Shown here: piece after piece, positions 1-54,074 of the stretch
Position numbering within the stretch: the first letter of the stretch is position 1
How the letters are laid out: each line of letters starts with the position of its first letter
Assembly (NCBI GenBank): GCA_035540375.1
Contig: DATLGO010000017.1
Span: forward strand, 1 to 54,074
Reading direction: 5' to 3'
Source: Candidatus Thermoplasmatota archaeon
GTDB lineage: Archaea > Thermoplasmatota > SW-10-69-26 > JACQPN01 > JAJPHT01
Length of the DNA: 54,074 nt
Program-made: the position numbers and the translations under genes
The notes under the pieces: model-generated
Database searches by the model: none
Seen by the model: only the letters and a program-made list of their open reading frames with translations
Told to the model about the DNA's origin: nothing

Positions 1-273
1 GTGCCGCCAGAGCGAGACCTTGACCTTCGGCATCGCGAGTGACTCGACGCAGAGCCAGCCCGCGGGGGGCGGGAGGGCGTGGACCTCGAGCGGGGCGGCT
101 TCGCTCACGCAGGGGACGGGGTCGCCGGACGGGTAGCGGAAGGCGCAGGGTGCCGGATCGGGGTCTCGCGGTGTTGCAAGACAACCGAGGACGGGAAAGG
201 CCATCATGAGCGAGACGACGAGAATCACGTGACGGGGTTCGCGCGATTCGATGAATGGACCCCCCGATCGCAT
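1..273 (-). CDS. Exported lipoprotein, N-terminal part only
   Basis: Only the first 91 codons are visible; the gene continues past the left edge. The ATG at 273 gives a basic n-region, a hydrophobic stretch (about residues 16-29) and the lipobox VLGC with Cys31, so the product is probably exported and lipid-anchored. The mature part begins with a Pro/Asp-rich linker and has three more Cys. It starts 19 nt after the stop of the preceding lipoprotein gene, in the same direction, so the two are probably co-transcribed. I recognise no family, and function is unknown. An internal GTG at 228 could also serve as start but would leave a very short n-region. Confidence 0.68.
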   Translation of the reverse strand, partial: MRSGGPFIESREPRHVILVVSLMMAFPVLGCLATPRDPDPAPCAFRYPSGDPVPCVSEAAPLEVHALPPPAGWLCVESLAMPKVKVSLWRH

Positions 274-292
274 TTCCGCCCTTCGCAAAGCG

Positions 293-1078
293 TCAGTGGC
301 CGAGCGCAACATCTTGTAGAATGTTGTTCGACGCATGGGGAGGCATGTGGAGAGGCGTTTGGCGACACGAATTCCCGACAGACAGAATATCGAGCGGTAT
401 GACACCGCGGCCGAAATTGTTCCAATGGATGGCAAGGGTGAAATCGGTGCCGTTCAGCAAGAGGTCCCTTGGTCCCCAGAACCCGTACGGACCGAGCATC
501 ATGGGGTCGAAGTAGAAGGTGCGGTCTTCTGCCCGGAGAGCCCAGAGAAGCCAGAGGTCCCCGTCTTTGGCGGTCCACTGCGGGTCCAATCTTGCTCCAG
601 CGAGCACGGGTGTCTCCGTTTCGACGATGGCGGCAAACGCTTGAACAAGGACCTTTTCTGTGGCACGCGTGTCCTGGGGCAGAAGCATGATGGGATTGAT
701 AGGGACGGGGAACTTTGACAACGTGACCGGAGCACGTCCCTCCGGATCTATGGCGATGGCCAGCCCAACGTCACCCTTCGGCCACTCACCTTCGTAAGCG
801 ATCGCGAAACGAGCCGTCCGAACGTTCTCGTAAACCGCGAAATGACCCGCAGCCAATTTGCAGTACCACCCTGGCCCGTCGAGTGAATCAACGAGCGTCA
901 AGTTCAACGTCGATGCTTCGCAAGTGCGCGCCGAACCATCGCGCCAGGTCTGATGACACACTGCGAAGTCATCGAGCCTGATTTGGGGCTCGCTTTCGAC
1001 AGGAGCCACACAGCCCCCGATCAGGAGCGCCAACACGACGACCACGACCGGGGGCTTCGAACGATCAAAGTCGTTCAT
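293..1078 (-). CDS. Exported lipoprotein, unknown function
   Basis: A 261-residue protein with a short charged N-terminus, a Val/Leu-rich hydrophobic segment (about residues 11-20) and a lipobox ending IGGC at Cys23, so it is probably a membrane-anchored lipoprotein facing outward. The mature part has a few scattered Cys, and Trp/Tyr-rich stretches typical of a folded beta-rich domain. Its ATG overlaps the stop of the upstream Cys-rich protein by 4 nt (ATGA), and another lipoprotein gene follows 19 nt later. This is a three-gene operon of exported proteins. No family was recognised. Confidence 0.75.
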   Translation of the reverse strand: MNDFDRSKPPVVVVVLALLIGGCVAPVESEPQIRLDDFAVCHQTWRDGSARTCEASTLNLTLVDSLDGPGWYCKLAAGHFAVYENVRTARFAIAYEGEWPKGDVGLAIAIDPEGRAPVTLSKFPVPINPIMLLPQDTRATEKVLVQAFAAIVETETPVLAGARLDPQWTAKDGDLWLLWALRAEDRTFYFDPMMLGPYGFWGPRDLLLNGTDFTLAIHWNNFGRGVIPLDILSVGNSCRQTPLHMPPHASNNILQDVALGH

Positions 1079-1839
1079 GCGTTGGTGCTACCACCACCGC
1101 GGAGGAGAGATTCAGAATCGAACGTGGTTCCAGCCCCGCATTCAAGGGATCCGCCAAGGGATGCAGATCCAGACGGCCCGGTGATCGAGACGCCGGCGCC
1201 GATTTCCCAACTGAAGCTGATACTGCACGAACTTGATCCGCTAAACCCGCCGGCCCCTGCATCGACGTAGAACTCCGTGGGACCGAGGCCCGCCTCGCCC
1301 AGAGGCCGGCAGACCCCGAGCTGGTCCTCGAAGAGCCGCGAGCGCGCGATCGTCATGCCGGTGCCGCTTGGACCCGGCGCCCCCCATTCGAGGCCGAAGA
1401 CCCATTCATCTGCGCCGTTGTTGAGGTTGTTGGTTTGAAGCATCCATGAGGCCACGAGGTTCCCGAGAGGATCCTTGTAGAGCTGGAACCATGAATTCCC
1501 GTTGCCGGTGATAACCCCCGTGACGGGCGCAGCTGCACCGCAAACCGGCGCTTCAGGCTGCACGTCGCACGGTTCGCCGCAGTCAGGGATGCAGTCCGGA
1601 TCCTCGCACGAGACGAGGCAGCCTCCGACCATCATGCAGTCGATGATGCACTCCGCCTGATCGCTGAGATCGTCCACCGGCCCGCGCTGAGCCGTGAAGC
1701 AATCCACGACCCCGGAATCCACCGGGTTCGCCGCCACACCCCCGGCGCCGACGAGACCCAAGACGATCGCGGCCACGAGCACCACTCCGAAGCGCCGACG
1801 TGCGAGCACACGACCAGAACCCCCCCCCGCACTTAACAC
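1075..1839 (-). CDS. Secreted cysteine-rich protein
   Basis: A 254-residue protein starting at GTG 1839. An Arg-rich n-region is followed by a hydrophobic core (about residues 17-33) and an Ala-rich probable cleavage site near residue 37, so it is exported. Nine Cys lie between residues 47 and 100 in spacings such as CxxxC and CxxxxC, suggesting several disulfides or a small knotted domain. The C-terminal half is Gly/Ser-rich and beta-like. There is no C-terminal anchor. It is the first gene of an operon with two lipoproteins (ATGA overlap with the next). A second in-frame GTG about 10 codons in would also keep the signal peptide. Function unknown. Confidence 0.7.
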   Translation of the reverse strand: MLSAGGGSGRVLARRRFGVVLVAAIVLGLVGAGGVAANPVDSGVVDCFTAQRGPVDDLSDQAECIIDCMMVGGCLVSCEDPDCIPDCGEPCDVQPEAPVCGAAAPVTGVITGNGNSWFQLYKDPLGNLVASWMLQTNNLNNGADEWVFGLEWGAPGPSGTGMTIARSRLFEDQLGVCRPLGEAGLGPTEFYVDAGAGGFSGSSSCSISFSWEIGAGVSITGPSGSASLGGSLECGAGTTFDSESLLRGGGSTNA

Positions 1840-1876
1840 TTCTCATGACCCTGTTTGGACCGGGTTCTTGCTTCCC

Positions 1877-2674
1877 TCACCCGAGGCGGCGCCCGACGAG
1901 CTTCGCGCCGATCCCGATCCCGTCCTTGAAGCGGCCGAGCTTCGTCTCGCCGATGCGGCGGCCGTAGCGGATGGGGAGCTCGCGGATGACGAGGCCCGCC
2001 TTCGCGCACTGCGCGAAGAGCTCCGCTTCGATCTCGAAGCGACGCGCGGTGAGCGGGAGGGCCGCGACCTTCTCGCGCCGGAAGCCCCACATGCCCGTGC
2101 AGACGTCCGTCGTGCGGACGCCGTAAAGGAGGGTCGCGAGCGTCGAGAGCGCGACGTTGCCGACGCGGTTCACGGTGCTCATGGCGCCGTCCTCGATCTC
2201 GCCCGCGAAGCGCGACCCCATGACGACGTCCGCGCCGTCCTCGAGCTCGAGGAGGAAGCGCGGCACGTCCTCGGCCGGGTAGGTCCCGTCCGCGTCGAGC
2301 ATGACGACGTACGTTCCCTTCGCGTGGTCGAGCGCGGCGCGGAACGCGAGGCCTTTGCCCACGCCGGGCTGGAGGACGACGCGCGCGCCGAAGTCGCGCG
2401 CGATCTCGCGCGTCGCGTCCTCGCTCGCGCCGTCCACGACGAGGAGGTCCACGTCGAACCCGAGCGCGGCGAGGACGGGAAGCGGCAATTCGCGGAGCGT
2501 CGTCGCGATGCCGTCCTCCTCGTTGCGCGCCGGCAGGAGGATGGTCGCGACGCCGCGCGTCGCGCGATGGGCGGTGTCATCCTGGGCGATGGAATCGGGG
2601 GCGAGAAAGCGACGGCGCGCGTCCGCGAAGGCGGATTCCGCGCGCTCGTCCCCCCCGCGGGGGACGGCGCTCAA
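1877..2674 (-). CDS. GT2 glycosyltransferase, dolichol-phosphate sugar synthase type
   Basis: A 265-residue GT-A enzyme of the dolichyl-phosphate mannose/glucose synthase family, which moves a sugar from a nucleotide donor onto a polyprenyl phosphate at the inner membrane face. Visible motifs are LLPARNEEDGI at the N-terminal strand, VVDGASEDATREIA, the metal-binding DAD in MLDADGTYP, and a later CTGMWGFRR segment with RFEIEAELF. There is no C-terminal membrane domain. The start is TTG 2674, overlapping the stop of the GT-C gene upstream (TTGA); no nearer ATG or GTG keeps the first strand. Coupling to the GT-C gene suggests it supplies that enzyme's lipid-linked sugar. It is paralogous to the GT2 at 22618. 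Confidence 0.88.
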   Translation of the reverse strand: MSAVPRGGDERAESAFADARRRFLAPDSIAQDDTAHRATRGVATILLPARNEEDGIATTLRELPLPVLAALGFDVDLLVVDGASEDATREIARDFGARVVLQPGVGKGLAFRAALDHAKGTYVVMLDADGTYPAEDVPRFLLELEDGADVVMGSRFAGEIEDGAMSTVNRVGNVALSTLATLLYGVRTTDVCTGMWGFRREKVAALPLTARRFEIEAELFAQCAKAGLVIRELPIRYGRRIGETKLGRFKDGIGIGAKLVGRRLG

Positions 2675-4365
2675 GCGAGGCCCTCCACGCGGACGAGCTT
2701 CGTCTGACCGTCCGCAGACGACCACCGCACGGCGCCCTGGTCGAGGAACCATGGGTGGTTGTTCTTCGTGGCGTTGAACGTGTGGAGGTCCCACCAGACG
2801 TACACGTCGCGGCCCCGCATGTCCTTGAAGAAGGACTCGCTCGAGGCGCGGTCCTTGTAGACTTCCGGCCGGTAGTGGACCTGCTCGCCCATGCGCTCCA
2901 CGAGCGCCTTGAAGAACAGGTTGGACTGCCAGGAGCCCGTGACGATGACGACGAGCCGGTCGTCGTTCGCGAGCGACGCGGCTTCGCGGATGCCCTCGTA
3001 CTGCTCGTCCTCGTAGTAGCGGTACCACGCGGGCGTGCCCTGCGCGACGGGAACGAGCGAGACGGCGAGAAGCGATGCGGCGACGACCGCCGTCACGGCG
3101 CGGCCCGCGCCCGCGATGGGGCGATCCCTCAGGCGCGCGAGGAGGGTCTCGACGACGGACCCGACGCCGAGGCCGCCGAGGATCGCCATCGCGAGGCCGA
3201 GGTAGACGGCGGTGCGGTGCGGCAGGTACCACACGTCGAACACGTCGACGACGGTGAAGGGGAGCGTCGCGAGCCCGAAGCCGAGCGCGGCGATGCCGGC
3301 GTGGCCCCGCGTTGCGGGCACGGTCGCGATGCCGACGACGGCGAGGGCGACGAGCGTCCAGCCGAACATCATCTCGAAGTCGACGAACATCGGGAAGTGC
3401 TCGATGCCCGCGACCCCGACCGTGATGCCGCCCGCGAGCACGAGACCGCCCACGACGCCCGCCGTCGCGGAGGCCGTCCCGCGGCCCGTGCGGGCGAGCC
3501 AGGCCGGGACGAGGAACGCGACCGCGAGCGCGAGCGGAATGGCGAGGACGAACCACGGCGGGAGCGCGGCGAACGCGTGCGTCGCGAAGGCGAGCGGCCC
3601 GGCGTCCCCGACGCCGTCGCCCACCCAGCGCTGACGGTCCGCGTCGTCGGCGAGCTTGTAGCTGTAGCTCATGAAGAAGAGCCCCGCCGCGACCACGGCG
3701 CCGAGCGCGGTCGAGAGGAGCGTGGGACGCGGCTCCGCGGCGACGGCCGAGACGACCACGTAGAAGCCCGCCGCGAGGGCCGCGACGACCATGATCCAGG
3801 GGTGCGCGAGCACGAGGGCCGCGCCCGTCACCGCCGCGACGGGGGCCCACGCGGGACCGTCGCGGCCGAGGCGCACGATGGCGAGGAGGAACCACGGAAG
3901 GAGCGCGAGGTCGAGCGCGGTCGGCGCGCCGAGGCCCGAGCGGAAGATGTGCTCCGGGGTCGCGGCCATGAGCACCGCGGCGACGACGCCCGCGACCGGG
4001 CCCGCCTGGTCGCGCGCGAGGAAGAAGACGCCCGCGACGCTGAAGGCACCGAGGACGGGCGCGATGAAGCGCAGGAGCGTCTCGTGGTCGATCCCGGCGC
4101 CGGCCGCGAGCGCCCCGACGAGCGCGTGGAAGCCGGGCGGGTACATGCCGACGCCGAGCGCGACGGAGTCGCCGAAGCGGCCGTTCGCAAGCCACTCCTT
4201 CACGAACACGATGTGCGTGTAGGGATCCTCGGCCGCGATGACGGGCGAGGACAGCGGGTCGCTCAGGCGCACGTAGAGCGCCGCGGCGAGGACGGGGACG
4301 AGGAGGGGGAGCGTCCAGAGCGCGCCGCGGGTCGAGGAGGCGACACCCAGTCGGGGAGTGACCAT
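2671..4365 (-). CDS. GT-C fold membrane glycosyltransferase, STT3-like
   Basis: A 564-residue protein with roughly a dozen membrane helices up to about residue 430, then a soluble C-terminal domain. The first external loop carries the acidic pair ED (residues 46-47) in EDPYTH, the position of the catalytic acidic motif in GT-C enzymes. A WWD triplet near residues 524-526 recalls the WWD motif of STT3/AglB oligosaccharyltransferases. It is shorter than typical AglB (over 800 residues), so it may be a lipid-linked-sugar-dependent glycosyltransferase instead. The ATG at 4365 begins just before the first helix. It is followed by an overlapping GT2 gene that could make its polyprenyl-phosphate sugar donor, and is divergent from a flippase gene. 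Confidence 0.72.
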   Translation of the reverse strand: MVTPRLGVASSTRGALWTLPLLVPVLAAALYVRLSDPLSSPVIAAEDPYTHIVFVKEWLANGRFGDSVALGVGMYPPGFHALVGALAAGAGIDHETLLRFIAPVLGAFSVAGVFFLARDQAGPVAGVVAAVLMAATPEHIFRSGLGAPTALDLALLPWFLLAIVRLGRDGPAWAPVAAVTGAALVLAHPWIMVVAALAAGFYVVVSAVAAEPRPTLLSTALGAVVAAGLFFMSYSYKLADDADRQRWVGDGVGDAGPLAFATHAFAALPPWFVLAIPLALAVAFLVPAWLARTGRGTASATAGVVGGLVLAGGITVGVAGIEHFPMFVDFEMMFGWTLVALAVVGIATVPATRGHAGIAALGFGLATLPFTVVDVFDVWYLPHRTAVYLGLAMAILGGLGVGSVVETLLARLRDRPIAGAGRAVTAVVAASLLAVSLVPVAQGTPAWYRYYEDEQYEGIREAASLANDDRLVVIVTGSWQSNLFFKALVERMGEQVHYRPEVYKDRASSESFFKDMRGRDVYVWWDLHTFNATKNNHPWFLDQGAVRWSSADGQTKLVRVEGLA

Positions 4366-4510
4366 GGGCCAAGTACCCCTTCCCAGGCCGGGATTGGCGT
4401 TTGGGGTACAGCCTTCGAAGCCGGACACCCCGGGTCGCCGGCCCGGATGGCCCCGTGCGGGGGTTGCACGAGAACGCTTTTCCTCCCGCGCCATCCCCCG
4501 CGCACGGGTC

Positions 4511-5833
4511 ATGCACGTCGCGGCCCGGCTGAGGGAACACTTCGCCTCGCCCCAGTACCGCAACGGGTACTTCCTCATGATGAACTCCGTCGTGGGGGCG
4601 GCAACGGGGGTCGCGTTCTGGCTCCTCGCCGCCCGGTCCGTGGAGCCCGCGGCCCTCGGCGCCGCGGCGGCGGCCGTGAGCGCGTTCACGCTCGCCGCGC
4701 TTCTCGGCAAGCTCGGCCTCGACGCGGCGCTCGTCCGCCGCGTGCCGGCGCTCGGTCCGCGCGGCCGACGGGCGATCCTCCTTCTCGCCCTCGCCGTGGG
4801 AGGCGGCCTCGCGGCGGCGGTCGCCCTCGCTTTCGCGCTCGCGCTCCCGTCGCTCGACCCGCAGCTTGCGGGCGTCGTCGGACGCGACGGGCTCGCGATC
4901 GCGCTCTTCGCGCTTTTCGCGGTCGCGATCGGGACCGGTTGGGTCTTCGACGCGTATTTCGTCGCGGAGCGCCGCGCCGGACGCTCCTTCGCGCGCAATC
5001 TCGTCTTCAACGCCGTCCGGCTTCTCCTGCCCATCCCGCTCCTCGCGATCCTTCCCGGTGGGTTGGCCATCGCCGCCGCGTGGGGCCTCGGCGCGGCCGT
5101 CTCCGCGGTCGCGGCCGCGCTCATCGCGCGCGGCGCCTTCGCGGCCCGCGGCGCGCGAGCGGACGAGGATCTCGCCGCGGCCCGGCCGGGCGCAGTGCTT
5201 CCCGACGCGGCCGCGAACTACGCGGTCAACGTCGGGGAGTTCCTCCCCTCCCTCGCCCTCCCGCTCATCGTGACGGCGGTCGCGGGCGCGGAGGCGAACG
5301 CCGCCTTCTACGTCGCGTGGACCCTCGCCGGCCTCGGGTTCCTCGCGAGCAAGGCCTTCGCGAACTCGGCCTTCGCGGAGCTCGTCGCGACGCCCGCGGA
5401 CGGCGCGGGCGTCATCCACCGCTCCGTCCGCCAGCACGCGACCGTGCTCGTTCCCTTCGCGCTCGGGGGCATCCTTCTCGGGCCGGAGGCCCTCGCGCTC
5501 TTCGGTCCCGGTTACGGCGAGGGATCGCGGCCCCTCCTCGCGCTCTTGCTCGTCTCGCTCGCGTTCGTCGCCGTGAACAACCTCGCGATCACCGTGCTCC
5601 GCGAGGAGAACGCGAAGCCGCGTCTCGTCGCCTTCCCGGCGGCGCTCATGACGCTCGTCCTCGCGTTCTCCCTGGTCTCCATCCCGGCCTGGGGCGTCCT
5701 GGGCGTCGGCGTGGCGTGGCTGGCCGCGAACGCCGTCGCGGCGGTCCCCGCCTGGAGCATCGTCGCCCGTCGCGCGCACAGGAGGTGGACGCTTGCGGCC
5801 CTCGCTGTCGGTGGTCGTCCTCACCAGGAATGA
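4511..5833 (+). CDS. Lipid-linked oligosaccharide flippase (Wzx/MurJ-like)
   Basis: A 440-residue protein with about 12 membrane helices, of the polysaccharide biosynthesis/Wzx type in the MOP superfamily. The N-terminus (QYRNGYFLMMNSVV) is typical: a short amphipathic lead, then the first helix, then a Gly/Ala-rich repeat ending in a charged loop after helix 2. Such proteins flip polyprenyl-linked glycans across the membrane. I start it at ATG 4511; a weak CTTTTCC box lies about 30 nt upstream. It is followed by an overlapping GT2 gene. A second flippase of the same family lies at 27711. Confidence 0.85.
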   Translation: MHVAARLREHFASPQYRNGYFLMMNSVVGAATGVAFWLLAARSVEPAALGAAAAAVSAFTLAALLGKLGLDAALVRRVPALGPRGRRAILLLALAVGGGLAAAVALAFALALPSLDPQLAGVVGRDGLAIALFALFAVAIGTGWVFDAYFVAERRAGRSFARNLVFNAVRLLLPIPLLAILPGGLAIAAAWGLGAAVSAVAAALIARGAFAARGARADEDLAAARPGAVLPDAAANYAVNVGEFLPSLALPLIVTAVAGAEANAAFYVAWTLAGLGFLASKAFANSAFAELVATPADGAGVIHRSVRQHATVLVPFALGGILLGPEALALFGPGYGEGSRPLLALLLVSLAFVAVNNLAITVLREENAKPRLVAFPAALMTLVLAFSLVSIPAWGVLGVGVAWLAANAVAAVPAWSIVARRAHRRWTLAALAVGGRPHQE

Positions 5834-6722
5834 GGCCGCGCACGTCCGCGAGGCGCTCGCGTCCCTCCTCGCGCAGAGCGACCCGGTCGACGAGATCGTC
5901 GTGGTCGACGCCGCAAGCGACGACGCGACGTGCGCGCTCGTCCGGGAGGCCGCCGAGCGGGACTCGCGCGTCCGCCTCATCGACTCCCCGCGCATCCTGG
6001 CCGTCGGGGAGGCCAGGAACCTCGGCGTCGCGGCCTCGAAAGGGGAATGCGTGGCCTTCATGAGCGCCGACGCGGTCGCCGATCCATCCTTCGCGGCGCG
6101 GGTGCGGGCGTCGCTTCGCGGCGCCGACCTCGTCTTCGGCCGTCAGGTCCACGCCCCGTTGCGCCTCACGCTCGCGGCCGCCGTCCGCGGCCTACGGTAC
6201 CATCTCTACGAGCGGAAGCTTCCCGCCGAAGCGTATGCCTCGAACGTCGTCTCGGCCGCCCGGAGGGAGCTTCTCGAGCGCTTCCCGTTCGGCGCGTCCG
6301 AGGCGGATTCGGTGCTCGACGACGTCCTGCTCGCCCGTCGCGCGCGCGAAGCGGGCCTCGTCCTCGCGTACGATCCGACGATGGTGGTGCACCATCGCGA
6401 CAAGGCGACGCTCGCCTCGGAGTACCGCAAGGTGAGACGGGAGGCGCGAGCCTGGGGCGCAACGCGGCGCGAGACGGGCGGACTCGACCGCGTGGTCGGC
6501 TGGGGGGCGCTCGTCCTCGTCGCCCTCGGGGGCGCCGTCTCGTACCCGCACACGATCACGCTCGCCCTCCTCGCGCTCGTGCTCGCGGCGCCGGCGCTCC
6601 GCCGGGTCACGCCGGGCGCCTTCGCCCGCTATCGGGGCTGGGCCCTCGCGGCCATCGCCGCGAGCCCTGCCTACGACCTCGCCTTCCTCTTCCATTACAT
6701 CCAAGGAGCCATGAGCCGATGA
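5793..6722 (+). CDS. GT2 glycosyltransferase with C-terminal membrane helices
   Basis: A 309-residue family-2 glycosyltransferase. The catalytic domain shows SVVVLTRNEA at the start, VVVDAASDDATC, and FMSADAVADPS where the DxD-type metal site should be. The last 80 residues hold two or three hydrophobic helices, so it is membrane-bound. Start choice: TTG 5793 is preceded by GGAGGTG at 5781-5787, an excellent Shine-Dalgarno at the right spacing. The gene overlaps the end of the flippase by 41 nt, and its stop overlaps the next ATG (ATGA), so all are one operon. Probable role: adding a sugar to a surface glycan. Donor and acceptor cannot be read from sequence. Confidence 0.87.
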   Translation: MRPSLSVVVLTRNEAAHVREALASLLAQSDPVDEIVVVDAASDDATCALVREAAERDSRVRLIDSPRILAVGEARNLGVAASKGECVAFMSADAVADPSFAARVRASLRGADLVFGRQVHAPLRLTLAAAVRGLRYHLYERKLPAEAYASNVVSAARRELLERFPFGASEADSVLDDVLLARRAREAGLVLAYDPTMVVHHRDKATLASEYRKVRREARAWGATRRETGGLDRVVGWGALVLVALGGAVSYPHTITLALLALVLAAPALRRVTPGAFARYRGWALAAIAASPAYDLAFLFHYIQGAMSR

Positions 6723-8005
6723 CCACGACGCCCACGTTCTTCCTCATCCTCGACGCCTGCCGACACGACTACATCACGCCCGAGACGACGCCGTTCCTCG
6801 CCGCGCTCCTCGAGCGCTCGAGGCGCGGATCGCTCGTCTCTCCCGCCGGATTCGCGCAGCGCACCGCGATGTTCACCGGGACGTACCCCGACAAGAGCGG
6901 CAACTTCAGCGCCTTCGGCTACGGTCCCGAGAACTCGCCGTTCGGTTGGCTCTCGAAGCTGGGTCCGCTCGCGCGATGGTACCGACCGCGCAAGGTGTTC
7001 TTCCCGGTGCGCCTCGCGATCAAGCACGCAAGCCGCCTCATCACGGGCAAGTACCACACCGATCCCGCATGGATCCCGCCGACCTTCCTCCCCAAGTTCG
7101 AGGTCGTCGAGGATTCCCGGCCCATCTTCGATCCGGGCGCGCTGCCCTCGACGAGCCTCTTCGACCGCCTTCGCGAGGACGGGAAGACGTTCTTCTACGG
7201 CGCGCACCCCGTGAGCGGCGACGACGAGGAGATCTTCTCGATGCTCCTCGAGCGCTTCGAGCGCCGCGTCGAAGACGCGCTGTTCGTCGCGCAGTTCTCG
7301 ACGCTCGACGAGAACGGCCACCACGCGGGGCCCCTCCTCCCGGCGGGCCTCGAGCCTTCGGCGGAGCAGACGGACCAGGACCGCTCGCTCATGCGCCGCG
7401 AGCTCGCGGAGCTCGACCGGAAGTGCCGGACGATCCACACCTCGCTCGCCTCGAACTACGGCGACTTCAACTTCATGGTCGTCGGCGACCACGGCATGGC
7501 GCCGGTTCGGCGGCGCGTCGACGTGCTCGCGGCCCTCCGGACGCTCGACCTCGAGCCCGGGGAGGACTACACCGTGTTCGTGAACAGCACGATCGCGAAC
7601 TTCTGGTTCGAGACCGAGCGCGCGCGCTCGGAGATCACCTCCGCGATGGAGCGCCTCGGCGGCGGCCGATTCCTCAGCCGCTCCGAGATGGAGGCGGAGC
7701 GCATCGGCTTCTCGACGCGGCGATACGGGGACGCGCTCTTCGCCGCCGATCCGGGCACGCTCTTCTGGCCCGACTACTTCCACGTCGTCGACTCGACGAT
7801 CAAGGGCATGCACGGGTACATCGACAAGGCGGAGGAGACGTACTCGCTCCTCATGGTCTCGGGCCCGGGCATCGCGCCCGGCGAGATCGGCGCGCGGCCG
7901 CTCGTCGACGTCTTCCCCACGCTCTGCCGCCTCACGGGCGTGGAATCGACGGTCGACAGCGAAGGAAGGAGCCTCCTCGATGCCTCTCTCGTGCGCCGAG
8001 CTTGA
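6719..8005 (+). CDS. Alkaline-phosphatase-superfamily phosphodiesterase
   Basis: A 428-residue protein of the type I phosphodiesterase/nucleotide pyrophosphatase branch. The first metal Asp lies in LILDACRHDY, the likely nucleophile Thr in QRTAMFTGTYPD, later metal ligands in VVGDHGM, and another His in KGMHGY. There is no signal peptide, so it acts in the cytoplasm or on a membrane-facing substrate. It may hydrolyse or transfer a phosphodiester on a glycan or lipid precursor. The ATG overlaps the GT2 stop; its own last 26 nt overlap the nucleotidyltransferase gene. The same two-gene order recurs at 24592-26857. Confidence 0.82.
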   Translation: MTTTPTFFLILDACRHDYITPETTPFLAALLERSRRGSLVSPAGFAQRTAMFTGTYPDKSGNFSAFGYGPENSPFGWLSKLGPLARWYRPRKVFFPVRLAIKHASRLITGKYHTDPAWIPPTFLPKFEVVEDSRPIFDPGALPSTSLFDRLREDGKTFFYGAHPVSGDDEEIFSMLLERFERRVEDALFVAQFSTLDENGHHAGPLLPAGLEPSAEQTDQDRSLMRRELAELDRKCRTIHTSLASNYGDFNFMVVGDHGMAPVRRRVDVLAALRTLDLEPGEDYTVFVNSTIANFWFETERARSEITSAMERLGGGRFLSRSEMEAERIGFSTRRYGDALFAADPGTLFWPDYFHVVDSTIKGMHGYIDKAEETYSLLMVSGPGIAPGEIGARPLVDVFPTLCRLTGVESTVDSEGRSLLDASLVRRA

Positions 8006-8999
8006 TTTCCCCTACACGGCGCGCGACACGCCCGCCCTCCGAGCCCGCATCGACCGCGACCTCGAAGCCGCCGTCCGCGCGACCGCGACGCGCGACCCGT
8101 CGGCCCGCGCGCTCGTGCTCACGGGAGGGTTCGCGCGGGGCGAGGGCAGCGCGCGCGAGGCGACGCCGCTCAACGACTACGACTTCGTGCTCGTGCGCGA
8201 CCGCCCGGGCGGCGGTCCCGTCGCCTCGTCGATCGCGAAGGCGCTGGAAAGGGACCTCGGCATCAAGGTGGATCTCGTGCCCGTCTTCACGGGACGCCTT
8301 CCGTGGCTCGCCCCGAAGCTCTTCTGGGTGGAAACACGCGCCGCGGGCCGGGTCATCGCGGGTCAGTCGCGCGTCATCGACCTCATCCCGCCCTTTCCGC
8401 CGTCCACCATCCCGCTTTCGGAGGCGCGCCGGCTCCTCCTCAACCGGGCGGTCGGGCTTCTCGAAGGCTCCGCCTTCGGCCCCGAGGCGGCGCGGTGGCA
8501 CGCGGCGAAGGCCGTCCTCGCGTGCGTCGAGGCGCGGCTCATCGCGCGCGGCCTCCACGACCCCTCGGTCGCGACACGGCTCGCCCGGTTCGAGGCGCTC
8601 GGCATGATCGACGAGATCCCGCTCGCGCGATGGGCGACGGCCTTCAAGCTCGATCCCGCCGCCCACGACGCGGTCGACGCGGACGCGACGTGGCGGGCCG
8701 CGAAGGACGCGCTGCTCGCCACGCATGCGCTCCTGTTCCCGTCCGCCGCGCGGGCGACGTTCGCGGAGGTCGCGTTCCACGCGGCGCGCTCGCGGAGGAT
8801 CGCGCTCGATCCCTCGGGCGCGGTGCGGCGCGTCGCGCTCGCGGCGCTCGAATCGTGCGAGGGCCCCGAGGGCCCGGATCGCGCGAAGCTCGCCCGTCTC
8901 AACCTGAGCCTCGCCGGCCTCGGGGCGACGACGGCCCCGACCGACTGGCCCGGGTGGGTGAGCGCGTTCCTCGAGGTGCGCGCCGGGACGCTGCAATAG
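7980..8999 (+). CDS. Nucleotidyltransferase-fold protein
   Basis: A 339-residue protein with a Pol-beta-type nucleotidyltransferase domain at the N-terminus: helix, then GGFARGEGS (residues 49-57), then NDYDF with Asp66 and Asp68 as metal ligands, then a third acidic strand VDLVP. The rest is alpha-helical, like the substrate-binding half of such enzymes. Substrate unknown. It overlaps the phosphodiesterase gene by 26 nt, so the two are translationally coupled. It is paralogous to the protein at 25805. Its 3' end overlaps the convergent GT4 gene by 101 nt. Confidence 0.78.
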   Translation: MPLSCAELDFPYTARDTPALRARIDRDLEAAVRATATRDPSARALVLTGGFARGEGSAREATPLNDYDFVLVRDRPGGGPVASSIAKALERDLGIKVDLVPVFTGRLPWLAPKLFWVETRAAGRVIAGQSRVIDLIPPFPPSTIPLSEARRLLLNRAVGLLEGSAFGPEAARWHAAKAVLACVEARLIARGLHDPSVATRLARFEALGMIDEIPLARWATAFKLDPAAHDAVDADATWRAAKDALLATHALLFPSAARATFAEVAFHAARSRRIALDPSGAVRRVALAALESCEGPEGPDRAKLARLNLSLAGLGATTAPTDWPGWVSAFLEVRAGTLQ

Positions 9000-10110
9000 C
9001 CTCCTCGAAGAGGAGGTCGGTCGCCTCAGAGATGCCGCGCCAACCGTAACGGGAAGCGACGCGCGCCGCGCCCCGACGCCCGAGGTCCGACGCCCGGCCG
9101 GGGTCCCGCGCGAGGTCGCCGAGGGCCTCTGCGAGCGCGCCGGGGTCGCCCGGGGGGACGAGGATCCCGGTCGCCCCGTCCTCGACGAGCGAGGGCACGC
9201 CGCCCACGGCGCTCGCGACGACGGGAAGCCCACAGGCGGCCGCCTCCGCGGCCACCATGCCGAACGACTCGGCGTCGGTCAGGCTCGGAAGCGCGAGCGC
9301 TCCATGCGCGCGGTAGAGGTCGGCAAGGTCGGCGTCCGGCACGCGACCCGCGAAGGCGACGGGCAGGTCGAGGGCGAGCGCCTTCGCGCGCCATCCGGCC
9401 ACCATCGGACCGCCGCCCGCCACGGTGAGCGTGAGGCGCGGGTCGGCGGCGTGGGCCCGGCGGAAGGCCTCGAAGAGCACGTGGAAGCCCTTCCAGCCGT
9501 AGGCCGGATCGAGCCGCCCGAGGTAGAGCAGCCGCGTGGGCTCGGCGGGCTTCGGCGCGGGATGGAACCGTTCGAGATCGACGCCCGGGGGAATGACGGT
9601 CGTCTTGTCGGCGTACCGCGCGAGGCGGTTCGCGGCGACAAAGGGACTCACGGCGACGATGCGGCGCGCGGCGCGGAAGGCCCACGGCTCGACGGTCGCG
9701 CCGAGCAAGCGGGCCGCGGCCTCGAGGCCGGGCCTTCCGCCCTTGAGCAAGCCGGCGTGGTACGTCGCGACGTACGGCGCGTTCACGAGGCGCGCGGCGA
9801 GGGCGGCGCCTTCGAGCGCCCCGGGAACCGGCCCGTGGCCGTTCACGACGTCCGGCCGCCAGGCCTTGACGAGGCGCGCGAGCCGCGAGGCCGCGCGCAA
9901 AGCGACGGGCGTGTTCGACACGACGGCCGAGGCCGGAAGACGCTCCACGAGAACGCCCTCGTCGTCCAAGGCATCGGGATCTTCCCGGGTGGCGGCGACG
10001 ACGCGCACGTCGTGCCCGCGCGCGACGAGACCGCGAGCGATGCCGCGGGCGTAGTTCTCGAGGCCGCCCCCCTCGGGCGGCCACCAGGGCGTCGCGAGGA
10101 CGATCCTCAT
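8899..10110 (-). CDS. GT4 glycosyltransferase
   Basis: A 403-residue GT-B enzyme. The N-terminal domain opens with MRIVLATPWWPPEGGG and contains the VNGHGPVPG acceptor-side loop. The C-terminal domain has LLYLGRLDPAYGWKG, the AGGGP turn and the nucleotide-sugar E(x7)E region ESFGMVAAEAAACGLPVV, all typical of GT4 (PIG-A/mannosyltransferase relatives). The start ATG 10110 overlaps the stop of the GT4 gene upstream. The last ~30 codons are Arg/Ser/Pro-rich and overlap the convergent gene ending at 8999. They look like a run-on tail rather than a domain. Role: cytoplasmic step in surface-glycan assembly. Confidence 0.88.
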   Translation of the reverse strand: MRIVLATPWWPPEGGGLENYARGIARGLVARGHDVRVVAATREDPDALDDEGVLVERLPASAVVSNTPVALRAASRLARLVKAWRPDVVNGHGPVPGALEGAALAARLVNAPYVATYHAGLLKGGRPGLEAAARLLGATVEPWAFRAARRIVAVSPFVAANRLARYADKTTVIPPGVDLERFHPAPKPAEPTRLLYLGRLDPAYGWKGFHVLFEAFRRAHAADPRLTLTVAGGGPMVAGWRAKALALDLPVAFAGRVPDADLADLYRAHGALALPSLTDAESFGMVAAEAAACGLPVVASAVGGVPSLVEDGATGILVPPGDPGALAEALGDLARDPGRASDLGRRGAARVASRYGWRGISEATDLLFEEAIAASRRAPRGTRSPTRASRSGPSSPRGRRGSG

Positions 10111-11216
10111 GGCGCGGGCTCCGTCGCCGCTCGATAGGCCTCCTCGAGCCCCTTCGCGACGACCGGCCACGCGTAGCGGCGAGCGACGGCGCGGCGCAGG
10201 TCGTTCGCGGACGGGAGCGCCGCGCGCCCCTCGAGCACGTCGACGATGCGGCCCGCGAGGTCCTGGGCGTCCCCGGGTCGGGCGACGAGGCCTCCGAGCG
10301 ACGCGACGTGGCGGACGCCCGGCAGGTCCGACGCGACGACGGGTGTGCCTGAGGCGAGCGATTCGAGAAGCGCGACGCCGAAGGCCTCCTGCGTGTTCAC
10401 GCTCGGCAGCACCGTGACGGCGGCCTTCGCATAGAGCGTTGCAAGCGTTTCGTCGTCGACGCGACCCAGGAACGTCGCGTCCACGCCAAGGTTCCGAGCG
10501 AGATCCTCGAGCCCGTCGCGCAGCGGCCCGTCGCCCGCGACGACGAGCGGCGCGGGGCGGCGCGCCTGGACGCGGCGCATCGCGGACAGGAGGACGCTCA
10601 CGCCCTTGTACGGGACGAGGCGGCCGACGAAGAGCACGTAGCCCTCGCGCCGCGAGGCGGGGCGGAACCGCGCGACGTCGACGCCGTTCGGGACGTGGAC
10701 CGTCGGGACGCGCGACACGAGTCGACCAAGGCCCGCGGGCGGCTCCGGCGAGCGGTGCACGACGAGACGCGCGGCGGCCATCGCGCGGCCGAGCGTCGAG
10801 CCGTAGACGTTCGTCGCGAGCGCCATCGCGGTCGAGGTGGGCGCGACGTCGAAATGGTAGTCCACGACGACGGGGGGTCCGCCGCGCACGCGTGAAAGGA
10901 GCGGGACGAGGTCCGACATCGTCGGATACGTCGCAGGGACGTGCACGACGTCGGCGTCGAGGCGCGCCCACGCGAGCGACGAGAGCGGGGCGCGGAACGC
11001 GCTCGCGAAGCGGCGCACGGCTTCGACGCGGACGCCCTCGGGGGTCCGGGCCGTGTAGGGTCGGCGGGCGGTCGTCCACAGGGTGACGTCGTGGCCCCGC
11101 TTCGCGAGCGCCGCGGCGCTTCCGGCGAGGCTCGCCTCGACGCCGCCCGCGAGGCCCGACGGGTCGCCGGGTTCCTCGGGCGTCGGCGGGTAGGGACTGA
11201 GGAGCGCGACGCGCAC
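10107..11216 (-). CDS. GT4 glycosyltransferase
   Basis: About 369 residues. It has the GT-B signs: VALLSPYPPTPEEPG with a Gly-rich loop, HVPATYP and VDYHFDV in the first domain, VPNGVD at the linker, VLFVGRLVPYKG and the E(x7)E region EAFGVALLESLASGTPVV in the second. It is closely similar throughout to the GT4 at 23408, which shares HVPATYP and DYHFDV, so these are block A/block B paralogs. I favour GTG 11216, which starts right at the first strand; an in-frame TTG at 11243 would add nine residues. Its stop overlaps the next gene's ATG. Confidence 0.86.
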   Translation of the reverse strand: MRVALLSPYPPTPEEPGDPSGLAGGVEASLAGSAAALAKRGHDVTLWTTARRPYTARTPEGVRVEAVRRFASAFRAPLSSLAWARLDADVVHVPATYPTMSDLVPLLSRVRGGPPVVVDYHFDVAPTSTAMALATNVYGSTLGRAMAAARLVVHRSPEPPAGLGRLVSRVPTVHVPNGVDVARFRPASRREGYVLFVGRLVPYKGVSVLLSAMRRVQARRPAPLVVAGDGPLRDGLEDLARNLGVDATFLGRVDDETLATLYAKAAVTVLPSVNTQEAFGVALLESLASGTPVVASDLPGVRHVASLGGLVARPGDAQDLAGRIVDVLEGRAALPSANDLRRAVARRYAWPVVAKGLEEAYRAATEPAP

Positions 11217-11324
11217 GGCGCGCCGGCTGCCGATGCGCGGCAAGCGGTTTGTGGGTCACGCCTCGAAGGCCAAACGTGATGCCTGCGGCGCGCCATGCGG
11301 GCGGGCGATGGACGGTGCGCGCGC

Positions 11325-12203
11325 GTGAGGGTGCTCCACGTGAACAACCCCGCGAACGTCGGGTGGGCCCTGACGCGGGCGCTCCGGGAGGAAGGCATCG
11401 TCGCCGAGGTGCTCGACCTCTATCCGTCCCCTTTCGGATTCCCTTCGGACCTCGACGCCGACCAGCGCGGCGTGGGCGCATTCCTGACGGCGCCGCGCCT
11501 CGCCCGCCTCGCGGGCCGGTACGACGTCCTGCATTTCCACGACTGCTTCCCGCGCGCCTTCAGGCTCGGCGTCGCCCTCGCGTCGGCGAAGCCGAAGCTC
11601 GTCTTCCATCACCACGGGAGCCTCCTGCGGTCGGGCGCCGCTCGTCACGCGGACGCGCCCGGCGCGCACCTCGTCGCGACGCCGGACCTCCTCGGCCACC
11701 TCCCGAAGGCGCGGTACGTGCCGACCCCGCACGCGCCTCCGGTCGACCCCGTGTACCCTTCGGGCCGCGGCCCCATCCTCGTCGGACACTACCCTTCGAA
11801 CGAATCCACGAAGGGGACGCCCGCGATCCGCGCCGCCGTCGCGCCGCTCGTCGAGGCCGGGCTCGCCCGCTTCGACGTGGCAAGCGGCCTCAAGCACCGC
11901 GAGGCGCTCGCGCGCATGGCCGCGTGCGACGTCGTCGTGGACCAGTGGCGACCGGACATCAACGCGCACGGCGTCGTGACCCTCGAGGCGATGGGCCTCG
12001 GCAAGCCCGTCGTGTGCTCGGTCGAGCGCGCATGGTACCCGGGCATTCCCGTGCTCGCGGGCGATCTCGAGGTCGCGCTTGCGGAGGCCGCCCGGCGACC
12101 CGAGCGCCTGCCCGAGATCGGTCGCGTGTCCCGGGCCTACGTCGAGCGCGTGCACGCGCCGAAGGCGGTCGCGGCGCAGCTCCTCGCCGTGTATGAAGGA
12201 TGA
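11325..12203 (+). CDS. Glycosyltransferase, GT4-like
   Basis: A 292-residue protein, short for GT4. GTG 11325 starts directly at the first strand (RVLHVNNPANVG); an ATG 30 nt upstream is in frame but adds a non-family tail. Visible features are the HFHDCFP loop, HHHGSL, and DINAHGVVTLEAMGLGKPVV, the donor-binding Glu-rich segment of GT-B enzymes. The whole second half is compact, so it may be a minimal GT4. It is divergent from the two GT4 genes ending at 8899 and stands alone before a hairpin at 12204. Probable role: glycan assembly; substrate unknown. Confidence 0.78.
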   Translation: MRVLHVNNPANVGWALTRALREEGIVAEVLDLYPSPFGFPSDLDADQRGVGAFLTAPRLARLAGRYDVLHFHDCFPRAFRLGVALASAKPKLVFHHHGSLLRSGAARHADAPGAHLVATPDLLGHLPKARYVPTPHAPPVDPVYPSGRGPILVGHYPSNESTKGTPAIRAAVAPLVEAGLARFDVASGLKHREALARMAACDVVVDQWRPDINAHGVVTLEAMGLGKPVVCSVERAWYPGIPVLAGDLEVALAEAARRPERLPEIGRVSRAYVERVHAPKAVAAQLLAVYEG

Positions 12204-12220
12204 CCGCCCGGAGCGGGCGG
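12204..12220 (+). terminator. Hairpin after GT4-like gene
   Basis: A perfect 7-bp inverted repeat, CCGCCCG-GAG-CGGGCGG, starts right after the stop codon of the GT4-like gene and lies between convergent genes. No strong T-run follows, so termination is inferred only from position and structure. Confidence 0.4.
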
Positions 12221-12305
12221 GTGAGAAGGAAGGGCCCCCAAGAAATTAGAGGTGTTGCCGTACCTGTTGCTGGAGATGGGTGCCCTTGGGCCTGCGGGGC
12301 AGGCT
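12204..12305 (-). other. Candidate small noncoding transcript
   Basis: The 156-nt convergent gap 12204-12359 has more structure than expected. On the minus strand a TATA-like GTTTAAGTA lies at 12328-12336. About 25 nt below it, at 12304-12290, begins a 6-bp hairpin (GCCTGC/GCAGGC). The stretch ends at the 7-bp hairpin 12220-12204. A further hairpin (GATCCG/CGGATC) lies at 12307-12322, between box and start. No open frame of note is present. This is an inference from promoter-like spacing and structure only. Confidence 0.22.
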
Positions 12306-12359
12306 TGATCCGATGACGGATCGGGGCTACTTAAACTCCTTCCCAACCCTCTGTTCGCT

Positions 12360-13550
12360 TCACAGGTAGCTCAGCCACCAGTCCTTGCGACGGCGCTTCA
12401 CGTCCGCAAACCACGCGCACAGGGGATAGAGGAGGAGCACGACGCCGATCCAGACGGCGTAGACGACGGGCAGGTCGAAACCCCAGGTGGGCGGGAGCGC
12501 TGCGAAGAAGACGCCCACGAGAGGCCGCCAGTCGTGGCCGACCACGACGGCGAAGACCGGGACGAGGAGCCGGAGGATCCACAGATGGAGCACGTAGTAG
12601 AAGAGGGGGACGCGTCCGAAGGTGACGAAGATCCGGCTCCACGCGCCTTTCGCGCGGTCGAGGGCAGGAAGGATCGCGAGGGCAGGCCCGAGCGTCGCGA
12701 GGAGGAAGAGGAGCGAGGGCGGGTACTTCTGCACGTTCATGAAGTCCATCGCCGTGCGGACGGGGTCGCCCTGGTCGCTCCAGCCGCCCGGGTCGCCGTA
12801 GACCTGCGAGGCGCGCAGGACGAGGAAGAGCGCGACGGCCGAGAGCCCGATCGCGACGAGCGCCCGGTCGCGCATCGCGCGGTCCCCCGTGAAGAGGCGG
12901 CCCAGGCCGTATCCCGCGGCCATTACGCCGAACCAGGGGAGCACGGGATAGCCGGGGCGGATGAGGAGCCCGGGGACGGGCTCGACCGCGCCGCGCTCGT
13001 GGAGCATCTTCCACAGCCAGTCGAACGGCCCGAAATGGGCGGGAACGAGCGGGTCGGCGAGGTTGTGGAGGGCGAGGATTGCGAGGCCGATCGCGCCGAC
13101 GACGCCGGGCCCGAAGCGCACGAGGAACGAGAGCGCGACCATCGACCACCCGATCGCCCAGATGACCTGCGCGATGATCGTGCCGAAGTTGAGGTCGAGG
13201 AACCAGCCGACGTGCACGAACGTCATCTCGACGACGACGAGCCACAGTCCGCGCGTCCACAGGAACCGCGGGAGGTCCACGCGCCCCCGCGATCCGGAGA
13301 GGAACGCCGCCGTCCCCGCGAAGAAGACGAAGACCGGCGCGGCGAAGTGGGTGATCCAGCGCGTGATGTAGTACTCGGGCGTCGTGACCGCGTGATCGAG
13401 CGGATTGAATCGCGCGAAGGTGAAGAATGCGCGGGCGTGGTCGAGCGCCATCACGACCATGACGAGGCCTCGCAGGAGGTCGATGCCCTCAAGACGGCCG
13501 GGGGCGGCCCGAGGCGCGCTTTGCGGACGGGCAGCTACGAGGGTCGCCAC
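12360..13550 (-). CDS. Membrane acyltransferase, DUF1624/HGSNAT-like
   Basis: A 396-residue protein with about ten membrane helices. The N-terminal EGIDLLRGLVMVVMALDHARAFF is the signature of the heparan-glucosaminide N-acetyltransferase-like (DUF1624/YeiB-type) family, which moves acyl groups onto sugars across membranes. It is the second of two tandem paralogs. GTG 13550 is chosen because it gives exactly the same length as the neighbour and the same start (MAT...); an upstream in-frame TTG at 13592 would add an unrelated tail. A link to acetylation of the nearby surface glycans is inferred from context. Confidence 0.8.
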   Translation of the reverse strand: MATLVAARPQSAPRAAPGRLEGIDLLRGLVMVVMALDHARAFFTFARFNPLDHAVTTPEYYITRWITHFAAPVFVFFAGTAAFLSGSRGRVDLPRFLWTRGLWLVVVEMTFVHVGWFLDLNFGTIIAQVIWAIGWSMVALSFLVRFGPGVVGAIGLAILALHNLADPLVPAHFGPFDWLWKMLHERGAVEPVPGLLIRPGYPVLPWFGVMAAGYGLGRLFTGDRAMRDRALVAIGLSAVALFLVLRASQVYGDPGGWSDQGDPVRTAMDFMNVQKYPPSLLFLLATLGPALAILPALDRAKGAWSRIFVTFGRVPLFYYVLHLWILRLLVPVFAVVVGHDWRPLVGVFFAALPPTWGFDLPVVYAVWIGVVLLLYPLCAWFADVKRRRKDWWLSYL

Positions 13551-13605
13551 CGTCGTGCTATCGTGTCGCGCGTCATGAAACCTTGGCCGCAACGGCCGCG
13601 GCGGA

Positions 13606-14796
13606 TCAGAGGTAGCTCAGCCACCAGTCCCGGCGGCGACGCTTGAGGTCCGCGAACCAGGCGCAGAACGGGTAGAGCAGCAGGACCACGCCGGCAGTGA
13701 CGAGATAGACCACCGGCAGGTCCCAACCGTACCCTTCCGGGAACGTGAACTGCGGGATCGAGACGACCCGCAGCCCCGTGAACCCGCTGAGGTTCGCGAA
13801 CACGATCGCGAGACCGTGGATGAGGATCAGGTGCACGACGTAATAGAACAGGGGCACGCGTCCCAGGGTCACGAAAAACGCCGCCGCGCGCCCCTTCGCG
13901 CGCTCGAGGAGCGGCAGCGCCGCGACGACGGGCCCCAGCGTGGCGAGGATGAAAAGGAAGGAGGGCGGATACTTCGTGACGGCCATGAAATCCATCGCGG
14001 TGCGGGCGAGGTCGCCGCGGTCGGCCCAACCGTCCGCATCGCCGTAGACCTGCGCGCCGCGCAGCACGAAGAAGAGCGCGACCATGCCGAGGCCGACGAT
14101 GGGAAGGACGCGCGCGCGGCGTTCGCCGTCCCACAGGAAGACCTGGCCGAAGCCGTATCCCGCGGCGATGACGCCGATCCACGGGAGGACCGGGTAGAAC
14201 GCGAGGATCATCGCGCCGGGCCCGAGCGGGATCACGCCGCCCTCATGGAGGAGGACCCAGAGCGGGCCGAGCGAACCGAAGTCGGACGGCACGAGGGGGT
14301 CCGCGAGGTTGTGGAGCGCGACGATGCCGAGGCCGATCGCGCCCGTCGCGACCGGGCCGAGGCGCACGAGGAAGGAGAGCGCGACCATGGACCACCCGAT
14401 CGCCCAGATCACCTGGGCGGCCATCACGCCGAAGTTCAGGTCGTAGGTCCATCCGAAGTGGACGAAGGTCATCTCCACGGCGACGAGCCAGAGACCGCGG
14501 GTCCAGAGGAATCGCGGAAGCGCGGCCTCGCTCCTGCGTCCGTAGAGGAACGCGGCCGTGCCGGCGAGGAGCACGAACGTGGGCGCGACGAAGTGGGTGA
14601 TCCACCGCGTCACGAAGTACTCGGGCGTCGAGTCGGCCCAGCTCACGGGGTCGAAGCGCGCGATCGTGAAATAGACGCGGACGTGGTCGATCGCCATGAG
14701 CACCATGACGACGCCGCGCAGGAGATCGATGCTCTCGAGCCGCCCCGCGGTCGAAGCGGCGTTCTCCACCGTCCGCTCCGCGAGGACTGTCGCCAT
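13606..14796 (-). CDS. Membrane acyltransferase, DUF1624/HGSNAT-like
   Basis: A 396-residue tandem paralog of the protein at 12360-13550, similar along its whole length. It has the same ESIDLLRGVVMVLMAIDHVRVYF signature, with the conserved His in helix 1, and around ten membrane helices ending in a basic C-terminus (LKRRRRDWWLSYL, nearly identical in both). The ATG at 14796 is preceded by a GGAGGCGGAG Shine-Dalgarno; an in-frame ATG 39 nt further up lacks one. It lies 55 nt upstream of its paralog and the two are probably one transcript. Likely role: trans-membrane acylation of a cell-surface sugar. Confidence 0.82.
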   Translation of the reverse strand: MATVLAERTVENAASTAGRLESIDLLRGVVMVLMAIDHVRVYFTIARFDPVSWADSTPEYFVTRWITHFVAPTFVLLAGTAAFLYGRRSEAALPRFLWTRGLWLVAVEMTFVHFGWTYDLNFGVMAAQVIWAIGWSMVALSFLVRLGPVATGAIGLGIVALHNLADPLVPSDFGSLGPLWVLLHEGGVIPLGPGAMILAFYPVLPWIGVIAAGYGFGQVFLWDGERRARVLPIVGLGMVALFFVLRGAQVYGDADGWADRGDLARTAMDFMAVTKYPPSFLFILATLGPVVAALPLLERAKGRAAAFFVTLGRVPLFYYVVHLILIHGLAIVFANLSGFTGLRVVSIPQFTFPEGYGWDLPVVYLVTAGVVLLLYPFCAWFADLKRRRRDWWLSYL

Positions 14797-14882
14797 CTCC
14801 GCCTCCCATCCGCGAGGACCGCGCGCGGGCATCAAGGTTTGGCCGCCGAAGACTCAAGGTCGAGGGACACCCTCGCCGGGTC

Positions 14883-15635
14883 GTGGACGACGCCATCCGC
14901 GCCCTCGCGCGCGCCGAGCGCGTCCTCGCCTTCACGGGCGCGGGCGTCTCGACGGCCTCGGGCATCCCGGACTTCCGTGGCCCCGACGGGCTCTGGAAGC
15001 GCTTCGACCCCGCCGAGTTCGAGTACGACCGCCTCGTCGCGGATCCTTCTCGGTTCTGGACGCTTCGCGCCAAGCTCGAGGCCGCGCTCAATCTCGAGGC
15101 TGCCCGGCCGAATGCCGCGCACCGCGCCCTCGCGGCAGCCGAAGGGTCGGGTCGCCTCGTGGGCGTCGTCACGCAGAACGTGGACGGCCTCCATCTCGCG
15201 GCGGGCACCTCGCCCGAGCGGCTCGTGGAGCTGCACGGCGCGGCGCGGGAGGTGCAATGCCTCGTCTGCCGCGCGCGGCATCCCGTCGCGGTCGCGCGCG
15301 AGGACCTCGCAAGGGGCCGCGTCCCGCCGCGGTGCCCCGCTTGCGGCGGCGCGCTCAAGCCCGGCGTCACGCTCTTCGGCGAGACGCTCGACGCGGCCGC
15401 GTGGGCGCGCGCCGACGCCTTCGCGCGACGCGCCGACATCGTTCTCGTCGTGGGTTCGAGCCTCGGCGTGTATCCCGCCGCGCTCGTCCCGCGCCGCGTC
15501 GTCGAGGCGGGCGGCGGGCTCGTCATCGTGAATCGCGAGCCGACGCCGTTCGACGACGACGCGGACGCCCTGGTCCGCGAGGACGTCGCGACGGCCTTGC
15601 CGCGGCTCATGGCGGGCGCGGGTCTCGTCCGGTAG
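14883..15635 (+). CDS. cobB: Sir2-family NAD-dependent protein deacetylase
   Basis: A 250-residue sirtuin. It removes acyl groups from protein lysines using NAD. Motifs in order: TGAGVSTASGIPDFRG (NAD binding), TQNVDGLH, the catalytic His in VELHGA, two zinc CxxC pairs (CLVC and CPAC), GVTLFGE, and GSSLGVYPAA. Length matches archaeal and bacterial homologs (about 245-255). The start is GTG 14883. It is divergent from the acyltransferase pair and followed at 77 nt by ilvE. The gene symbol follows bacterial use; sir2 is equally common in archaea. Confidence 0.93.
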   Translation: MDDAIRALARAERVLAFTGAGVSTASGIPDFRGPDGLWKRFDPAEFEYDRLVADPSRFWTLRAKLEAALNLEAARPNAAHRALAAAEGSGRLVGVVTQNVDGLHLAAGTSPERLVELHGAAREVQCLVCRARHPVAVAREDLARGRVPPRCPACGGALKPGVTLFGETLDAAAWARADAFARRADIVLVVGSSLGVYPAALVPRRVVEAGGGLVIVNREPTPFDDDADALVREDVATALPRLMAGAGLVR

Positions 15636-15682
15636 CGGCGGCGGCACCGATGCGCGATTCCCGCGGGTCCGTCGGCGGAAGC

Positions 15683-15689
15683 CTTTTCA
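15683..15689 (+). promoter_or_regulatory. TATA-like box of ilvE
   Basis: CTTTTCA centred 26 nt upstream of the ilvE ATG at 15712, the spacing of a leaderless archaeal promoter. Confidence 0.5.
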
Positions 15690-15711
15690 GCCCGCGCCGC
15701 GACTCGAAGTC

Positions 15712-16653
15712 ATGACGGTCCGCACGCCCGCGTGGGCGCTCCTCGACGGCGAGCTCGTCTTGTGGGAGCGCGCGACGCTCCACGCCTCCACGCACGGATT
15801 CCTCTACGGCACCGCCGTCTTCGAGGGCGTGCGCGCGTACAAGCAGGAATCGGGCGGCGTCGCCGTCTTCGAGCTCGCGGCCCACAGCGACCGCCTCGCG
15901 CGCAACGCCCGCATGATGGGCTTCGCGGGCGCCCCCGACGGGACGACGCTCGCGGGGTGGACGCTCGACCTCCTTTCCGCGCTCGAGGCGAAGGAGGACC
16001 ATTACATCCGTCCCGTCGTCTATGTCGGCGAGGGCGGCATCGGCATCCACCCGACGACCCAGAAGACGAAAACCGTCATCATGGCGACGCCGATGCAGAA
16101 GTACTTCTCGAAAGGCGTCCTCGCGGCGAAGGTCTCGAGCTGGATGCGCATCAGCGGGCGCGCGATCCCCCCGATGGGCAAGATCAACGGCGCGTACGCG
16201 AACTCCTACCTCGCGAGCAAGGAGGCGCGCGAGGCGGGCTTCGACGAAGCGATCCTGCTCAACGAGCGCGGCCTCGTGAGCGAGGGCTCGGGCGAGAACA
16301 TCTGGCTCGTGCGCGACGGCGAGCTCGTGACGCCGGGGCTCGACGGGGACATCCTCGACGGCATCACGCGGCGCCACGTCCTCGACCTCGCGCGCGACCT
16401 CGGCCTCGTCGTGCACGAGCGGGGCGTCCCGCGCTCGGAGCTCTACGCGGCGGACGAGATCTTCTTCAGCGGCACGGGCGTCGAGATCAGCCCCGTGGGC
16501 CGCGTCGACCACGTGACGATCGGAAACGGCGAGCCGGGCCCGGTCACGCGCGCGATCCACGACCGCTTCCACGCCTCGATCCGCGGCCTCGTCCCGAGCT
16601 ACGCGCGAAAGCTCACGCCCGTCGTTCCCGGACGCCAAACGAAGAAGACGTAG
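15712..16653 (+). CDS. ilvE: Branched-chain amino acid aminotransferase
   Basis: A 313-residue class IV PLP aminotransferase that makes Leu, Ile and Val from their keto acids with glutamate as donor. The family landmarks are visible: HGFLYGTAVFEGVRAY, RPVVYVGEGGIG, KINGAYANSYLASKEA, NERGLVSEGSGENIW, ITRRHVLDLARDLG and FFSGTGVEISPV. Length matches E. coli IlvE (309). The ATG 15712 fits a leaderless promoter at 15683. No other branched-chain biosynthesis gene is nearby. It converges on the FG-GAP gene. Confidence 0.94.
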   Translation: MTVRTPAWALLDGELVLWERATLHASTHGFLYGTAVFEGVRAYKQESGGVAVFELAAHSDRLARNARMMGFAGAPDGTTLAGWTLDLLSALEAKEDHYIRPVVYVGEGGIGIHPTTQKTKTVIMATPMQKYFSKGVLAAKVSSWMRISGRAIPPMGKINGAYANSYLASKEAREAGFDEAILLNERGLVSEGSGENIWLVRDGELVTPGLDGDILDGITRRHVLDLARDLGLVVHERGVPRSELYAADEIFFSGTGVEISPVGRVDHVTIGNGEPGPVTRAIHDRFHASIRGLVPSYARKLTPVVPGRQTKKT

Positions 16654-16694
16654 GCGAGCGGCATCGGCGGGTTTCGTCCGACCCCCGGCGGACG

Positions 16695-18659
16695 CTACCG
16701 CGATTTCCGGCGAAGGATGGCAAGCGCGGCCGCGATCGCGATGAAAAGCCCCGCGGCCGGCCCCGGGATCGGGATTCCGCCGACCGATTCCTGGGGCCGC
16801 TCCTCGAGCGTCACCGCGATGGGCGTCTCGCGATCGCGCACGATGGCCCCCTCGACCCCTCCGGCGCCGAAGCCTTCGCGAGAGGCCTCGATCGTCGCGC
16901 GCCCGGCCTTTGCCGCGAAGCGCGCGGTGCCGTTCGCGTCCGACGTTGCCTCCATCGTTCCGTTCGGGGTCTTTGCCACCACCTTCGCGCCCGCGATCGG
17001 CGCTCCGGTCGCGTTCACGACGCGGACGATCAGCGTTCCGACGGGCGCCTTCGCGGGGGTCTTCTTCTCGCCCGCGCCCGAGAAGAGCGGGCCGTCGAGG
17101 GCGTGGTTGAAGCGCTCGTTGTTCGAATAGGCCGCGTCGAGCGCGACGTTCGTGTCGTACACCATGATCGCGCCTTCGCGGCACCCGACGTCGAGCTTCG
17201 GACCCGCGCATCCCTCAGCGCCCCGCATGAGCGGGATGACGACCTGGGCGTACCCGTCGCCCGCGATGTCGGCGACGATGGGTCCGCGGCTCGCCTTCCA
17301 CCCGCCGGGCGGGAACGGGATCCAGCCCTTCTCCTCGCCCGTCTTCGGGTCGTGAAGCGCGAGGCCGTCGAGCGCGAACTTCTGCGCCTCGACGACGATC
17401 TCCTGCGCGCCGTCTCCGTTCACGTCCGCGATCGCGACGTTCTTGTTGCTCCACGTCGCGTCCACGCCGACGCGCCACAGGAGCTTGCCGTTCCGCCCGT
17501 CGAGCGCGAAGAGGTTCGACGGGCGACCCGTCGTCTCCCAGTTGCCCGGATTGTGGCCGATCGTGTTCCAGTCGATCATGATCACGTCGAGCGTGCCGTC
17601 GCCGTTCGCGTCGAAGGGCGCCGCCTGCATGTAGTTCAGCGGGTTCGCCTCGGGGAAGCTCGACTTCCAGAGAAGCGACCCGTCGGGCTTGAGCGCGTAG
17701 ATCGTCTGGTGCTGCTTCGTGTGCCAATCGGGCGCGCCGCCCTTCACGGCCTGGCGGGCCGCGAAGACGACGACGCGCGTGCCGTCCCCCTTGAGATCGA
17801 GCACCGCCGGCGCGACCGGAATCGATGCGGGGCGGGACCCGTGGGCCTTCGAGGAGAAGCTCCACCGGAGGTCCCCGGTGGCGACGTCGTAGGCCATCAC
17901 GTCGCCGCCGTCCGTGGCGAACACGGCCTCGACGCGGCCGTCGCCGTCGAGGTCCTGCGCGATCGGCCCGCCGTTGCCGTCGTACGAGAGATTGTACCAT
18001 GCGTACGTGTTGTTGCCCGTGAGCGCGTACTGCCCCGGCATGCCGTCGGTCTGCAGCAGGATGATGGTTCCGCCGCCTGGCGCCTTCGCGAGGTACGGCG
18101 CGCCGTCCGCCGAAGGCTGGCCCGGCCAAGGGTCCGCCTTCGGGAAGCGCTTGGTGTAGTTCGCGTCGAGCTCCGTCGGGTTCGGCGTCCGCTGCCAGAG
18201 CTTCGTGAACGCGAACGTCCCGTCCGGGTTGCGTCCCGCGAACTCGTACACGGTGACGACGCCCATGCTGTTCACCGACACGAGGTCGGGCTTCCCGTTC
18301 GCGTTCACGTCCCCCACCGCGACGCCGTTGATGTCGCGCGCGGCCCAGCCGGGCCAATGCATCGTTTCCAGGTCCGCGAGCACGCGCCCGTCGAGCACGT
18401 CGAGGACGTAGAGACGCAGGTTGTCGTTCTGGGAGATGAGCTCCATGCGCCCGTCCCCGTCGAGGTCGTGGAGGTTCATCTGGTGCGTGTCGAACGCCAT
18501 GAAGGGGTGCAGGGGATTCGCGACGGCGTTCGTCACGAGGAGACGCTCCACGAGCGCGCCGCCCATGCCCGTCGGGCCCGGACGCTCGGCGGCGGTCCCA
18601 GGCGGGACGGCGGCGGCGACGAGCGCGGCGAGAAGGAGGACCGTGACGATGGGACGCAA
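16695..18659 (-). CDS. Secreted FG-GAP repeat protein with C-terminal anchor
   Basis: About 654 residues. A signal peptide ([19 protein letters not shown]) leads a beta-propeller with at least six Ca-binding loops of FG-GAP type, for example [44 protein letters not shown] and [12 protein letters not shown] carboxypeptidase-regulatory-like beta sandwich follows ([18 protein letters not shown]), then a short stalk and a C-terminal tag: PIPGPAAG, a hydrophobic helix and RRKSR. The tag resembles PGF-CTERM-type archaeal sorting signals but differs from the PTPELPT tags elsewhere in the window. Start uncertain: TTG 18659 sits just before the signal peptide and TTG 18716 is possible. A longer frame into the G-rich array is an artefact. 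Likely a surface adhesin or structural protein. Confidence 0.8.
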
Positions 18660-18721
18660 GGGGAGACACCCGGGCGCGACGCCGGGGGAGGAGGCGGCCT
18701 CACCGTTGTGGTACAACGAGG

Positions 18722-18898
18722 GAATCGGGACCGGGAGCCGGGAGCCGGGAGCCGGGAGCCGGGAGCCGGGCGCCGGGCCCGGGAGCCGGGACCGGGAGCC
18801 GGGCGCCGGGCCCGGGAGCCGGGAGCGGGCGTCGGGTCCGGGACCGGGTCCGGGACCGGGAGCGGGACCGGGACCGGGTCCCGGCCCCCAGCCCCCAA
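18722..18898 (+). repeat. G-rich short tandem array upstream of rpsL
   Basis: About 177 nt of GGG tracts separated by 3-4 nt on the plus strand. It begins with five exact CCGGGAG heptamers, then mixes CCGGGAC, CCGGGCG, CCGGGTC and related units. The spacing satisfies the G-quadruplex rule many times over. It fills the space between the FG-GAP gene (minus) and the rpsL promoter (plus), ending 4 nt before the TATA box. The rest of the gap 18660-19020 holds the rpsL promoter and leader. A related array, inverted, lies before fusA. Confidence 0.9.
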
Positions 18899-18901
18899 CC
18901 G

Positions 18902-18909
18902 TTATATAT
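18902..18909 (+). promoter_or_regulatory. TATA box of rpsL-rpsG
   Basis: TTATATAT with a purine/C-rich BRE-like CCAACCG just upstream. Transcription should start near 18930, giving a leader of about 90 nt with a weak 6-bp hairpin (CTCCGG 18920-18925 with CCGGAG 18938-18943) and a GGTGA Shine-Dalgarno near 19012. Confidence 0.7.
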
Positions 18910-19020
18910 TCCAACCCGCCTCCGGCGCCTTACTCCACCGGAGAGCGCAGCTTGCGGACCTCCCCTTCGCGGGAACCGTTCGGCCTTTCCCTCGGAGCTG
19001 TACAGACGCCAGGTGAACAC

Positions 19021-19449
19021 ATGGCAAAAGGTCTCTTCGCCGCCCGGAAGCTCCAGGACGACCGGCAGAAATTCCGCTGGTCGGACCGGTATTACAAGCG
19101 CCGCACGCTCGCCCTCAAGGACAAGTCGGACCCGCTCGAGGGTGTCCCGCAGGCGCGTGGCATCGTGATCGAGAAGGTCGGGATCGAGGCGAAGCAGCCC
19201 AACTCGGCCATCCGCAAGTGCGTCAAGATCCAGCTCATCAAGAACGGTCGACAGGTCACGGCGTTCGCGCCGGGCGACGGCGCGATCAACTTCATCGACG
19301 AGCACGACGAGGTCATGATCGAAGGCATCGGCGGCCGCATGGGCCGTTCGTACGGTGACATCCCGGGTGTCCGCTTCAAGGTCATCCAGGTGAACGGCGT
19401 CGCCCTCACGGAACTCGTGAAGGGCAAGAAGGAAAAGCCGATGAGGTGA
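19021..19449 (+). CDS. rpsL: 30S ribosomal protein S12 (uS12)
   Basis: A 142-residue archaeal/eukaryotic-type S12 of the decoding centre. It has KGLFAARKL at the start, the conserved [18 protein letters not shown] segment, [14 protein letters not shown] and the [19 protein letters not shown] tail. Length is as usual for archaea (about 140-147). ATG 19021 has a GGTGA Shine-Dalgarno 5-9 nt upstream; a longer upstream frame only reflects the stop-free repeat array. It is followed immediately by rpsG. Neither fusA nor the RNA polymerase genes are adjacent, unlike the usual str-type cluster. Confidence 0.97.
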
Positions 19450-19454
19450 TGTCG

Positions 19455-20138
19455 ATGACGGACGAGCAGAACCCCGCCAACCCCGCCCCGCCCGCCGACA
19501 CGGACGCCCCGCTCGAGGCCGCCGCCGAGGAGTCCCTCGCGCCGCAGCGCCCGGTCATCGTCGTTCCGAAGTTCCCGGTCCCGCCGCTCTTCGGCAAGTA
19601 CGCCTTCGACGAGGTGTCGGTCTCCGACGTCTCGCTCGCGAAGTACATCAACCTCAGCCCGACGCTCGTGCTCCACACGAGCGCGCGCCACGCGAACAAG
19701 GCCTTCGGCAAGCAGCGCATCCACGTCGTGGAGCGCCTCATCAACGAGATGATGAAGACCGAGACGTGGACGGGCAAGAAGGCCTCAGCCTACCGCGCCG
19801 TCAAGGACGCGTTCGCGATCATCCACGAGCGCACGAAGGACAACCCGATCCAGGTGCTCGTGAAGGCGCTCGAGAACGCGGCGCCCCGCGAAGAGGTCAC
19901 CCGCCTGCGCTACGGCGGCATCTCGGTCCCCAAGGCCGTCGACGTCGCGCCCTCGCGCCGCCTCGACGTCGCGCTCCGCAACATCACGTCGGGCGCGGTC
20001 GCGGCGAGCCACAAGAGCAAGAACCCCATCGCGCAGTGCATCGCCGACGAGATCCTGAAGGCCGCGAAGAACGACATGAACTCGTTCGCCGTGGGCAAGA
20101 AGGAAGAAGTCGAACGCGTCGCCAAGTCGGCGCGCTGA
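19455..20138 (+). CDS. rpsG: 30S ribosomal protein S7 (uS7)
   Basis: A 227-residue archaeal S7, a primary 16S rRNA binder in the small-subunit head. An acidic, Pro/Ala-rich N-terminal extension of about 35 residues precedes the conserved domain. Core motifs are KQRIHVVERLINEMM, NPIQVLVKALENAAPREEVTRL and RRLDVALRNITSGA, with NPIAQCIADEILKAA near the end. Three starts are possible (GTG 19446, ATG 19449, ATG 19455). I chose 19455 because GAGGTGAT just upstream is then a well-placed Shine-Dalgarno. A strong terminator follows at 20157. Confidence 0.97.
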   Translation: MTDEQNPANPAPPADTDAPLEAAAEESLAPQRPVIVVPKFPVPPLFGKYAFDEVSVSDVSLAKYINLSPTLVLHTSARHANKAFGKQRIHVVERLINEMMKTETWTGKKASAYRAVKDAFAIIHERTKDNPIQVLVKALENAAPREEVTRLRYGGISVPKAVDVAPSRRLDVALRNITSGAVAASHKSKNPIAQCIADEILKAAKNDMNSFAVGKKEEVERVAKSAR

Positions 20139-20156
20139 GCCGTTCGACCGGCCTAC

Positions 20157-20188
20157 GCGGGCCGCGACGCGGCCCGCCTCTCTTTTTC
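20157..20188 (+). terminator. Terminator of rpsL-rpsG
   Basis: A 9-bp perfect stem (GCGGGCCGC/GCGGCCCGC, 3-nt loop, 20157-20177) followed by a TTTTT run at 20183-20187, 18 nt after the rpsG stop. Confidence 0.75.
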
Positions 20189-20221
20189 CTCCCCCGGTTG
20201 CCCGAGCGGGAGCGCCGCAAG

Positions 20222-20228
20222 CTTTTCA
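20222..20228 (+). promoter_or_regulatory. TATA-like box of DUF6958-like gene
   Basis: CTTTTCA about 26 nt upstream of ATG 20251, matching the leaderless promoter pattern seen elsewhere in the window. Confidence 0.45.
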
Positions 20229-20250
20229 TTCGCCATGCCGATGAATCGTC

Positions 20251-20613
20251 ATGCCGGGAAGGGCGAAGCGCACCGCGAAGATCTCGAAGAAGGCGAAGAC
20301 CGCCGGTCGCAAGACCGCGATCGACGACGGCCGCCTCGAGGTCCGCAACGTGAACGTGCCGGGCCGCGTGGTCCGGCTTGACGCCACGAAATTCAAGGCC
20401 ATCGAGAAGGCGCTCCTGGCTTCGCTCCCCCGGAAGGCGCCAGGCCTCACGCAGGCGGCGATGATGGAAGCGGTGGCCGCTCGCGCGCCCGCGGCGCTCT
20501 TTCCGGGGGGAGAGAAGGTCGGCTGGTGGACCAAGTCCGCGCAGCTCGACCTCGAGGCGCGCGGACGCGTGAAGCGTTTACCGACCAAACCCCTGACGTG
20601 GGTGCGAAATTGA
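20251..20613 (+). CDS. DUF6958-like protein with Lys-rich N-terminal tail
   Basis: A 120-residue protein. The first 24 residues are Lys/Arg/Thr-rich (AKRTAKISKKAKTAGRK), like a nucleic-acid-binding tail. The rest resembles the small DUF6958 family: VNVPGRVVRLDATKF, ALLASLPRKAPGLTQAAM, LFPGGEKVGWWTKSAQLDL and a final LPTKPLTWVR. The fold is probably winged-helix-like. No function is established. It has its own leaderless-type promoter and is separated from rpsG by a terminator, so it is not part of the ribosomal operon. The family assignment is from memory of its motifs. Confidence 0.72.
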   Translation: MPGRAKRTAKISKKAKTAGRKTAIDDGRLEVRNVNVPGRVVRLDATKFKAIEKALLASLPRKAPGLTQAAMMEAVAARAPAALFPGGEKVGWWTKSAQLDLEARGRVKRLPTKPLTWVRN

Positions 20614-20616
20614 GCG

Positions 20617-21501
20617 TCACGGGCGGCGCCGCGCGGCGACACCCACGATCGCGAGCCCCGCGAGCCCGAGCGCGAGCGTCGGGAGCTCGGGCGTCGGGAG
20701 CGCGGAGCTTCCGGACGGTTGCGCAACGGAAGGCGACGACAAGGCCCGCGGTCCCTCGAGGCCACCGGTGACGGCCGAGACCGCGTAGTAGTAGCTGGCG
20801 CCGGGCGCAAGGCCCCGGTCTTCGTAGCGGAGATCCGCCGTGAACGCGATCAGCATCAGCGCATCCGCGCGAACGCCCCGGTAGACGCGGTATCCCGTCG
20901 CCCCCTCGACGGCGTCCCACGTCAGGTCCATCGAGCCCGGTTCGGGGCCAGGCACCGCAAGCAGGTTCTGGGGCGCGCCCGGCGGGGTCGGCAGGACGGT
21001 CTCATCGACGAAATCGCCCTCCTCGCCGATCCCGACCGAGGGCGAAGCGCCGCCGGTTTCAAACGCATTCTCGGAGGAGGCCTGCGTTCGCGCTCCGCGC
21101 GAGGGCGCAACCGGGGGCGTCGCATCCGACGCGTCGTCGGCGCCGTCGTCGCCCTCCCCGGAAACGCCGTCCGGAGAGGTCGAGCCGACGGGGCCTTTCG
21201 GGACGCGCGCGGCGGGAGGCGCGGGCCCTGGGCCGGCCTCGTCGTCGGGTGACGCGGTCCCGACGAAGGTCGCGCCGCCCGCGACGGTGCCGACGAGGGC
21301 GTTCCAGGCCTTGAGGGCCCCGGCGACCACGTTTTCGATCAGACGGGCGACCGCGTCCGGATAGGCGATGGCCGCAAGCGAGACGCCGATGAGAAGGAGG
21401 GCGACGCCGACCGTCAGGATACGACGGCGGGGCTGGTTCGTCATGGGGATCGCGACCGCGATCCGCAGGCGAGGCCATAAGGAACCGTGGAAGCGGCGCA
21501 T
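20617..21501 (-). CDS. Fn3 surface protein with PTPELPT C-terminal tag
   Basis: About 294 residues: an N-terminal anchor helix (ILTVGVALLLIGVSLAAIA), a low-complexity Pro/Gly/Asp/Ser linker of roughly 110 residues, one fibronectin type III domain (from PGAPQNLLAVPG to SYYYAVSAVTGG), then the tag LPTPELPT, a hydrophobic helix and ARRRP at the extreme C-terminus. The tag layout (motif, helix, Arg cluster) is that of exosortase/archaeosortase substrates. ATG 21501 has a weak GGTGAGGGG Shine-Dalgarno; ATG 21444 would shorten the n-region. It lies 28 nt downstream of its paralog and is likely co-transcribed. Probable substrate of the exosortase at 33452. Confidence 0.8.
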   Translation of the reverse strand: MRRFHGSLWPRLRIAVAIPMTNQPRRRILTVGVALLLIGVSLAAIAYPDAVARLIENVVAGALKAWNALVGTVAGGATFVGTASPDDEAGPGPAPPAARVPKGPVGSTSPDGVSGEGDDGADDASDATPPVAPSRGARTQASSENAFETGGASPSVGIGEEGDFVDETVLPTPPGAPQNLLAVPGPEPGSMDLTWDAVEGATGYRVYRGVRADALMLIAFTADLRYEDRGLAPGASYYYAVSAVTGGLEGPRALSSPSVAQPSGSSALPTPELPTLALGLAGLAIVGVAARRRP

Positions 21502-21529
21502 GGAAGGCCACCCCTCACCGGTCGTGACG

Positions 21530-22408
21530 TCAGGGGGCCCGGCGGCGGAGCGCGAGCCCGAGCACCGCGAAACCCGCGGCGCCCAGGACGAGCGTCGGGA
21601 GCTCGGGCGTCGGGAGGGTTTGCTCGCCCGAGGTCTGCGCGACGCTCGACGTCGTCGCGGAGAGCGGACCCGGAACGCCGCCCGTGAGCGCGGCGACGGC
21701 GTAATAATAGGTCGCGCCGGGTGAAAGCCCGGTGTCGGTGAACGTCGACGTGGACGTGGTGTCGAGGAGCGCGAGCGAGGAAGCCGTCACGCCGCGGTAG
21801 ACCGCATACGTGGTCGCCGCGGCCGGGCTCCATGCGAGATCGATCTCGCCCGGGTTCGACCCGGGCCTCGCGACGAGCCCCGAGACGAGGACGGGCGGAG
21901 GCGGCGCGACGAGCGGCGTGGGCGAAGTCGTCGACGACGACGACGACGACGTCGAGGGGCCGAGGGGCTCGTTCGATCCAGCCGGGGAGCTCGGTGGGCT
22001 CGACGCGTCATCGGTCGAGGGCTCCTGGGTCGCGTTCCCGCCCTCGCTGTTTCCTCCGGAAGGGACCGGCGAGGACCCGCGGTCGTCGTCCGGTGCGTCA
22101 TCCGGCGTGGGGCCGCCGACGGAGGGCGCCCCGGCGCCGGTCGAGGTCGGATCGAGCGCGTCCGGAGGGATGCCCGTCGACGGCCCTCCGCCCACGACCG
22201 AACCGAGGAGCAGGAGCCCCGAGGCCGAGCTGCCCGCGATGTATTGCACGATCGCGGCGGCGTGGCCGAGCGCGCGCGTGACCGCGCCTGCGACCTCGTT
22301 CGGCGCGAGCGCGAAAGCCGTCGCGAGGGCCGAAAGCAGAAGGATGAGCGTCCAGAAGACCGCCGGGAAACGGCGAGGCTTCCGGCGGAGAGACCCTGCT
22401 TCATCCAT
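21530..22408 (-). CDS. Fn3 surface protein with PTPELPT C-terminal tag
   Basis: A 292-residue paralog of the protein at 20617, with the same order: anchor helix (VFWTLILLLSALATAFALA), long Ser/Thr/Pro/Asp-rich linker with a run of Ser, an Fn3 domain, then LPTPELPT, a hydrophobic helix and LRRRAP. The linker is the kind often glycosylated in surface proteins. Twenty-eight nucleotides encoding the tag are identical in both paralogs (20673-20700 and 21589-21616). The ATG at 22408 starts 14 residues before the helix. It is divergent from the block B GT2 gene. Confidence 0.82.
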   Translation of the reverse strand: MDEAGSLRRKPRRFPAVFWTLILLLSALATAFALAPNEVAGAVTRALGHAAAIVQYIAGSSASGLLLLGSVVGGGPSTGIPPDALDPTSTGAGAPSVGGPTPDDAPDDDRGSSPVPSGGNSEGGNATQEPSTDDASSPPSSPAGSNEPLGPSTSSSSSSTTSPTPLVAPPPPVLVSGLVARPGSNPGEIDLAWSPAAATTYAVYRGVTASSLALLDTTSTSTFTDTGLSPGATYYYAVAALTGGVPGPLSATTSSVAQTSGEQTLPTPELPTLVLGAAGFAVLGLALRRRAP

Positions 22409-22587
22409 GGACGCGCGGTCCGTGGGCGGGGGGCTGCTTGAGCACGCCGCGCCTCACCTATGGAACTCATCTCTAGAAGCGCCCTCGGAACGGACCCGTC
22501 AGCGCATAGAGGTCAGTTACAGACTGTCCTTCACGAGAAGGCGTGCAGAAGGGCCAAGCGTCACTCCATGCACTGCAGCGCTGCCCT

Positions 22588-22595
22588 GGTTGGCA
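22588..22595 (+). promoter_or_regulatory. GGTTGGCA element upstream of GT2
   Basis: GGTTGGCA ends 22 nt before the ATG at 22618. The same core lies just upstream of two tagged-protein genes and the HTH gene. The rest of the 209-nt gap shows no clear TATA box. Confidence 0.4.
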
Positions 22596-22617
22596 CTCGG
22601 GCATTCAGGCTGGTTCC

Positions 22618-23376
22618 ATGACTCCGATCCTTCAAGCTCCCGCGCAGATTCCCGTCTCCACCGAACGGCCGTCCGTGACGGCCGTCCCGGTCCGCGGCAC
22701 GGTCACCATCCTGATTCCGACGAAGAACGAGGAAGCCGGCATCGGCGAGACGCTCCGCGCGATCCCGCTCGCGGCCCTCGCGCAGCAGAACTGGCTCGTC
22801 GACCTCCTCGTCGTCGACGGCTCGAGCCGCGACCGCACGCGCGAGATCGCCGCCAACCTGGGGGCGCGTGTCGTCGTCCGTCGCGGCAACGGCAAGGGCA
22901 ACGACTTCCGCGCCGCCCTTTCCGCCATCAAGGGCGACATCGTGGTCATGATCGACGCCGACAACACCTATCCGGCGGAGGCGATTCCCGAGTTCGTCGA
23001 GGCCGCCGCGAACGGCTCGGACGTCGTCATGGGCACGCGCCTGAAGGGACGCATCGAGGAGGGCGCCATGACCTCCACGAACCGCTTCGGAAACCGCGCC
23101 CTCTCGCTCCTCGCCTCGGTCCTCTACGGTCGCCGCTGCACCGATGTCTGCACGGGCATGTGGGCCTTCAAGCGCAGCGCGCTCGATAAGCTCCACCTCA
23201 ACGCCGAGCGCTTCGAGATCGAGGCGGAGCTCTTCGCGCAGAGCGCGAAGGCCGGCCTCCGCATCAAGGAGATCCCGATCCAGTACCGCCTCCGCAGCGG
23301 CAAGAGCGGGCTCAGCGCCTGGAAGGACGGTCCGAAGATCGCGGCGAAGCTCGCCCGGAAGCGGATCGTTCGATAA
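22618..23376 (+). CDS. GT2 glycosyltransferase, dolichol-phosphate sugar synthase type
   Basis: A 252-residue enzyme paralogous to the GT2 at 1877. It has TILIPTKNEEAGIGETL, VVDGSSRDRTREIAA, the DAD motif in MIDADNTYP, CTGMWAFKR and RFEIEAELFAQSAKAG. It should charge a polyprenyl phosphate with a sugar on the cytoplasmic side. ATG 22618 is the only start near the first strand. It heads glycan block B. The stop codon lies inside a 20-nt palindrome that also covers the TATA-like box of the next gene. Confidence 0.9.
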   Translation: MTPILQAPAQIPVSTERPSVTAVPVRGTVTILIPTKNEEAGIGETLRAIPLAALAQQNWLVDLLVVDGSSRDRTREIAANLGARVVVRRGNGKGNDFRAALSAIKGDIVVMIDADNTYPAEAIPEFVEAAANGSDVVMGTRLKGRIEEGAMTSTNRFGNRALSLLASVLYGRRCTDVCTGMWAFKRSALDKLHLNAERFEIEAELFAQSAKAGLRIKEIPIQYRLRSGKSGLSAWKDGPKIAAKLARKRIVR

Positions 23377-23388
23377 GTCTTTATCGAA
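23369..23388 (+). promoter_or_regulatory. Palindrome over stop codon and TATA-like box
   Basis: Perfect 8-bp arms TTCGATAA and TTATCGAA around GTCT. The left arm contains the GT2 stop codon; the right arm lies within CTTTATC (23379-23385), which sits 26 nt before the TTG start of the GT4 gene. It could be an operator that blocks TBP, or an attenuating hairpin. Confidence 0.55.
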
Positions 23389-23407
23389 GGTCGGCGAGGA
23401 CGGGCCG

Positions 23408-24595
23408 TTGCGGATCTGTTTCATCGCCCCCTTCAATCCCGTCCCCCGCGAGGGGACGACGCAGGGCGGCCACATCGGCGGCGTCGAGCGGTACAGCGAC
23501 TGCCTCACGCAGGAGCTCGCCGGGCGCGGCCTCGATGTCACCATCCTGTGCACGGGCGAGTCCAACGAGGTCACGCAACGCGGCCGCGTGCGCATCGTGC
23601 AGCGGCGCCGCGCGGGCGTCTTCATGCGCACGCCCTTCGGGTTCATCCTCGATGAGGCGATGAAGGACTATGATCTCTACCACGTCCCCGCGACGTATCC
23701 TTCGTACTCCGAGCTTCTTCCCCTTCTCGCGAAGCTCCGCGGGAAGCCCTCGGTGCTCGATTACCATTTCGACGTGCCGCCCATGGGCGCCGCCGTGAAG
23801 ATCCTCGCGCCTCTCTACTACGCCTTCGCGAAGCACGCCTTCGCGACGACGGGCGCGATCATCCTGAAGAACCACGGCTACGAGATGACGTCGCCGGGCC
23901 TCCGCACGCTCCCGAGCGACATCTTCCGCGTGATCCCGAACGGGGTCGACACGGATTTCTACGCGCCGGTCGCGAACCCGACGCGCGACTACCTCCTCTT
24001 CGTCGGTCGCCTCGTTCCCTTCAAGGGCGTGGCGACCCTCCTCGAGGCGCTCGCGCTCGTCCCGGCCGCGGACCGCCTGCCGCTCAAGGTCGCGGGCTCG
24101 GGCCCCGAGCGCGCGAACCTCGAGGCGAAGGCGCGCGCGCTCGGCCTCGACGTCGAGTTCCTCGGATTCGTCACGAACGAGCAGCTGCGCGACCTCTACG
24201 CCAACGCGCGCGCGACCGTTCTCCCGAGCATCAGCCACCAGGAGAGCTTCGGCATGACGCTCATCGAGTCGATGGCCTGCGGCACGCCGGTCATCGCGAG
24301 CGAGCTGCCGGGAACCACGTACGTCGCGGCCTACGGCGGGAACCTGTTCGCGAGGGCCGACCCCAAGGATCTCGCGCGCGCCCTCGTCGAGACGGCGCGC
24401 GGCACCCGCGACGCGCCGCGCGGCCACGCGCTCGCGGCGGCCATCCGCGCGAAGTATTCCTGGGCCGGCGTCGCCGCCCAGATCCACGCGCTGTACCTCG
24501 AACTCGACGCCGCCGCGCGCGGCGAGCCGCTTCGCCGCGTTGCCGTCGAAGGACCCGCGCCCCCCGAGACAACGTCCGCGAGGGTCAGGCCGTGA
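23408..24595 (+). CDS. GT4 glycosyltransferase
   Basis: A 395-residue GT-B enzyme, the block B counterpart of the GT4 at 10107. It opens with RICFIAPFNPVPREG and GGHIGGVERY, then YHVPATYPSY and LDYHFDVPP, VIPNGVDTDFY, LLFVGRLVPFKG, and the donor-site region ESFGMTLIESMACGTPVI. TTG 23408 begins right at the first strand and lies 26 nt below a CTTTATC box, supporting a leaderless start there. The end overlaps the GTG of the phosphodiesterase gene. Role: cytoplasmic glycan assembly. Confidence 0.89.
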   Translation: MRICFIAPFNPVPREGTTQGGHIGGVERYSDCLTQELAGRGLDVTILCTGESNEVTQRGRVRIVQRRRAGVFMRTPFGFILDEAMKDYDLYHVPATYPSYSELLPLLAKLRGKPSVLDYHFDVPPMGAAVKILAPLYYAFAKHAFATTGAIILKNHGYEMTSPGLRTLPSDIFRVIPNGVDTDFYAPVANPTRDYLLFVGRLVPFKGVATLLEALALVPAADRLPLKVAGSGPERANLEAKARALGLDVEFLGFVTNEQLRDLYANARATVLPSISHQESFGMTLIESMACGTPVIASELPGTTYVAAYGGNLFARADPKDLARALVETARGTRDAPRGHALAAAIRAKYSWAGVAAQIHALYLELDAAARGEPLRRVAVEGPAPPETTSARVRP

Positions 24596-25833
24596 AGCTC
24601 CTCGTCATCTTCCTCGACGGGTTCCACCCCGATTACCTCAAGCATCCGCGCGCCAAGGCGCTCGCGGACCTCGCGGCGCGAAGCGCCGTGAGCGAGATGG
24701 AGCCCGTGCTGGGGTTCTCGAACGCGAACAAGGTGTCGCTCTTCACGGGCACGGCCCCCGACGTGCACGAGCAATGGAGCTACTTCCAATACGCGCCGGA
24801 CAAGTCTCCATTCAAGACCGCCGCGACGCAGGCGTTCCGATGGATCGACCACGTTCCGGGCGAGCTCCCGCGCAAAGGGCTCAAGTTCGCGCTGTCGAAG
24901 ACCTACGTGGCGCGCTACGGCCGCGCGAGGGGTTATCCGAAGCTCAGCTGGGAGAACGTGCCGATCGGGCTCCTCGAGAACTTCGACCACACGGAGCGCG
25001 ACCTCCTCAAGGGCGTCGGCGTCCCCTCGCTCTTCTCCATCGCGACCGCGCACGGCCACCGCTGTGCTTGGGTCGACGTGCCGTGGTATCCCAAGGACCG
25101 CCATCTCGCGAAGCTCGAGCACGCGATCCGCGAGAACGACGTGGTCGTGATGTACAACGCGAACATGGACGCCGCCGGCCACTGGTTCGCCCCCGAAGCG
25201 GGCTCCAAGTTCGATGCCTGGCTCGAGCGCACGGACGCGCTTGTCGCCCGCGCGCTCGGATGGGCCCGCGAGCATTGGGGCTCCGCGTTCGAAACGATGC
25301 TCGTCTCCGACCACGGCATGGCCTCGACGATGCGCCACGTGAACCTCCCGAAGATCCTCAAATCGATCCCGGGCCACGGCAGGGATTTCATCCCGTTCAT
25401 CGACTCCACGATGGCGCGCTTCTGGTTCCACACGGACTCCGCCAAGCGCCGCGTCGAGGATGCGATGGCCGCGGTCGGAAACGGTCGTTTCCTCGACGAA
25501 AGCGACCGCCGCGCGCTCGGCGTCGACTTCGCGCACCGCGGCTACGGCGACGCCATCTACCTTCTCGAGCCCACCACGGCGTTCTACCCAGCCTACGTCT
25601 CGTGGGTGAAACCCCGCGGCATGCACGGCTACGATCCGCGCCACCCGACGCAGACCGCGGCGTTCCTGACGACGGGCCGCACGCCTTCCCCGCGGGTCCG
25701 CTCCACGACGCTCCTCAACGACATGCTCCACTCGATCGGCATTCGCGAGCACCCGCCGCCCACGCGCGGCGGGGCGACCGCCCTCACGGGGGAACGCCAC
25801 GCCCATGCGTGCGCAGCGTGCGGCGGACATTGA
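24592..25833 (+). CDS. Alkaline-phosphatase-superfamily phosphodiesterase
   Basis: A 413-residue paralog of the protein at 6719. The first metal Asp is in VIFLDGFHPDYL, the nucleophile region is NANKVSLFTGTAPD, later ligands lie in MDAAGHW and LVSDHGM, and a final His in RGMHGYD. No signal peptide. The last 30 residues include a Cys/His cluster (HAHACAACGGH) absent from the other copy. GTG 24592 overlaps the GT4 stop (GTGA). Its 3' end overlaps the nucleotidyltransferase gene by 29 nt, echoing the 26-nt overlap of the block A pair. Likely acts on a phosphorylated glycan or lipid intermediate; substrate unknown. Confidence 0.82.
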   Translation: MKLLVIFLDGFHPDYLKHPRAKALADLAARSAVSEMEPVLGFSNANKVSLFTGTAPDVHEQWSYFQYAPDKSPFKTAATQAFRWIDHVPGELPRKGLKFALSKTYVARYGRARGYPKLSWENVPIGLLENFDHTERDLLKGVGVPSLFSIATAHGHRCAWVDVPWYPKDRHLAKLEHAIRENDVVVMYNANMDAAGHWFAPEAGSKFDAWLERTDALVARALGWAREHWGSAFETMLVSDHGMASTMRHVNLPKILKSIPGHGRDFIPFIDSTMARFWFHTDSAKRRVEDAMAAVGNGRFLDESDRRALGVDFAHRGYGDAIYLLEPTTAFYPAYVSWVKPRGMHGYDPRHPTQTAAFLTTGRTPSPRVRSTTLLNDMLHSIGIREHPPPTRGGATALTGERHAHACAACGGH

Positions 25834-26857
25834 GCGCGCGCTCGCGGAGCGCCTCGCCCGCGAGAACGGCGTGGTCTCCGTCGCGCTCATGGGGAGCTTC
25901 GCGAAAGGCAATCCCGCCTTCGACGAAAAACGCGGCGTGTTCACGAGCGACCTCGACGCCCTCGTCGTCGTGAAGCCGGCCGCCTACCCGCGCTTCGTGC
26001 TCAGGCAGCGGGCGATCGCCGCCTCGCTCGAGGGGGCGCTCCGCCTGTCCGTTTCCGTCGCGCCGCTCACGCCTCGCCTCCTCGCGACGGCGCCCGCGAG
26101 CGTCTGGTTCGCGGAAGTCCGCTTCGGAGGTCGCACGATCCACGGTCCCGACCTCCTCGCGACGATCCCGATCGCAAAGCCCTCGGACGTCGCGCCGACC
26201 GAGGGCGTCGTCGTGGCGCTGAACTACCTGCAGGAGCTCGCGCGCCTGCGCCTCGACGGCGCGAGCGGCGAGCCGGGTCACGTCGCGAAGGTCGCCCGGG
26301 CGCTCCTCGGGGCTTCCGACGCGCTTGCGGCCGCAGGCGGGTTCTACGACGCGGCGCTCGACCGCCGCGTTCAGGGCGTCCTCGCGTCGAAGGACCTCGA
26401 AGCGCGCGCGCCGGCCTTCCTCGCCCGCTTCCGCGACGCCTCCGCCCGCGCCTTCGCCGCGCGGCGCGACCCCGCGCCGCTCGAAGCAGTCGCATTCGAA
26501 GCCTGGTGGAACGAGGCGCGCGCGACGCTCGTCGACGCGACGCTCCTCGCGGCCGGCGCCGCCGAGCGCGACGCGCCCGACGCGGCGCGCGCGACCCTCG
26601 CGCAGGCCCTTCGCGCCGCGGACGGCCCGGGCGCCGCCCTCTCCTTCGCCATCCTCTCGGCCGTGCACGCGAAGCGTCCGTGGCCGCTCCTCGCCGTCGC
26701 GACCCGGAGGCCCGCCTCCGTCCGGGCCGCCCTTTTCGACGCGATGCGCGAGGCTCCGGGTCCAGGTTGGGCGGGGGTGGTCCAGCCCATCCTCGCGCGA
26801 TGGCGCGCGGCGAGCCCGGCGTACACGCCGTTTGCGAGGCGTTTGAAGAACGTTTAA
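25805..26857 (+). CDS. Nucleotidyltransferase-fold protein
   Basis: A 350-residue protein with an N-terminal Pol-beta-type domain: ALMGSFAKG (residues 27-35), then SDLDALVVV with Asp49 and Asp51 as metal ligands, then a helical C-terminal region. It is the block B copy of the protein at 7980; similarity is mainly in architecture and gene order, with low sequence identity. It overlaps the phosphodiesterase gene, so the two are coupled. It might nucleotidylate a sugar or small acceptor for the glycan pathway, but no substrate can be named. Confidence 0.77.
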   Translation: MRAQRAADIERALAERLARENGVVSVALMGSFAKGNPAFDEKRGVFTSDLDALVVVKPAAYPRFVLRQRAIAASLEGALRLSVSVAPLTPRLLATAPASVWFAEVRFGGRTIHGPDLLATIPIAKPSDVAPTEGVVVALNYLQELARLRLDGASGEPGHVAKVARALLGASDALAAAGGFYDAALDRRVQGVLASKDLEARAPAFLARFRDASARAFAARRDPAPLEAVAFEAWWNEARATLVDATLLAAGAAERDAPDAARATLAQALRAADGPGAALSFAILSAVHAKRPWPLLAVATRRPASVRAALFDAMREAPGPGWAGVVQPILARWRAASPAYTPFARRLKNV

Positions 26858-26871
26858 AGAGGGCTTCCACG

Positions 26872-27714
26872 ATGGGACACGCCATGGGACCGGCCGGACG
26901 CAAGCCCGCGTCCTATGACCTCGCCTTCGCGGCGTTCGTGGCGGCCGCGGCCGGCATCGGGATCGTCATCACGAACCCGGTTTCGATGGTTGCGGCCGCG
27001 GTGTTGCTTGCGTGGGCGACCGGCTTCCTCGTGATTGAGACGGTGTGGCCCGGGCGCGCGGCCCCCGTCCATGGACGCGTCGAGCGCCATGCGCTCGCGG
27101 TCGGTTTCTCCCTTGTTGTCCCGCCCCTTGTTGCGGCTGCGCTGCACGTCGCAGGCAGCCTGGACCGGGCTAACTTCACCCTTGCATTCGGTTTGGTCTT
27201 CATCGGCCTTTGGGTCTCGGCGGCGCTTAGACGCGCCCGAGGCCCCTCCGAGCAGATTGCGCCGGTCCGGCCGGCGCGCGTGCCGCTTGCTCCCCGCGAG
27301 CGCGCCCTGACCATCGTGGTCCTCGTCCTCGGCATCGCCGCCGTCGCGGCCGTCGGAGCCAAAATCGCGGCGACGACGGATCCCGCGCCGCTTGCGCTTC
27401 ACGTCGTGACGTCGGAGAACCGTATTCCCCTTCACCCCCACAACGTGACGGACGCCGACTCGCGGATCCTCTTCGCCATCGTCGACGGCGGGCCGATCGC
27501 AGAAGACGTCGTGGTCGTCGCGCGGATCACCAATGGAACGTGGAGCGAGACCCGCACGCTCGCGCTCGAACCCGGCGCTCGGCGGGTTGCCGAATTCGTT
27601 CTCCCCGATCGCGAGCCCGGTCCAGCCTGGATGGAAATCACCGCGACGGGCGCCGCGACGGGCGAAACGAGGGCGCTCCGAATTCTCGTCCGTTACGGGA
27701 ATGAGGGACCTTGA
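26872..27714 (+). CDS. DUF1616-like membrane protein
   Basis: A 280-residue protein with four hydrophobic helices in the first 190 residues (two pairs) and a C-terminal extracytoplasmic beta-rich domain of about 90 residues (from LALHVVTSENRIPL to LRILVRYG). That layout matches archaeal DUF1616 proteins, often found beside glycosylation genes. ATG 26872 is used; ATG 26884 is also in frame. The stop overlaps the TTG of the flippase gene (TTGA). Role in the glycan locus is inferred from position only. Confidence 0.62.
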   Translation: MGHAMGPAGRKPASYDLAFAAFVAAAAGIGIVITNPVSMVAAAVLLAWATGFLVIETVWPGRAAPVHGRVERHALAVGFSLVVPPLVAAALHVAGSLDRANFTLAFGLVFIGLWVSAALRRARGPSEQIAPVRPARVPLAPRERALTIVVLVLGIAAVAAVGAKIAATTDPAPLALHVVTSENRIPLHPHNVTDADSRILFAIVDGGPIAEDVVVVARITNGTWSETRTLALEPGARRVAEFVLPDREPGPAWMEITATGAATGETRALRILVRYGNEGP

Positions 27715-29027
27715 GCGAATTGCGGACGCGCTTGAAACGCCTTCGGAGCGACCCGGTCCTCCAGAACACGGCGTATTTGGTGGCGAACTCGGCATCCCTC
27801 GCGGCCTTCGGCTTCGCATTCTGGATCTTCGCCGCCCGACGCTTCTCGCCCGAGGAAGTGGGCGTTGCAACGGCTCTGATCTCGACGACGCAGCTTGTGA
27901 CGCTCCTCGCCTCCGCGGGAATGAGCTTCGCCATCCTTCGGCAACTCCCCCGCGCGGATCGAGCCGAACGCGACCGCCTCGTGAACAGCGCGCTTGCGTT
28001 CACAGCCCTTTTCGGCCTCGTAGCAGGCGTCCTCGCAGGACTTGCCTCGCGGCTGATGATCCCCGCTCTCGCGGAAAGCCTTGCGACCGCGGGCTTCGTC
28101 GCGGCCTTCGCGGGACTCGTCGCGTTCCAAACGCTGAGCGGCGTCGTCGATGCCGTCTTCACGGCCGTCCAACGCTCCAGCCTTGTCTTCTGGAAGAACA
28201 ATGTGGGCAACGTATTGAAGATCGGACTTGTCGCGCTCCTTCCGGTCTCGCTGGGGGCGACCGGCGTCTTCGCCGCGAACTCAGTCCCCTTTGTCCTCAC
28301 GGTCGTGGCGAGCCTGCTCGTGGCTTTCGCTTGGATCCTGAAAGGGTATCGTGTGATGACCGCTCCGGCACTGAAGACCGCCGCGGGTCTCATGGGATTT
28401 GGCCTCGTCGCCCACGTCGCTCATCTCCTCTTCATGGCGCCGCAGCTCGTGCTCCCGCTCATCGCGCTCGAAGCGCTCGGCGCCGCGGAGACCGCCTACC
28501 TCTACACGTCCTGGAAGCTCGCTGGACTCATGTGGGTCGTGACGACGGCGGCCTCGGGGCCCCTCCTTGCCTTCGGATCCGCCAACCCCCTGCTCTATCC
28601 CGCCAAGGCGCGGAGGACCCTCGCCGTGTCCGTCGGCCTCACGCTTGGCCTTTCGATCGTCGGCCTTGTCGCGGCTCCCTTCGCGCTCGCCCTCTTCGGC
28701 GGAGATTACGCCGCAAAGAGCGCTTCCCTCGTTGCCTACCTCTTGTTCTCGAGCATCCCGCTCGGCATCTTCGCCATCTATCAAGCGAGCCTCCGCGTGT
28801 ACGCACGTACGACGGAACTCGTCGCCGCGAGCGCCGCCTTTGCGGCGCTCACGTTTGCGGCCTTTCTCTGGGTCACGGTATCGCCCACATTGGAGGGATA
28901 CGGAATGGGTTGGCTCGCGGCGACAGGGGTCGCGGGTCTCGTCGCGACCTGGCGGCTTTTCGGCCCTGACGCCATCCTCGACGCCGGGATTGCACAGGCT
29001 CCGGCGAGTGCAGGGGCGGAGGATTGA
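27711..29027 (+). CDS. Lipid-linked oligosaccharide flippase (Wzx-like)
   Basis: A 438-residue protein with about 12-14 membrane helices and the N-terminal pattern of Wzx/polysaccharide exporters (QNTAYLVANSASLAAFGFAFW, then FSPEEVGVATALIST). It is paralogous to the flippase at 4511. TTG 27711 overlaps the previous stop (TTGA), and no nearby ATG keeps the first helix. Its own stop overlaps the next ATG. It should flip the lipid-linked glycan made by block B. Confidence 0.86.
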   Translation: MSELRTRLKRLRSDPVLQNTAYLVANSASLAAFGFAFWIFAARRFSPEEVGVATALISTTQLVTLLASAGMSFAILRQLPRADRAERDRLVNSALAFTALFGLVAGVLAGLASRLMIPALAESLATAGFVAAFAGLVAFQTLSGVVDAVFTAVQRSSLVFWKNNVGNVLKIGLVALLPVSLGATGVFAANSVPFVLTVVASLLVAFAWILKGYRVMTAPALKTAAGLMGFGLVAHVAHLLFMAPQLVLPLIALEALGAAETAYLYTSWKLAGLMWVVTTAASGPLLAFGSANPLLYPAKARRTLAVSVGLTLGLSIVGLVAAPFALALFGGDYAAKSASLVAYLLFSSIPLGIFAIYQASLRVYARTTELVAASAAFAALTFAAFLWVTVSPTLEGYGMGWLAATGVAGLVATWRLFGPDAILDAGIAQAPASAGAED

Positions 29028-30076
29028 TGGACATGAAGGCAATCGACGGCGCGGAACGCCTGATGATGCGAATGAGCGAGCGCCTGCCTGCGAACGAACA
29101 CCGCATCCTGGTCCTCGGATCATTTGGCTTCGGCAATCTGGGCGATGAAGCCATTCTCAGCATGCTGCTCGATGACCTCGCGGGTCGGGACCTCACGGTC
29201 GTATCGCGCGACCCCGACGCGACGCGCGCCATGCACGGCGTCCGTGCCGTGCAGGCGGTTTCTCCTGCCTCCGGTTGGGCTGCGTGGCGAGCCGATGCCC
29301 TCGTCCTGGGAGGCGGCGGCGTCTTCAGCGGGCTCGGCGGGAAGCTTACGAAGGGTCTCGCCTACTATATGCGGGGCTTCCAAGCGATCGGGAAAGCCAT
29401 TCATTTCCACGCCCTTGGCATCTACCCGGACACGGATCCCGCGACGCTCCGCATCCTTCTCCCCGTTCTTCGAAAGGCCCGTACGCTTTCGGTCCGCGAC
29501 GAGACCTCGCACACTTTCCTCGAGAGCCTCGGCATCCCCTCGACTCAGATTCCCGATCCCGTGACGGCGCTCGAGCCCCTCGGGCGCGAGGCAGCCGTCA
29601 AGGCGCTCGAGGCTGAAGGCATCGACGCGGGCCGACCATGGATCGGCGTTTCGCCGCGCCGCGTCCGCAAGAACCAGGAGCACCTCGAACGCGAGCTTCT
29701 CGGCGCGCTCCGGGCGCTCCAGGCTCGCGGACACCCGATCCTCTTCCTTCCAACGGCCCATTTCCCATATGGGACCTACACGAACGATCTGCATTTTTCC
29801 CGAGAACTCGCCGCGAAGCTCGACCCGCAGCTGACGGGTGTCGTCGCGGGTCTGCATCACCCGAAGCTCGCCGCGGCGCTGTTCCGGATACCCCGCGTGC
29901 ACGTTCCCATGCGGCTCCATGCGATGATCTTCGCCTCGCGCGTGGGACGTCCGTCGACGGCGATCGCCTATGCGGACAAGGTCGCCGACGTCGCGGACGA
30001 GCTGGGGATCGGCCACGTTTCGATCCCTGAGCTCAATGCCGACGACCTTGTGCGTCGCGTCGAAGGTCTCCTTTGA
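29027..30076 (+). CDS. Polysaccharide pyruvyl transferase family protein (CsaB-like)
   Basis: About 349 residues. This family transfers pyruvate from PEP to sugars, forming ketals. Visible signs: VLGSFGFGNLGDEAIL near the N-terminus, VLGGGGVFSG, the SVRDETSHTFLESLG segment, and near the end the VPMRLHAMIFA block with the conserved Arg-Leu-His. ATG 29027 overlaps the flippase stop by 1 nt and has GGAGG at 29018-29022; ATG 29033 is also possible. In bacteria CsaB-type pyruvylation of cell-wall sugar anchors S-layer proteins, so a similar role in surface-protein attachment is an attractive inference here. Confidence 0.86.
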   Translation: MDMKAIDGAERLMMRMSERLPANEHRILVLGSFGFGNLGDEAILSMLLDDLAGRDLTVVSRDPDATRAMHGVRAVQAVSPASGWAAWRADALVLGGGGVFSGLGGKLTKGLAYYMRGFQAIGKAIHFHALGIYPDTDPATLRILLPVLRKARTLSVRDETSHTFLESLGIPSTQIPDPVTALEPLGREAAVKALEAEGIDAGRPWIGVSPRRVRKNQEHLERELLGALRALQARGHPILFLPTAHFPYGTYTNDLHFSRELAAKLDPQLTGVVAGLHHPKLAAALFRIPRVHVPMRLHAMIFASRVGRPSTAIAYADKVADVADELGIGHVSIPELNADDLVRRVEGLL

Positions 30077-30086
30077 AGTCGCCGCC

Positions 30087-30092
30087 TATATA
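30087..30092 (+). promoter_or_regulatory. TATATA box in a convergent gap
   Basis: TATATA within the palindrome CCTATATAGG (30085-30094), between the convergent pyruvyl transferase and GT-C genes. A GTG at 30114 opens a 63-codon frame 25 nt downstream, antisense to the end of the GT-C gene. The same arrangement of TATATA and GTG occurs at 49713-49741 for a real gene. Confidence 0.4.
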
Positions 30093-30124
30093 GGGTGACG
30101 TCCCGCGGAATTCGTGCGACCGCT

Positions 30125-31798
30125 TCACCGGATGAAGGGGACGCCGACGCCGCGACCGACCGGCTTGGCCCGACAGACGATGGCGCCTCCATTGTCGAAC
30201 ACGACGCTCGCATCGTCGCAGACCAGACCCGTGATCGTGGAAGGGGCGGCTCCCTCGAGCGCGGCATATGTCACCGCCTGCGCGGTCACGAGCCGCAAGC
30301 TGTAGAATTGCGCCTGATCGGGCGCGAGGGCTCGGCCGCCGCCTTGGAGAAGGCCCTTGGCGTCGAGCGGCGCGTTTGCCGCCGTGAAGTGGATGCCGAG
30401 CGAAGAACGATAGGCGACCTCGTCCTGGGCGTAGATGTATTCGAAGGCCTGGACCTCAGCGCCTGTCGGCCGATCATAGCTCTCGACGTAGCCGTTGCGG
30501 AGAGAGCCTGCGATGCCTGCAAGCACGAGGAGGAAGATTGCGGCGACTTTCCACGTCCGGCGCCAGTCCAGCGCGGCGTAGGACCAGCCCACGACGGCGG
30601 CGAGGGGAACGAAAAGAACGAGGATGGGACGGCTGAAGAATTTTCCACCCGCCGTGCCGACGAGGAGGGGACCCATGAAGACGCCCCACAAAATAGCGAA
30701 ACGACCAAGGTCCGATTTCCAGGCCCGCAGGACGAATGGCGCAAGGGCAAGGGCAAGGAGCGCGAGGAATGTCACGTTTGCAAGGAGGACCCATTCCGTC
30801 CCTTCGAGAAGCCTCGTGACGCCCGTCACTTCCTTGTCCTTCTCGAGCGCGTCCACGACGATGCCCCGCGCGTGGTTGAAGATCCAATCCGATCGATACG
30901 TGATCCAAGCGATCCACATCGCGAGGACGGTCCCTCCGATCTGCAAAGGGAACGCCTTCAACGCGTTCTTGACGCCGCCGACGATCGCCCCCGATTCCAT
31001 GCCGAGGACGGCGAGCAGGGCCGGGAGCACGAGCAGCGGGGAAAGGGGATGCGAGACCGTGAGCGCGGCGGCCGCGGCGAAGAACGCGACGGCAAATATG
31101 GTGCCGTCGCGGCGTCGCATCGCGAGATAGACCAGGAGCATGCCCATCGCCAGCCCATAGGATTCGGGCGCGAGGTTCGTCCGCATCCACACGAGGGGCG
31201 CAACGGCGAGGAGAACGATGAGCGAGATGCCCGTCGCGACCCCGATGACGGGAGAGGACGAGCGCGTCCGCCGCATCGCCTCGCGCAGAACCAGATAACC
31301 GAGGGCCGCGTAGGCCGCGACGCTTGCGAGCGGATATAGACGGATGAAGATCCACGGCGCAAGTCCGCTGAGGTAGTGGGCGAAGCCGACGAACGTCCAG
31401 AATCCCGGATAGGCGTCTCGGTACATGCCCGACGGGGTTCCCGCGAGCGTTTGGATCGCGATGAGAAGGTTCCGATTCGTGTCGTGCAGATGTCCATACG
31501 GGAGAAGAAGCACGACCGGGATGACGGTAAGGAAGCCGGCGGTCATGGCTGCGAGAACGCGCGTGCGAGGCCGCGTCGCGACGAACGCCGCGACGAGCGC
31601 GTTTGCATACGCCGCGAAATACGCCGGCGGCATCTGAAACCAGAGGGGCACGCCCGGTTCGTAACGCGGTACGGACGAGGTGACGGCGGTCACCACCGTG
31701 AGCAGCAGCGCGATGCCGAGGAGACCGAGCCCGATTTCCTCGCGCGAGACACGAAACGACGTTGCGGCATCCGAACGCAGGTCCGTGGAGAGGCTCAC
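30125..31798 (-). CDS. GT-C-like multipass membrane glycosyltransferase
   Basis: A 557-residue protein with about 12-13 membrane helices and a C-terminal soluble segment of about 110 residues. Helix pattern and length fit GT-C enzymes that use polyprenyl-linked sugars. The usual external acidic pair is not obvious in the first loop; a second loop has HDTNRN and GMYRDAYPG. It might also be a polymerase or ligase of glycans. GTG 31798 overlaps the stop of the hydrolase gene (GTGA). It is the last of four genes in the exosortase operon, which ties it to surface-protein processing or glycan attachment. Confidence 0.68.
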   Translation of the reverse strand: MSLSTDLRSDAATSFRVSREEIGLGLLGIALLLTVVTAVTSSVPRYEPGVPLWFQMPPAYFAAYANALVAAFVATRPRTRVLAAMTAGFLTVIPVVLLLPYGHLHDTNRNLLIAIQTLAGTPSGMYRDAYPGFWTFVGFAHYLSGLAPWIFIRLYPLASVAAYAALGYLVLREAMRRTRSSSPVIGVATGISLIVLLAVAPLVWMRTNLAPESYGLAMGMLLVYLAMRRRDGTIFAVAFFAAAAALTVSHPLSPLLVLPALLAVLGMESGAIVGGVKNALKAFPLQIGGTVLAMWIAWITYRSDWIFNHARGIVVDALEKDKEVTGVTRLLEGTEWVLLANVTFLALLALALAPFVLRAWKSDLGRFAILWGVFMGPLLVGTAGGKFFSRPILVLFVPLAAVVGWSYAALDWRRTWKVAAIFLLVLAGIAGSLRNGYVESYDRPTGAEVQAFEYIYAQDEVAYRSSLGIHFTAANAPLDAKGLLQGGGRALAPDQAQFYSLRLVTAQAVTYAALEGAAPSTITGLVCDDASVVFDNGGAIVCRAKPVGRGVGVPFIR

Positions 31799-32658
31799 GA
31801 GGAAGCCTCCACGGATCGCGCGGCAAAGATGTGGCCGTCGCGGCCCAAGACACGGACGACAAGCTCGCTCGGGTCGAGCCCGCGACCTGCCACGAGCTCG
31901 AGAATCCAGGCCTCGCCGGGCGCGAGGCGGTCAGGATTGTGACGGACCGCGAGGCGTTCATTTCCCGCGATGGCTTCGACCGTAAGGGACGCGATGGTGG
32001 CGGTGGCCCCGATTTCGTGACGCACCACGACGGCGATGCGGCCGGATGCGGCGTCGTAAGAGGCCCTGTCGATCCCCACGAGCGCATTCACGCGCCCCGG
32101 CGCCGGCGCGACCGCCCCCGCGGCGGCGGCGAGCGGCAGCACGGCGACGAGCGCGAGCGCAAGAACGAGGCCGCGCCGCGCCGCGAGCGCGCGGTGGCCG
32201 AGGGCGAGGATCGCGAGCAGAAAGAGGGCGAGGACGCCGACGAGGACCGGGAGGGTCCGCGCGAAGGCGAGGTGGTCGGCCGGCACGGTGTATTTCCGAG
32301 CGTCGAAGGGATAGAAAAGGGCCGCGCTCGCCGTCGCGCCGCCCGGGGGGACGGGGAGGAGGTCGAGCACGACGTGGCCGAGGAACACGACCGGAAGGGC
32401 CGCGAGGAAGCGGACGGCGGCGGGCGACGCCCCCCGGGCGCGCGCGACGAGGTAGGCCGCGGTCGGCAGGACGGCGAGAACGAGGAGATTTGTCGTGGTG
32501 CCGCGCGCGACGAGTCCCGGGATCGGGAGATGGTCGAGGTCGGGCGCGAGGCCGGCGCCGATCGCGAGAACGAGCCAGCGGCCGCGCAGTCCCATCGCCC
32601 AGGCGAGCGCGAGGCTCGCGACGGCATGGACCCAGACCTCGCTCGTCGGCTCACCCAC
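31795..32658 (-). CDS. YdjM-like membrane metal-dependent hydrolase
   Basis: A 287-residue protein. The first 180 residues contain about five helices with PDLDHLP and GHVVLDLLP, the His/Asp motifs of the YdjM/DUF457 (membrane-bound metal-dependent hydrolase) family. A C-terminal extracytoplasmic domain of about 90 residues, beta-rich, follows. GTG 32658 abuts the stop of the EpsI-like gene with no gap. YdjM-like proteins are often linked to envelope genes, but their substrates are unknown. The added C-terminal domain is unusual for the family. Confidence 0.7.
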   Translation of the reverse strand: MGEPTSEVWVHAVASLALAWAMGLRGRWLVLAIGAGLAPDLDHLPIPGLVARGTTTNLLVLAVLPTAAYLVARARGASPAAVRFLAALPVVFLGHVVLDLLPVPPGGATASAALFYPFDARKYTVPADHLAFARTLPVLVGVLALFLLAILALGHRALAARRGLVLALALVAVLPLAAAAGAVAPAPGRVNALVGIDRASYDAASGRIAVVVRHEIGATATIASLTVEAIAGNERLAVRHNPDRLAPGEAWILELVAGRGLDPSELVVRVLGRDGHIFAARSVEASS

Positions 32659-33459
32659 CTAAGCGGATCCGGCGATCTTCGAGGCGAGATACTCGGCGAC
32701 GGTGGCGCTGCCCTGGCGCTCGCTGAAGACGAAGAGGCGGGGCACGACCTCGCCCATGAGGTCCATCATGATGCCGCGATGCGCGGAGTAGTCGCCCTCG
32801 GCGGGCACGAACATGCTGACGCGGATCCACGCGATGCGGTCCGTCACGTCGCGCTTCTCCTCTTTCATGTAGAAGTAGAGGTTCAGTTCGCGCTGCGTGG
32901 CGCCGTCCTTCGTGGTGCGCTCGACGACGAGCTCCTTCGCTTCGATCGCGCCCTTGAACACCCGCCCCTCGCGCTCCGAGAGCCACCCGCTCTCGGCCCA
33001 GCTCGAATCCTTGACGGGAACCGTGACGGTGGTGGTGAGCTCGTCGCGGATCGTGAAGCCCTGCGCCTTGTAGCAGACGGGCGCGGGGTGGAAGCTCGAC
33101 ACGTTCGTGGACTGGATGATGAGCAGGCTCACCGGCACGTAGACCCCGGGCGCGCGGTAGTCGCGGCTGAGGAGAAGGTCGGTCGAGAGCAGCTCCTGCA
33201 GGAAGTTCCAGTCGTATTCGTACGACATGTTCCAGCGGCCAAGCGACGTCGGGAAGTCGCGCAGGCTCTCGGGGTCGCCGATCGGGTGCTTCGTGTCGAC
33301 GAATTGCCGCTTCTCGCGTTGGCCAGACTTCAGCTCCGTGTCGATGAACGTGACGCCGCCCGTCTGGAAGGCGTCGACGGGGGACGCGAGGACGACGGCG
33401 AAGACGGTGGCGCCGAGCACCACGTAGAGCGGGCGGTAGTTCGGTTTCGTCTCAGCCAT
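32659..33459 (-). CDS. EpsI-like exosortase-associated protein
   Basis: A 266-residue protein anchored by one N-terminal helix (about residues 11-26). The rest is outside the membrane. It carries the EpsI hallmark: FPTSLGRWNM (residues 69-78), a DLLLSRDYRAPG stretch, VSLLIIQ and SSFHPAPVCYKAQGF with His124 and Cys129. In bacteria EpsI follows exosortase genes or is fused to them, and is needed for exopolysaccharide/PEP-CTERM systems; its chemistry is unproved. Here its start overlaps the exosortase stop by 8 nt. Finding it beside an archaeal exosortase is notable. Confidence 0.8.
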   Translation of the reverse strand: MAETKPNYRPLYVVLGATVFAVVLASPVDAFQTGGVTFIDTELKSGQREKRQFVDTKHPIGDPESLRDFPTSLGRWNMSYEYDWNFLQELLSTDLLLSRDYRAPGVYVPVSLLIIQSTNVSSFHPAPVCYKAQGFTIRDELTTTVTVPVKDSSWAESGWLSEREGRVFKGAIEAKELVVERTTKDGATQRELNLYFYMKEEKRDVTDRIAWIRVSMFVPAEGDYSAHRGIMMDLMGEVVPRLFVFSERQGSATVAEYLASKIAGSA

Positions 33460-34354
33460 TCCGGTACACCTTCGCTTCGATCTTGATGAGGAGCGCGCGC
33501 AGGGCGAGGACGCCCGCGAACGCGACGAGGAAGAGGAAGAGGCTCGAGAGCCCGTGGAGGAAGGACTGGCTGACCTCGGGACCCCAGACGACGCCCACCC
33601 AGATGCTCGTCGCGACCCGCAGCACGTTCGCGGCGAGCGCGATGGGGACCGCGGCGAGGATGAGGAGGCCGCGCGAGACGTTCCTGAGCGGCGAGACGCC
33701 CGCGACGAACGTGCCGAGCGTGAGGATGCTGATGAGGCTCGAGAGGCCGCTGCAGAGCGGGATGACCTCGAAGCGCAGGTCGCCGGCCTGGATGATGAAG
33801 TTGTCCTGCACGAACGAGATGCCCGTCACCGCGAGCACCTTCGTCGTGCCCCAGACCGCGAGCTTCTGGAGCTCGACGCCGATCTCGAGCAGGCCGGGGA
33901 GCGGGACTGCGAGCAGGAGGAAGAGCGCGGGTCCCGCAAGCGGAAGGGCGCTCTTCGGGCCGATCACGTAGACCGCGACGCCCCAGAGCGCGGCGATGAG
34001 GGAAAGCGAGTAGACGAAGGGATCGGCGAGGGTTGCTGCGGTCGCGTAGAGGAGGATCGCGGGCGCAAGGAAGAGCACGGCCCGGGTCGCGCCCGCGCCC
34101 TGGCCTGCGCCGAACCGCGCGCGGACGCGCCACGCAAGGAACGTCGCGAGGAGGGGGACGAGGATGCCATGACCGTAGTATTCGTCGTTCATCCACGCGT
34201 TGGCGAGCCAGCCGAGGGTGGGCTCGTACAGGAAATAGAGTCCCAGCGCGATCACGAGGAGCGGGATCGCGTGTGACTTGAGCGCCCGCGCCGCCGCGAG
34301 GGCCTCGCGGACGAGGCGCGCCTCGAGTCGGGTGGACGACTGGCCCGGGTGCAT
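33452..34354 (-). CDS. Exosortase/archaeosortase family transpeptidase
   Basis: A 300-residue protein with about eight membrane helices. The catalytic residues of the family are all present: Cys201 in PLCSGLSSL, Arg246 in NVLRVATS and His267 in SFLHGLSS. The first conserved region, EYYGHGILVPLLATFLAW, follows helix 1. These enzymes cleave C-terminal sorting tags and probably transfer the protein to a membrane lipid. It is the only such enzyme in the window and is therefore the candidate processor of the PTPELPT-tagged proteins. ATG 34354 lies 27 nt below a TTTTAAT box, so the mRNA is probably leaderless. It heads a four-gene operon with EpsI-like, hydrolase and GT-C genes. The EpsI partner and motifs are closer to bacterial XrtA-type than to classical ArtA. 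Confidence 0.92.
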   Translation of the reverse strand: MHPGQSSTRLEARLVREALAAARALKSHAIPLLVIALGLYFLYEPTLGWLANAWMNDEYYGHGILVPLLATFLAWRVRARFGAGQGAGATRAVLFLAPAILLYATAATLADPFVYSLSLIAALWGVAVYVIGPKSALPLAGPALFLLLAVPLPGLLEIGVELQKLAVWGTTKVLAVTGISFVQDNFIIQAGDLRFEVIPLCSGLSSLISILTLGTFVAGVSPLRNVSRGLLILAAVPIALAANVLRVATSIWVGVVWGPEVSQSFLHGLSSLFLFLVAFAGVLALRALLIKIEAKVYRNG

Positions 34355-34377
34355 CGGGGCGGACGTACCTTGAGGAC

Positions 34378-34384
34378 ATTAAAA
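34378..34384 (-). promoter_or_regulatory. TATA box of the exosortase operon
   Basis: TTTTAAT on the minus strand, centred 27 nt above ATG 34354: leaderless spacing. The remaining gap to 34560 contains no gene. Confidence 0.65.
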
Positions 34385-34548
34385 GCGATATGGAAGAGGC
34401 CTCCACATGGCCCCTGAACGGGTTTTGTCGAAACCCCGCCCGGACGCACCCGAAATGGAGGTGACTTCTAGCTCAGTCGTCGAGAGCCGGCGTTCCGAAA
34501 CGCTTTGCCGCCGGTTACATGCTTACCCCCCACGGGCCTCAGGGCTCA

Positions 34549-34556
34549 GGTTGGCA
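34549..34556 (+). promoter_or_regulatory. GGTTGGCA element before tagged-protein gene
   Basis: GGTTGGCA ends 4 nt before the ATG at 34561, where a Shine-Dalgarno would normally lie. No clear TATA box was found at -25. Confidence 0.45.
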
Positions 34557-34560
34557 GTCC

Positions 34561-35229
34561 ATGAACAAGGGACACGTCGTCAAGGCCGCGATGGTCGCGC
34601 TCGCGGTTCTCGTTGGCTCATCGGGCACGGCTCAGGCCGCGTCCCAGACCTGGTATCTCGATTTCAACGGAACCGTCTCGTCCGAGGCCATCCGCGGCTC
34701 CCCGCCGGAGCAGTGGCAGACCTCGATCGCCGATGGCGGCCTCTACTACTGGTTCGAGCCGAACGCGAACACGGCCAACGTGAACCTGGCGGACGATCTC
34801 TGGACCTACTCGCTGCGCCTCGTCACGCATGCGACGGGCTCGTTCAAGCTCCACGTCGGCAAGGGTGCCGTCGCGAACGGCGAGGCCGTCCCGGCGTCCT
34901 TCCAGTCGTTCCATGAAGTGACCGTCGCCACGTTCGGAACCGCGACGCTCTACACGGGCTCGCTCGTCCACAACGCCTCGGCCGGCGACTTCTGGATCCA
35001 CCAGGGCGAGCACCTCATGTTCGCCCTCGAGAATGTCCCGGACGGGGACCAGGGCTCGAAGCAGGCGAACCAACGCCGCACGGTGATCGTCCAGACGGGC
35101 GACGAGGCCTCCTGGTTCGCCTCGCCCGCGAGCGACCCCGGCATCCCCACGCCGGAGCTCCCCACGGTGCTCCTCATGGCGGCCGGCGTCGGCCTCTTCG
35201 CCTTCGTAGCGCTGCGCCGCAAGGCGTGA
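34561..35229 (+). CDS. Secreted protein with PTPELPT C-terminal tag
   Basis: A 222-residue protein with a signal peptide (VVKAAMVALAVLVGSSGTAQA, cleavage near residue 26) and a beta-rich mature domain starting ASQTWYLDFNGT. At the extreme C-terminus it has IPTPELPT, a hydrophobic helix and LRRKA. It is a close paralog of the next gene along the whole length. Eighty-five nucleotides over the tag are identical in both. No family was recognised; the mature domain could be a structural or adhesive module. ATG 34561 sits 4 nt after a GGTTGGCA element. Probable exosortase substrate. Confidence 0.87.
   Translation: MNKGHVVKAAMVALAVLVGSSGTAQAASQTWYLDFNGTVSSEAIRGSPPEQWQTSIADGGLYYWFEPNANTANVNLADDLWTYSLRLVTHATGSFKLHVGKGAVANGEAVPASFQSFHEVTVATFGTATLYTGSLVHNASAGDFWIHQGEHLMFALENVPDGDQGSKQANQRRTVIVQTGDEASWFASPASDPGIPTPELPTVLLMAAGVGLFAFVALRRKA
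35116..35200 (+). repeat. 85-nt direct repeat encoding the tag, copy 1
   Basis: Identical base for base to 35967-36051, including synonymous positions. It encodes the FASPASDPGIPTPELPT region and most of the helix. Confidence 0.95.
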
Positions 35230-35238
35230 ACGCTCCCC

Positions 35239-35280
35239 GGGAGGGCCGGCCCGCCCTCCCGCACCCTTCTCTCTTTTGTT
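35239..35280 (+). terminator. Terminator of first tagged-protein gene
   Basis: Hairpin GGGAGGGC/GCCCTCCC (35239-35260) followed by a T-rich stretch to 35280, 9 nt after the stop. The paralog at 35412 has nearly the same hairpin after it. Confidence 0.7.
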
Positions 35281-35395
35281 CCGCGCCGCCCGTGACCGAG
35301 GTCGGATCGAGGTCTCCTCCATGTCTTCGATCAAGACGCCGCTTTCCAACATGGCTTCCCCTGGAGCACGTTCGTCGGCTCGGGCATCCCGCCCA

Positions 35396-35403
35396 GGTTG
35401 GCT
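35396..35403 (+). promoter_or_regulatory. GGTTGGCT element before tagged-protein gene
   Basis: GGTTGGCT ends 8 nt before ATG 35412, in the same place as in the paralogous gene. Confidence 0.45.
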
Positions 35404-35411
35404 TTGACTCC

Positions 35412-36083
35412 ATGAGCAAGGGGCACGTCCTCACAGCCGCCTTCGTCGCGCTCGCGGTCCTCCTCGGATCGTCCGGCACGGCGCAGGCCGCGTCCCAGAG
35501 CTGGTATCTCGACTTCAACGGCACGATCTCGTCCGTCGCCCCCAAGGGCTCCCCGCCCGACGAGTGGCAGGTCGCCGTTGCCGACGGCGGCAAGTACTAC
35601 TGGTACGAGAAATTCGCGAACACGGCCGACGTGAACCTCGGGAGCGACGTGTGGACCTTCTCGATCCAGCTCACGACGCACTTCACCGGCAAGTTCAACC
35701 TCTTCGTCGGCAAGGGTCAGCTCGTCGGCGATGAGGCCGATCCGTCCTCGTTCCAGGCCTTCCACGGCGTCACGATCTTCGCCGGCGGCACCAACACGCT
35801 CTACACGGGCAGCCTCCTGCACATGCCCATCACGGGCGACTTCGTGATCAACGAAGGCGAGCACCTCATGTTCATGCTCGACAACATCCCCGACGCGGAC
35901 CAGGGCTCGAAGAACGCGAACCAGCGCCGCACGGTCATCGTCCAGACCGGCTCGCCCGACTCGTACTTCGCCTCGCCCGCGAGCGACCCCGGCATCCCCA
36001 CGCCGGAGCTCCCCACGGTGCTCCTCATGGCGGCCGGCGTCGGCCTCTTCGGGTTCGTCGCCCTCCGCCGCCGCGCGGCGTAG
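35412..36083 (+). CDS. Secreted protein with PTPELPT C-terminal tag
   Basis: A 223-residue tandem paralog of the protein at 34561. Signal peptide (LTAAFVALAVLLGSSGTAQA), the same ASQSWYLDFNGT start of the mature part, a DQGSKNANQRRTVIVQTG segment shared with the paralog, then IPTPELPT, a helix and LRRRAA. The duplicated unit includes upstream element, gene and terminator, so a whole transcription unit was copied. The middle parts have diverged clearly while the tag DNA is identical, suggesting gene conversion at the tag. Probable exosortase substrate. Confidence 0.87.
   Translation: MSKGHVLTAAFVALAVLLGSSGTAQAASQSWYLDFNGTISSVAPKGSPPDEWQVAVADGGKYYWYEKFANTADVNLGSDVWTFSIQLTTHFTGKFNLFVGKGQLVGDEADPSSFQAFHGVTIFAGGTNTLYTGSLLHMPITGDFVINEGEHLMFMLDNIPDADQGSKNANQRRTVIVQTGSPDSYFASPASDPGIPTPELPTVLLMAAGVGLFGFVALRRRAA
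35967..36051 (+). repeat. 85-nt direct repeat encoding the tag, copy 2
   Basis: Perfect copy of 35116-35200; flanking sequence diverges at once on both sides. Confidence 0.95.
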
Positions 36084-36097
36084 ATCGCACCCACGAC

Positions 36098-36134
36098 GGG
36101 AGGGCGAGCCGCCCTCCCGCCCTCCTTCCTTTTC
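36098..36134 (+). terminator. Terminator of second tagged-protein gene
   Basis: A 9-bp perfect stem (GGGAGGGCG/CGCCCTCCC, loop AGC) followed by TTCCTTTT, 15 nt after the stop. Confidence 0.75.
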
Positions 36135-36167
36135 AGATCCTTCCACGTGAAGGCTTTCTCCTCAACC

Positions 36168-36173
36168 TTTATC
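36168..36173 (+). promoter_or_regulatory. TATA-like box of small membrane protein gene
   Basis: TTTATC about 31 nt upstream of ATG 36201. This favours 36201 over the in-frame GTG at 36147, which lies upstream of the box. Confidence 0.5.
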
Positions 36174-36200
36174 TTGCGCAGCGTCTCCTCGGGTTCGAAC

Positions 36201-36491
36201 ATGACGCCGATCGCGCTTGCTTTCTCGAGCTTCGCGAATCCCGTCACCGCGGAGGTCGCGTCGAGCGCTCCCGGCGTCGCGACGCTCTACGGCGCGACGG
36301 CGGCCCTCCTCCTCGTGGTCGGTCTCGTCCTGCGCGAAGTCCTCGTCGTCTACGCCGCGGGGCAGCGCGAGCGCGGGACGCTCAAGGCCGAAGCCGCGGA
36401 CCACGTCTCGACGGCGGCGCACATCGCGCTCGTGCCGCTCGCCGCCGTGTTCCTCGTGGCCTTCGCCCTCCAGGTGCTCGAAACCCTGTAA
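36201..36491 (+). CDS. Small two-helix membrane protein
   Basis: A 96-residue protein with two hydrophobic helices (about VATLYGATAALLLVVGLVL and HIALVPLAAVFLVAFALQVL) joined by a charged loop (GQRERGTLKAEAADHV). No family was recognised. The start is placed at ATG 36201 because a TATA-like box lies just upstream. It stands between the tagged-protein genes and a convergent secreted-protein gene. Function unknown. Confidence 0.68.
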   Translation: MTPIALAFSSFANPVTAEVASSAPGVATLYGATAALLLVVGLVLREVLVVYAAGQRERGTLKAEAADHVSTAAHIALVPLAAVFLVAFALQVLETL

Positions 36492-36678
36492 AGGCCCAAG
36501 CCCGACTCCGATCGCGACGCGACGGCCGGCGCTCGACCGGGGTACCCGGCGCGGGCATCGCATCCCCCGTCCCGCGAAGGCGCGGTCTTGCGCAAGCCTG
36601 AGCGACGCGGCCGCTCCGCTCGCCTGGAAAAAGATGAAAACAGGAGGCGCCCGCGCCGGGCGCCTGGATTCTCCCGGT

Positions 36679-37020
36679 CTAGGGGAGGTAATAGCCGAGG
36701 AACGTCTGGTCCGCGACCCACCGGTGCGTGATGGGTTGACCGTGGGCGTCGAACTGGACGATGCCGTTGATCGTGACGAGGCAGACGCCATCCGTCTGCT
36801 GGAGGCCGGCCCACGTGTTCGTCTCGACCCGGATGTCCGCGTCCGCGCGGATGTAGTACCGCTCCGTCGCGACGAGGATTTCGCCCTCGCGGATCGTCAC
36901 GGGCGCGATCTCGAGGAGCGCGGTGTCCTGGGGCGGGCAGTCGTCGTCGTGGCCATCGTGCGCGGTCGCGAGCGTCGGCACGGTGAGTGCCACGAGCGCG
37001 AGCGCGATGAATCGGTGCAT
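36679..37020 (-). CDS. Small secreted protein
   Basis: A 113-residue protein with a clear signal peptide (HRFIALALVALTVPTLATA) followed by a His/Asp-rich start of the mature part (HDGHDDD), which could bind metal, and a beta-rich domain of about 85 residues with two Cys. No C-terminal anchor. ATG 37020 has GGAGGAG at the right distance upstream; an in-frame TTG at 37035 would overlap that signal. Function unknown. About 190 nt between this gene's 3' end and the two-helix protein gene contain nothing I can identify. Confidence 0.7.
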   Translation of the reverse strand: MHRFIALALVALTVPTLATAHDGHDDDCPPQDTALLEIAPVTIREGEILVATERYYIRADADIRVETNTWAGLQQTDGVCLVTINGIVQFDAHGQPITHRWVADQTFLGYYLP

Positions 37021-37208
37021 GTCCAGCTCCTCCAAGGGGAACGGCGCGGCGTTCCGTCCTCGCCGACTTCTCGCGTGACGCCATAGCCTTTATCCTCAAG
37101 GCCTATCGATCCGCTCGATCGAGGTCGCCTCCAGAGCTGTCCTAGATAGGCCTGGGCGCGAAGCCAATGCCGCATACGCTTTCCTAGTGCGCGCGGGTTC
37201 CGAAGCTG

Positions 37209-37907
37209 GTGACGACAGTGAACAGGATCGCGCTCGCGCTCGTGACGGTGCTCATTCTCGCGCTTCCGACCGCGGCGGCGACGTACCAATCTCCCCCCAA
37301 CAGCGTCGAGCGGTGGACGCTTGCGGGATCCGGCACCTCGCCCACGGCCCCGTTCACCATGTTCCGCGTCATCCCGCAGGCCGCGCCCCCCTCCGGCGGC
37401 GTCGTGACGCTCGCTCCGAACGAGATCGCCTACTGGACTTCCAACGAGTCCGCCCTCGCCAACTTCGAGATGGGCGGCGGCGGCCGCACCTTCACGGTGC
37501 GCCTCCAGATCCGCGCCGGTTCGAACCTCGAGGTCGCCGTGGGCGTCTTCAACGCCACGTTCACGCCCTGCGGCGCGCCCCAGCAGATCAACGTCGGCGC
37601 GGCCGGCACCCTCCCGCCGCTTGAGATCGTCGACCAGACGCGCGCGGAGATCTTCACCGCCTCGTTCCAGCCGGCCTCCTGCCCCGTGAAGAAGGGCGAG
37701 ACCTTCGCGATCGCGGTGAAGGCCCTCGGAACGCCGGCCCGCATCGGCACGGAGGACGCCCAGCGCATCAACGGCGCGCCCGTTCCGCGCAGCTCCGTCT
37801 CCTACGCCTTCACGCCGCCCGCATGGCCGACGCCTGAGCTCCCGACCGTCGCGCTCTCGATCGTCGGTCTCGGGATGGCGGCCTTCGCCGTCTCGCGCCG
37901 CCGCTGA
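37209..37907 (+). CDS. Secreted protein with PTPELPT C-terminal tag
   Basis: A 232-residue protein with a signal peptide (RIALALVTVLILALPTAAA), a beta-rich mature domain with two Cys (FTPCGAP and ASCPVKKG) and the C-terminal WPTPELPT, hydrophobic helix and SRRR. The mature domain is not obviously related to the pair at 34561/35412, although similar in size and beta-richness, so the tag is shared by different protein families. GTG 37209 is used; GTG 37218 is a close alternative. A hairpin follows the stop. Probable exosortase substrate. Confidence 0.83.
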   Translation: MTTVNRIALALVTVLILALPTAAATYQSPPNSVERWTLAGSGTSPTAPFTMFRVIPQAAPPSGGVVTLAPNEIAYWTSNESALANFEMGGGGRTFTVRLQIRAGSNLEVAVGVFNATFTPCGAPQQINVGAAGTLPPLEIVDQTRAEIFTASFQPASCPVKKGETFAIAVKALGTPARIGTEDAQRINGAPVPRSSVSYAFTPPAWPTPELPTVALSIVGLGMAAFAVSRRR

Positions 37908-37910
37908 GCC

Positions 37911-37928
37911 GCCGGTCAAACGACCGGC
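37911..37928 (+). terminator. Hairpin after tagged-protein gene
   Basis: Perfect 7-bp stem GCCGGTC-AAAC-GACCGGC, 3 nt after the stop codon. No T-run follows directly. Confidence 0.5.
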
Positions 37929-38094
37929 TCGGACGTTCCGGCAGGCCCGATCGCCCTCCCCCGGGCGGACCCCGGGGGTCCGATCGCCCGCGGACGGCCG
38001 CGGGGCGGACGTGTCAAGCCTCGATGTGTTCACTCACTGCCGGTTCTCAGGAGGAGTTAAGAGGAGATCACGCATAGAGGCGTCCTGCAGTCCC

Positions 38095-38102
38095 GGTTGG
38101 CA
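38095..38102 (+). promoter_or_regulatory. GGTTGGCA element, distal copy upstream of HTH gene
   Basis: First of two copies in this gap. It lies 9 nt before an ATG at 38112, but that frame overlaps the HTH gene and is not convincing. Confidence 0.38.
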
Positions 38103-38204
38103 GAGGCTGGGATGACGAGCCCTTTCAGGGGGGAGCGTCGTCCATATTGCAAGACCGATGCGACGCGAGCCCCCGCTCCGTCGCGCGTCACGGGAGGCGA
38201 GGCT

Positions 38205-38212
38205 GGTTGGCA
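38205..38212 (+). promoter_or_regulatory. GGTTGGCA element at the start of the HTH gene
   Basis: Second copy, 2 nt before the TTG start chosen for the HTH gene; possible autoregulatory site. Confidence 0.4.
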
Positions 38213-38214
38213 CA

Positions 38215-38493
38215 TTGGCATCCGAGAAGCGAAGCCGCATCGAGATCATCCAGGAAATCATGAGCCTGGTGGCGCAGGGCCACCGCAAGACGAGGATCAT
38301 GTACGGCGCGAATTTGAGCTATGACATGCTCGTCAAGTATCTCGACCTTCTCGTCGAGAAGGGATTCATCACGGTCGACGACAAGGGCCGCTACGCGGTG
38401 ACGCCGACGGGCAGCGAGTTCGCGCGCGACCTCGACCGCGTCACGCGGCACTTCCGCGTCGACGAGACCCCCGCGCCCGCGATGCGCCTTTGA
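38215..38493 (+). CDS. Winged-helix DNA-binding protein, HTH_45-like
   Basis: A 92-residue archaeal winged helix. SRIEIIQEIMSLVAQG forms helix 1, then KTRIMYGANLSYDMLVKYL the recognition part, LLVEKGFI the next helix start, and YAVTPTGSEFARDL the wing and last helix: the layout of the HTH_45 family of small archaeal regulators. TTG 38215 starts just before helix 1; upstream in-frame starts add an Arg-rich tail with no family match. A GGTTGGCA element lies immediately upstream. It is followed at 13 nt by the CPBP gene. It is a candidate regulator of the genes with that element (inference). Confidence 0.78.
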   Translation: MASEKRSRIEIIQEIMSLVAQGHRKTRIMYGANLSYDMLVKYLDLLVEKGFITVDDKGRYAVTPTGSEFARDLDRVTRHFRVDETPAPAMRL

Positions 38494-38506
38494 GAGGCCA
38501 ACGAAC

Positions 38507-39523
38507 GTGGCGGAGGGACTGACGGACGTCGTCTGCGCCGCCTGCGGCGCGCGCACCTCGGTCCCCCTCGAAGGCGCCGGTCGGTTCGTCGTGAAATGCC
38601 GCGCCTGCGGAAAGCGCGGCGTCGTCGACGTCGCGCCGGAGGCGCGCACGCGCGGCAGGCCCGCGGAGCTCAAGCGCGTTGCGCGTTTCACGGCGTCCCC
38701 GGTGTTCGAGCGCATCTACCACCGGCTCGAGGACGTGTCGTCGCACGTTCCCGCGAACCGGTGGGAGATCGTCGGCGTCTACTTCGGCGTGACCGCGCTC
38801 GCCGAAGCGGCCGTGTACGTCAATCCCTATTACGGATTCCTCCTCCACGCCGTCGTCCTCTTCGGCCTCCTCATCCACGCGGGCGCCCTCTGGAACCGCA
38901 GCGAACCGTTGAGCCGGCTCGCGGTCGCGATCTCGGTCCTGCCCGTGATCCGGCTCGTGAGCCTCGCGATCCCGCTGTCGCAGTTCTCGTTCCTCCAATG
39001 GTTCCTCATCCTCGGCGTCGTCGTCTCGCTCGCGACGATCACCGCCCTCGGCGTTCTCGGCGAATCCGCCCGAGCGATGGGGCTTCGCGCGAGCGAGCCC
39101 CGCCACCGCGCGCTCGAGATCGGCGTCGTCGCGCTCGGCGTTCCGCTCGGCCTCATCGAGTACCACATCCTCGCGCCGAGCGCGCTCGTGCCGAACGCGA
39201 GTCTGCCCGCCCTCGTCGGACCCGCCCTCATGATGATCGTGTTCGGCGGCGTCCTCGAGGAGCTCATTTACCGCGGCCTGCTCCTCAGGACGCTCCTCGG
39301 ACCCTTCGGAACCGCGGGCGCGGTCGCGATTCCCGCGCTCGCGAACGCCATCCTCGCGATCGCCTACGGCTCGGCCGCGATGGTCTTCGTCGTCCTCGTC
39401 GCGGGCCTCGCCTTCGGCCTCGTCGCCCGGCGCACCGGAAGCGTCGTCGGCGTGGGCCTCTCGCACGGCGTCGCGAACACGCTGCTGTTCGTCGTCCTTC
39501 CGGTCACCGGGATGCCGTTCTGA
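38507..39523 (+). CDS. CPBP-family intramembrane protease with zinc ribbon
   Basis: A 338-residue protein. The first 45 residues hold a zinc-ribbon pattern CAAC...CRAC. About eight helices follow, with the CPBP/Abi motifs: EELIYRGLL (Glu-Glu-x3-Arg) and GLSHGVANTLLF with the conserved His. The family includes Rce1-like prenyl-protein proteases and bacteriocin-immunity proteins. GTG 38507. It is probably co-transcribed with the HTH gene. Substrate unknown; a role in processing surface proteins is possible but unsupported. Confidence 0.85.
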   Translation: MAEGLTDVVCAACGARTSVPLEGAGRFVVKCRACGKRGVVDVAPEARTRGRPAELKRVARFTASPVFERIYHRLEDVSSHVPANRWEIVGVYFGVTALAEAAVYVNPYYGFLLHAVVLFGLLIHAGALWNRSEPLSRLAVAISVLPVIRLVSLAIPLSQFSFLQWFLILGVVVSLATITALGVLGESARAMGLRASEPRHRALEIGVVALGVPLGLIEYHILAPSALVPNASLPALVGPALMMIVFGGVLEELIYRGLLLRTLLGPFGTAGAVAIPALANAILAIAYGSAAMVFVVLVAGLAFGLVARRTGSVVGVGLSHGVANTLLFVVLPVTGMPF

Positions 39524-39524
39524 C

Positions 39525-39908
39525 TCACGGCCGCTCGTAGGTGACGCGGTACCCCACGAGGATGCCGCGCTCGAGGACGGGCTCTTCGGAAACGATGCGC
39601 GCGTCCGGGTTCTCGCGCTTCCATGCGGCAAGCGCCTCCGCGGGCGCCGCCGCGTCGAACGCCTTCTTCGCGTCGAACGCGGCGGGGTCGAAGCCGACGT
39701 AAACGGCGCCGCGGCCGTCCTTCCCGTCGTCGAGCGTCGAGGCCGCGACGGTGTTCGCGCGTTCGTCGTGCCCCTGCGAGGCGAGCGCGAAGCCAACGCC
39801 GACGAGCGCAACGAGGAGGACGGCGTCCGTGAAGCGGACGCTCCAGGCGGGGGCCTCCGGGCTGTTGATGAACTTGTACGTCCGCACAAGATCCGAGATG
39901 CTGCGCAC
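39525..39908 (-). CDS. Single-helix membrane protein
   Basis: A 127-residue protein. A short cytoplasmic N-terminus (RTYKFINSPEAPAWSVRF) leads one hydrophobic helix (TDAVLLVALVGVGFALA), then about 75 residues outside that are charged and predicted helical and strand (FDAKKAFDAAAPAEALAAWK). No family was recognised. GTG 39908 or GTG 39887 could be the start. It is divergent from the transglutaminase-like gene and its end nearly touches the CPBP gene's end. Confidence 0.6.
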   Translation of the reverse strand: MRSISDLVRTYKFINSPEAPAWSVRFTDAVLLVALVGVGFALASQGHDERANTVAASTLDDGKDGRGAVYVGFDPAAFDAKKAFDAAAPAEALAAWKRENPDARIVSEEPVLERGILVGYRVTYERP

Positions 39909-39961
39909 GCGACGGCTCTGTCGCGGGCCCCTCATGAAGCTTCGGCCGGAAACGGCGGACC

Positions 39962-39966
39962 TTAAG
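39962..39966 (+). promoter_or_regulatory. TATA-like box of transglutaminase-like gene
   Basis: TTAAG within CCTTAAGG, 27 nt above GTG 39991, favouring that start over ATG 39934. Confidence 0.38.
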
Positions 39967-39990
39967 GCGCGAAGGCGCGCTCCCCAAGCC

Positions 39991-40635
39991 GTGGCGGCCA
40001 AGCCGGACCTCGACGCGTTCACCCCGCGCGAACGCGCGCTCGTGGAGCGGCTCGCGACGCCGAGGGCCGTGCAGCGATGGCTTGAAACGGTCCCGTACAA
40101 CAAGGAGAAGGAGGGCCCGACGTGCCGCTCCTTCCGCGGCGTCGTTCGCGCGGGGACCGCGCACTGCCTCGAAGCGGCCGTGAGCGCGGCCGTCATCCTC
40201 GAGCAGCGCGGTTTCCCGCCGACGCTCCTTTCCATCGACTCGCGCGACGGACTCGGCCACGCCGTGCTGCTTTTCGAGGATCGCGGACGCTGGGGGGCGG
40301 TGTCGCGATCGCGCTATCCCGGCCTCCACGGCCGGCGTCCCGTCTTCCGATCCGTGCGCGACCTCGCGTGGAGCTACTTCGACCCGTTCGTGGACTACAC
40401 GGGCGAGATCACGGGCTACGCGGTCGTCGACCTCGCCGAGGCGGTGCGCGGCGACTGGCGGCTTGCCAAGCGCCACGTCTGGCGCGTCGAGCGCGCGCTC
40501 GTCGAGGCGCCGCACACGAGGCTTCGCGCCTCGCGCGCCCGCGTGCGACGGCTGCGGTCGTGGTACAAGGCCTGGAAGGCCGAGAACCCCGACGACGAGC
40601 CGCCGTTCTACCCCGGCCACGAGCGATGGCTTTGA
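39991..40635 (+). CDS. Transglutaminase-like protein
   Basis: About 214 residues. The core has a Cys-His pair in the right order: TAHCLEAAVSAAVILEQRG then DGLGHAVLLF, followed by WGAVSRSRYPGL where the third catalytic residue would be expected. An early CRSFRGVVRAG and the later SVRDLAWSYFDPFVDY also fit a small archaeal/bacterial transglutaminase-like family. No signal peptide. The start could be GTG 39991 (with a TATA-like box) or ATG 39934 (19 residues longer). The C-terminus is Arg-rich. Biochemical role unknown. Confidence 0.7.
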   Translation: MAAKPDLDAFTPRERALVERLATPRAVQRWLETVPYNKEKEGPTCRSFRGVVRAGTAHCLEAAVSAAVILEQRGFPPTLLSIDSRDGLGHAVLLFEDRGRWGAVSRSRYPGLHGRRPVFRSVRDLAWSYFDPFVDYTGEITGYAVVDLAEAVRGDWRLAKRHVWRVERALVEAPHTRLRASRARVRRLRSWYKAWKAENPDDEPPFYPGHERWL

Positions 40636-40660
40636 GACGCGGCCCGCGCATCGGGGGCGC

Positions 40661-41113
40661 GTGACCGACGCGGACGTCATCGCGACGCTCGACGACCTCA
40701 TCCGCATCCCGCCCTTCCACGCGTACCTCGGGGTCGAGGTCGTCCGGGCGGCTCCCGGCCTCGCGGTGCTGAGGATCCCGCCGAAGGAGGAGTTCGTGGG
40801 CAACCCGCTTGTGCCCGCGGTCCACGGCGGCATCATCGCGGCGCTCGTCGACCTCGCGGGCGGCGCCGCGCTCTTCATCGAGACGCAGATCCCGACCCCG
40901 ACGATCGACATGCGCGTCGACTACCTGCGGCCCGCGATCGCCGGGCGACCGCTCATCGCGGAGGCGCGCGTCGCGTCGTCCGGCAAGCACGTCGCGTTTG
41001 TGGACGTCGACGTGAAGGACGACCAGGACCGCCTCGTCGCGCGGGGCCGCTGCGTGTACAGCGTGAAGGATCGCGCCTCGCCCCCGCCGGGCCGCGCGTA
41101 CCCGATCGGGTGA
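40661..41113 (+). CDS. PaaI-type hotdog thioesterase
   Basis: A 150-residue single hotdog domain. The hallmark HGGIIAALVDLAGG with the active-site region lies around residue 58, preceded by EEFVGNPLVPAV and followed by TIDMRVDYLRPA and VAFVDVDVKDDQ. PaaI/YbgC-type enzymes hydrolyse acyl- or aryl-CoA esters. GTG 40661 is the only start before the first helix. It lies 25 nt after the transglutaminase-like gene. Substrate cannot be read. The 426 nt that follow hold the second G-rich array and the fusA promoter. Confidence 0.88.
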   Translation: MTDADVIATLDDLIRIPPFHAYLGVEVVRAAPGLAVLRIPPKEEFVGNPLVPAVHGGIIAALVDLAGGAALFIETQIPTPTIDMRVDYLRPAIAGRPLIAEARVASSGKHVAFVDVDVKDDQDRLVARGRCVYSVKDRASPPPGRAYPIG

Positions 41114-41206
41114 TCCGCCGAGCGCGAGGAACCTGGTGGCGGAGCCCACCTTGACAGCCTCCCGTCACCCGGACGCGACCCGGGAGGGATCAACGGTTTG
41201 CGCGCC

Positions 41207-41440
41207 CCGTCCCGGACCCGGTCCCGGACCCGACGCCCGGCGCCCGGTCCCGACGCCCGGCGCCCGGTCCCGACGCCCGGCGCCCGGTCCCGGACCCGCC
41301 ACCCGGCACCCGGCTCCCGGTCCCGGTCCCGGCTCCCGAGGCCCGACACCCGGTCCCGACGCCCGACACCCGGCACCCGAAGCCCGGCGCCCGGTCCCGA
41401 TGCCCGGCACTCGGTCCCGGTCCCGGCCCCGCCACCCGGC
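41207..41440 (-). repeat. G-rich short tandem array upstream of fusA
   Basis: About 234 nt of 6-7-nt units, G-rich on the minus strand (CCGGGAC, CCGGGCG, TCGGGAC, CCGGGTC and similar), the same family as the array at 18722 but inverted relative to the downstream gene. GGG tracts are spaced 3-4 nt apart. It ends about 30 nt before the fusA TATA box. No reading frame in it is credible as protein. Confidence 0.9.
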
Positions 41441-41469
41441 GATCCCCGCGCGCGGGCGCTCGGAATGGT

Positions 41470-41476
41470 TTTTATA
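41470..41476 (+). promoter_or_regulatory. TATA box of fusA
   Basis: TTTTATA; transcription should start near 41500, giving a leader of about 40 nt. That leader holds a 7-bp hairpin (CCCGGGG/CCCCGGG, 41501-41517) and a GAGAGGG Shine-Dalgarno. Confidence 0.68.
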
Positions 41477-41539
41477 GGGATTGGCCCTTCAACGCTCCGT
41501 CCCGGGGTCACCCCGGGCCCCTTCCAGAGAGGGAACTCC

Positions 41540-43744
41540 ATGGGCCGAAAGGAAGACAACATCGCGAAGGCCCGCGACCTCATGCACAAGCCGGAGTACA
41601 TCCGGAACATCGACATCGCGGCTCACATCGACCACGGCAAGACCACGCTCTCGGACAATCTCGTCGCGGGCGCGGGCATGATGTCGGAGGAGCTCGCGGG
41701 CAAGCAGCTCGTCATGGACTTCGACGAGCAGGAAGCGGCCCGCGGCATCACGATCAACGCGGCCTCGGCGTCGATGGTGCACACGATCGACGGCCAGGAC
41801 TACCTCATCAACCTCATCGACACGCCCGGCCACGTCGACTTCGGCGGCGACGTCACGCGCGCGATGCGCGCGGTCGACGGCTGCGTCATCGTCGTCTGCG
41901 CCGTCGAGGGCCCGATGCCCCAGACGGAGACCGTCGTGCGCCAGGCGCTCCGCGAGAAGGTGAAGCCGATCCTCTTCATCAACAAGACGGACCGCCTCAT
42001 CAACGAGCTCAAGCTCGGCCCGGTCGAGCTGCAGCAGCGCATCGCGAAGCACATCACCGAGGTCAACGGCCTCATCATGAAGATGGTGCCCCAGGAGTTC
42101 AAGGAGGCCTGGACGCTGCGTCCCGAGACGGGCAACGTCGTCATCGGCTCCGCGTACAACAACTGGGCCATCTCGGTCCCGTGGATGAAGAAGACGGGCC
42201 TCACGTTCAAGGACGTCATCGATCACTGCAACGCGGGCGACCAGAAGGGCCTCGCGAAGAAGGCGCCGCTCCACCGCGTGCTCCTCAACGCGTCCATCAC
42301 GCACCACCCGGCGCCGCACGTCGCGCAGAAGTACCGCATCCCCCACATCTGGAAGGGCGACCTCGAGAGCGAGGTCGGCAAGGCGATGGTCAACTGCGAC
42401 GAGAACGGGCCGCTCACGCTGATGGTCACGAAGATCATCATCGACCCGCACGCGGGCGAAATCGCGTTCGGCCGCCTCTTCTCCGGCCGCGTCCAGAAGG
42501 GGCAGGACCTCTACGTCATGGGCCAGGCCGGCAAGAACCGCAGCCAGCAGGTCGCGGTCATGGTCGGCGCCGACCGCATCCCCGTGGACCAGGTCACGGC
42601 CGGCAATATCGCGGCCGTGCAGGGCCTGCGCGACGCGATCGCCGGTTCGACGGTCTCGACGTCCCCCGACATCGAGCCCTTCGAGCGCATCGTGCACGTG
42701 TCGGAGCCGGTCGTCACGGTCGCCGTCGAGGCCAAGCAGACGAAGGACCTCCCGAAGCTCGTCGAGGTTCTCCGCACGGTCGCCAAGGCCGACCCGTCGA
42801 TCCAGGTCCAGATCAACCAGGAGACGGGCGAGAACCTCATGAGCGGCATGGGCGAGCTCCACCTCGAGATCACGGAGTACCGCATCCGCAACGACCACGG
42901 CGTGGACATCAAGACGTCCGCCCCGATCGTCGTGTACCGCGAGTGCGTCCTCGGCCGCACGCCGCAGCCCTTCGAGGGCAAGTCCCCGAACAAGCACAAC
43001 AAGTTCTACGTCACGGCCGAGATCCTCGAGGATTCCCTCGTCCAGGCGATCAAGAACGGCGAGATCCCCGACTCGAACGGCAAGATCAAGGATGTCAAGG
43101 CCCTCGTTCCGAAGCTCGTCGAACTCGGATGGGACCGCGACTTCTCGAAGGGCCTCTTCGGCCTCGTGGGCACCAACGTCTTCGTCGACGTGACGAAGGG
43201 TATCCAGGGCATCCACGAGACGAAGGAACTCATCCTCGACGCCTTCAAGGAGGTCTGCGCCCGCGGACCCCGCGCGGGCGAGCCGATCCAGGCCGTCAAG
43301 TTCGTGCTCCACGACGCGAAGCTGCACGAGGACGCGGTCCACCGCGGCCCCGCGCAGGTCATCCCGGCCGTCCGCAACGCGTGCTACGGCGCGATGACGG
43401 TCGCCGGCACGACGCTCCTCGAGCCGATGCAGAAGGTCTACATCAGCGTCCCGCAGGACGTGATGGGCGGCGCGACGCGCGAGATGCAGCAGCGCCGCAG
43501 CGTCATCGAGGACATGGAGTCCGAAGGCGACATGGCGATCATCCACGCGAAGGCCCCCGTCGCCGCGATGTTCGGCTTCGCGGGCGCGATCCGCTCGGCC
43601 GCCCAGGGCCGCGTCCTGTGGTCCACGGAGAACGTCGGCTTCCAGGCCCTTCCCCGTGAACTCCTCGACAAGGTCACGGGCGAAATCCGCACGCGCAAGG
43701 GCCTCAAGCCCGAGCCGTACGGCGCGGACTACTACGCCGGCTGA
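41540..43744 (+). CDS. fusA: Translation elongation factor 2 (EF-2)
   Basis: A 734-residue archaeal EF-2, the GTPase of ribosomal translocation. G motifs: AHIDHGKTT (P-loop), [12 protein letters not shown], and NKTD. Later: MGELHLEI in domain III, and the diphthamide loop [17 protein letters not shown] with its target His. Length matches archaeal EF-2 (about 728-736). ATG 41540 has GAGAGGG just upstream. It stands alone: rpsL-rpsG are 22 kb away and no EF-1 alpha or S10 gene follows. A strong terminator hairpin lies downstream. Confidence 0.98.
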
Positions 43745-43771
43745 GCCGGACCTGAAGTTCCGGGTTGCGCC

Positions 43772-43797
43772 CCGGGCGGGTCGGAAGACCCGCCCGG
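43772..43797 (+). terminator. Terminator of fusA
   Basis: An 11-bp perfect stem (CCGGGCGGGTC/GACCCGCCCGG) with a GGAA tetraloop, 27 nt after the stop; a CTTTTCC stretch lies about 40 nt further on. Confidence 0.72.
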
Positions 43798-43867
43798 CGC
43801 GGAGCCGTCGGGCGCGGGGGGCGGCGAGCGCCCCATCCTTTTCCCCTCATTCACCCGTCCAGGTCCA

Positions 43868-43875
43868 TTTTATAT
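43868..43875 (+). promoter_or_regulatory. TATA box of MEDS-like gene
   Basis: TTTTATAT. Transcription should start near 43900, giving a leader of about 80 nt; the ATG at 43881 is too close to the box to be translated. Confidence 0.6.
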
Positions 43876-43978
43876 CAAAAATGCGAAGCGGCGGGATCGC
43901 CACATCCACCGCGCGCGGTGGAACCGTCATCCTCACGTTCGCCTGGAACCATGGGGGCTCCGCTTCGGGTGATGTAGG

Positions 43979-44536
43979 TTGACCACTCCACCAGGTCTCG
44001 CGGACGGACGGCGCCTGCGGCGGCACGACCATGCGGTCTTCGTTTACGGCTCCATGACCGAGCTTTCGAAAGCCCTGGGCGTATTCCTCAAGCGGGGCAT
44101 CGACCGGCGCGAGGTCGCCGTCTTTGTCCACGCCTTCGAGGACGACGCGCGCGCCCGGGACTTCGCGCTGCGCAGCCACGCCGCCGCGGAACGCCTCGAC
44201 GCGGAGAAGAGGCTCGTCGTCGCGCATCACGTCGACGCATTCGAGGCGAGGAAGGGCGCGATCGACTACACGCACGTCTCGGAAGTCGTGACTTCCCTCG
44301 ACCGCATGGCGCAGGAAGGGGGCTGGGACGGCGTCCGCATCTTCGTGGACGCGAGCCGCGTGTACTTCGAGTCGGGCCGCGTGAAGGAGTGGTTCGCCTT
44401 CGAGACATGGCTTGGACCGACCCTCCACGCGTCGTGCGGCCTCATCTGCGCCTACCGAAAAGCGGACCTGGCGGATCCCGCGATGGTGCAGCGGGTGGCC
44501 GCCACGCACGCCTATCGCTACGGCGACGAGACGTGA
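43979..44536 (+). CDS. MEDS/DcmR-like sensory domain protein
   Basis: A 185-residue single-domain protein. HDHAVFVYGSMTELSKAL at the start, FLKRGIDRREVAVFV, then a VDASRVYFESGRVKEW segment and SCGLICAYRK near the end match the MEDS (DcmR-type) sensory domain, a RecA-like relative found in methanogen and methylotroph signalling proteins. No kinase or DNA-binding domain is fused. TTG 43979 follows a perfectly placed GGTGAT (43969-43974). The third stretch contains several His. Ligand unknown. Confidence 0.74.
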   Translation: MTTPPGLADGRRLRRHDHAVFVYGSMTELSKALGVFLKRGIDRREVAVFVHAFEDDARARDFALRSHAAAERLDAEKRLVVAHHVDAFEARKGAIDYTHVSEVVTSLDRMAQEGGWDGVRIFVDASRVYFESGRVKEWFAFETWLGPTLHASCGLICAYRKADLADPAMVQRVAATHAYRYGDET

Positions 44537-44545
44537 CGGGCGAAC

Positions 44546-44552
44546 CTTTTTC
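44546..44552 (+). promoter_or_regulatory. TATA-like box of purM
   Basis: CTTTTTC centred 28 nt before GTG 44577, supporting a leaderless start there rather than ATG 44586. Confidence 0.42.
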
Positions 44553-44576
44553 CGGCGCGACGGGCGTCGCGGCCGC

Positions 44577-45638
44577 GTGACCCGGATGCCCTCCGAACCC
44601 TCGAAGCCGCTGACCTACGCCTCGGCCGGCGTGGACATCGTCGCGAAGGACGAGGCCGCGAAGCGCATCTCGGGCCTACTCTCCTTCGCGCGCCAGGGCG
44701 TCGGTCGCCCCCTCGGGGGCTCGGGCCACTTCGCGGGCATGGTCGAGTTCGGCGAGTACGCGCTCGTCCTCGCGACGGACGGCGTGGGCACGAAGCTCGA
44801 GGTCGCGAACGCGCTTCGCAAGTGGGACACGGTCGGCATCGACTGCATCGCGATGAACGTGAACGACGTCGTCTGCGTCGGCGCCGAGCCGCTCGCCTTC
44901 GTCGACTACCTCGCGGTCGAGAAAGCGGACCCGGACCTCGCGGCCGAGATCGCGAAGGGGCTCAACGAGGGCGCCCGTCGGGCGAACGTGAGCATCGTCG
45001 GCGGCGAGACCGCGGTCCTGCCGAGCCTCGTCAAGGGCTTCGACCTCGCGGGGACGTGCCTTGCGTACGTGAAGAAGGACCGCATCATCGGCGGGTCGCG
45101 CATCGCGCCCGGGGACGTCGTTGTGGGCGTCGCGTCGAGCGGCATCCACTCGAACGGCCTCACCCTCGCGCGCCGCGCGATCGCCGATGCCGGAATCGCG
45201 CTCTCGGACAAGGCGCCCGGCGGCGGGACGGTCGGGGAAGCCCTCCTCGAGCCGACCGCCATATACGTACGCGCCGTGCTCGAGATGCTCGAGGCGGTTC
45301 CCGACGTGCACGGCATCGCGCACATCACGGGCTCGGGGCTCCTGAACATCCCCCGCCTGCGCAAGGACGTCCGCTACGTGATCGACCGCCCGCTCGACGT
45401 GCCGCCGATCTTCGATCTCGTCGCGGAGGCGGGACGCGTCGAGGCCAACGAGATGCACCGCACGTTCAACATGGGCATGGGGCTCGCCGTCGTGCTGCCG
45501 GAGGCGGGCGCCGCGAAGGCCGTCGAGGCCCTCTCCCGGCACCACAAGGCCGCGGTCGTCGGCCGCGTCGAGGCGGGCACCGGCACGGCCGTGCCGTCGC
45601 GCGGCGTGGAGCTTCGGGGCGCCAAGGCGTCGTTCTGA
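44577..45638 (+). CDS. purM: Phosphoribosylformylglycinamidine cyclo-ligase (AIR synthase)
   Basis: A 353-residue enzyme of purine synthesis that closes the imidazole ring of FGAM with ATP. Motifs: YASAGVDIVAKDEA, LVLATDGVGTKLEVA, CIAMNVNDVVCVGAEPLAFVDYLA, VSIVGGETAVLPSL, VGVASSGIHSNGLTLAR and HITGSGLLNIPR, plus MHRTFNMGMG near the end. Length is normal. GTG 44577 fits a leaderless promoter. It is separated from the transketolase genes by about 146 nt containing their promoter. No other pur gene is present. Confidence 0.95.
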   Translation: MTRMPSEPSKPLTYASAGVDIVAKDEAAKRISGLLSFARQGVGRPLGGSGHFAGMVEFGEYALVLATDGVGTKLEVANALRKWDTVGIDCIAMNVNDVVCVGAEPLAFVDYLAVEKADPDLAAEIAKGLNEGARRANVSIVGGETAVLPSLVKGFDLAGTCLAYVKKDRIIGGSRIAPGDVVVGVASSGIHSNGLTLARRAIADAGIALSDKAPGGGTVGEALLEPTAIYVRAVLEMLEAVPDVHGIAHITGSGLLNIPRLRKDVRYVIDRPLDVPPIFDLVAEAGRVEANEMHRTFNMGMGLAVVLPEAGAAKAVEALSRHHKAAVVGRVEAGTGTAVPSRGVELRGAKASF

Positions 45639-45657
45639 CCCCCGCGCCGGGGAACCT

Positions 45658-45665
45658 ATTTATCC
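45658..45665 (+). promoter_or_regulatory. TATA box of the transketolase operon
   Basis: TATTTATC; the start near 45687 would leave a leader of about 100 nt before GTG 45785, which has a purine-rich GGTGGGAG Shine-Dalgarno. Confidence 0.5.
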
Positions 45666-45784
45666 GCGCCCTGGCATGGGACGCGCGTCGAGGGCCGCCG
45701 CCGGCCCGCGGCGCGACGCCGGCCCGAGGGCCCGCGAAGCGGCCGCGGACGCGCCGACGCGCCGCCATCGCGGGTGGGAGAAAC

Positions 45785-46666
45785 GTGACGGTCAGCGAGG
45801 AGCGCCTCCTCGAACTCGAGGAGATCGCGCTCAAGGTACGGAAGCTCGTCATCGAACAGGTCTATCACGCGGGATCCGGCCACCCGGGCGGGTCCTTGTC
45901 GTCGACGGACGTCCTCACGGCGCTCTACTGGGAGGTCATGCGCCACGATCCGCAGAACCCGAAGTGGGACCGTCGCGACCGGCTCGTCATGAGCAAGGGC
46001 CACTGCTGCCCGGCGCTCTACGCGTGTCTCGCGCTCCACGGCTACTTCCCGATGGAGGACCTCAAGACGCTCCGCAAGATCGATTCCCACCTGCAGGGCC
46101 ACCCCGACATGAAGAAGACGCCCGGCGTGGAGTTCAACGGCGGAAGCGAGGGACAAGGGCTCTCCGGCGCCGTCGGCATGGCGCTCGCCTCGAAGCTCGA
46201 CGGAACGAAGCACCGCGTGTACTGCATCGTCGGCGACGGCGAATGCCAGGCCGGCATGATCTGGGAGGCGGCCGCGAGCGCGAGCCACTTCCGGCTCGAC
46301 AACCTCGTCGCGGTCCTCGACCGGAACGGTCTCCAGATCGACGGCCCGACGGAGGAGATCATGAGCATCGAGCCCATCGCCGAGCGCTGGCGCGCGTTCG
46401 GGTGGTACGTGATCGAGGTGAACGGCCACGACCTCAAGGAAATCCTCGAGGCGCTCGAGAAGGCGCGCCGCGTCACGGGCAAGCCCACGATGGTCATCGC
46501 GCACACGGTCAAGGGCAAGGGCGTCTCGTACATGGAAGGCACGCTCTCCTTCCACGGCAAGGCGCCGTCGCAGGACGAGTACGTGAAGGCCATGACCGAG
46601 CTCGACCTCGCAGGAAAGCGCCTTGCGGACCGCAAGGCCGCGGCGGCCCCGGCGGGGGTGGCGTGA
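45785..46666 (+). CDS. Transketolase, N-terminal subunit
   Basis: A 293-residue ThDP-binding half of a split transketolase, part of the nonoxidative pentose-phosphate route. Visible: AGSGHPGGSLSSTDVLTALY, SKGHCCPALYACLA, the ThDP-Mg motif GDGECQAGMIWEAAASAS...LVAVLDRNGLQ, and HTVKGKGVSYME. GTG 45785 begins at the first helix; longer in-frame extension upstream is low-quality sequence. The stop overlaps the start of the C-terminal subunit gene by 1 nt. Split transketolase is common in archaea. Confidence 0.95.
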   Translation: MTVSEERLLELEEIALKVRKLVIEQVYHAGSGHPGGSLSSTDVLTALYWEVMRHDPQNPKWDRRDRLVMSKGHCCPALYACLALHGYFPMEDLKTLRKIDSHLQGHPDMKKTPGVEFNGGSEGQGLSGAVGMALASKLDGTKHRVYCIVGDGECQAGMIWEAAASASHFRLDNLVAVLDRNGLQIDGPTEEIMSIEPIAERWRAFGWYVIEVNGHDLKEILEALEKARRVTGKPTMVIAHTVKGKGVSYMEGTLSFHGKAPSQDEYVKAMTELDLAGKRLADRKAAAAPAGVA

Positions 46667-47616
46667 TGCCGCTCGCGCCCGACGTCGTCCCGAAGATGAA
46701 CCTGCGGGACGCCTACTCGCACGCGCTCGCGGAGGTCGGCCGCGTGAACCCGAAGGTCGTCGTCCTCGACGCGGACCTCGCGCTCTCGACGAAGACGAAG
46801 CGCTTCGGCACGCTCTTCCCCGACCGCTTCTTCGACGTCGGCATCGCGGAGCTCAACCTCATGGGCGTCGCGGCCGGCCTTGCGGCCTCCGGCAAGATCG
46901 CCTTCGCGAGCACGTTCGCGACGTTCGCGGCCGGCCAGCCGTACAACGTCATCCGCCAGAGCATCGCGTACCCGAATCTCAACGTGAAGATCGTCGCGAC
47001 GCACGCGGGCCTCTCCGTCGGCGGCGACGGAGCGACGCACCAGATGCTCGAGGACCTGAGCCTCATGCGAGGGCTGCCGAACTTCAAGGTCTTCGTGCCC
47101 GCGGACGCTCCGCAGATGGAGTCGATCATCAAGGCGATCGTCGAGGTCGAGGGTCCGTGCTACGTGCGCTGCGGTCGCGACGACTCCCCGATCCTCCCCG
47201 AGCAGCGGCCGGTCGAGGTCGGCAAGGCCATCGTGCTCCGACCCGGGGCGGACGTCACGCTCGTGGGGTGCGGCACGATGGTCTGGGAGACGCTCAAGGC
47301 CGCCGACAAGCTCGAAGCGGAGGGGTTCGACCCGCGCGTCATCCTCGTGCACACGATCAAGCCGCTCGACGAGGAGACCATCGTGAAGGCCGCGCGCGAG
47401 ACGGCGGGCATCGTGACCGCCGAGGAGCACTCGGTCTACGGCGGCCTCGGATCGGCCGTCGCGGAGACCGTCGGCGAGCACCACCCGTGCCGCGTGAAGC
47501 GCATCGGCACGACGACGTTCGGCGAGTCGGGCGACGCGAAGGCGCTCATGGCGAAGTACGGCCTCACGGCGAAGGAGATCGCCGCGGCCGCGAAGGAGAT
47601 CGTCGGCAAGCGCTGA
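46666..47616 (+). CDS. Transketolase, C-terminal subunit
   Basis: A 316-residue pyrimidine-binding half plus the C-terminal domain. Features: NLRDAYSHALAEVGR, VVVLDADLALSTKT, FDVGIAELNLMGVAAGLAASGK with the catalytic Glu, FATFAAGQPYNVIRQS, THAGLSVGGDGATHQMLEDL and, in the last domain, VLVHTIKPLDEETIVKAARET. The subunit pairs with the N-terminal protein encoded immediately upstream. Length is as usual for the split form. The ATG overlaps the previous stop. Confidence 0.95.
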   Translation: MPLAPDVVPKMNLRDAYSHALAEVGRVNPKVVVLDADLALSTKTKRFGTLFPDRFFDVGIAELNLMGVAAGLAASGKIAFASTFATFAAGQPYNVIRQSIAYPNLNVKIVATHAGLSVGGDGATHQMLEDLSLMRGLPNFKVFVPADAPQMESIIKAIVEVEGPCYVRCGRDDSPILPEQRPVEVGKAIVLRPGADVTLVGCGTMVWETLKAADKLEAEGFDPRVILVHTIKPLDEETIVKAARETAGIVTAEEHSVYGGLGSAVAETVGEHHPCRVKRIGTTTFGESGDAKALMAKYGLTAKEIAAAAKEIVGKR

Positions 47617-47665
47617 GCCTCCGGGGGAGCGCCGTTCGGACGCGGGCGGCGCGCCAGCGATAGGG

Positions 47666-47670
47666 TTATC
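47666..47670 (+). promoter_or_regulatory. TATA-like box of small membrane protein gene
   Basis: TTATC centred 27 nt above ATG 47695, favouring that start over TTG 47686. Confidence 0.42.
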
Positions 47671-47694
47671 ATCGCCCACGTCGGCTTGACGCCG

Positions 47695-48153
47695 ATGCCC
47701 CGCGAGCGCGCCGTGCCCGTCGAATCCGTCGAGCCCGCGCCCTCCTCCGAAGAGCTGCGCGCCGAAGCCGCGCGCCGCCTCGTCGACGCCGCAAGCGGCG
47801 CGGCCGCCCGCGCCGCCACCGCGGCGCAGGATGCGCTCGACGAGGGGCTCGACGCCGCGCTCGAACTCGCGACCGTCTCGCTCCCGCGACTCGCCCGCCG
47901 CGTCTTCTACACGATCTTCGGGGTCGCCGCGTTCGCGCTCGGCCTCGGCCTCGTCGCGCTCTTCAACCGTCCGCTCTTCGAGCTCTACGCCGTCCCGATC
48001 GCGGGGATCCTCCTCGTTGCGCTCGGCGTCGGGCTGTTTGTTCTCGGGCTGCGGCTCTACGACGCGACGGCGACCTTGCGCGCGCTCGTCGCCCTCGCAC
48101 GCCGCTGGCGCGCCCGGCGGGAGCGACGGGCTCGCGAGAGGAGCGAGCCATGA
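47695..48153 (+). CDS. Small two-helix membrane protein
   Basis: A 152-residue protein. The first 65 residues form an Ala/Glu-rich, probably helical or coiled-coil cytoplasmic part. Two hydrophobic helices follow (VFYTIFGVAAFALGLGLVAL and VPIAGILLVALGVGLFVLGL), then a strongly basic tail (RRWRARRERRARERS). No family was recognised. ATG 47695 fits a leaderless promoter. The stop overlaps the ATG of the next membrane-protein gene (ATGA), so they probably act together. Confidence 0.72.
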   Translation: MPRERAVPVESVEPAPSSEELRAEAARRLVDAASGAAARAATAAQDALDEGLDAALELATVSLPRLARRVFYTIFGVAAFALGLGLVALFNRPLFELYAVPIAGILLVALGVGLFVLGLRLYDATATLRALVALARRWRARRERRARERSEP

Positions 48154-49406
48154 CCGACGCGCCCGCGACGTCGGCCGCGGAGGCGGCGCGCACCCTCGTG
48201 CCGCGCGGTCCGGTGCCCGACGTCGCGGTGCGCTCGAGTGTCGAGCGCGGCCGCTCCACGGTGCCCGGCATCCAGCAGACGCCGTTCATGTGGCCCGACC
48301 TCGACGGAGGACCCCCGCCGCGTCGACGGGGACGGGGCGAAGGGGCTTACGCGATCTACCACGACACGGAGATCGGCAACGACCACCGCGTCACCTACAT
48401 GACCGTGATCAGCGTGGACCCCGGCCCGGACGCGGACCACGTCCGCGACGACACGATCCACGTCGACGCGCGCCTCATGGTCGAGAAGCGGCTTTTCCTC
48501 GAACTCATCGACCGCGAGCGCGCGTTCACCGACCGCGTGACCTCGAAATGGCGCGCGGGGCTCGCGAAGAACCTCGCGATGCAGCGCACCGCCGTCGGCC
48601 ACCTGCATCTCGCCTGGGTCATCGCCGTCCTCGCGGCCGTCATCCGGTTCGAGGCCCGCGTCGGCCACGCGCTCATCAACGTGTTCCGCGGCGTCATGCG
48701 CGGCGCCGTCGGGCTCCCGGACGCGCTCGCGACGCGCATCCAGCGCGCGCAGGGCCACCTCGGTACGCGGCTCGGCCGTCGCCTCCTCAGGAAGGGCATC
48801 TTCGAGCCCGTCGTGCTGAACACGGCCGAGAAGGGCGTCATGTTCTTCCTCGCGCTCGCGACGCTCGGCGCCATCGTCCTCTTCCTGAACACGCTCGTGA
48901 CGCTCCTGACGCCCGAGAACGCGGGCGCCTACCGCAACCTGCTCACGGATGCGAGCCTCATGTTCCTCGGCGTGCTCTGGCTCCCCTACATCGTCGAGCC
49001 GGCGATCGCGCTCCGGGCCGCGAACGATGGCCCCGTGGCCGCCCTCGCGGGGCACCTCATCGGAAAGGCCATCGGCGTGTGGCTCCTCTATTTCGTCGGC
49101 GAATCGCTCTACGAGACCGTGAAGAAGGCCACGAAGGGGCGTCCGCGCGTCGCGAAGGCCGTTGCCTGGTCGCAGGCCAACGCCGACAAGCACGGCTTCG
49201 CCCTGCTCTTCCTCCTCAATTCGCTCCCGCTCATGCCCGACCTCCTCCTCTACGTCTTCGCCCTTTCGGGCATGCGGTACAAGACGTACATGGGCGGCAT
49301 CATGGCGGGCACCCTCGTCAAGTTCGGCGCCATCGTGATCGGCGTCGAGATGGTGGGGCCCGACAAGGTCACGGCCTTCTTCGCGGACCCGTTCGGCGCC
49401 TTCTGA
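48150..49406 (+). CDS. Multi-helix membrane protein, VTT/DedA-like C-terminus
   Basis: A 418-residue protein. The first 145 residues are soluble and charged. Around six membrane helices follow. The last region, HGFALLFLLNSLPLMPDLL to MAGTLVKFGAIVIG, recalls the conserved half of VTT/DedA (SNARE-associated) proteins, which scramble or carry lipids, but the match is partial. The ATG overlaps the stop of the two-helix protein gene. Function unknown; the VTT assignment is tentative. Confidence 0.62.
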   Translation: MTDAPATSAAEAARTLVPRGPVPDVAVRSSVERGRSTVPGIQQTPFMWPDLDGGPPPRRRGRGEGAYAIYHDTEIGNDHRVTYMTVISVDPGPDADHVRDDTIHVDARLMVEKRLFLELIDRERAFTDRVTSKWRAGLAKNLAMQRTAVGHLHLAWVIAVLAAVIRFEARVGHALINVFRGVMRGAVGLPDALATRIQRAQGHLGTRLGRRLLRKGIFEPVVLNTAEKGVMFFLALATLGAIVLFLNTLVTLLTPENAGAYRNLLTDASLMFLGVLWLPYIVEPAIALRAANDGPVAALAGHLIGKAIGVWLLYFVGESLYETVKKATKGRPRVAKAVAWSQANADKHGFALLFLLNSLPLMPDLLLYVFALSGMRYKTYMGGIMAGTLVKFGAIVIGVEMVGPDKVTAFFADPFGAF

Positions 49407-49628
49407 TCAAAGGTCGCCGCGCGAGCGCAGGATGACGGCCGCCCCGACGAGCGCGAAGGCCCCCATGAGGAGATGGCGTCCATCCTCCTCGGAGAAGACG
49501 GGGGGCGCCTCGGCGGCGGCGACCACGCCGGTGAAGAGGGAAACGCCGACGGCGGCGAGCATCGCGAGCACGGTCACGACGAAGGCGGTCCCGGGGTTCA
49601 CGGGGGGCCAAGCGTCCTCGCCCGCCAC
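49407..49628 (-). CDS. Small two-helix membrane protein
   Basis: A 73-residue protein with two hydrophobic helices (FVVTVLAMLAAVGVSLFTGVV and HLLMGAFALVGAAVIL) and a short acidic link (APPVFSEEDGR). GTG 49628 has a purine-rich GGGGGGAAG just upstream. The hydrophobic pattern supports a real gene, but it is short and has no recognised family. It converges with the VTT-like gene (stops adjacent) and is divergent from the gene at 49741. Confidence 0.5.
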   Translation of the reverse strand: MAGEDAWPPVNPGTAFVVTVLAMLAAVGVSLFTGVVAAAEAPPVFSEEDGRHLLMGAFALVGAAVILRSRGDL

Positions 49629-49712
49629 CTTCCCCCCGCGACCGTCGTCGCGACGCGGCCGAAACAGGCTTGAGGGGCGACCCGGGGCCCCGGGTTGTCG
49701 GTACGAACTCTC

Positions 49713-49718
49713 TATATA
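49713..49718 (+). promoter_or_regulatory. TATA box of the HAAS-like membrane protein gene
   Basis: TATATA in CTCTATATAGGC, 25 nt above GTG 49741: leaderless spacing. Confidence 0.68.
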
Positions 49719-49740
49719 GGCATCGCCCTTTGGGCCGCGC

Positions 49741-50418
49741 GTGATCACCCTCGACGTCCTCGACTGGCTCGCGCGCCTCGACGACGCGCTCGAGAACCGG
49801 CTCACGTTCGCGGAGCGCAAGCTCGCGCGCCGCGAGGCGAAGAGCCTCATCGAGGACATGGCGTTCCGCTTCGGGATGTTCGAGGAGAGGCCCCTTCCGG
49901 ACGACATCGATTACGCCCGCGCGCTCGAGGCGCTCAAGGACCCCCCGGCCGCCGCCGCGGCCTTCGTCGCCCGGAAGCCAGTCTACAAGGCGCGGGTCAG
50001 GCGCAAGCGCTTCACACGCATCGCCGTGCTCGCGCTCGTCGTCGTCGGAGGATGGGCTTTCGCCGATTTTGCGACGAGCGAGGTGGCGACCCCCCTCGTG
50101 AACATCGCCGACGGCGGCATCGATCCCATGACGAAATCGAACGAGACGACCTTCGTGGTGACGCCGGATTTCACGCGCGTCCGTTTCGACGCGAACGTCC
50201 GCGTCTTCAACGACGACGGCCTCGTCATCGTCACGGTCCGCGACCCCGACGGCCTCGTCGTCTGGACGCAGGACTTCTCGCGTCGCGGGACCGGCGTCGC
50301 GCATCGCAACATCCAGGGCGACGAGCTCAAGGCGGGCGAGTGGACCGTGCGGTACGAGTTCGGCGACGCCGCGGGTCACCTTCACGTCGAAGCGCACGGC
50401 GTCACGCCCCGGCGTTGA
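49741..50418 (+). CDS. Membrane-anchored protein with cytoplasmic helical domain
   Basis: A 225-residue protein. Residues 1-85 are helical and charged (LARLDDALENRLTFAERKLA..., then ALEALKDPPAAAAAF), somewhat like the HAAS domain of DUF1700-type proteins. One helix follows (RIAVLALVVVGGWAFADFA), then an extracytoplasmic beta sandwich of about 110 residues (TTFVVTPDFTRVRFDANVRV to GEWTVRYEFGD). This could pass a signal across the membrane or bind a surface partner. GTG 49741 fits a strong leaderless promoter. The next gene has its own promoter. Confidence 0.72.
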   Translation: MITLDVLDWLARLDDALENRLTFAERKLARREAKSLIEDMAFRFGMFEERPLPDDIDYARALEALKDPPAAAAAFVARKPVYKARVRRKRFTRIAVLALVVVGGWAFADFATSEVATPLVNIADGGIDPMTKSNETTFVVTPDFTRVRFDANVRVFNDDGLVIVTVRDPDGLVVWTQDFSRRGTGVAHRNIQGDELKAGEWTVRYEFGDAAGHLHVEAHGVTPRR

Positions 50419-50424
50419 CGAAGC

Positions 50425-50430
50425 CTTATC
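50425..50430 (+). promoter_or_regulatory. TATA-like box of the molybdopterin operon
   Basis: CTTATC about 29 nt above ATG 50457; it begins 7 nt after the previous gene's stop. Confidence 0.45.
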
Positions 50431-50456
50431 GGGGGGTCGTTCGCATACCCGGGACG

Positions 50457-51134
50457 ATGTCGCGCGTCACCGTCCGCCTCTTCGCCGCGCCCCGGGAAGC
50501 CGTCGGAGCCCGCGAGGTCACCGTCGAGGTCGCTCCCGGCGCGCGCGTCGCGGACCTCCTCGACGCCGTCGTGAACCGGCACCCGGCCCTCGCGCCGTGG
50601 CGGCCCCACCTCCTCGTGAGCGTGAACCGCGCCTTCGCCCTCCCGACGTCGCCCGTCGCCGCGGGCGACGAGGTCGCCCTCATGCCCCCGGTCTCCGGCG
50701 GATCCGGTCTCCACGAGGGACCCTTCGACACGGACGCGGTCGTTCGCCGACTCGCGGCTGCGGGCGGCGGCGCCGTCGTGACGTTCACGGGGGTCGTCCG
50801 CCCGACCTCCGGAGACCGGCCCGGCGGGAGCGTGGTGCGCCTCGAGTTCGAGTCCTACGAGGCGATGGCGGAGGAGGCGCTCGCGGACGTCGCCTCGCGC
50901 GCCCGCGCGAAGTTCGGCGTTCTCGACGCGGTCGCGTACCACCGCGTCGGCGTCCTCGCGGTCGGCGAACCCATCGTGCTCGTCGCGGCCGCGGCCGCGC
51001 ACCGGCGCGAGGCCTTCGAGGCCGCGCAATGGATGATGGAGGAGATCAAGAGCGTCGTCCCCATCTGGAAGCGCGAAATCGCGCCCGGAGGCGACGCGCG
51101 ATGGGTCAGGGACCCCGTGGGAGGCGGCCCTTGA
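50457..51134 (+). CDS. MoaD-MoaE fusion, molybdopterin synthase
   Basis: A 225-residue fusion of the two molybdopterin synthase subunits, which add two sulfurs to cyclic pyranopterin monophosphate. Residues 1-80 are a MoaD ubiquitin-like domain (VRLFAAPREAVGA... ending MPPVSGGSG). The rest is MoaE: VVTFTGVVRPTSGD, YHRVGVLAVGEPIVLVA, AHRREAFEAAQWMMEEIKSVVPIWKRE, with the MoaE Lys pair. The Gly-Gly that must carry the thiocarboxylate is internal, so the protein probably needs cleavage after it, as described for mycobacterial MoaX. ATG 50457. Its stop overlaps moaC (TTGA). Confidence 0.9.
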   Translation: MSRVTVRLFAAPREAVGAREVTVEVAPGARVADLLDAVVNRHPALAPWRPHLLVSVNRAFALPTSPVAAGDEVALMPPVSGGSGLHEGPFDTDAVVRRLAAAGGGAVVTFTGVVRPTSGDRPGGSVVRLEFESYEAMAEEALADVASRARAKFGVLDAVAYHRVGVLAVGEPIVLVAAAAAHRREAFEAAQWMMEEIKSVVPIWKREIAPGGDARWVRDPVGGGP

Positions 51135-51685
51135 CGGCGGATCCCTTCTTCGAGGGTCGTGCGCTCGCCGCGGCGAAGGCCAAACGGTTCGCGGAGCGCG
51201 ACGCGCCCGCGAAGACGCCCCCCGCGCAGGAGGCCGCGCGCCCGATCGCGATGGCGGAGGTGGGCGCGAAACCGCACGTCCGCCGCGAGGCGACCGCGAC
51301 CGGATTCCTCGCGCTTTCCGCCGCGAGCGTCCAGCGCATCCGCGCGGGCGCCGTCGACAAGGGCGACCCCCTCGCGGTCGCGCGCGTCGCGGCGGTCATG
51401 GCGGCCAAGCGCACGCCGGACCTCGTTCCGCTCTGCCACCCGATCCCGCTCACCGGCGTGGACGTGGACCTCGCCGTCGAGGACGCGGGGCTCCGCGCGA
51501 CCGTGACCGTGCGCGCGGAATACCGCACCGGCGTCGAGATGGAAGCACTCGTTGCGGTCTCGGCCGCGCTCCTCTCCGCGTGGGACGTGATGAAGCCCCA
51601 CGAGAAGGACGCGAAAGGACAATACCCGCAGACGTCGATCCGGGAGATCCGCGTCCTCGAGAAGCGGAAAGGTGACGCGTCGTGA
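51131..51685 (+). CDS. moaC: Cyclic pyranopterin monophosphate synthase
   Basis: A 184-residue enzyme for the step after MoaA. Motifs: RREATATGFLALS, VDKGDPLAVARVAAVMAAKRT, the signature LVPLCHPIPLTGVDVDL, TGVEMEALVAVSAALLSAWD with the following MKPHEK Lys. The first 40 residues form an N-terminal extension beyond the usual ~160. TTG 51131 overlaps the MoaD-MoaE stop; no nearer start keeps the first strand. The stop overlaps moaB (GTGA). No moaA, moeA or molybdate transport gene lies in the window. Confidence 0.93.
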   Translation: MTADPFFEGRALAAAKAKRFAERDAPAKTPPAQEAARPIAMAEVGAKPHVRREATATGFLALSAASVQRIRAGAVDKGDPLAVARVAAVMAAKRTPDLVPLCHPIPLTGVDVDLAVEDAGLRATVTVRAEYRTGVEMEALVAVSAALLSAWDVMKPHEKDAKGQYPQTSIREIRVLEKRKGDAS

Positions 51686-52200
51686 GCCGAAGTGTCGAGG
51701 AGCACCGGAAGCACGCCGAAGGCCGCTCGGTCGCCTTCGCCGTCGTCACGGTGAGCGACTCTCGGAGCGCGACGACCGACGCCTCGGGGGACGCGATCGC
51801 GCGCCTCGCGGTCGAGAGCGGGCACGGCGTCGCGCGCCGGACGCTCGTTCGCGACGAGGCCGGGGACATCCGGGCCGCCGTCCTCGACGCGCTCGACGAT
51901 CCCGCGGTCGAGGCCGTGGTCACGACGGGCGGCACCGGCATCGCGCCGCGCGACGTGACCCTCGAGGCCCTCCTCGACCTCTTCGAGAAGCGCCTTCCCG
52001 GCTTCGGCGAGATCTTCCGCATGCTCTCGTTCGAGTCGGTGGGGAGCGCCGCGACCCTCACGCGCGCGGAAGGCGGCATCGCGCGGGGGAAGGCGCTTTA
52101 CGTGCTTCCGGGCTCCCCGGCCGCGGTCGACCTCGCGATGCGACGGCTCATCCTCCCCGAGATCGCGCACGTCGCCGACCTCCTCGCGCGGCGCGGCTGA
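51682..52200 (+). CDS. moaB: Molybdopterin adenylyltransferase-type protein (MoaB/MogA)
   Basis: A 172-residue MoaB-type protein, which adenylylates molybdopterin before metal insertion. Visible: FAVVTVSDSRSATTDASG, VVTTGGTGIAPRDVTLEAL, and FGEIFRMLSFESVGSAATLTRA with LYVLPGSPAAVDLAM near the end. GTG 51682 overlaps the moaC stop, with GGTGA at 51671-51675 as Shine-Dalgarno. The last gene of a three-gene operon of overlapping frames. Confidence 0.94.
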   Translation: MSRSVEEHRKHAEGRSVAFAVVTVSDSRSATTDASGDAIARLAVESGHGVARRTLVRDEAGDIRAAVLDALDDPAVEAVVTTGGTGIAPRDVTLEALLDLFEKRLPGFGEIFRMLSFESVGSAATLTRAEGGIARGKALYVLPGSPAAVDLAMRRLILPEIAHVADLLARRG

Positions 52201-52227
52201 GGATCCAACGCCGCCACCACAATCGCC

Positions 52228-52767
52228 ATGGCCTGCCATCGCCGCTTGCGGGGCATGGCCCTCCGTCTCGTCGTCCCTCTCCTCCTCATGGGGCTTCCCG
52301 CGATCGTCGCCGCATCGGCTGCATGTGAGCCGGGAAACCCGCCCCTCGCGGACGCGGGTTGGGCCTATGTCGACCCGGACGGGGCCTGGATCGAGACGAA
52401 CGGCGTGCCGGGCCTCCAGCGCGAGGAGGGCGCCTGCGGCCCCTCCGACACGCCGGTCGTCGCCGTCGCCCATCCGGTCGGCCTCGGGGACGGGTCCGTC
52501 GCGCGGTTCGCCTTCAACGGGACGCGCGTCGCGGCCGCCGCCGAGGTCGGGGGCGCGGGCCTGTGGAGGCTCCGGGTCGCGGTCGCGGATGCGGATGGAA
52601 TGCGTTGCGAGGAAAGCGAGGAGCGAGCGCTCATCGGTTCCGCGCGCCTTCGCGCCGCATGCACCGGGCACGGCGCCGGCGGAGCGTGCGGCGTCGCGGT
52701 GCTCGAGCGGCGCGGGCTCGACCGGTGGGAGACCGTCGACGCCCGGGCGCGATGCCTCAGGCCTTGA
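52228..52767 (+). CDS. Secreted protein, unknown function
   Basis: A 179-residue protein with a signal peptide (ALRLVVPLLLMGLPAIVAASA; ATG 52228 or 52255) and a mature part with six or so Cys and little predicted helix. Near the end are CTGHGAGGACGVAVLERRG and a final CLRP. No anchor is seen. No family was recognised. It converges on the FKBP gene and its last 11 nt overlap that gene's end. It is probably exported and disulfide-bonded. Confidence 0.66.
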   Translation: MACHRRLRGMALRLVVPLLLMGLPAIVAASAACEPGNPPLADAGWAYVDPDGAWIETNGVPGLQREEGACGPSDTPVVAVAHPVGLGDGSVARFAFNGTRVAAAAEVGGAGLWRLRVAVADADGMRCEESEERALIGSARLRAACTGHGAGGACGVAVLERRGLDRWETVDARARCLRP

Positions 52768-54074
52768 GACCGAGGACCGTGACGTCGAAGGTGAGCGTCT
52801 CGCCGCCGAGCGGGCTCGGGTTCGGATAGGTCGCGACGATCGCGTCGTCGGACACCTCCGTCACGGTGAACTGGCGCGGCTGCTGGAACGGATTCGATCG
52901 GTCCGTCCACTGCGTCCCGATGGCGGGCGAGTGGCGGACGACGATCTCCGTGTCGGTGACCGAGACGACCTCGCTTGCGCCGGGCCAGCGGGCGTGGAAG
53001 GTGAACGGCTCGCCGAGGGCCTGGGTGGGCGTGACACGGAACTGGACCGCGGTGTCGTTCACGGAGACCACCTCGCTCGCGTTTTTCCAGGCCTCGTAGT
53101 CGGGGAGCGTGTAGCGCTCGCCGAGAGCGAACTGGAAGCGGTACGTCATCGACTCGCTCGTGATGTTGAGGACGACCAGATTGTATTCGGATCCCGTCGC
53201 GCGATCCGTGAAGCGGAAGGTGTCGCCCGCCTCGTAGTCCGAGGGGACGCCCTGCTTCGTCTCCGAGAGATGGCTCGCGAAGTCCCGGATCGGGATGGGG
53301 CCCTGCACGCGGAGCGGGACCTCGTAGATGCGGTCGAGCACCGTCTCGCGCGCCTCGCGCACGGGAACGGACTTGTTCCCGTAGCCGTCCGAGGGCGGGA
53401 CGACGATCGTGCGCGTCTCGCCGACCTTCATGCCGACGACGCCCTTCCAGAAGCCCGGAACCGTCGTCGCGCCGCGACCCGTCGTGACGTCGAGCGGCTG
53501 GTACGCAGGCGAGGGGCGGAAGAGGCCGCTTTTCGGGATCGAGGAGATCGCGACGGCCTGGATGTTCGTGTCGAAGAGCGTCCCGTTCGCGAGGCGACCC
53601 GCGTACCACACGCGCGCCGTCTCGCCTTCGTCCACGCTCTCGACGCCCGCGCCCAGGATGCGCACGACGAAGCGCGCGGTCGCCTGGCGGGGCTTCTCGC
53701 CGTCCGTCGAGGCCGAGAGCACGACGAGGTGCTCGCCCGGCGCCGCGCCGGCGGGGATCGTGATGGGGAAGAACGCGCCCGTCGCGCCGGAAGCGGAGAG
53801 CGTCACGGGCGAGGAGGCCACGGCGAGCGTGTCCGAGGAGGCGACGCGGACGACGAGCGATTCGCCGCCGGTGGCCGTCGCCGAGAACGGGAGCGCGAGC
53901 GTCGACCCGGCGGTCGCGTTCAACCGACCGACGACGGGCGTGATGGAGACCGCGCGGAACCCTTCGGTTTCGGGCTCGAAGGCCTGGTACGCTCCGTACG
54001 TGGCCCCGCCCATGACGACGAGGAAGACGAGGAACGCGCCGAGGCGCAGGGCGAACGACCCGGCGCCGCGGGGG
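52757..54074 (-). CDS. Membrane-anchored FKBP-type prolyl isomerase, start beyond the window
   Basis: The start lies past the right edge. In-frame sequence runs to 54073 and encodes a helix (LRLGAFLVFLVVMGGATYGAY) ahead of the ATG at 54013, so the protein is anchored outside the membrane and the ATG is not the true start. Next comes a beta-sandwich domain of about 100 residues (DGEKPRQATARFVV), then FKBP: DEGETARVWYAGRLANGTLFDT, PGFWKGVVGMKVGETRTIVVPPSDGYGN, and a long C-terminal beta region of about 200 residues. FKBPs catalyse prolyl isomerisation; this one would help fold exported proteins. The C-terminal region is longer than in simple FKBPs. Confidence 0.85.
   Translation of the reverse strand, partial: PRGAGSFALRLGAFLVFLVVMGGATYGAYQAFEPETEGFRAVSITPVVGRLNATAGSTLALPFSATATGGESLVVRVASSDTLAVASSPVTLSASGATGAFFPITIPAGAAPGEHLVVLSASTDGEKPRQATARFVVRILGAGVESVDEGETARVWYAGRLANGTLFDTNIQAVAISSIPKSGLFRPSPAYQPLDVTTGRGATTVPGFWKGVVGMKVGETRTIVVPPSDGYGNKSVPVREARETVLDRIYEVPLRVQGPIPIRDFASHLSETKQGVPSDYEAGDTFRFTDRATGSEYNLVVLNITSESMTYRFQFALGERYTLPDYEAWKNASEVVSVNDTAVQFRVTPTQALGEPFTFHARWPGASEVVSVTDTEIVVRHSPAIGTQWTDRSNPFQQPRQFTVTEVSDDAIVATYPNPSPLGGETLTFDVTVLGLKA

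What the first reader, a model, noticed from the sequence alone, without database searches (positions are those of the whole stretch)
31795..34354. Exosortase with a bacterial-type EpsI partner in an archaeal glycan locus
The enzyme keeps Cys201, Arg246 and His267, and its stop overlaps an EpsI-like gene with FHPAPVCYKAQGF. A YdjM-like hydrolase and a GT-C enzyme follow without gaps. Known archaeosortases (ArtA, ArtB, ArtC types) are, as far as I recall, not normally paired with EpsI, which belongs to bacterial exopolysaccharide/PEP-CTERM loci. The set may be a hybrid system that couples protein sorting to a glycan or lipid carrier. Leaderless archaeal promoter architecture argues against bacterial contamination.
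Basis: partly seen in the sequence, partly recalled or inferred. Interest (0 to 1): 0.9.

Follow-up and report, generated by a model that had tools for sequence, protein, structure and literature searches.

The report
Bacterial-type exosortase sorting system in archaeon

Summary
Window 33452-34354(-) is an 8-TM exosortase with Cys201, Arg246 and His267. It overlaps a DUF3485/EpsI gene (32659-33459) by 8 bp, on a contig with archaeal EF-2 and archaeal S7. The enzyme is not an archaeosortase. It passes the bacterial EpsH model (TIGR02602), misses every archaeosortase model, and placing it among the archaeosortases of its own phylum is rejected (p 0.009). EpsI routinely follows such enzymes in bacteria, so the 'hybrid' reading falls. 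The surprise is a bacterial-type system in Thermoplasmatota. I found EpsI in 5 of 390 genomes there, each time overlapping the exosortase. The likely targets are secreted proteins ending in P-x-P-E-L, a TM helix and arginines: eight in this genome (five in the window), and like proteins in five relatives, in four of them beside the enzyme. All six genomes with the locus carry the tail, against 2 of 384 others; that tail profile was partly built from those genomes. Most likely a sortase-like transpeptidase with its own archaeal sorting signal; acceptor and EpsI role are unknown. A link to glycans is not conserved.

The parts
33452..34354 (-). EpsH-type exosortase, about 8 TM, Cys201/Arg246/His267
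   Evidence: PF09721 153.9 bits; TIGR02602 127.1 (cut-off 105.55); residues checked
32659..33459 (-). EpsI/DUF3485 protein, one N-terminal TM helix, FHPAPVC motif
   Evidence: PF11984 35.8 bits (cut-off 26.1); H124, C129, R99 invariant in 5 archaeal homologues
34561..35229 (+). Candidate substrate S1: signal peptide, secreted domain, IPTPELPT-TM-RRK tail; divergent from the exosortase (ORF may start at 34519)
   Evidence: ORF and tail; profiles
35412..36083 (+). Candidate substrate S2, paralogue of S1, same tail
37209..37907 (+). Candidate substrate S3, WPTPELPT-TM-RRR tail
20617..21501 (-). Candidate substrate, fibronectin-III-like domain, LPTPELPT-TM-RRR tail
   Evidence: fn3 below its cut-off
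21530..22408 (-). Candidate substrate, fibronectin-III-like domain, LPTPELPT-TM-RRR tail
36201..36491 (+). Small 2-TM protein just downstream of the substrates; also beside the locus in G037 and G007; membership in the system uncertain
   Evidence: family also in genomes without the locus
38507..39523 (+). CPBP/Rce1-type membrane protease with an N-terminal zinc ribbon; neighbour also in G037 and G007; membership uncertain
   Evidence: PF02517 47.6 bits; homologues E 1e-28 to 1e-42
31795..32658 (-). YdjM-like membrane protein (PDLDH motif), in frame directly after the EpsI TAG stop; not conserved at the other loci
30125..31798 (-). Multi-TM protein (GT-C-like by eye); not conserved at the other loci
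27711..30076 (+). Polysaccharide flippase-like (PF01943) and polysaccharide pyruvyl transferase (PF04230) genes: glycan context

Best explanation
A complete exosortase protein-sorting system of the bacterial EpsH class with its own archaeal sorting signal. Substrates are exported by an N-terminal signal peptide (inferred) and held in the membrane by a C-terminal hydrophobic helix with arginines on the inside. The exosortase would use Cys201, helped by Arg246 and His267, to attack the chain near the P-x-P-E-L motif, remove the tail and hand the protein to an acceptor at the cell surface (inferred from exosortase and archaeosortase biology). EpsI, tied to the enzyme by overlapping genes, is probably an obligate partner outside the membrane; its step is unknown. 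Shown here: enzyme class, conserved catalytic residues, gene pairing, tail architecture, co-occurrence of tail and enzyme. Not shown: cleavage, acceptor, EpsI function.
For: EpsH model passed. The archaeal enzymes form one clade at 99/97, on the bacterial side; window enzyme among the archaeosortases rejected, AU p 0.009. EpsI in 5 of 390 genomes, all five directly after the exosortase with 4-31 bp overlap; in G128 only the end of the exosortase is left at the contig edge. Tripartite tails: five in the window, three elsewhere in the genome. A tail profile built from G000 and G037 alone also found G007, G128 and G031, and G076 more weakly (E 0.0014), with nothing under E 0.01 in G001, G013 or G022. 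Candidate substrate divergent from or close beside the exosortase in the window, G007, G037, G076 and G043. Profile co-occurrence 6 of 6 against 2 of 384.
Against: EpsI is below the NCBIfam EpsI cut-off (20.7 against 42.8) though above Pfam's. The 14-row tail profile used for the 6/6 count includes tails from five of the six genomes, so that count is partly circular; only G043 was fresh. G031 and G348 have tails but no detected EpsH enzyme. Structure models were poor (pLDDT 65 and 49) and added nothing. No experiment exists.
Confidence: 0.82

Rival explanations
1. An archaeosortase that recruited a bacterial EpsI, coupling sorting to a glycan or lipid carrier.
For: Archaeal genome; polysaccharide genes nearby.
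Against: EpsH class, no archaeosortase model over cut-off; clade and AU test; the EpsI pair is ordinary for EpsH enzymes (PMC1569441); YdjM and GT-C not conserved at other loci.
Confidence: 0.05
2. The system is real, but its acceptor is a cell-surface polysaccharide made by the flanking genes: the protein is cut and linked to, or co-exported with, a glycan.
For: Flippase, pyruvyl transferase and GT4 genes flank the window locus; EPS phosphotransferase, Gmd and Fcl genes flank G076; most bacterial epsH genes lie in polysaccharide loci (PMC1569441).
Against: No such genes recognised next to G037, G007 or G128; epsH disruption left methanolan production unaffected in Methylobacillus (PMC1569441).
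Confidence: 0.2
3. The acceptor is an amino lipid such as archaetidylethanolamine, as proposed for Haloferax ArtA.
For: ArtA processing needs PssA and PssD (PMC7157517); a PS decarboxylase gene is present in the genome; a related archaeosortase in G019 is fused to a PS decarboxylase.
Against: The decarboxylase occurs in all 11 genomes tested, with or without the EpsH system, so it does not discriminate.
Confidence: 0.4
4. Assembly contamination by bacterial DNA.
For: The enzyme class is bacterial; one relative's public record (L038) is titled Proteobacteria.
Against: aEF-2 and archaeal uS7 on the window contig; archaeal CCA enzyme on the G037 contig; CDC48 and archaeosine TgtA on the G128 contig; one archaeal clade of enzymes from five genomes.
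Confidence: 0.02

Closest known systems
Bacterial exosortase EpsH/XrtA class (TIGR02602, TIGR03109)
   Same: 8-TM enzyme with Cys/Arg/His, EpsI directly downstream, tripartite C-terminal target tails
   Different: Archaeal host; below the XrtA cut-off (134 against 208); different tail motif; no XrtA-specific cohort genes recognised
XrtD/VPLPA-CTERM and the N. vulgaris plasmid exosortase with EpsI
   Same: Same gene order with 4-11 bp overlap
   Different: Only about 30% identity; different tail; archaeal enzymes form their own clade
Archaeosortases ArtA/ArtB/ArtC (PGF-, VPXXXP-, PEF-CTERM)
   Same: Archaeal, same superfamily, tripartite tails, likely the same chemistry
   Different: Not matched over cut-off (ArtC 15 bits against 100); none of the EpsI genes found in the phylum lies by an archaeosortase
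PExPT-CTERM/XrtJ (TIGR04200)
   Same: The motif PELPT fits the PExPT pattern
   Different: Tail scores 14.4 against cut-off 40, and no XrtJ match to the enzyme

Membership tests
EpsH-class exosortase (TIGR02602/PF09721) | Full-length model over curated cut-off | tested here: met
   127.1 against 105.55; 153.9 against 25.7
EpsH-class exosortase (TIGR02602/PF09721) | Conserved Cys, Arg, His | tested here: met
   C201, R246, H267 invariant in five archaeal rows
EpsH-class exosortase (TIGR02602/PF09721) | Tree position with bacterial exosortases rather than archaeosortases | tested here: met
   27-row tree; AU p 0.009 against archaeosortase placement; few bacterial references
EpsH-class exosortase (TIGR02602/PF09721) | Cleaves tripartite-tail proteins | not testable with these tools
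   Tails found, cleavage not shown
Exosortase A (TIGR03109) | Subfamily cut-off 208 bits | tested here: not met
   134.1 bits
Archaeosortase A/B/C | Subfamily model cut-offs | tested here: not met
   Only ArtC at 15 bits, cut-off 100
EpsI (PF11984) | Pfam gathering score | tested here: met
   35.8 against 26.1
EpsI (TIGR02914) | NCBIfam cut-off | tested here: not met
   20.7 against 42.8: a divergent member
PEP-CTERM (PF07589) / PExPT-CTERM (TIGR04200) | Tail model cut-offs | tested here: not met
   13.7-14.9 against 20.7; 14.4 against 40

The most novel reading that the evidence does not exclude
A separate archaeal branch of the EpsH exosortase systems with its own P-x-P-E-L sorting signal, working in a cell envelope without an outer membrane, in which EpsI delivers an archaeal acceptor (lipid or glycan) to the enzyme.
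Probability: 0.25. Interest if true: 0.75.

Novelty: new variant of a known kind. Interest (0 to 1): 0.55.

Why it matters
The founding survey of PEP-CTERM/EpsH found none in archaea and noted that the lineages without it lack an outer membrane (PMC1569441). A compact version in single-membrane archaea separates the core (enzyme, EpsI, tail) from outer-membrane and polysaccharide functions, so the unknown role of EpsI becomes testable in isolation. It also gives a new sorting signal by which to annotate archaeal surface proteins.

Tried and rejected
Named-genome scan with the enzyme returned only two archaeal loci. tblastn of the window enzyme on plasmids found nothing useful, so the G007 enzyme was used to obtain bacterial references. 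PDB sequence search gave no relative. AlphaFold models of EpsI (pLDDT 49) and the enzyme (65) with three-row alignments were too poor; fold searches gave no match under E 0.001, and the START-like hits for EpsI are not evidence. The small 2-TM gene looked like a system part, but its family is in 22 of 390 genomes, most without the locus. PS decarboxylase does not discriminate. Common descent of the whole secreted domain across loci is weak once tails are removed. Direct transfer from bacteria is not proven: a tree with all archaeal enzymes together is not rejected (p 0.24). The key 2012 archaeosortase paper was not held, so earlier mention of archaeal EpsH/EpsI cannot be excluded; an ANME survey already lists EpsH-type domains in archaea (PMC5244752).

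Full report
What is there. The window contig (54,074 bases, contig 17 of a 3.13 Mb, 97% complete genome) is archaeal: aEF-2 scores 1100 bits against 324 for bacterial EF-G, and S7 scores 267 for the archaeal/eukaryotic model against 69 for the bacterial one. A relative in the same phylum is named Candidatus Thermoplasmatota in its public record, so the phylum is taken as Thermoplasmatota. Its stop overlaps the start of a DUF3485/EpsI gene (PF11984 35.8, cut-off 26.1) by 8 bp.

Which class of enzyme. Subfamily models rank XrtA 134, XrtW and XrtD 108, XrtV 92, XrtB 76, against 15 bits for archaeosortase C and nothing for A or B. A 27-row maximum-likelihood tree puts it with G007, G037, G076 and G043 in one archaeal clade (99/97), on the side of seven bacterial enzymes; the 15 other archaeal enzymes form the other side (89/91). 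Forcing the window enzyme among them is rejected (AU p 0.009), but grouping all archaeal enzymes against the bacterial ones is not (p 0.24), so descent by recent transfer is unproven. The same genome has a second enzyme on contig 27 of archaeosortase type (TIGR04178 48 bits, ArtC 45, EpsH 25).

Pairing with EpsI. A five-row EpsI profile found clear EpsI in 5 of 390 genomes of the phylum, plus one marginal 52-residue match in G230. In all five it directly follows the exosortase with overlap: window 8 bp, G037 4, G076 4, G007 31, G128 8 (in G128 the contig begins inside the last part of the exosortase). In G043 the contig ends inside the exosortase, so EpsI there cannot be judged. Bacterial references show the same arrangement: N. 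vulgaris plasmid 11 bp overlap, Tateyamaria XrtD 4 bp. EpsI adjacent to or fused with EpsH was described in 2006 (PMC1569441). So the pairing is expected for this enzyme class.

Five window proteins end in PTPELPT, a hydrophobic helix and arginines. The exact motif pattern finds those five and one site elsewhere in the genome that lies at no recognisable protein tail. A profile of six tails (from the window genome and G037) finds three more in this genome (PTPELGS twice, PVPELPT once), one each in G007, G128 and G031, weaker ones in G076, and none under E 0.01 in G001, G013 or G022. A fourth extra hit, on contig 110, lies inside what looks like deoxyhypusine synthase and was discarded. A wider profile finds tails in 8 of 390 genomes: all six with the EpsH/EpsI locus plus G031 and G348 (Fisher p 6e-12). 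That profile was built with tails from five of the six, so only G043 is an independent recovery there; and the exosortase itself was profiled in 293 of the 390 genomes, EpsI in all 390. In the window, G007 and G076 the candidate substrate is divergently transcribed right next to the exosortase; in G037 and G043 one other gene lies between; in G128 it is on another contig. Many share an N-terminal S-Q-x-W stretch after the signal peptide, but without their tails the cross-genome similarity is weak.

How it probably works. By analogy with sortases, exosortases and Haloferax ArtA (catalytic Cys173, lipid acceptor proposed; PMC7157517), the substrate is exported, held by its tail helix, attacked by Cys201 near P-x-P-E-L, and passed to an acceptor. 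EpsI has one N-terminal TM helix and invariant R99, H124 and C129, so it could act outside the membrane beside the enzyme; its step is unknown. Lipid or glycan acceptors are both open. A PS decarboxylase gene is present but also in every genome tested. Polysaccharide genes flank the window locus and G076 but were not recognised beside the others.

The sequence reading was accurate and the archaeal origin stands. The enzyme is not an archaeosortase, so there is no hybrid; the YdjM-like and GT-C-like genes are not conserved with the pair. What remains interesting is a compact, complete bacterial-class sorting system with its own signal in single-membrane archaea.

Limits. All functions are inferred from sequence. 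Bacterial references for the tree were few and came from plasmids. Structure predictions failed to help.

Noticed in passing
L014:853-2196 (-), genome G019: An archaeosortase fused to a phosphatidylserine decarboxylase in one 447-aa ORF (PF09721 40 bits, PF02666 115 bits): fits the idea that an ethanolamine lipid is the acceptor.
   Followed up: partly
L027:725-1729 and 117-833 (own genome, contig 27): Second, archaeosortase-type enzyme next to a protein with a different tail (AIPVFTDALVGVLALAALMGAYVVMRRR): looks like a one-target system.
   Followed up: partly
window 16695-18914 (-): FG-GAP-repeat surface protein with another tripartite tail ([15 protein letters not shown]), not of the PTPEL type; N-terminus rich in GPGP and SRLPGPAPG repeats.
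   Followed up: no
window 32656-32661 (-): EpsI ends in TAG directly followed in frame by GTG of the YdjM-like ORF; the EpsI profile runs on across the stop, and the window EpsI lacks the C-terminal helix of its relatives.
   Followed up: partly
L038 (JAJPHT010000014.1): Public record titled Proteobacteria, but it is the G037 contig, placed in the same family as the window and carrying an archaeal CCA enzyme: apparently mislabelled.
   Followed up: partly
L109:3922-4965 (G031) and L106/L107 (G348): PTPEL-like tails in genomes where no EpsH-type exosortase was found; G031 is 76% complete, G348 93%.
   Followed up: partly
window 41165-41477: Low-complexity repeat ([17 protein letters not shown]-like in several frames) just upstream of EF-2.
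   Followed up: no
window 12360-14835 (-): Two neighbouring paralogous multi-TM proteins of about 410 aa.
   Followed up: no
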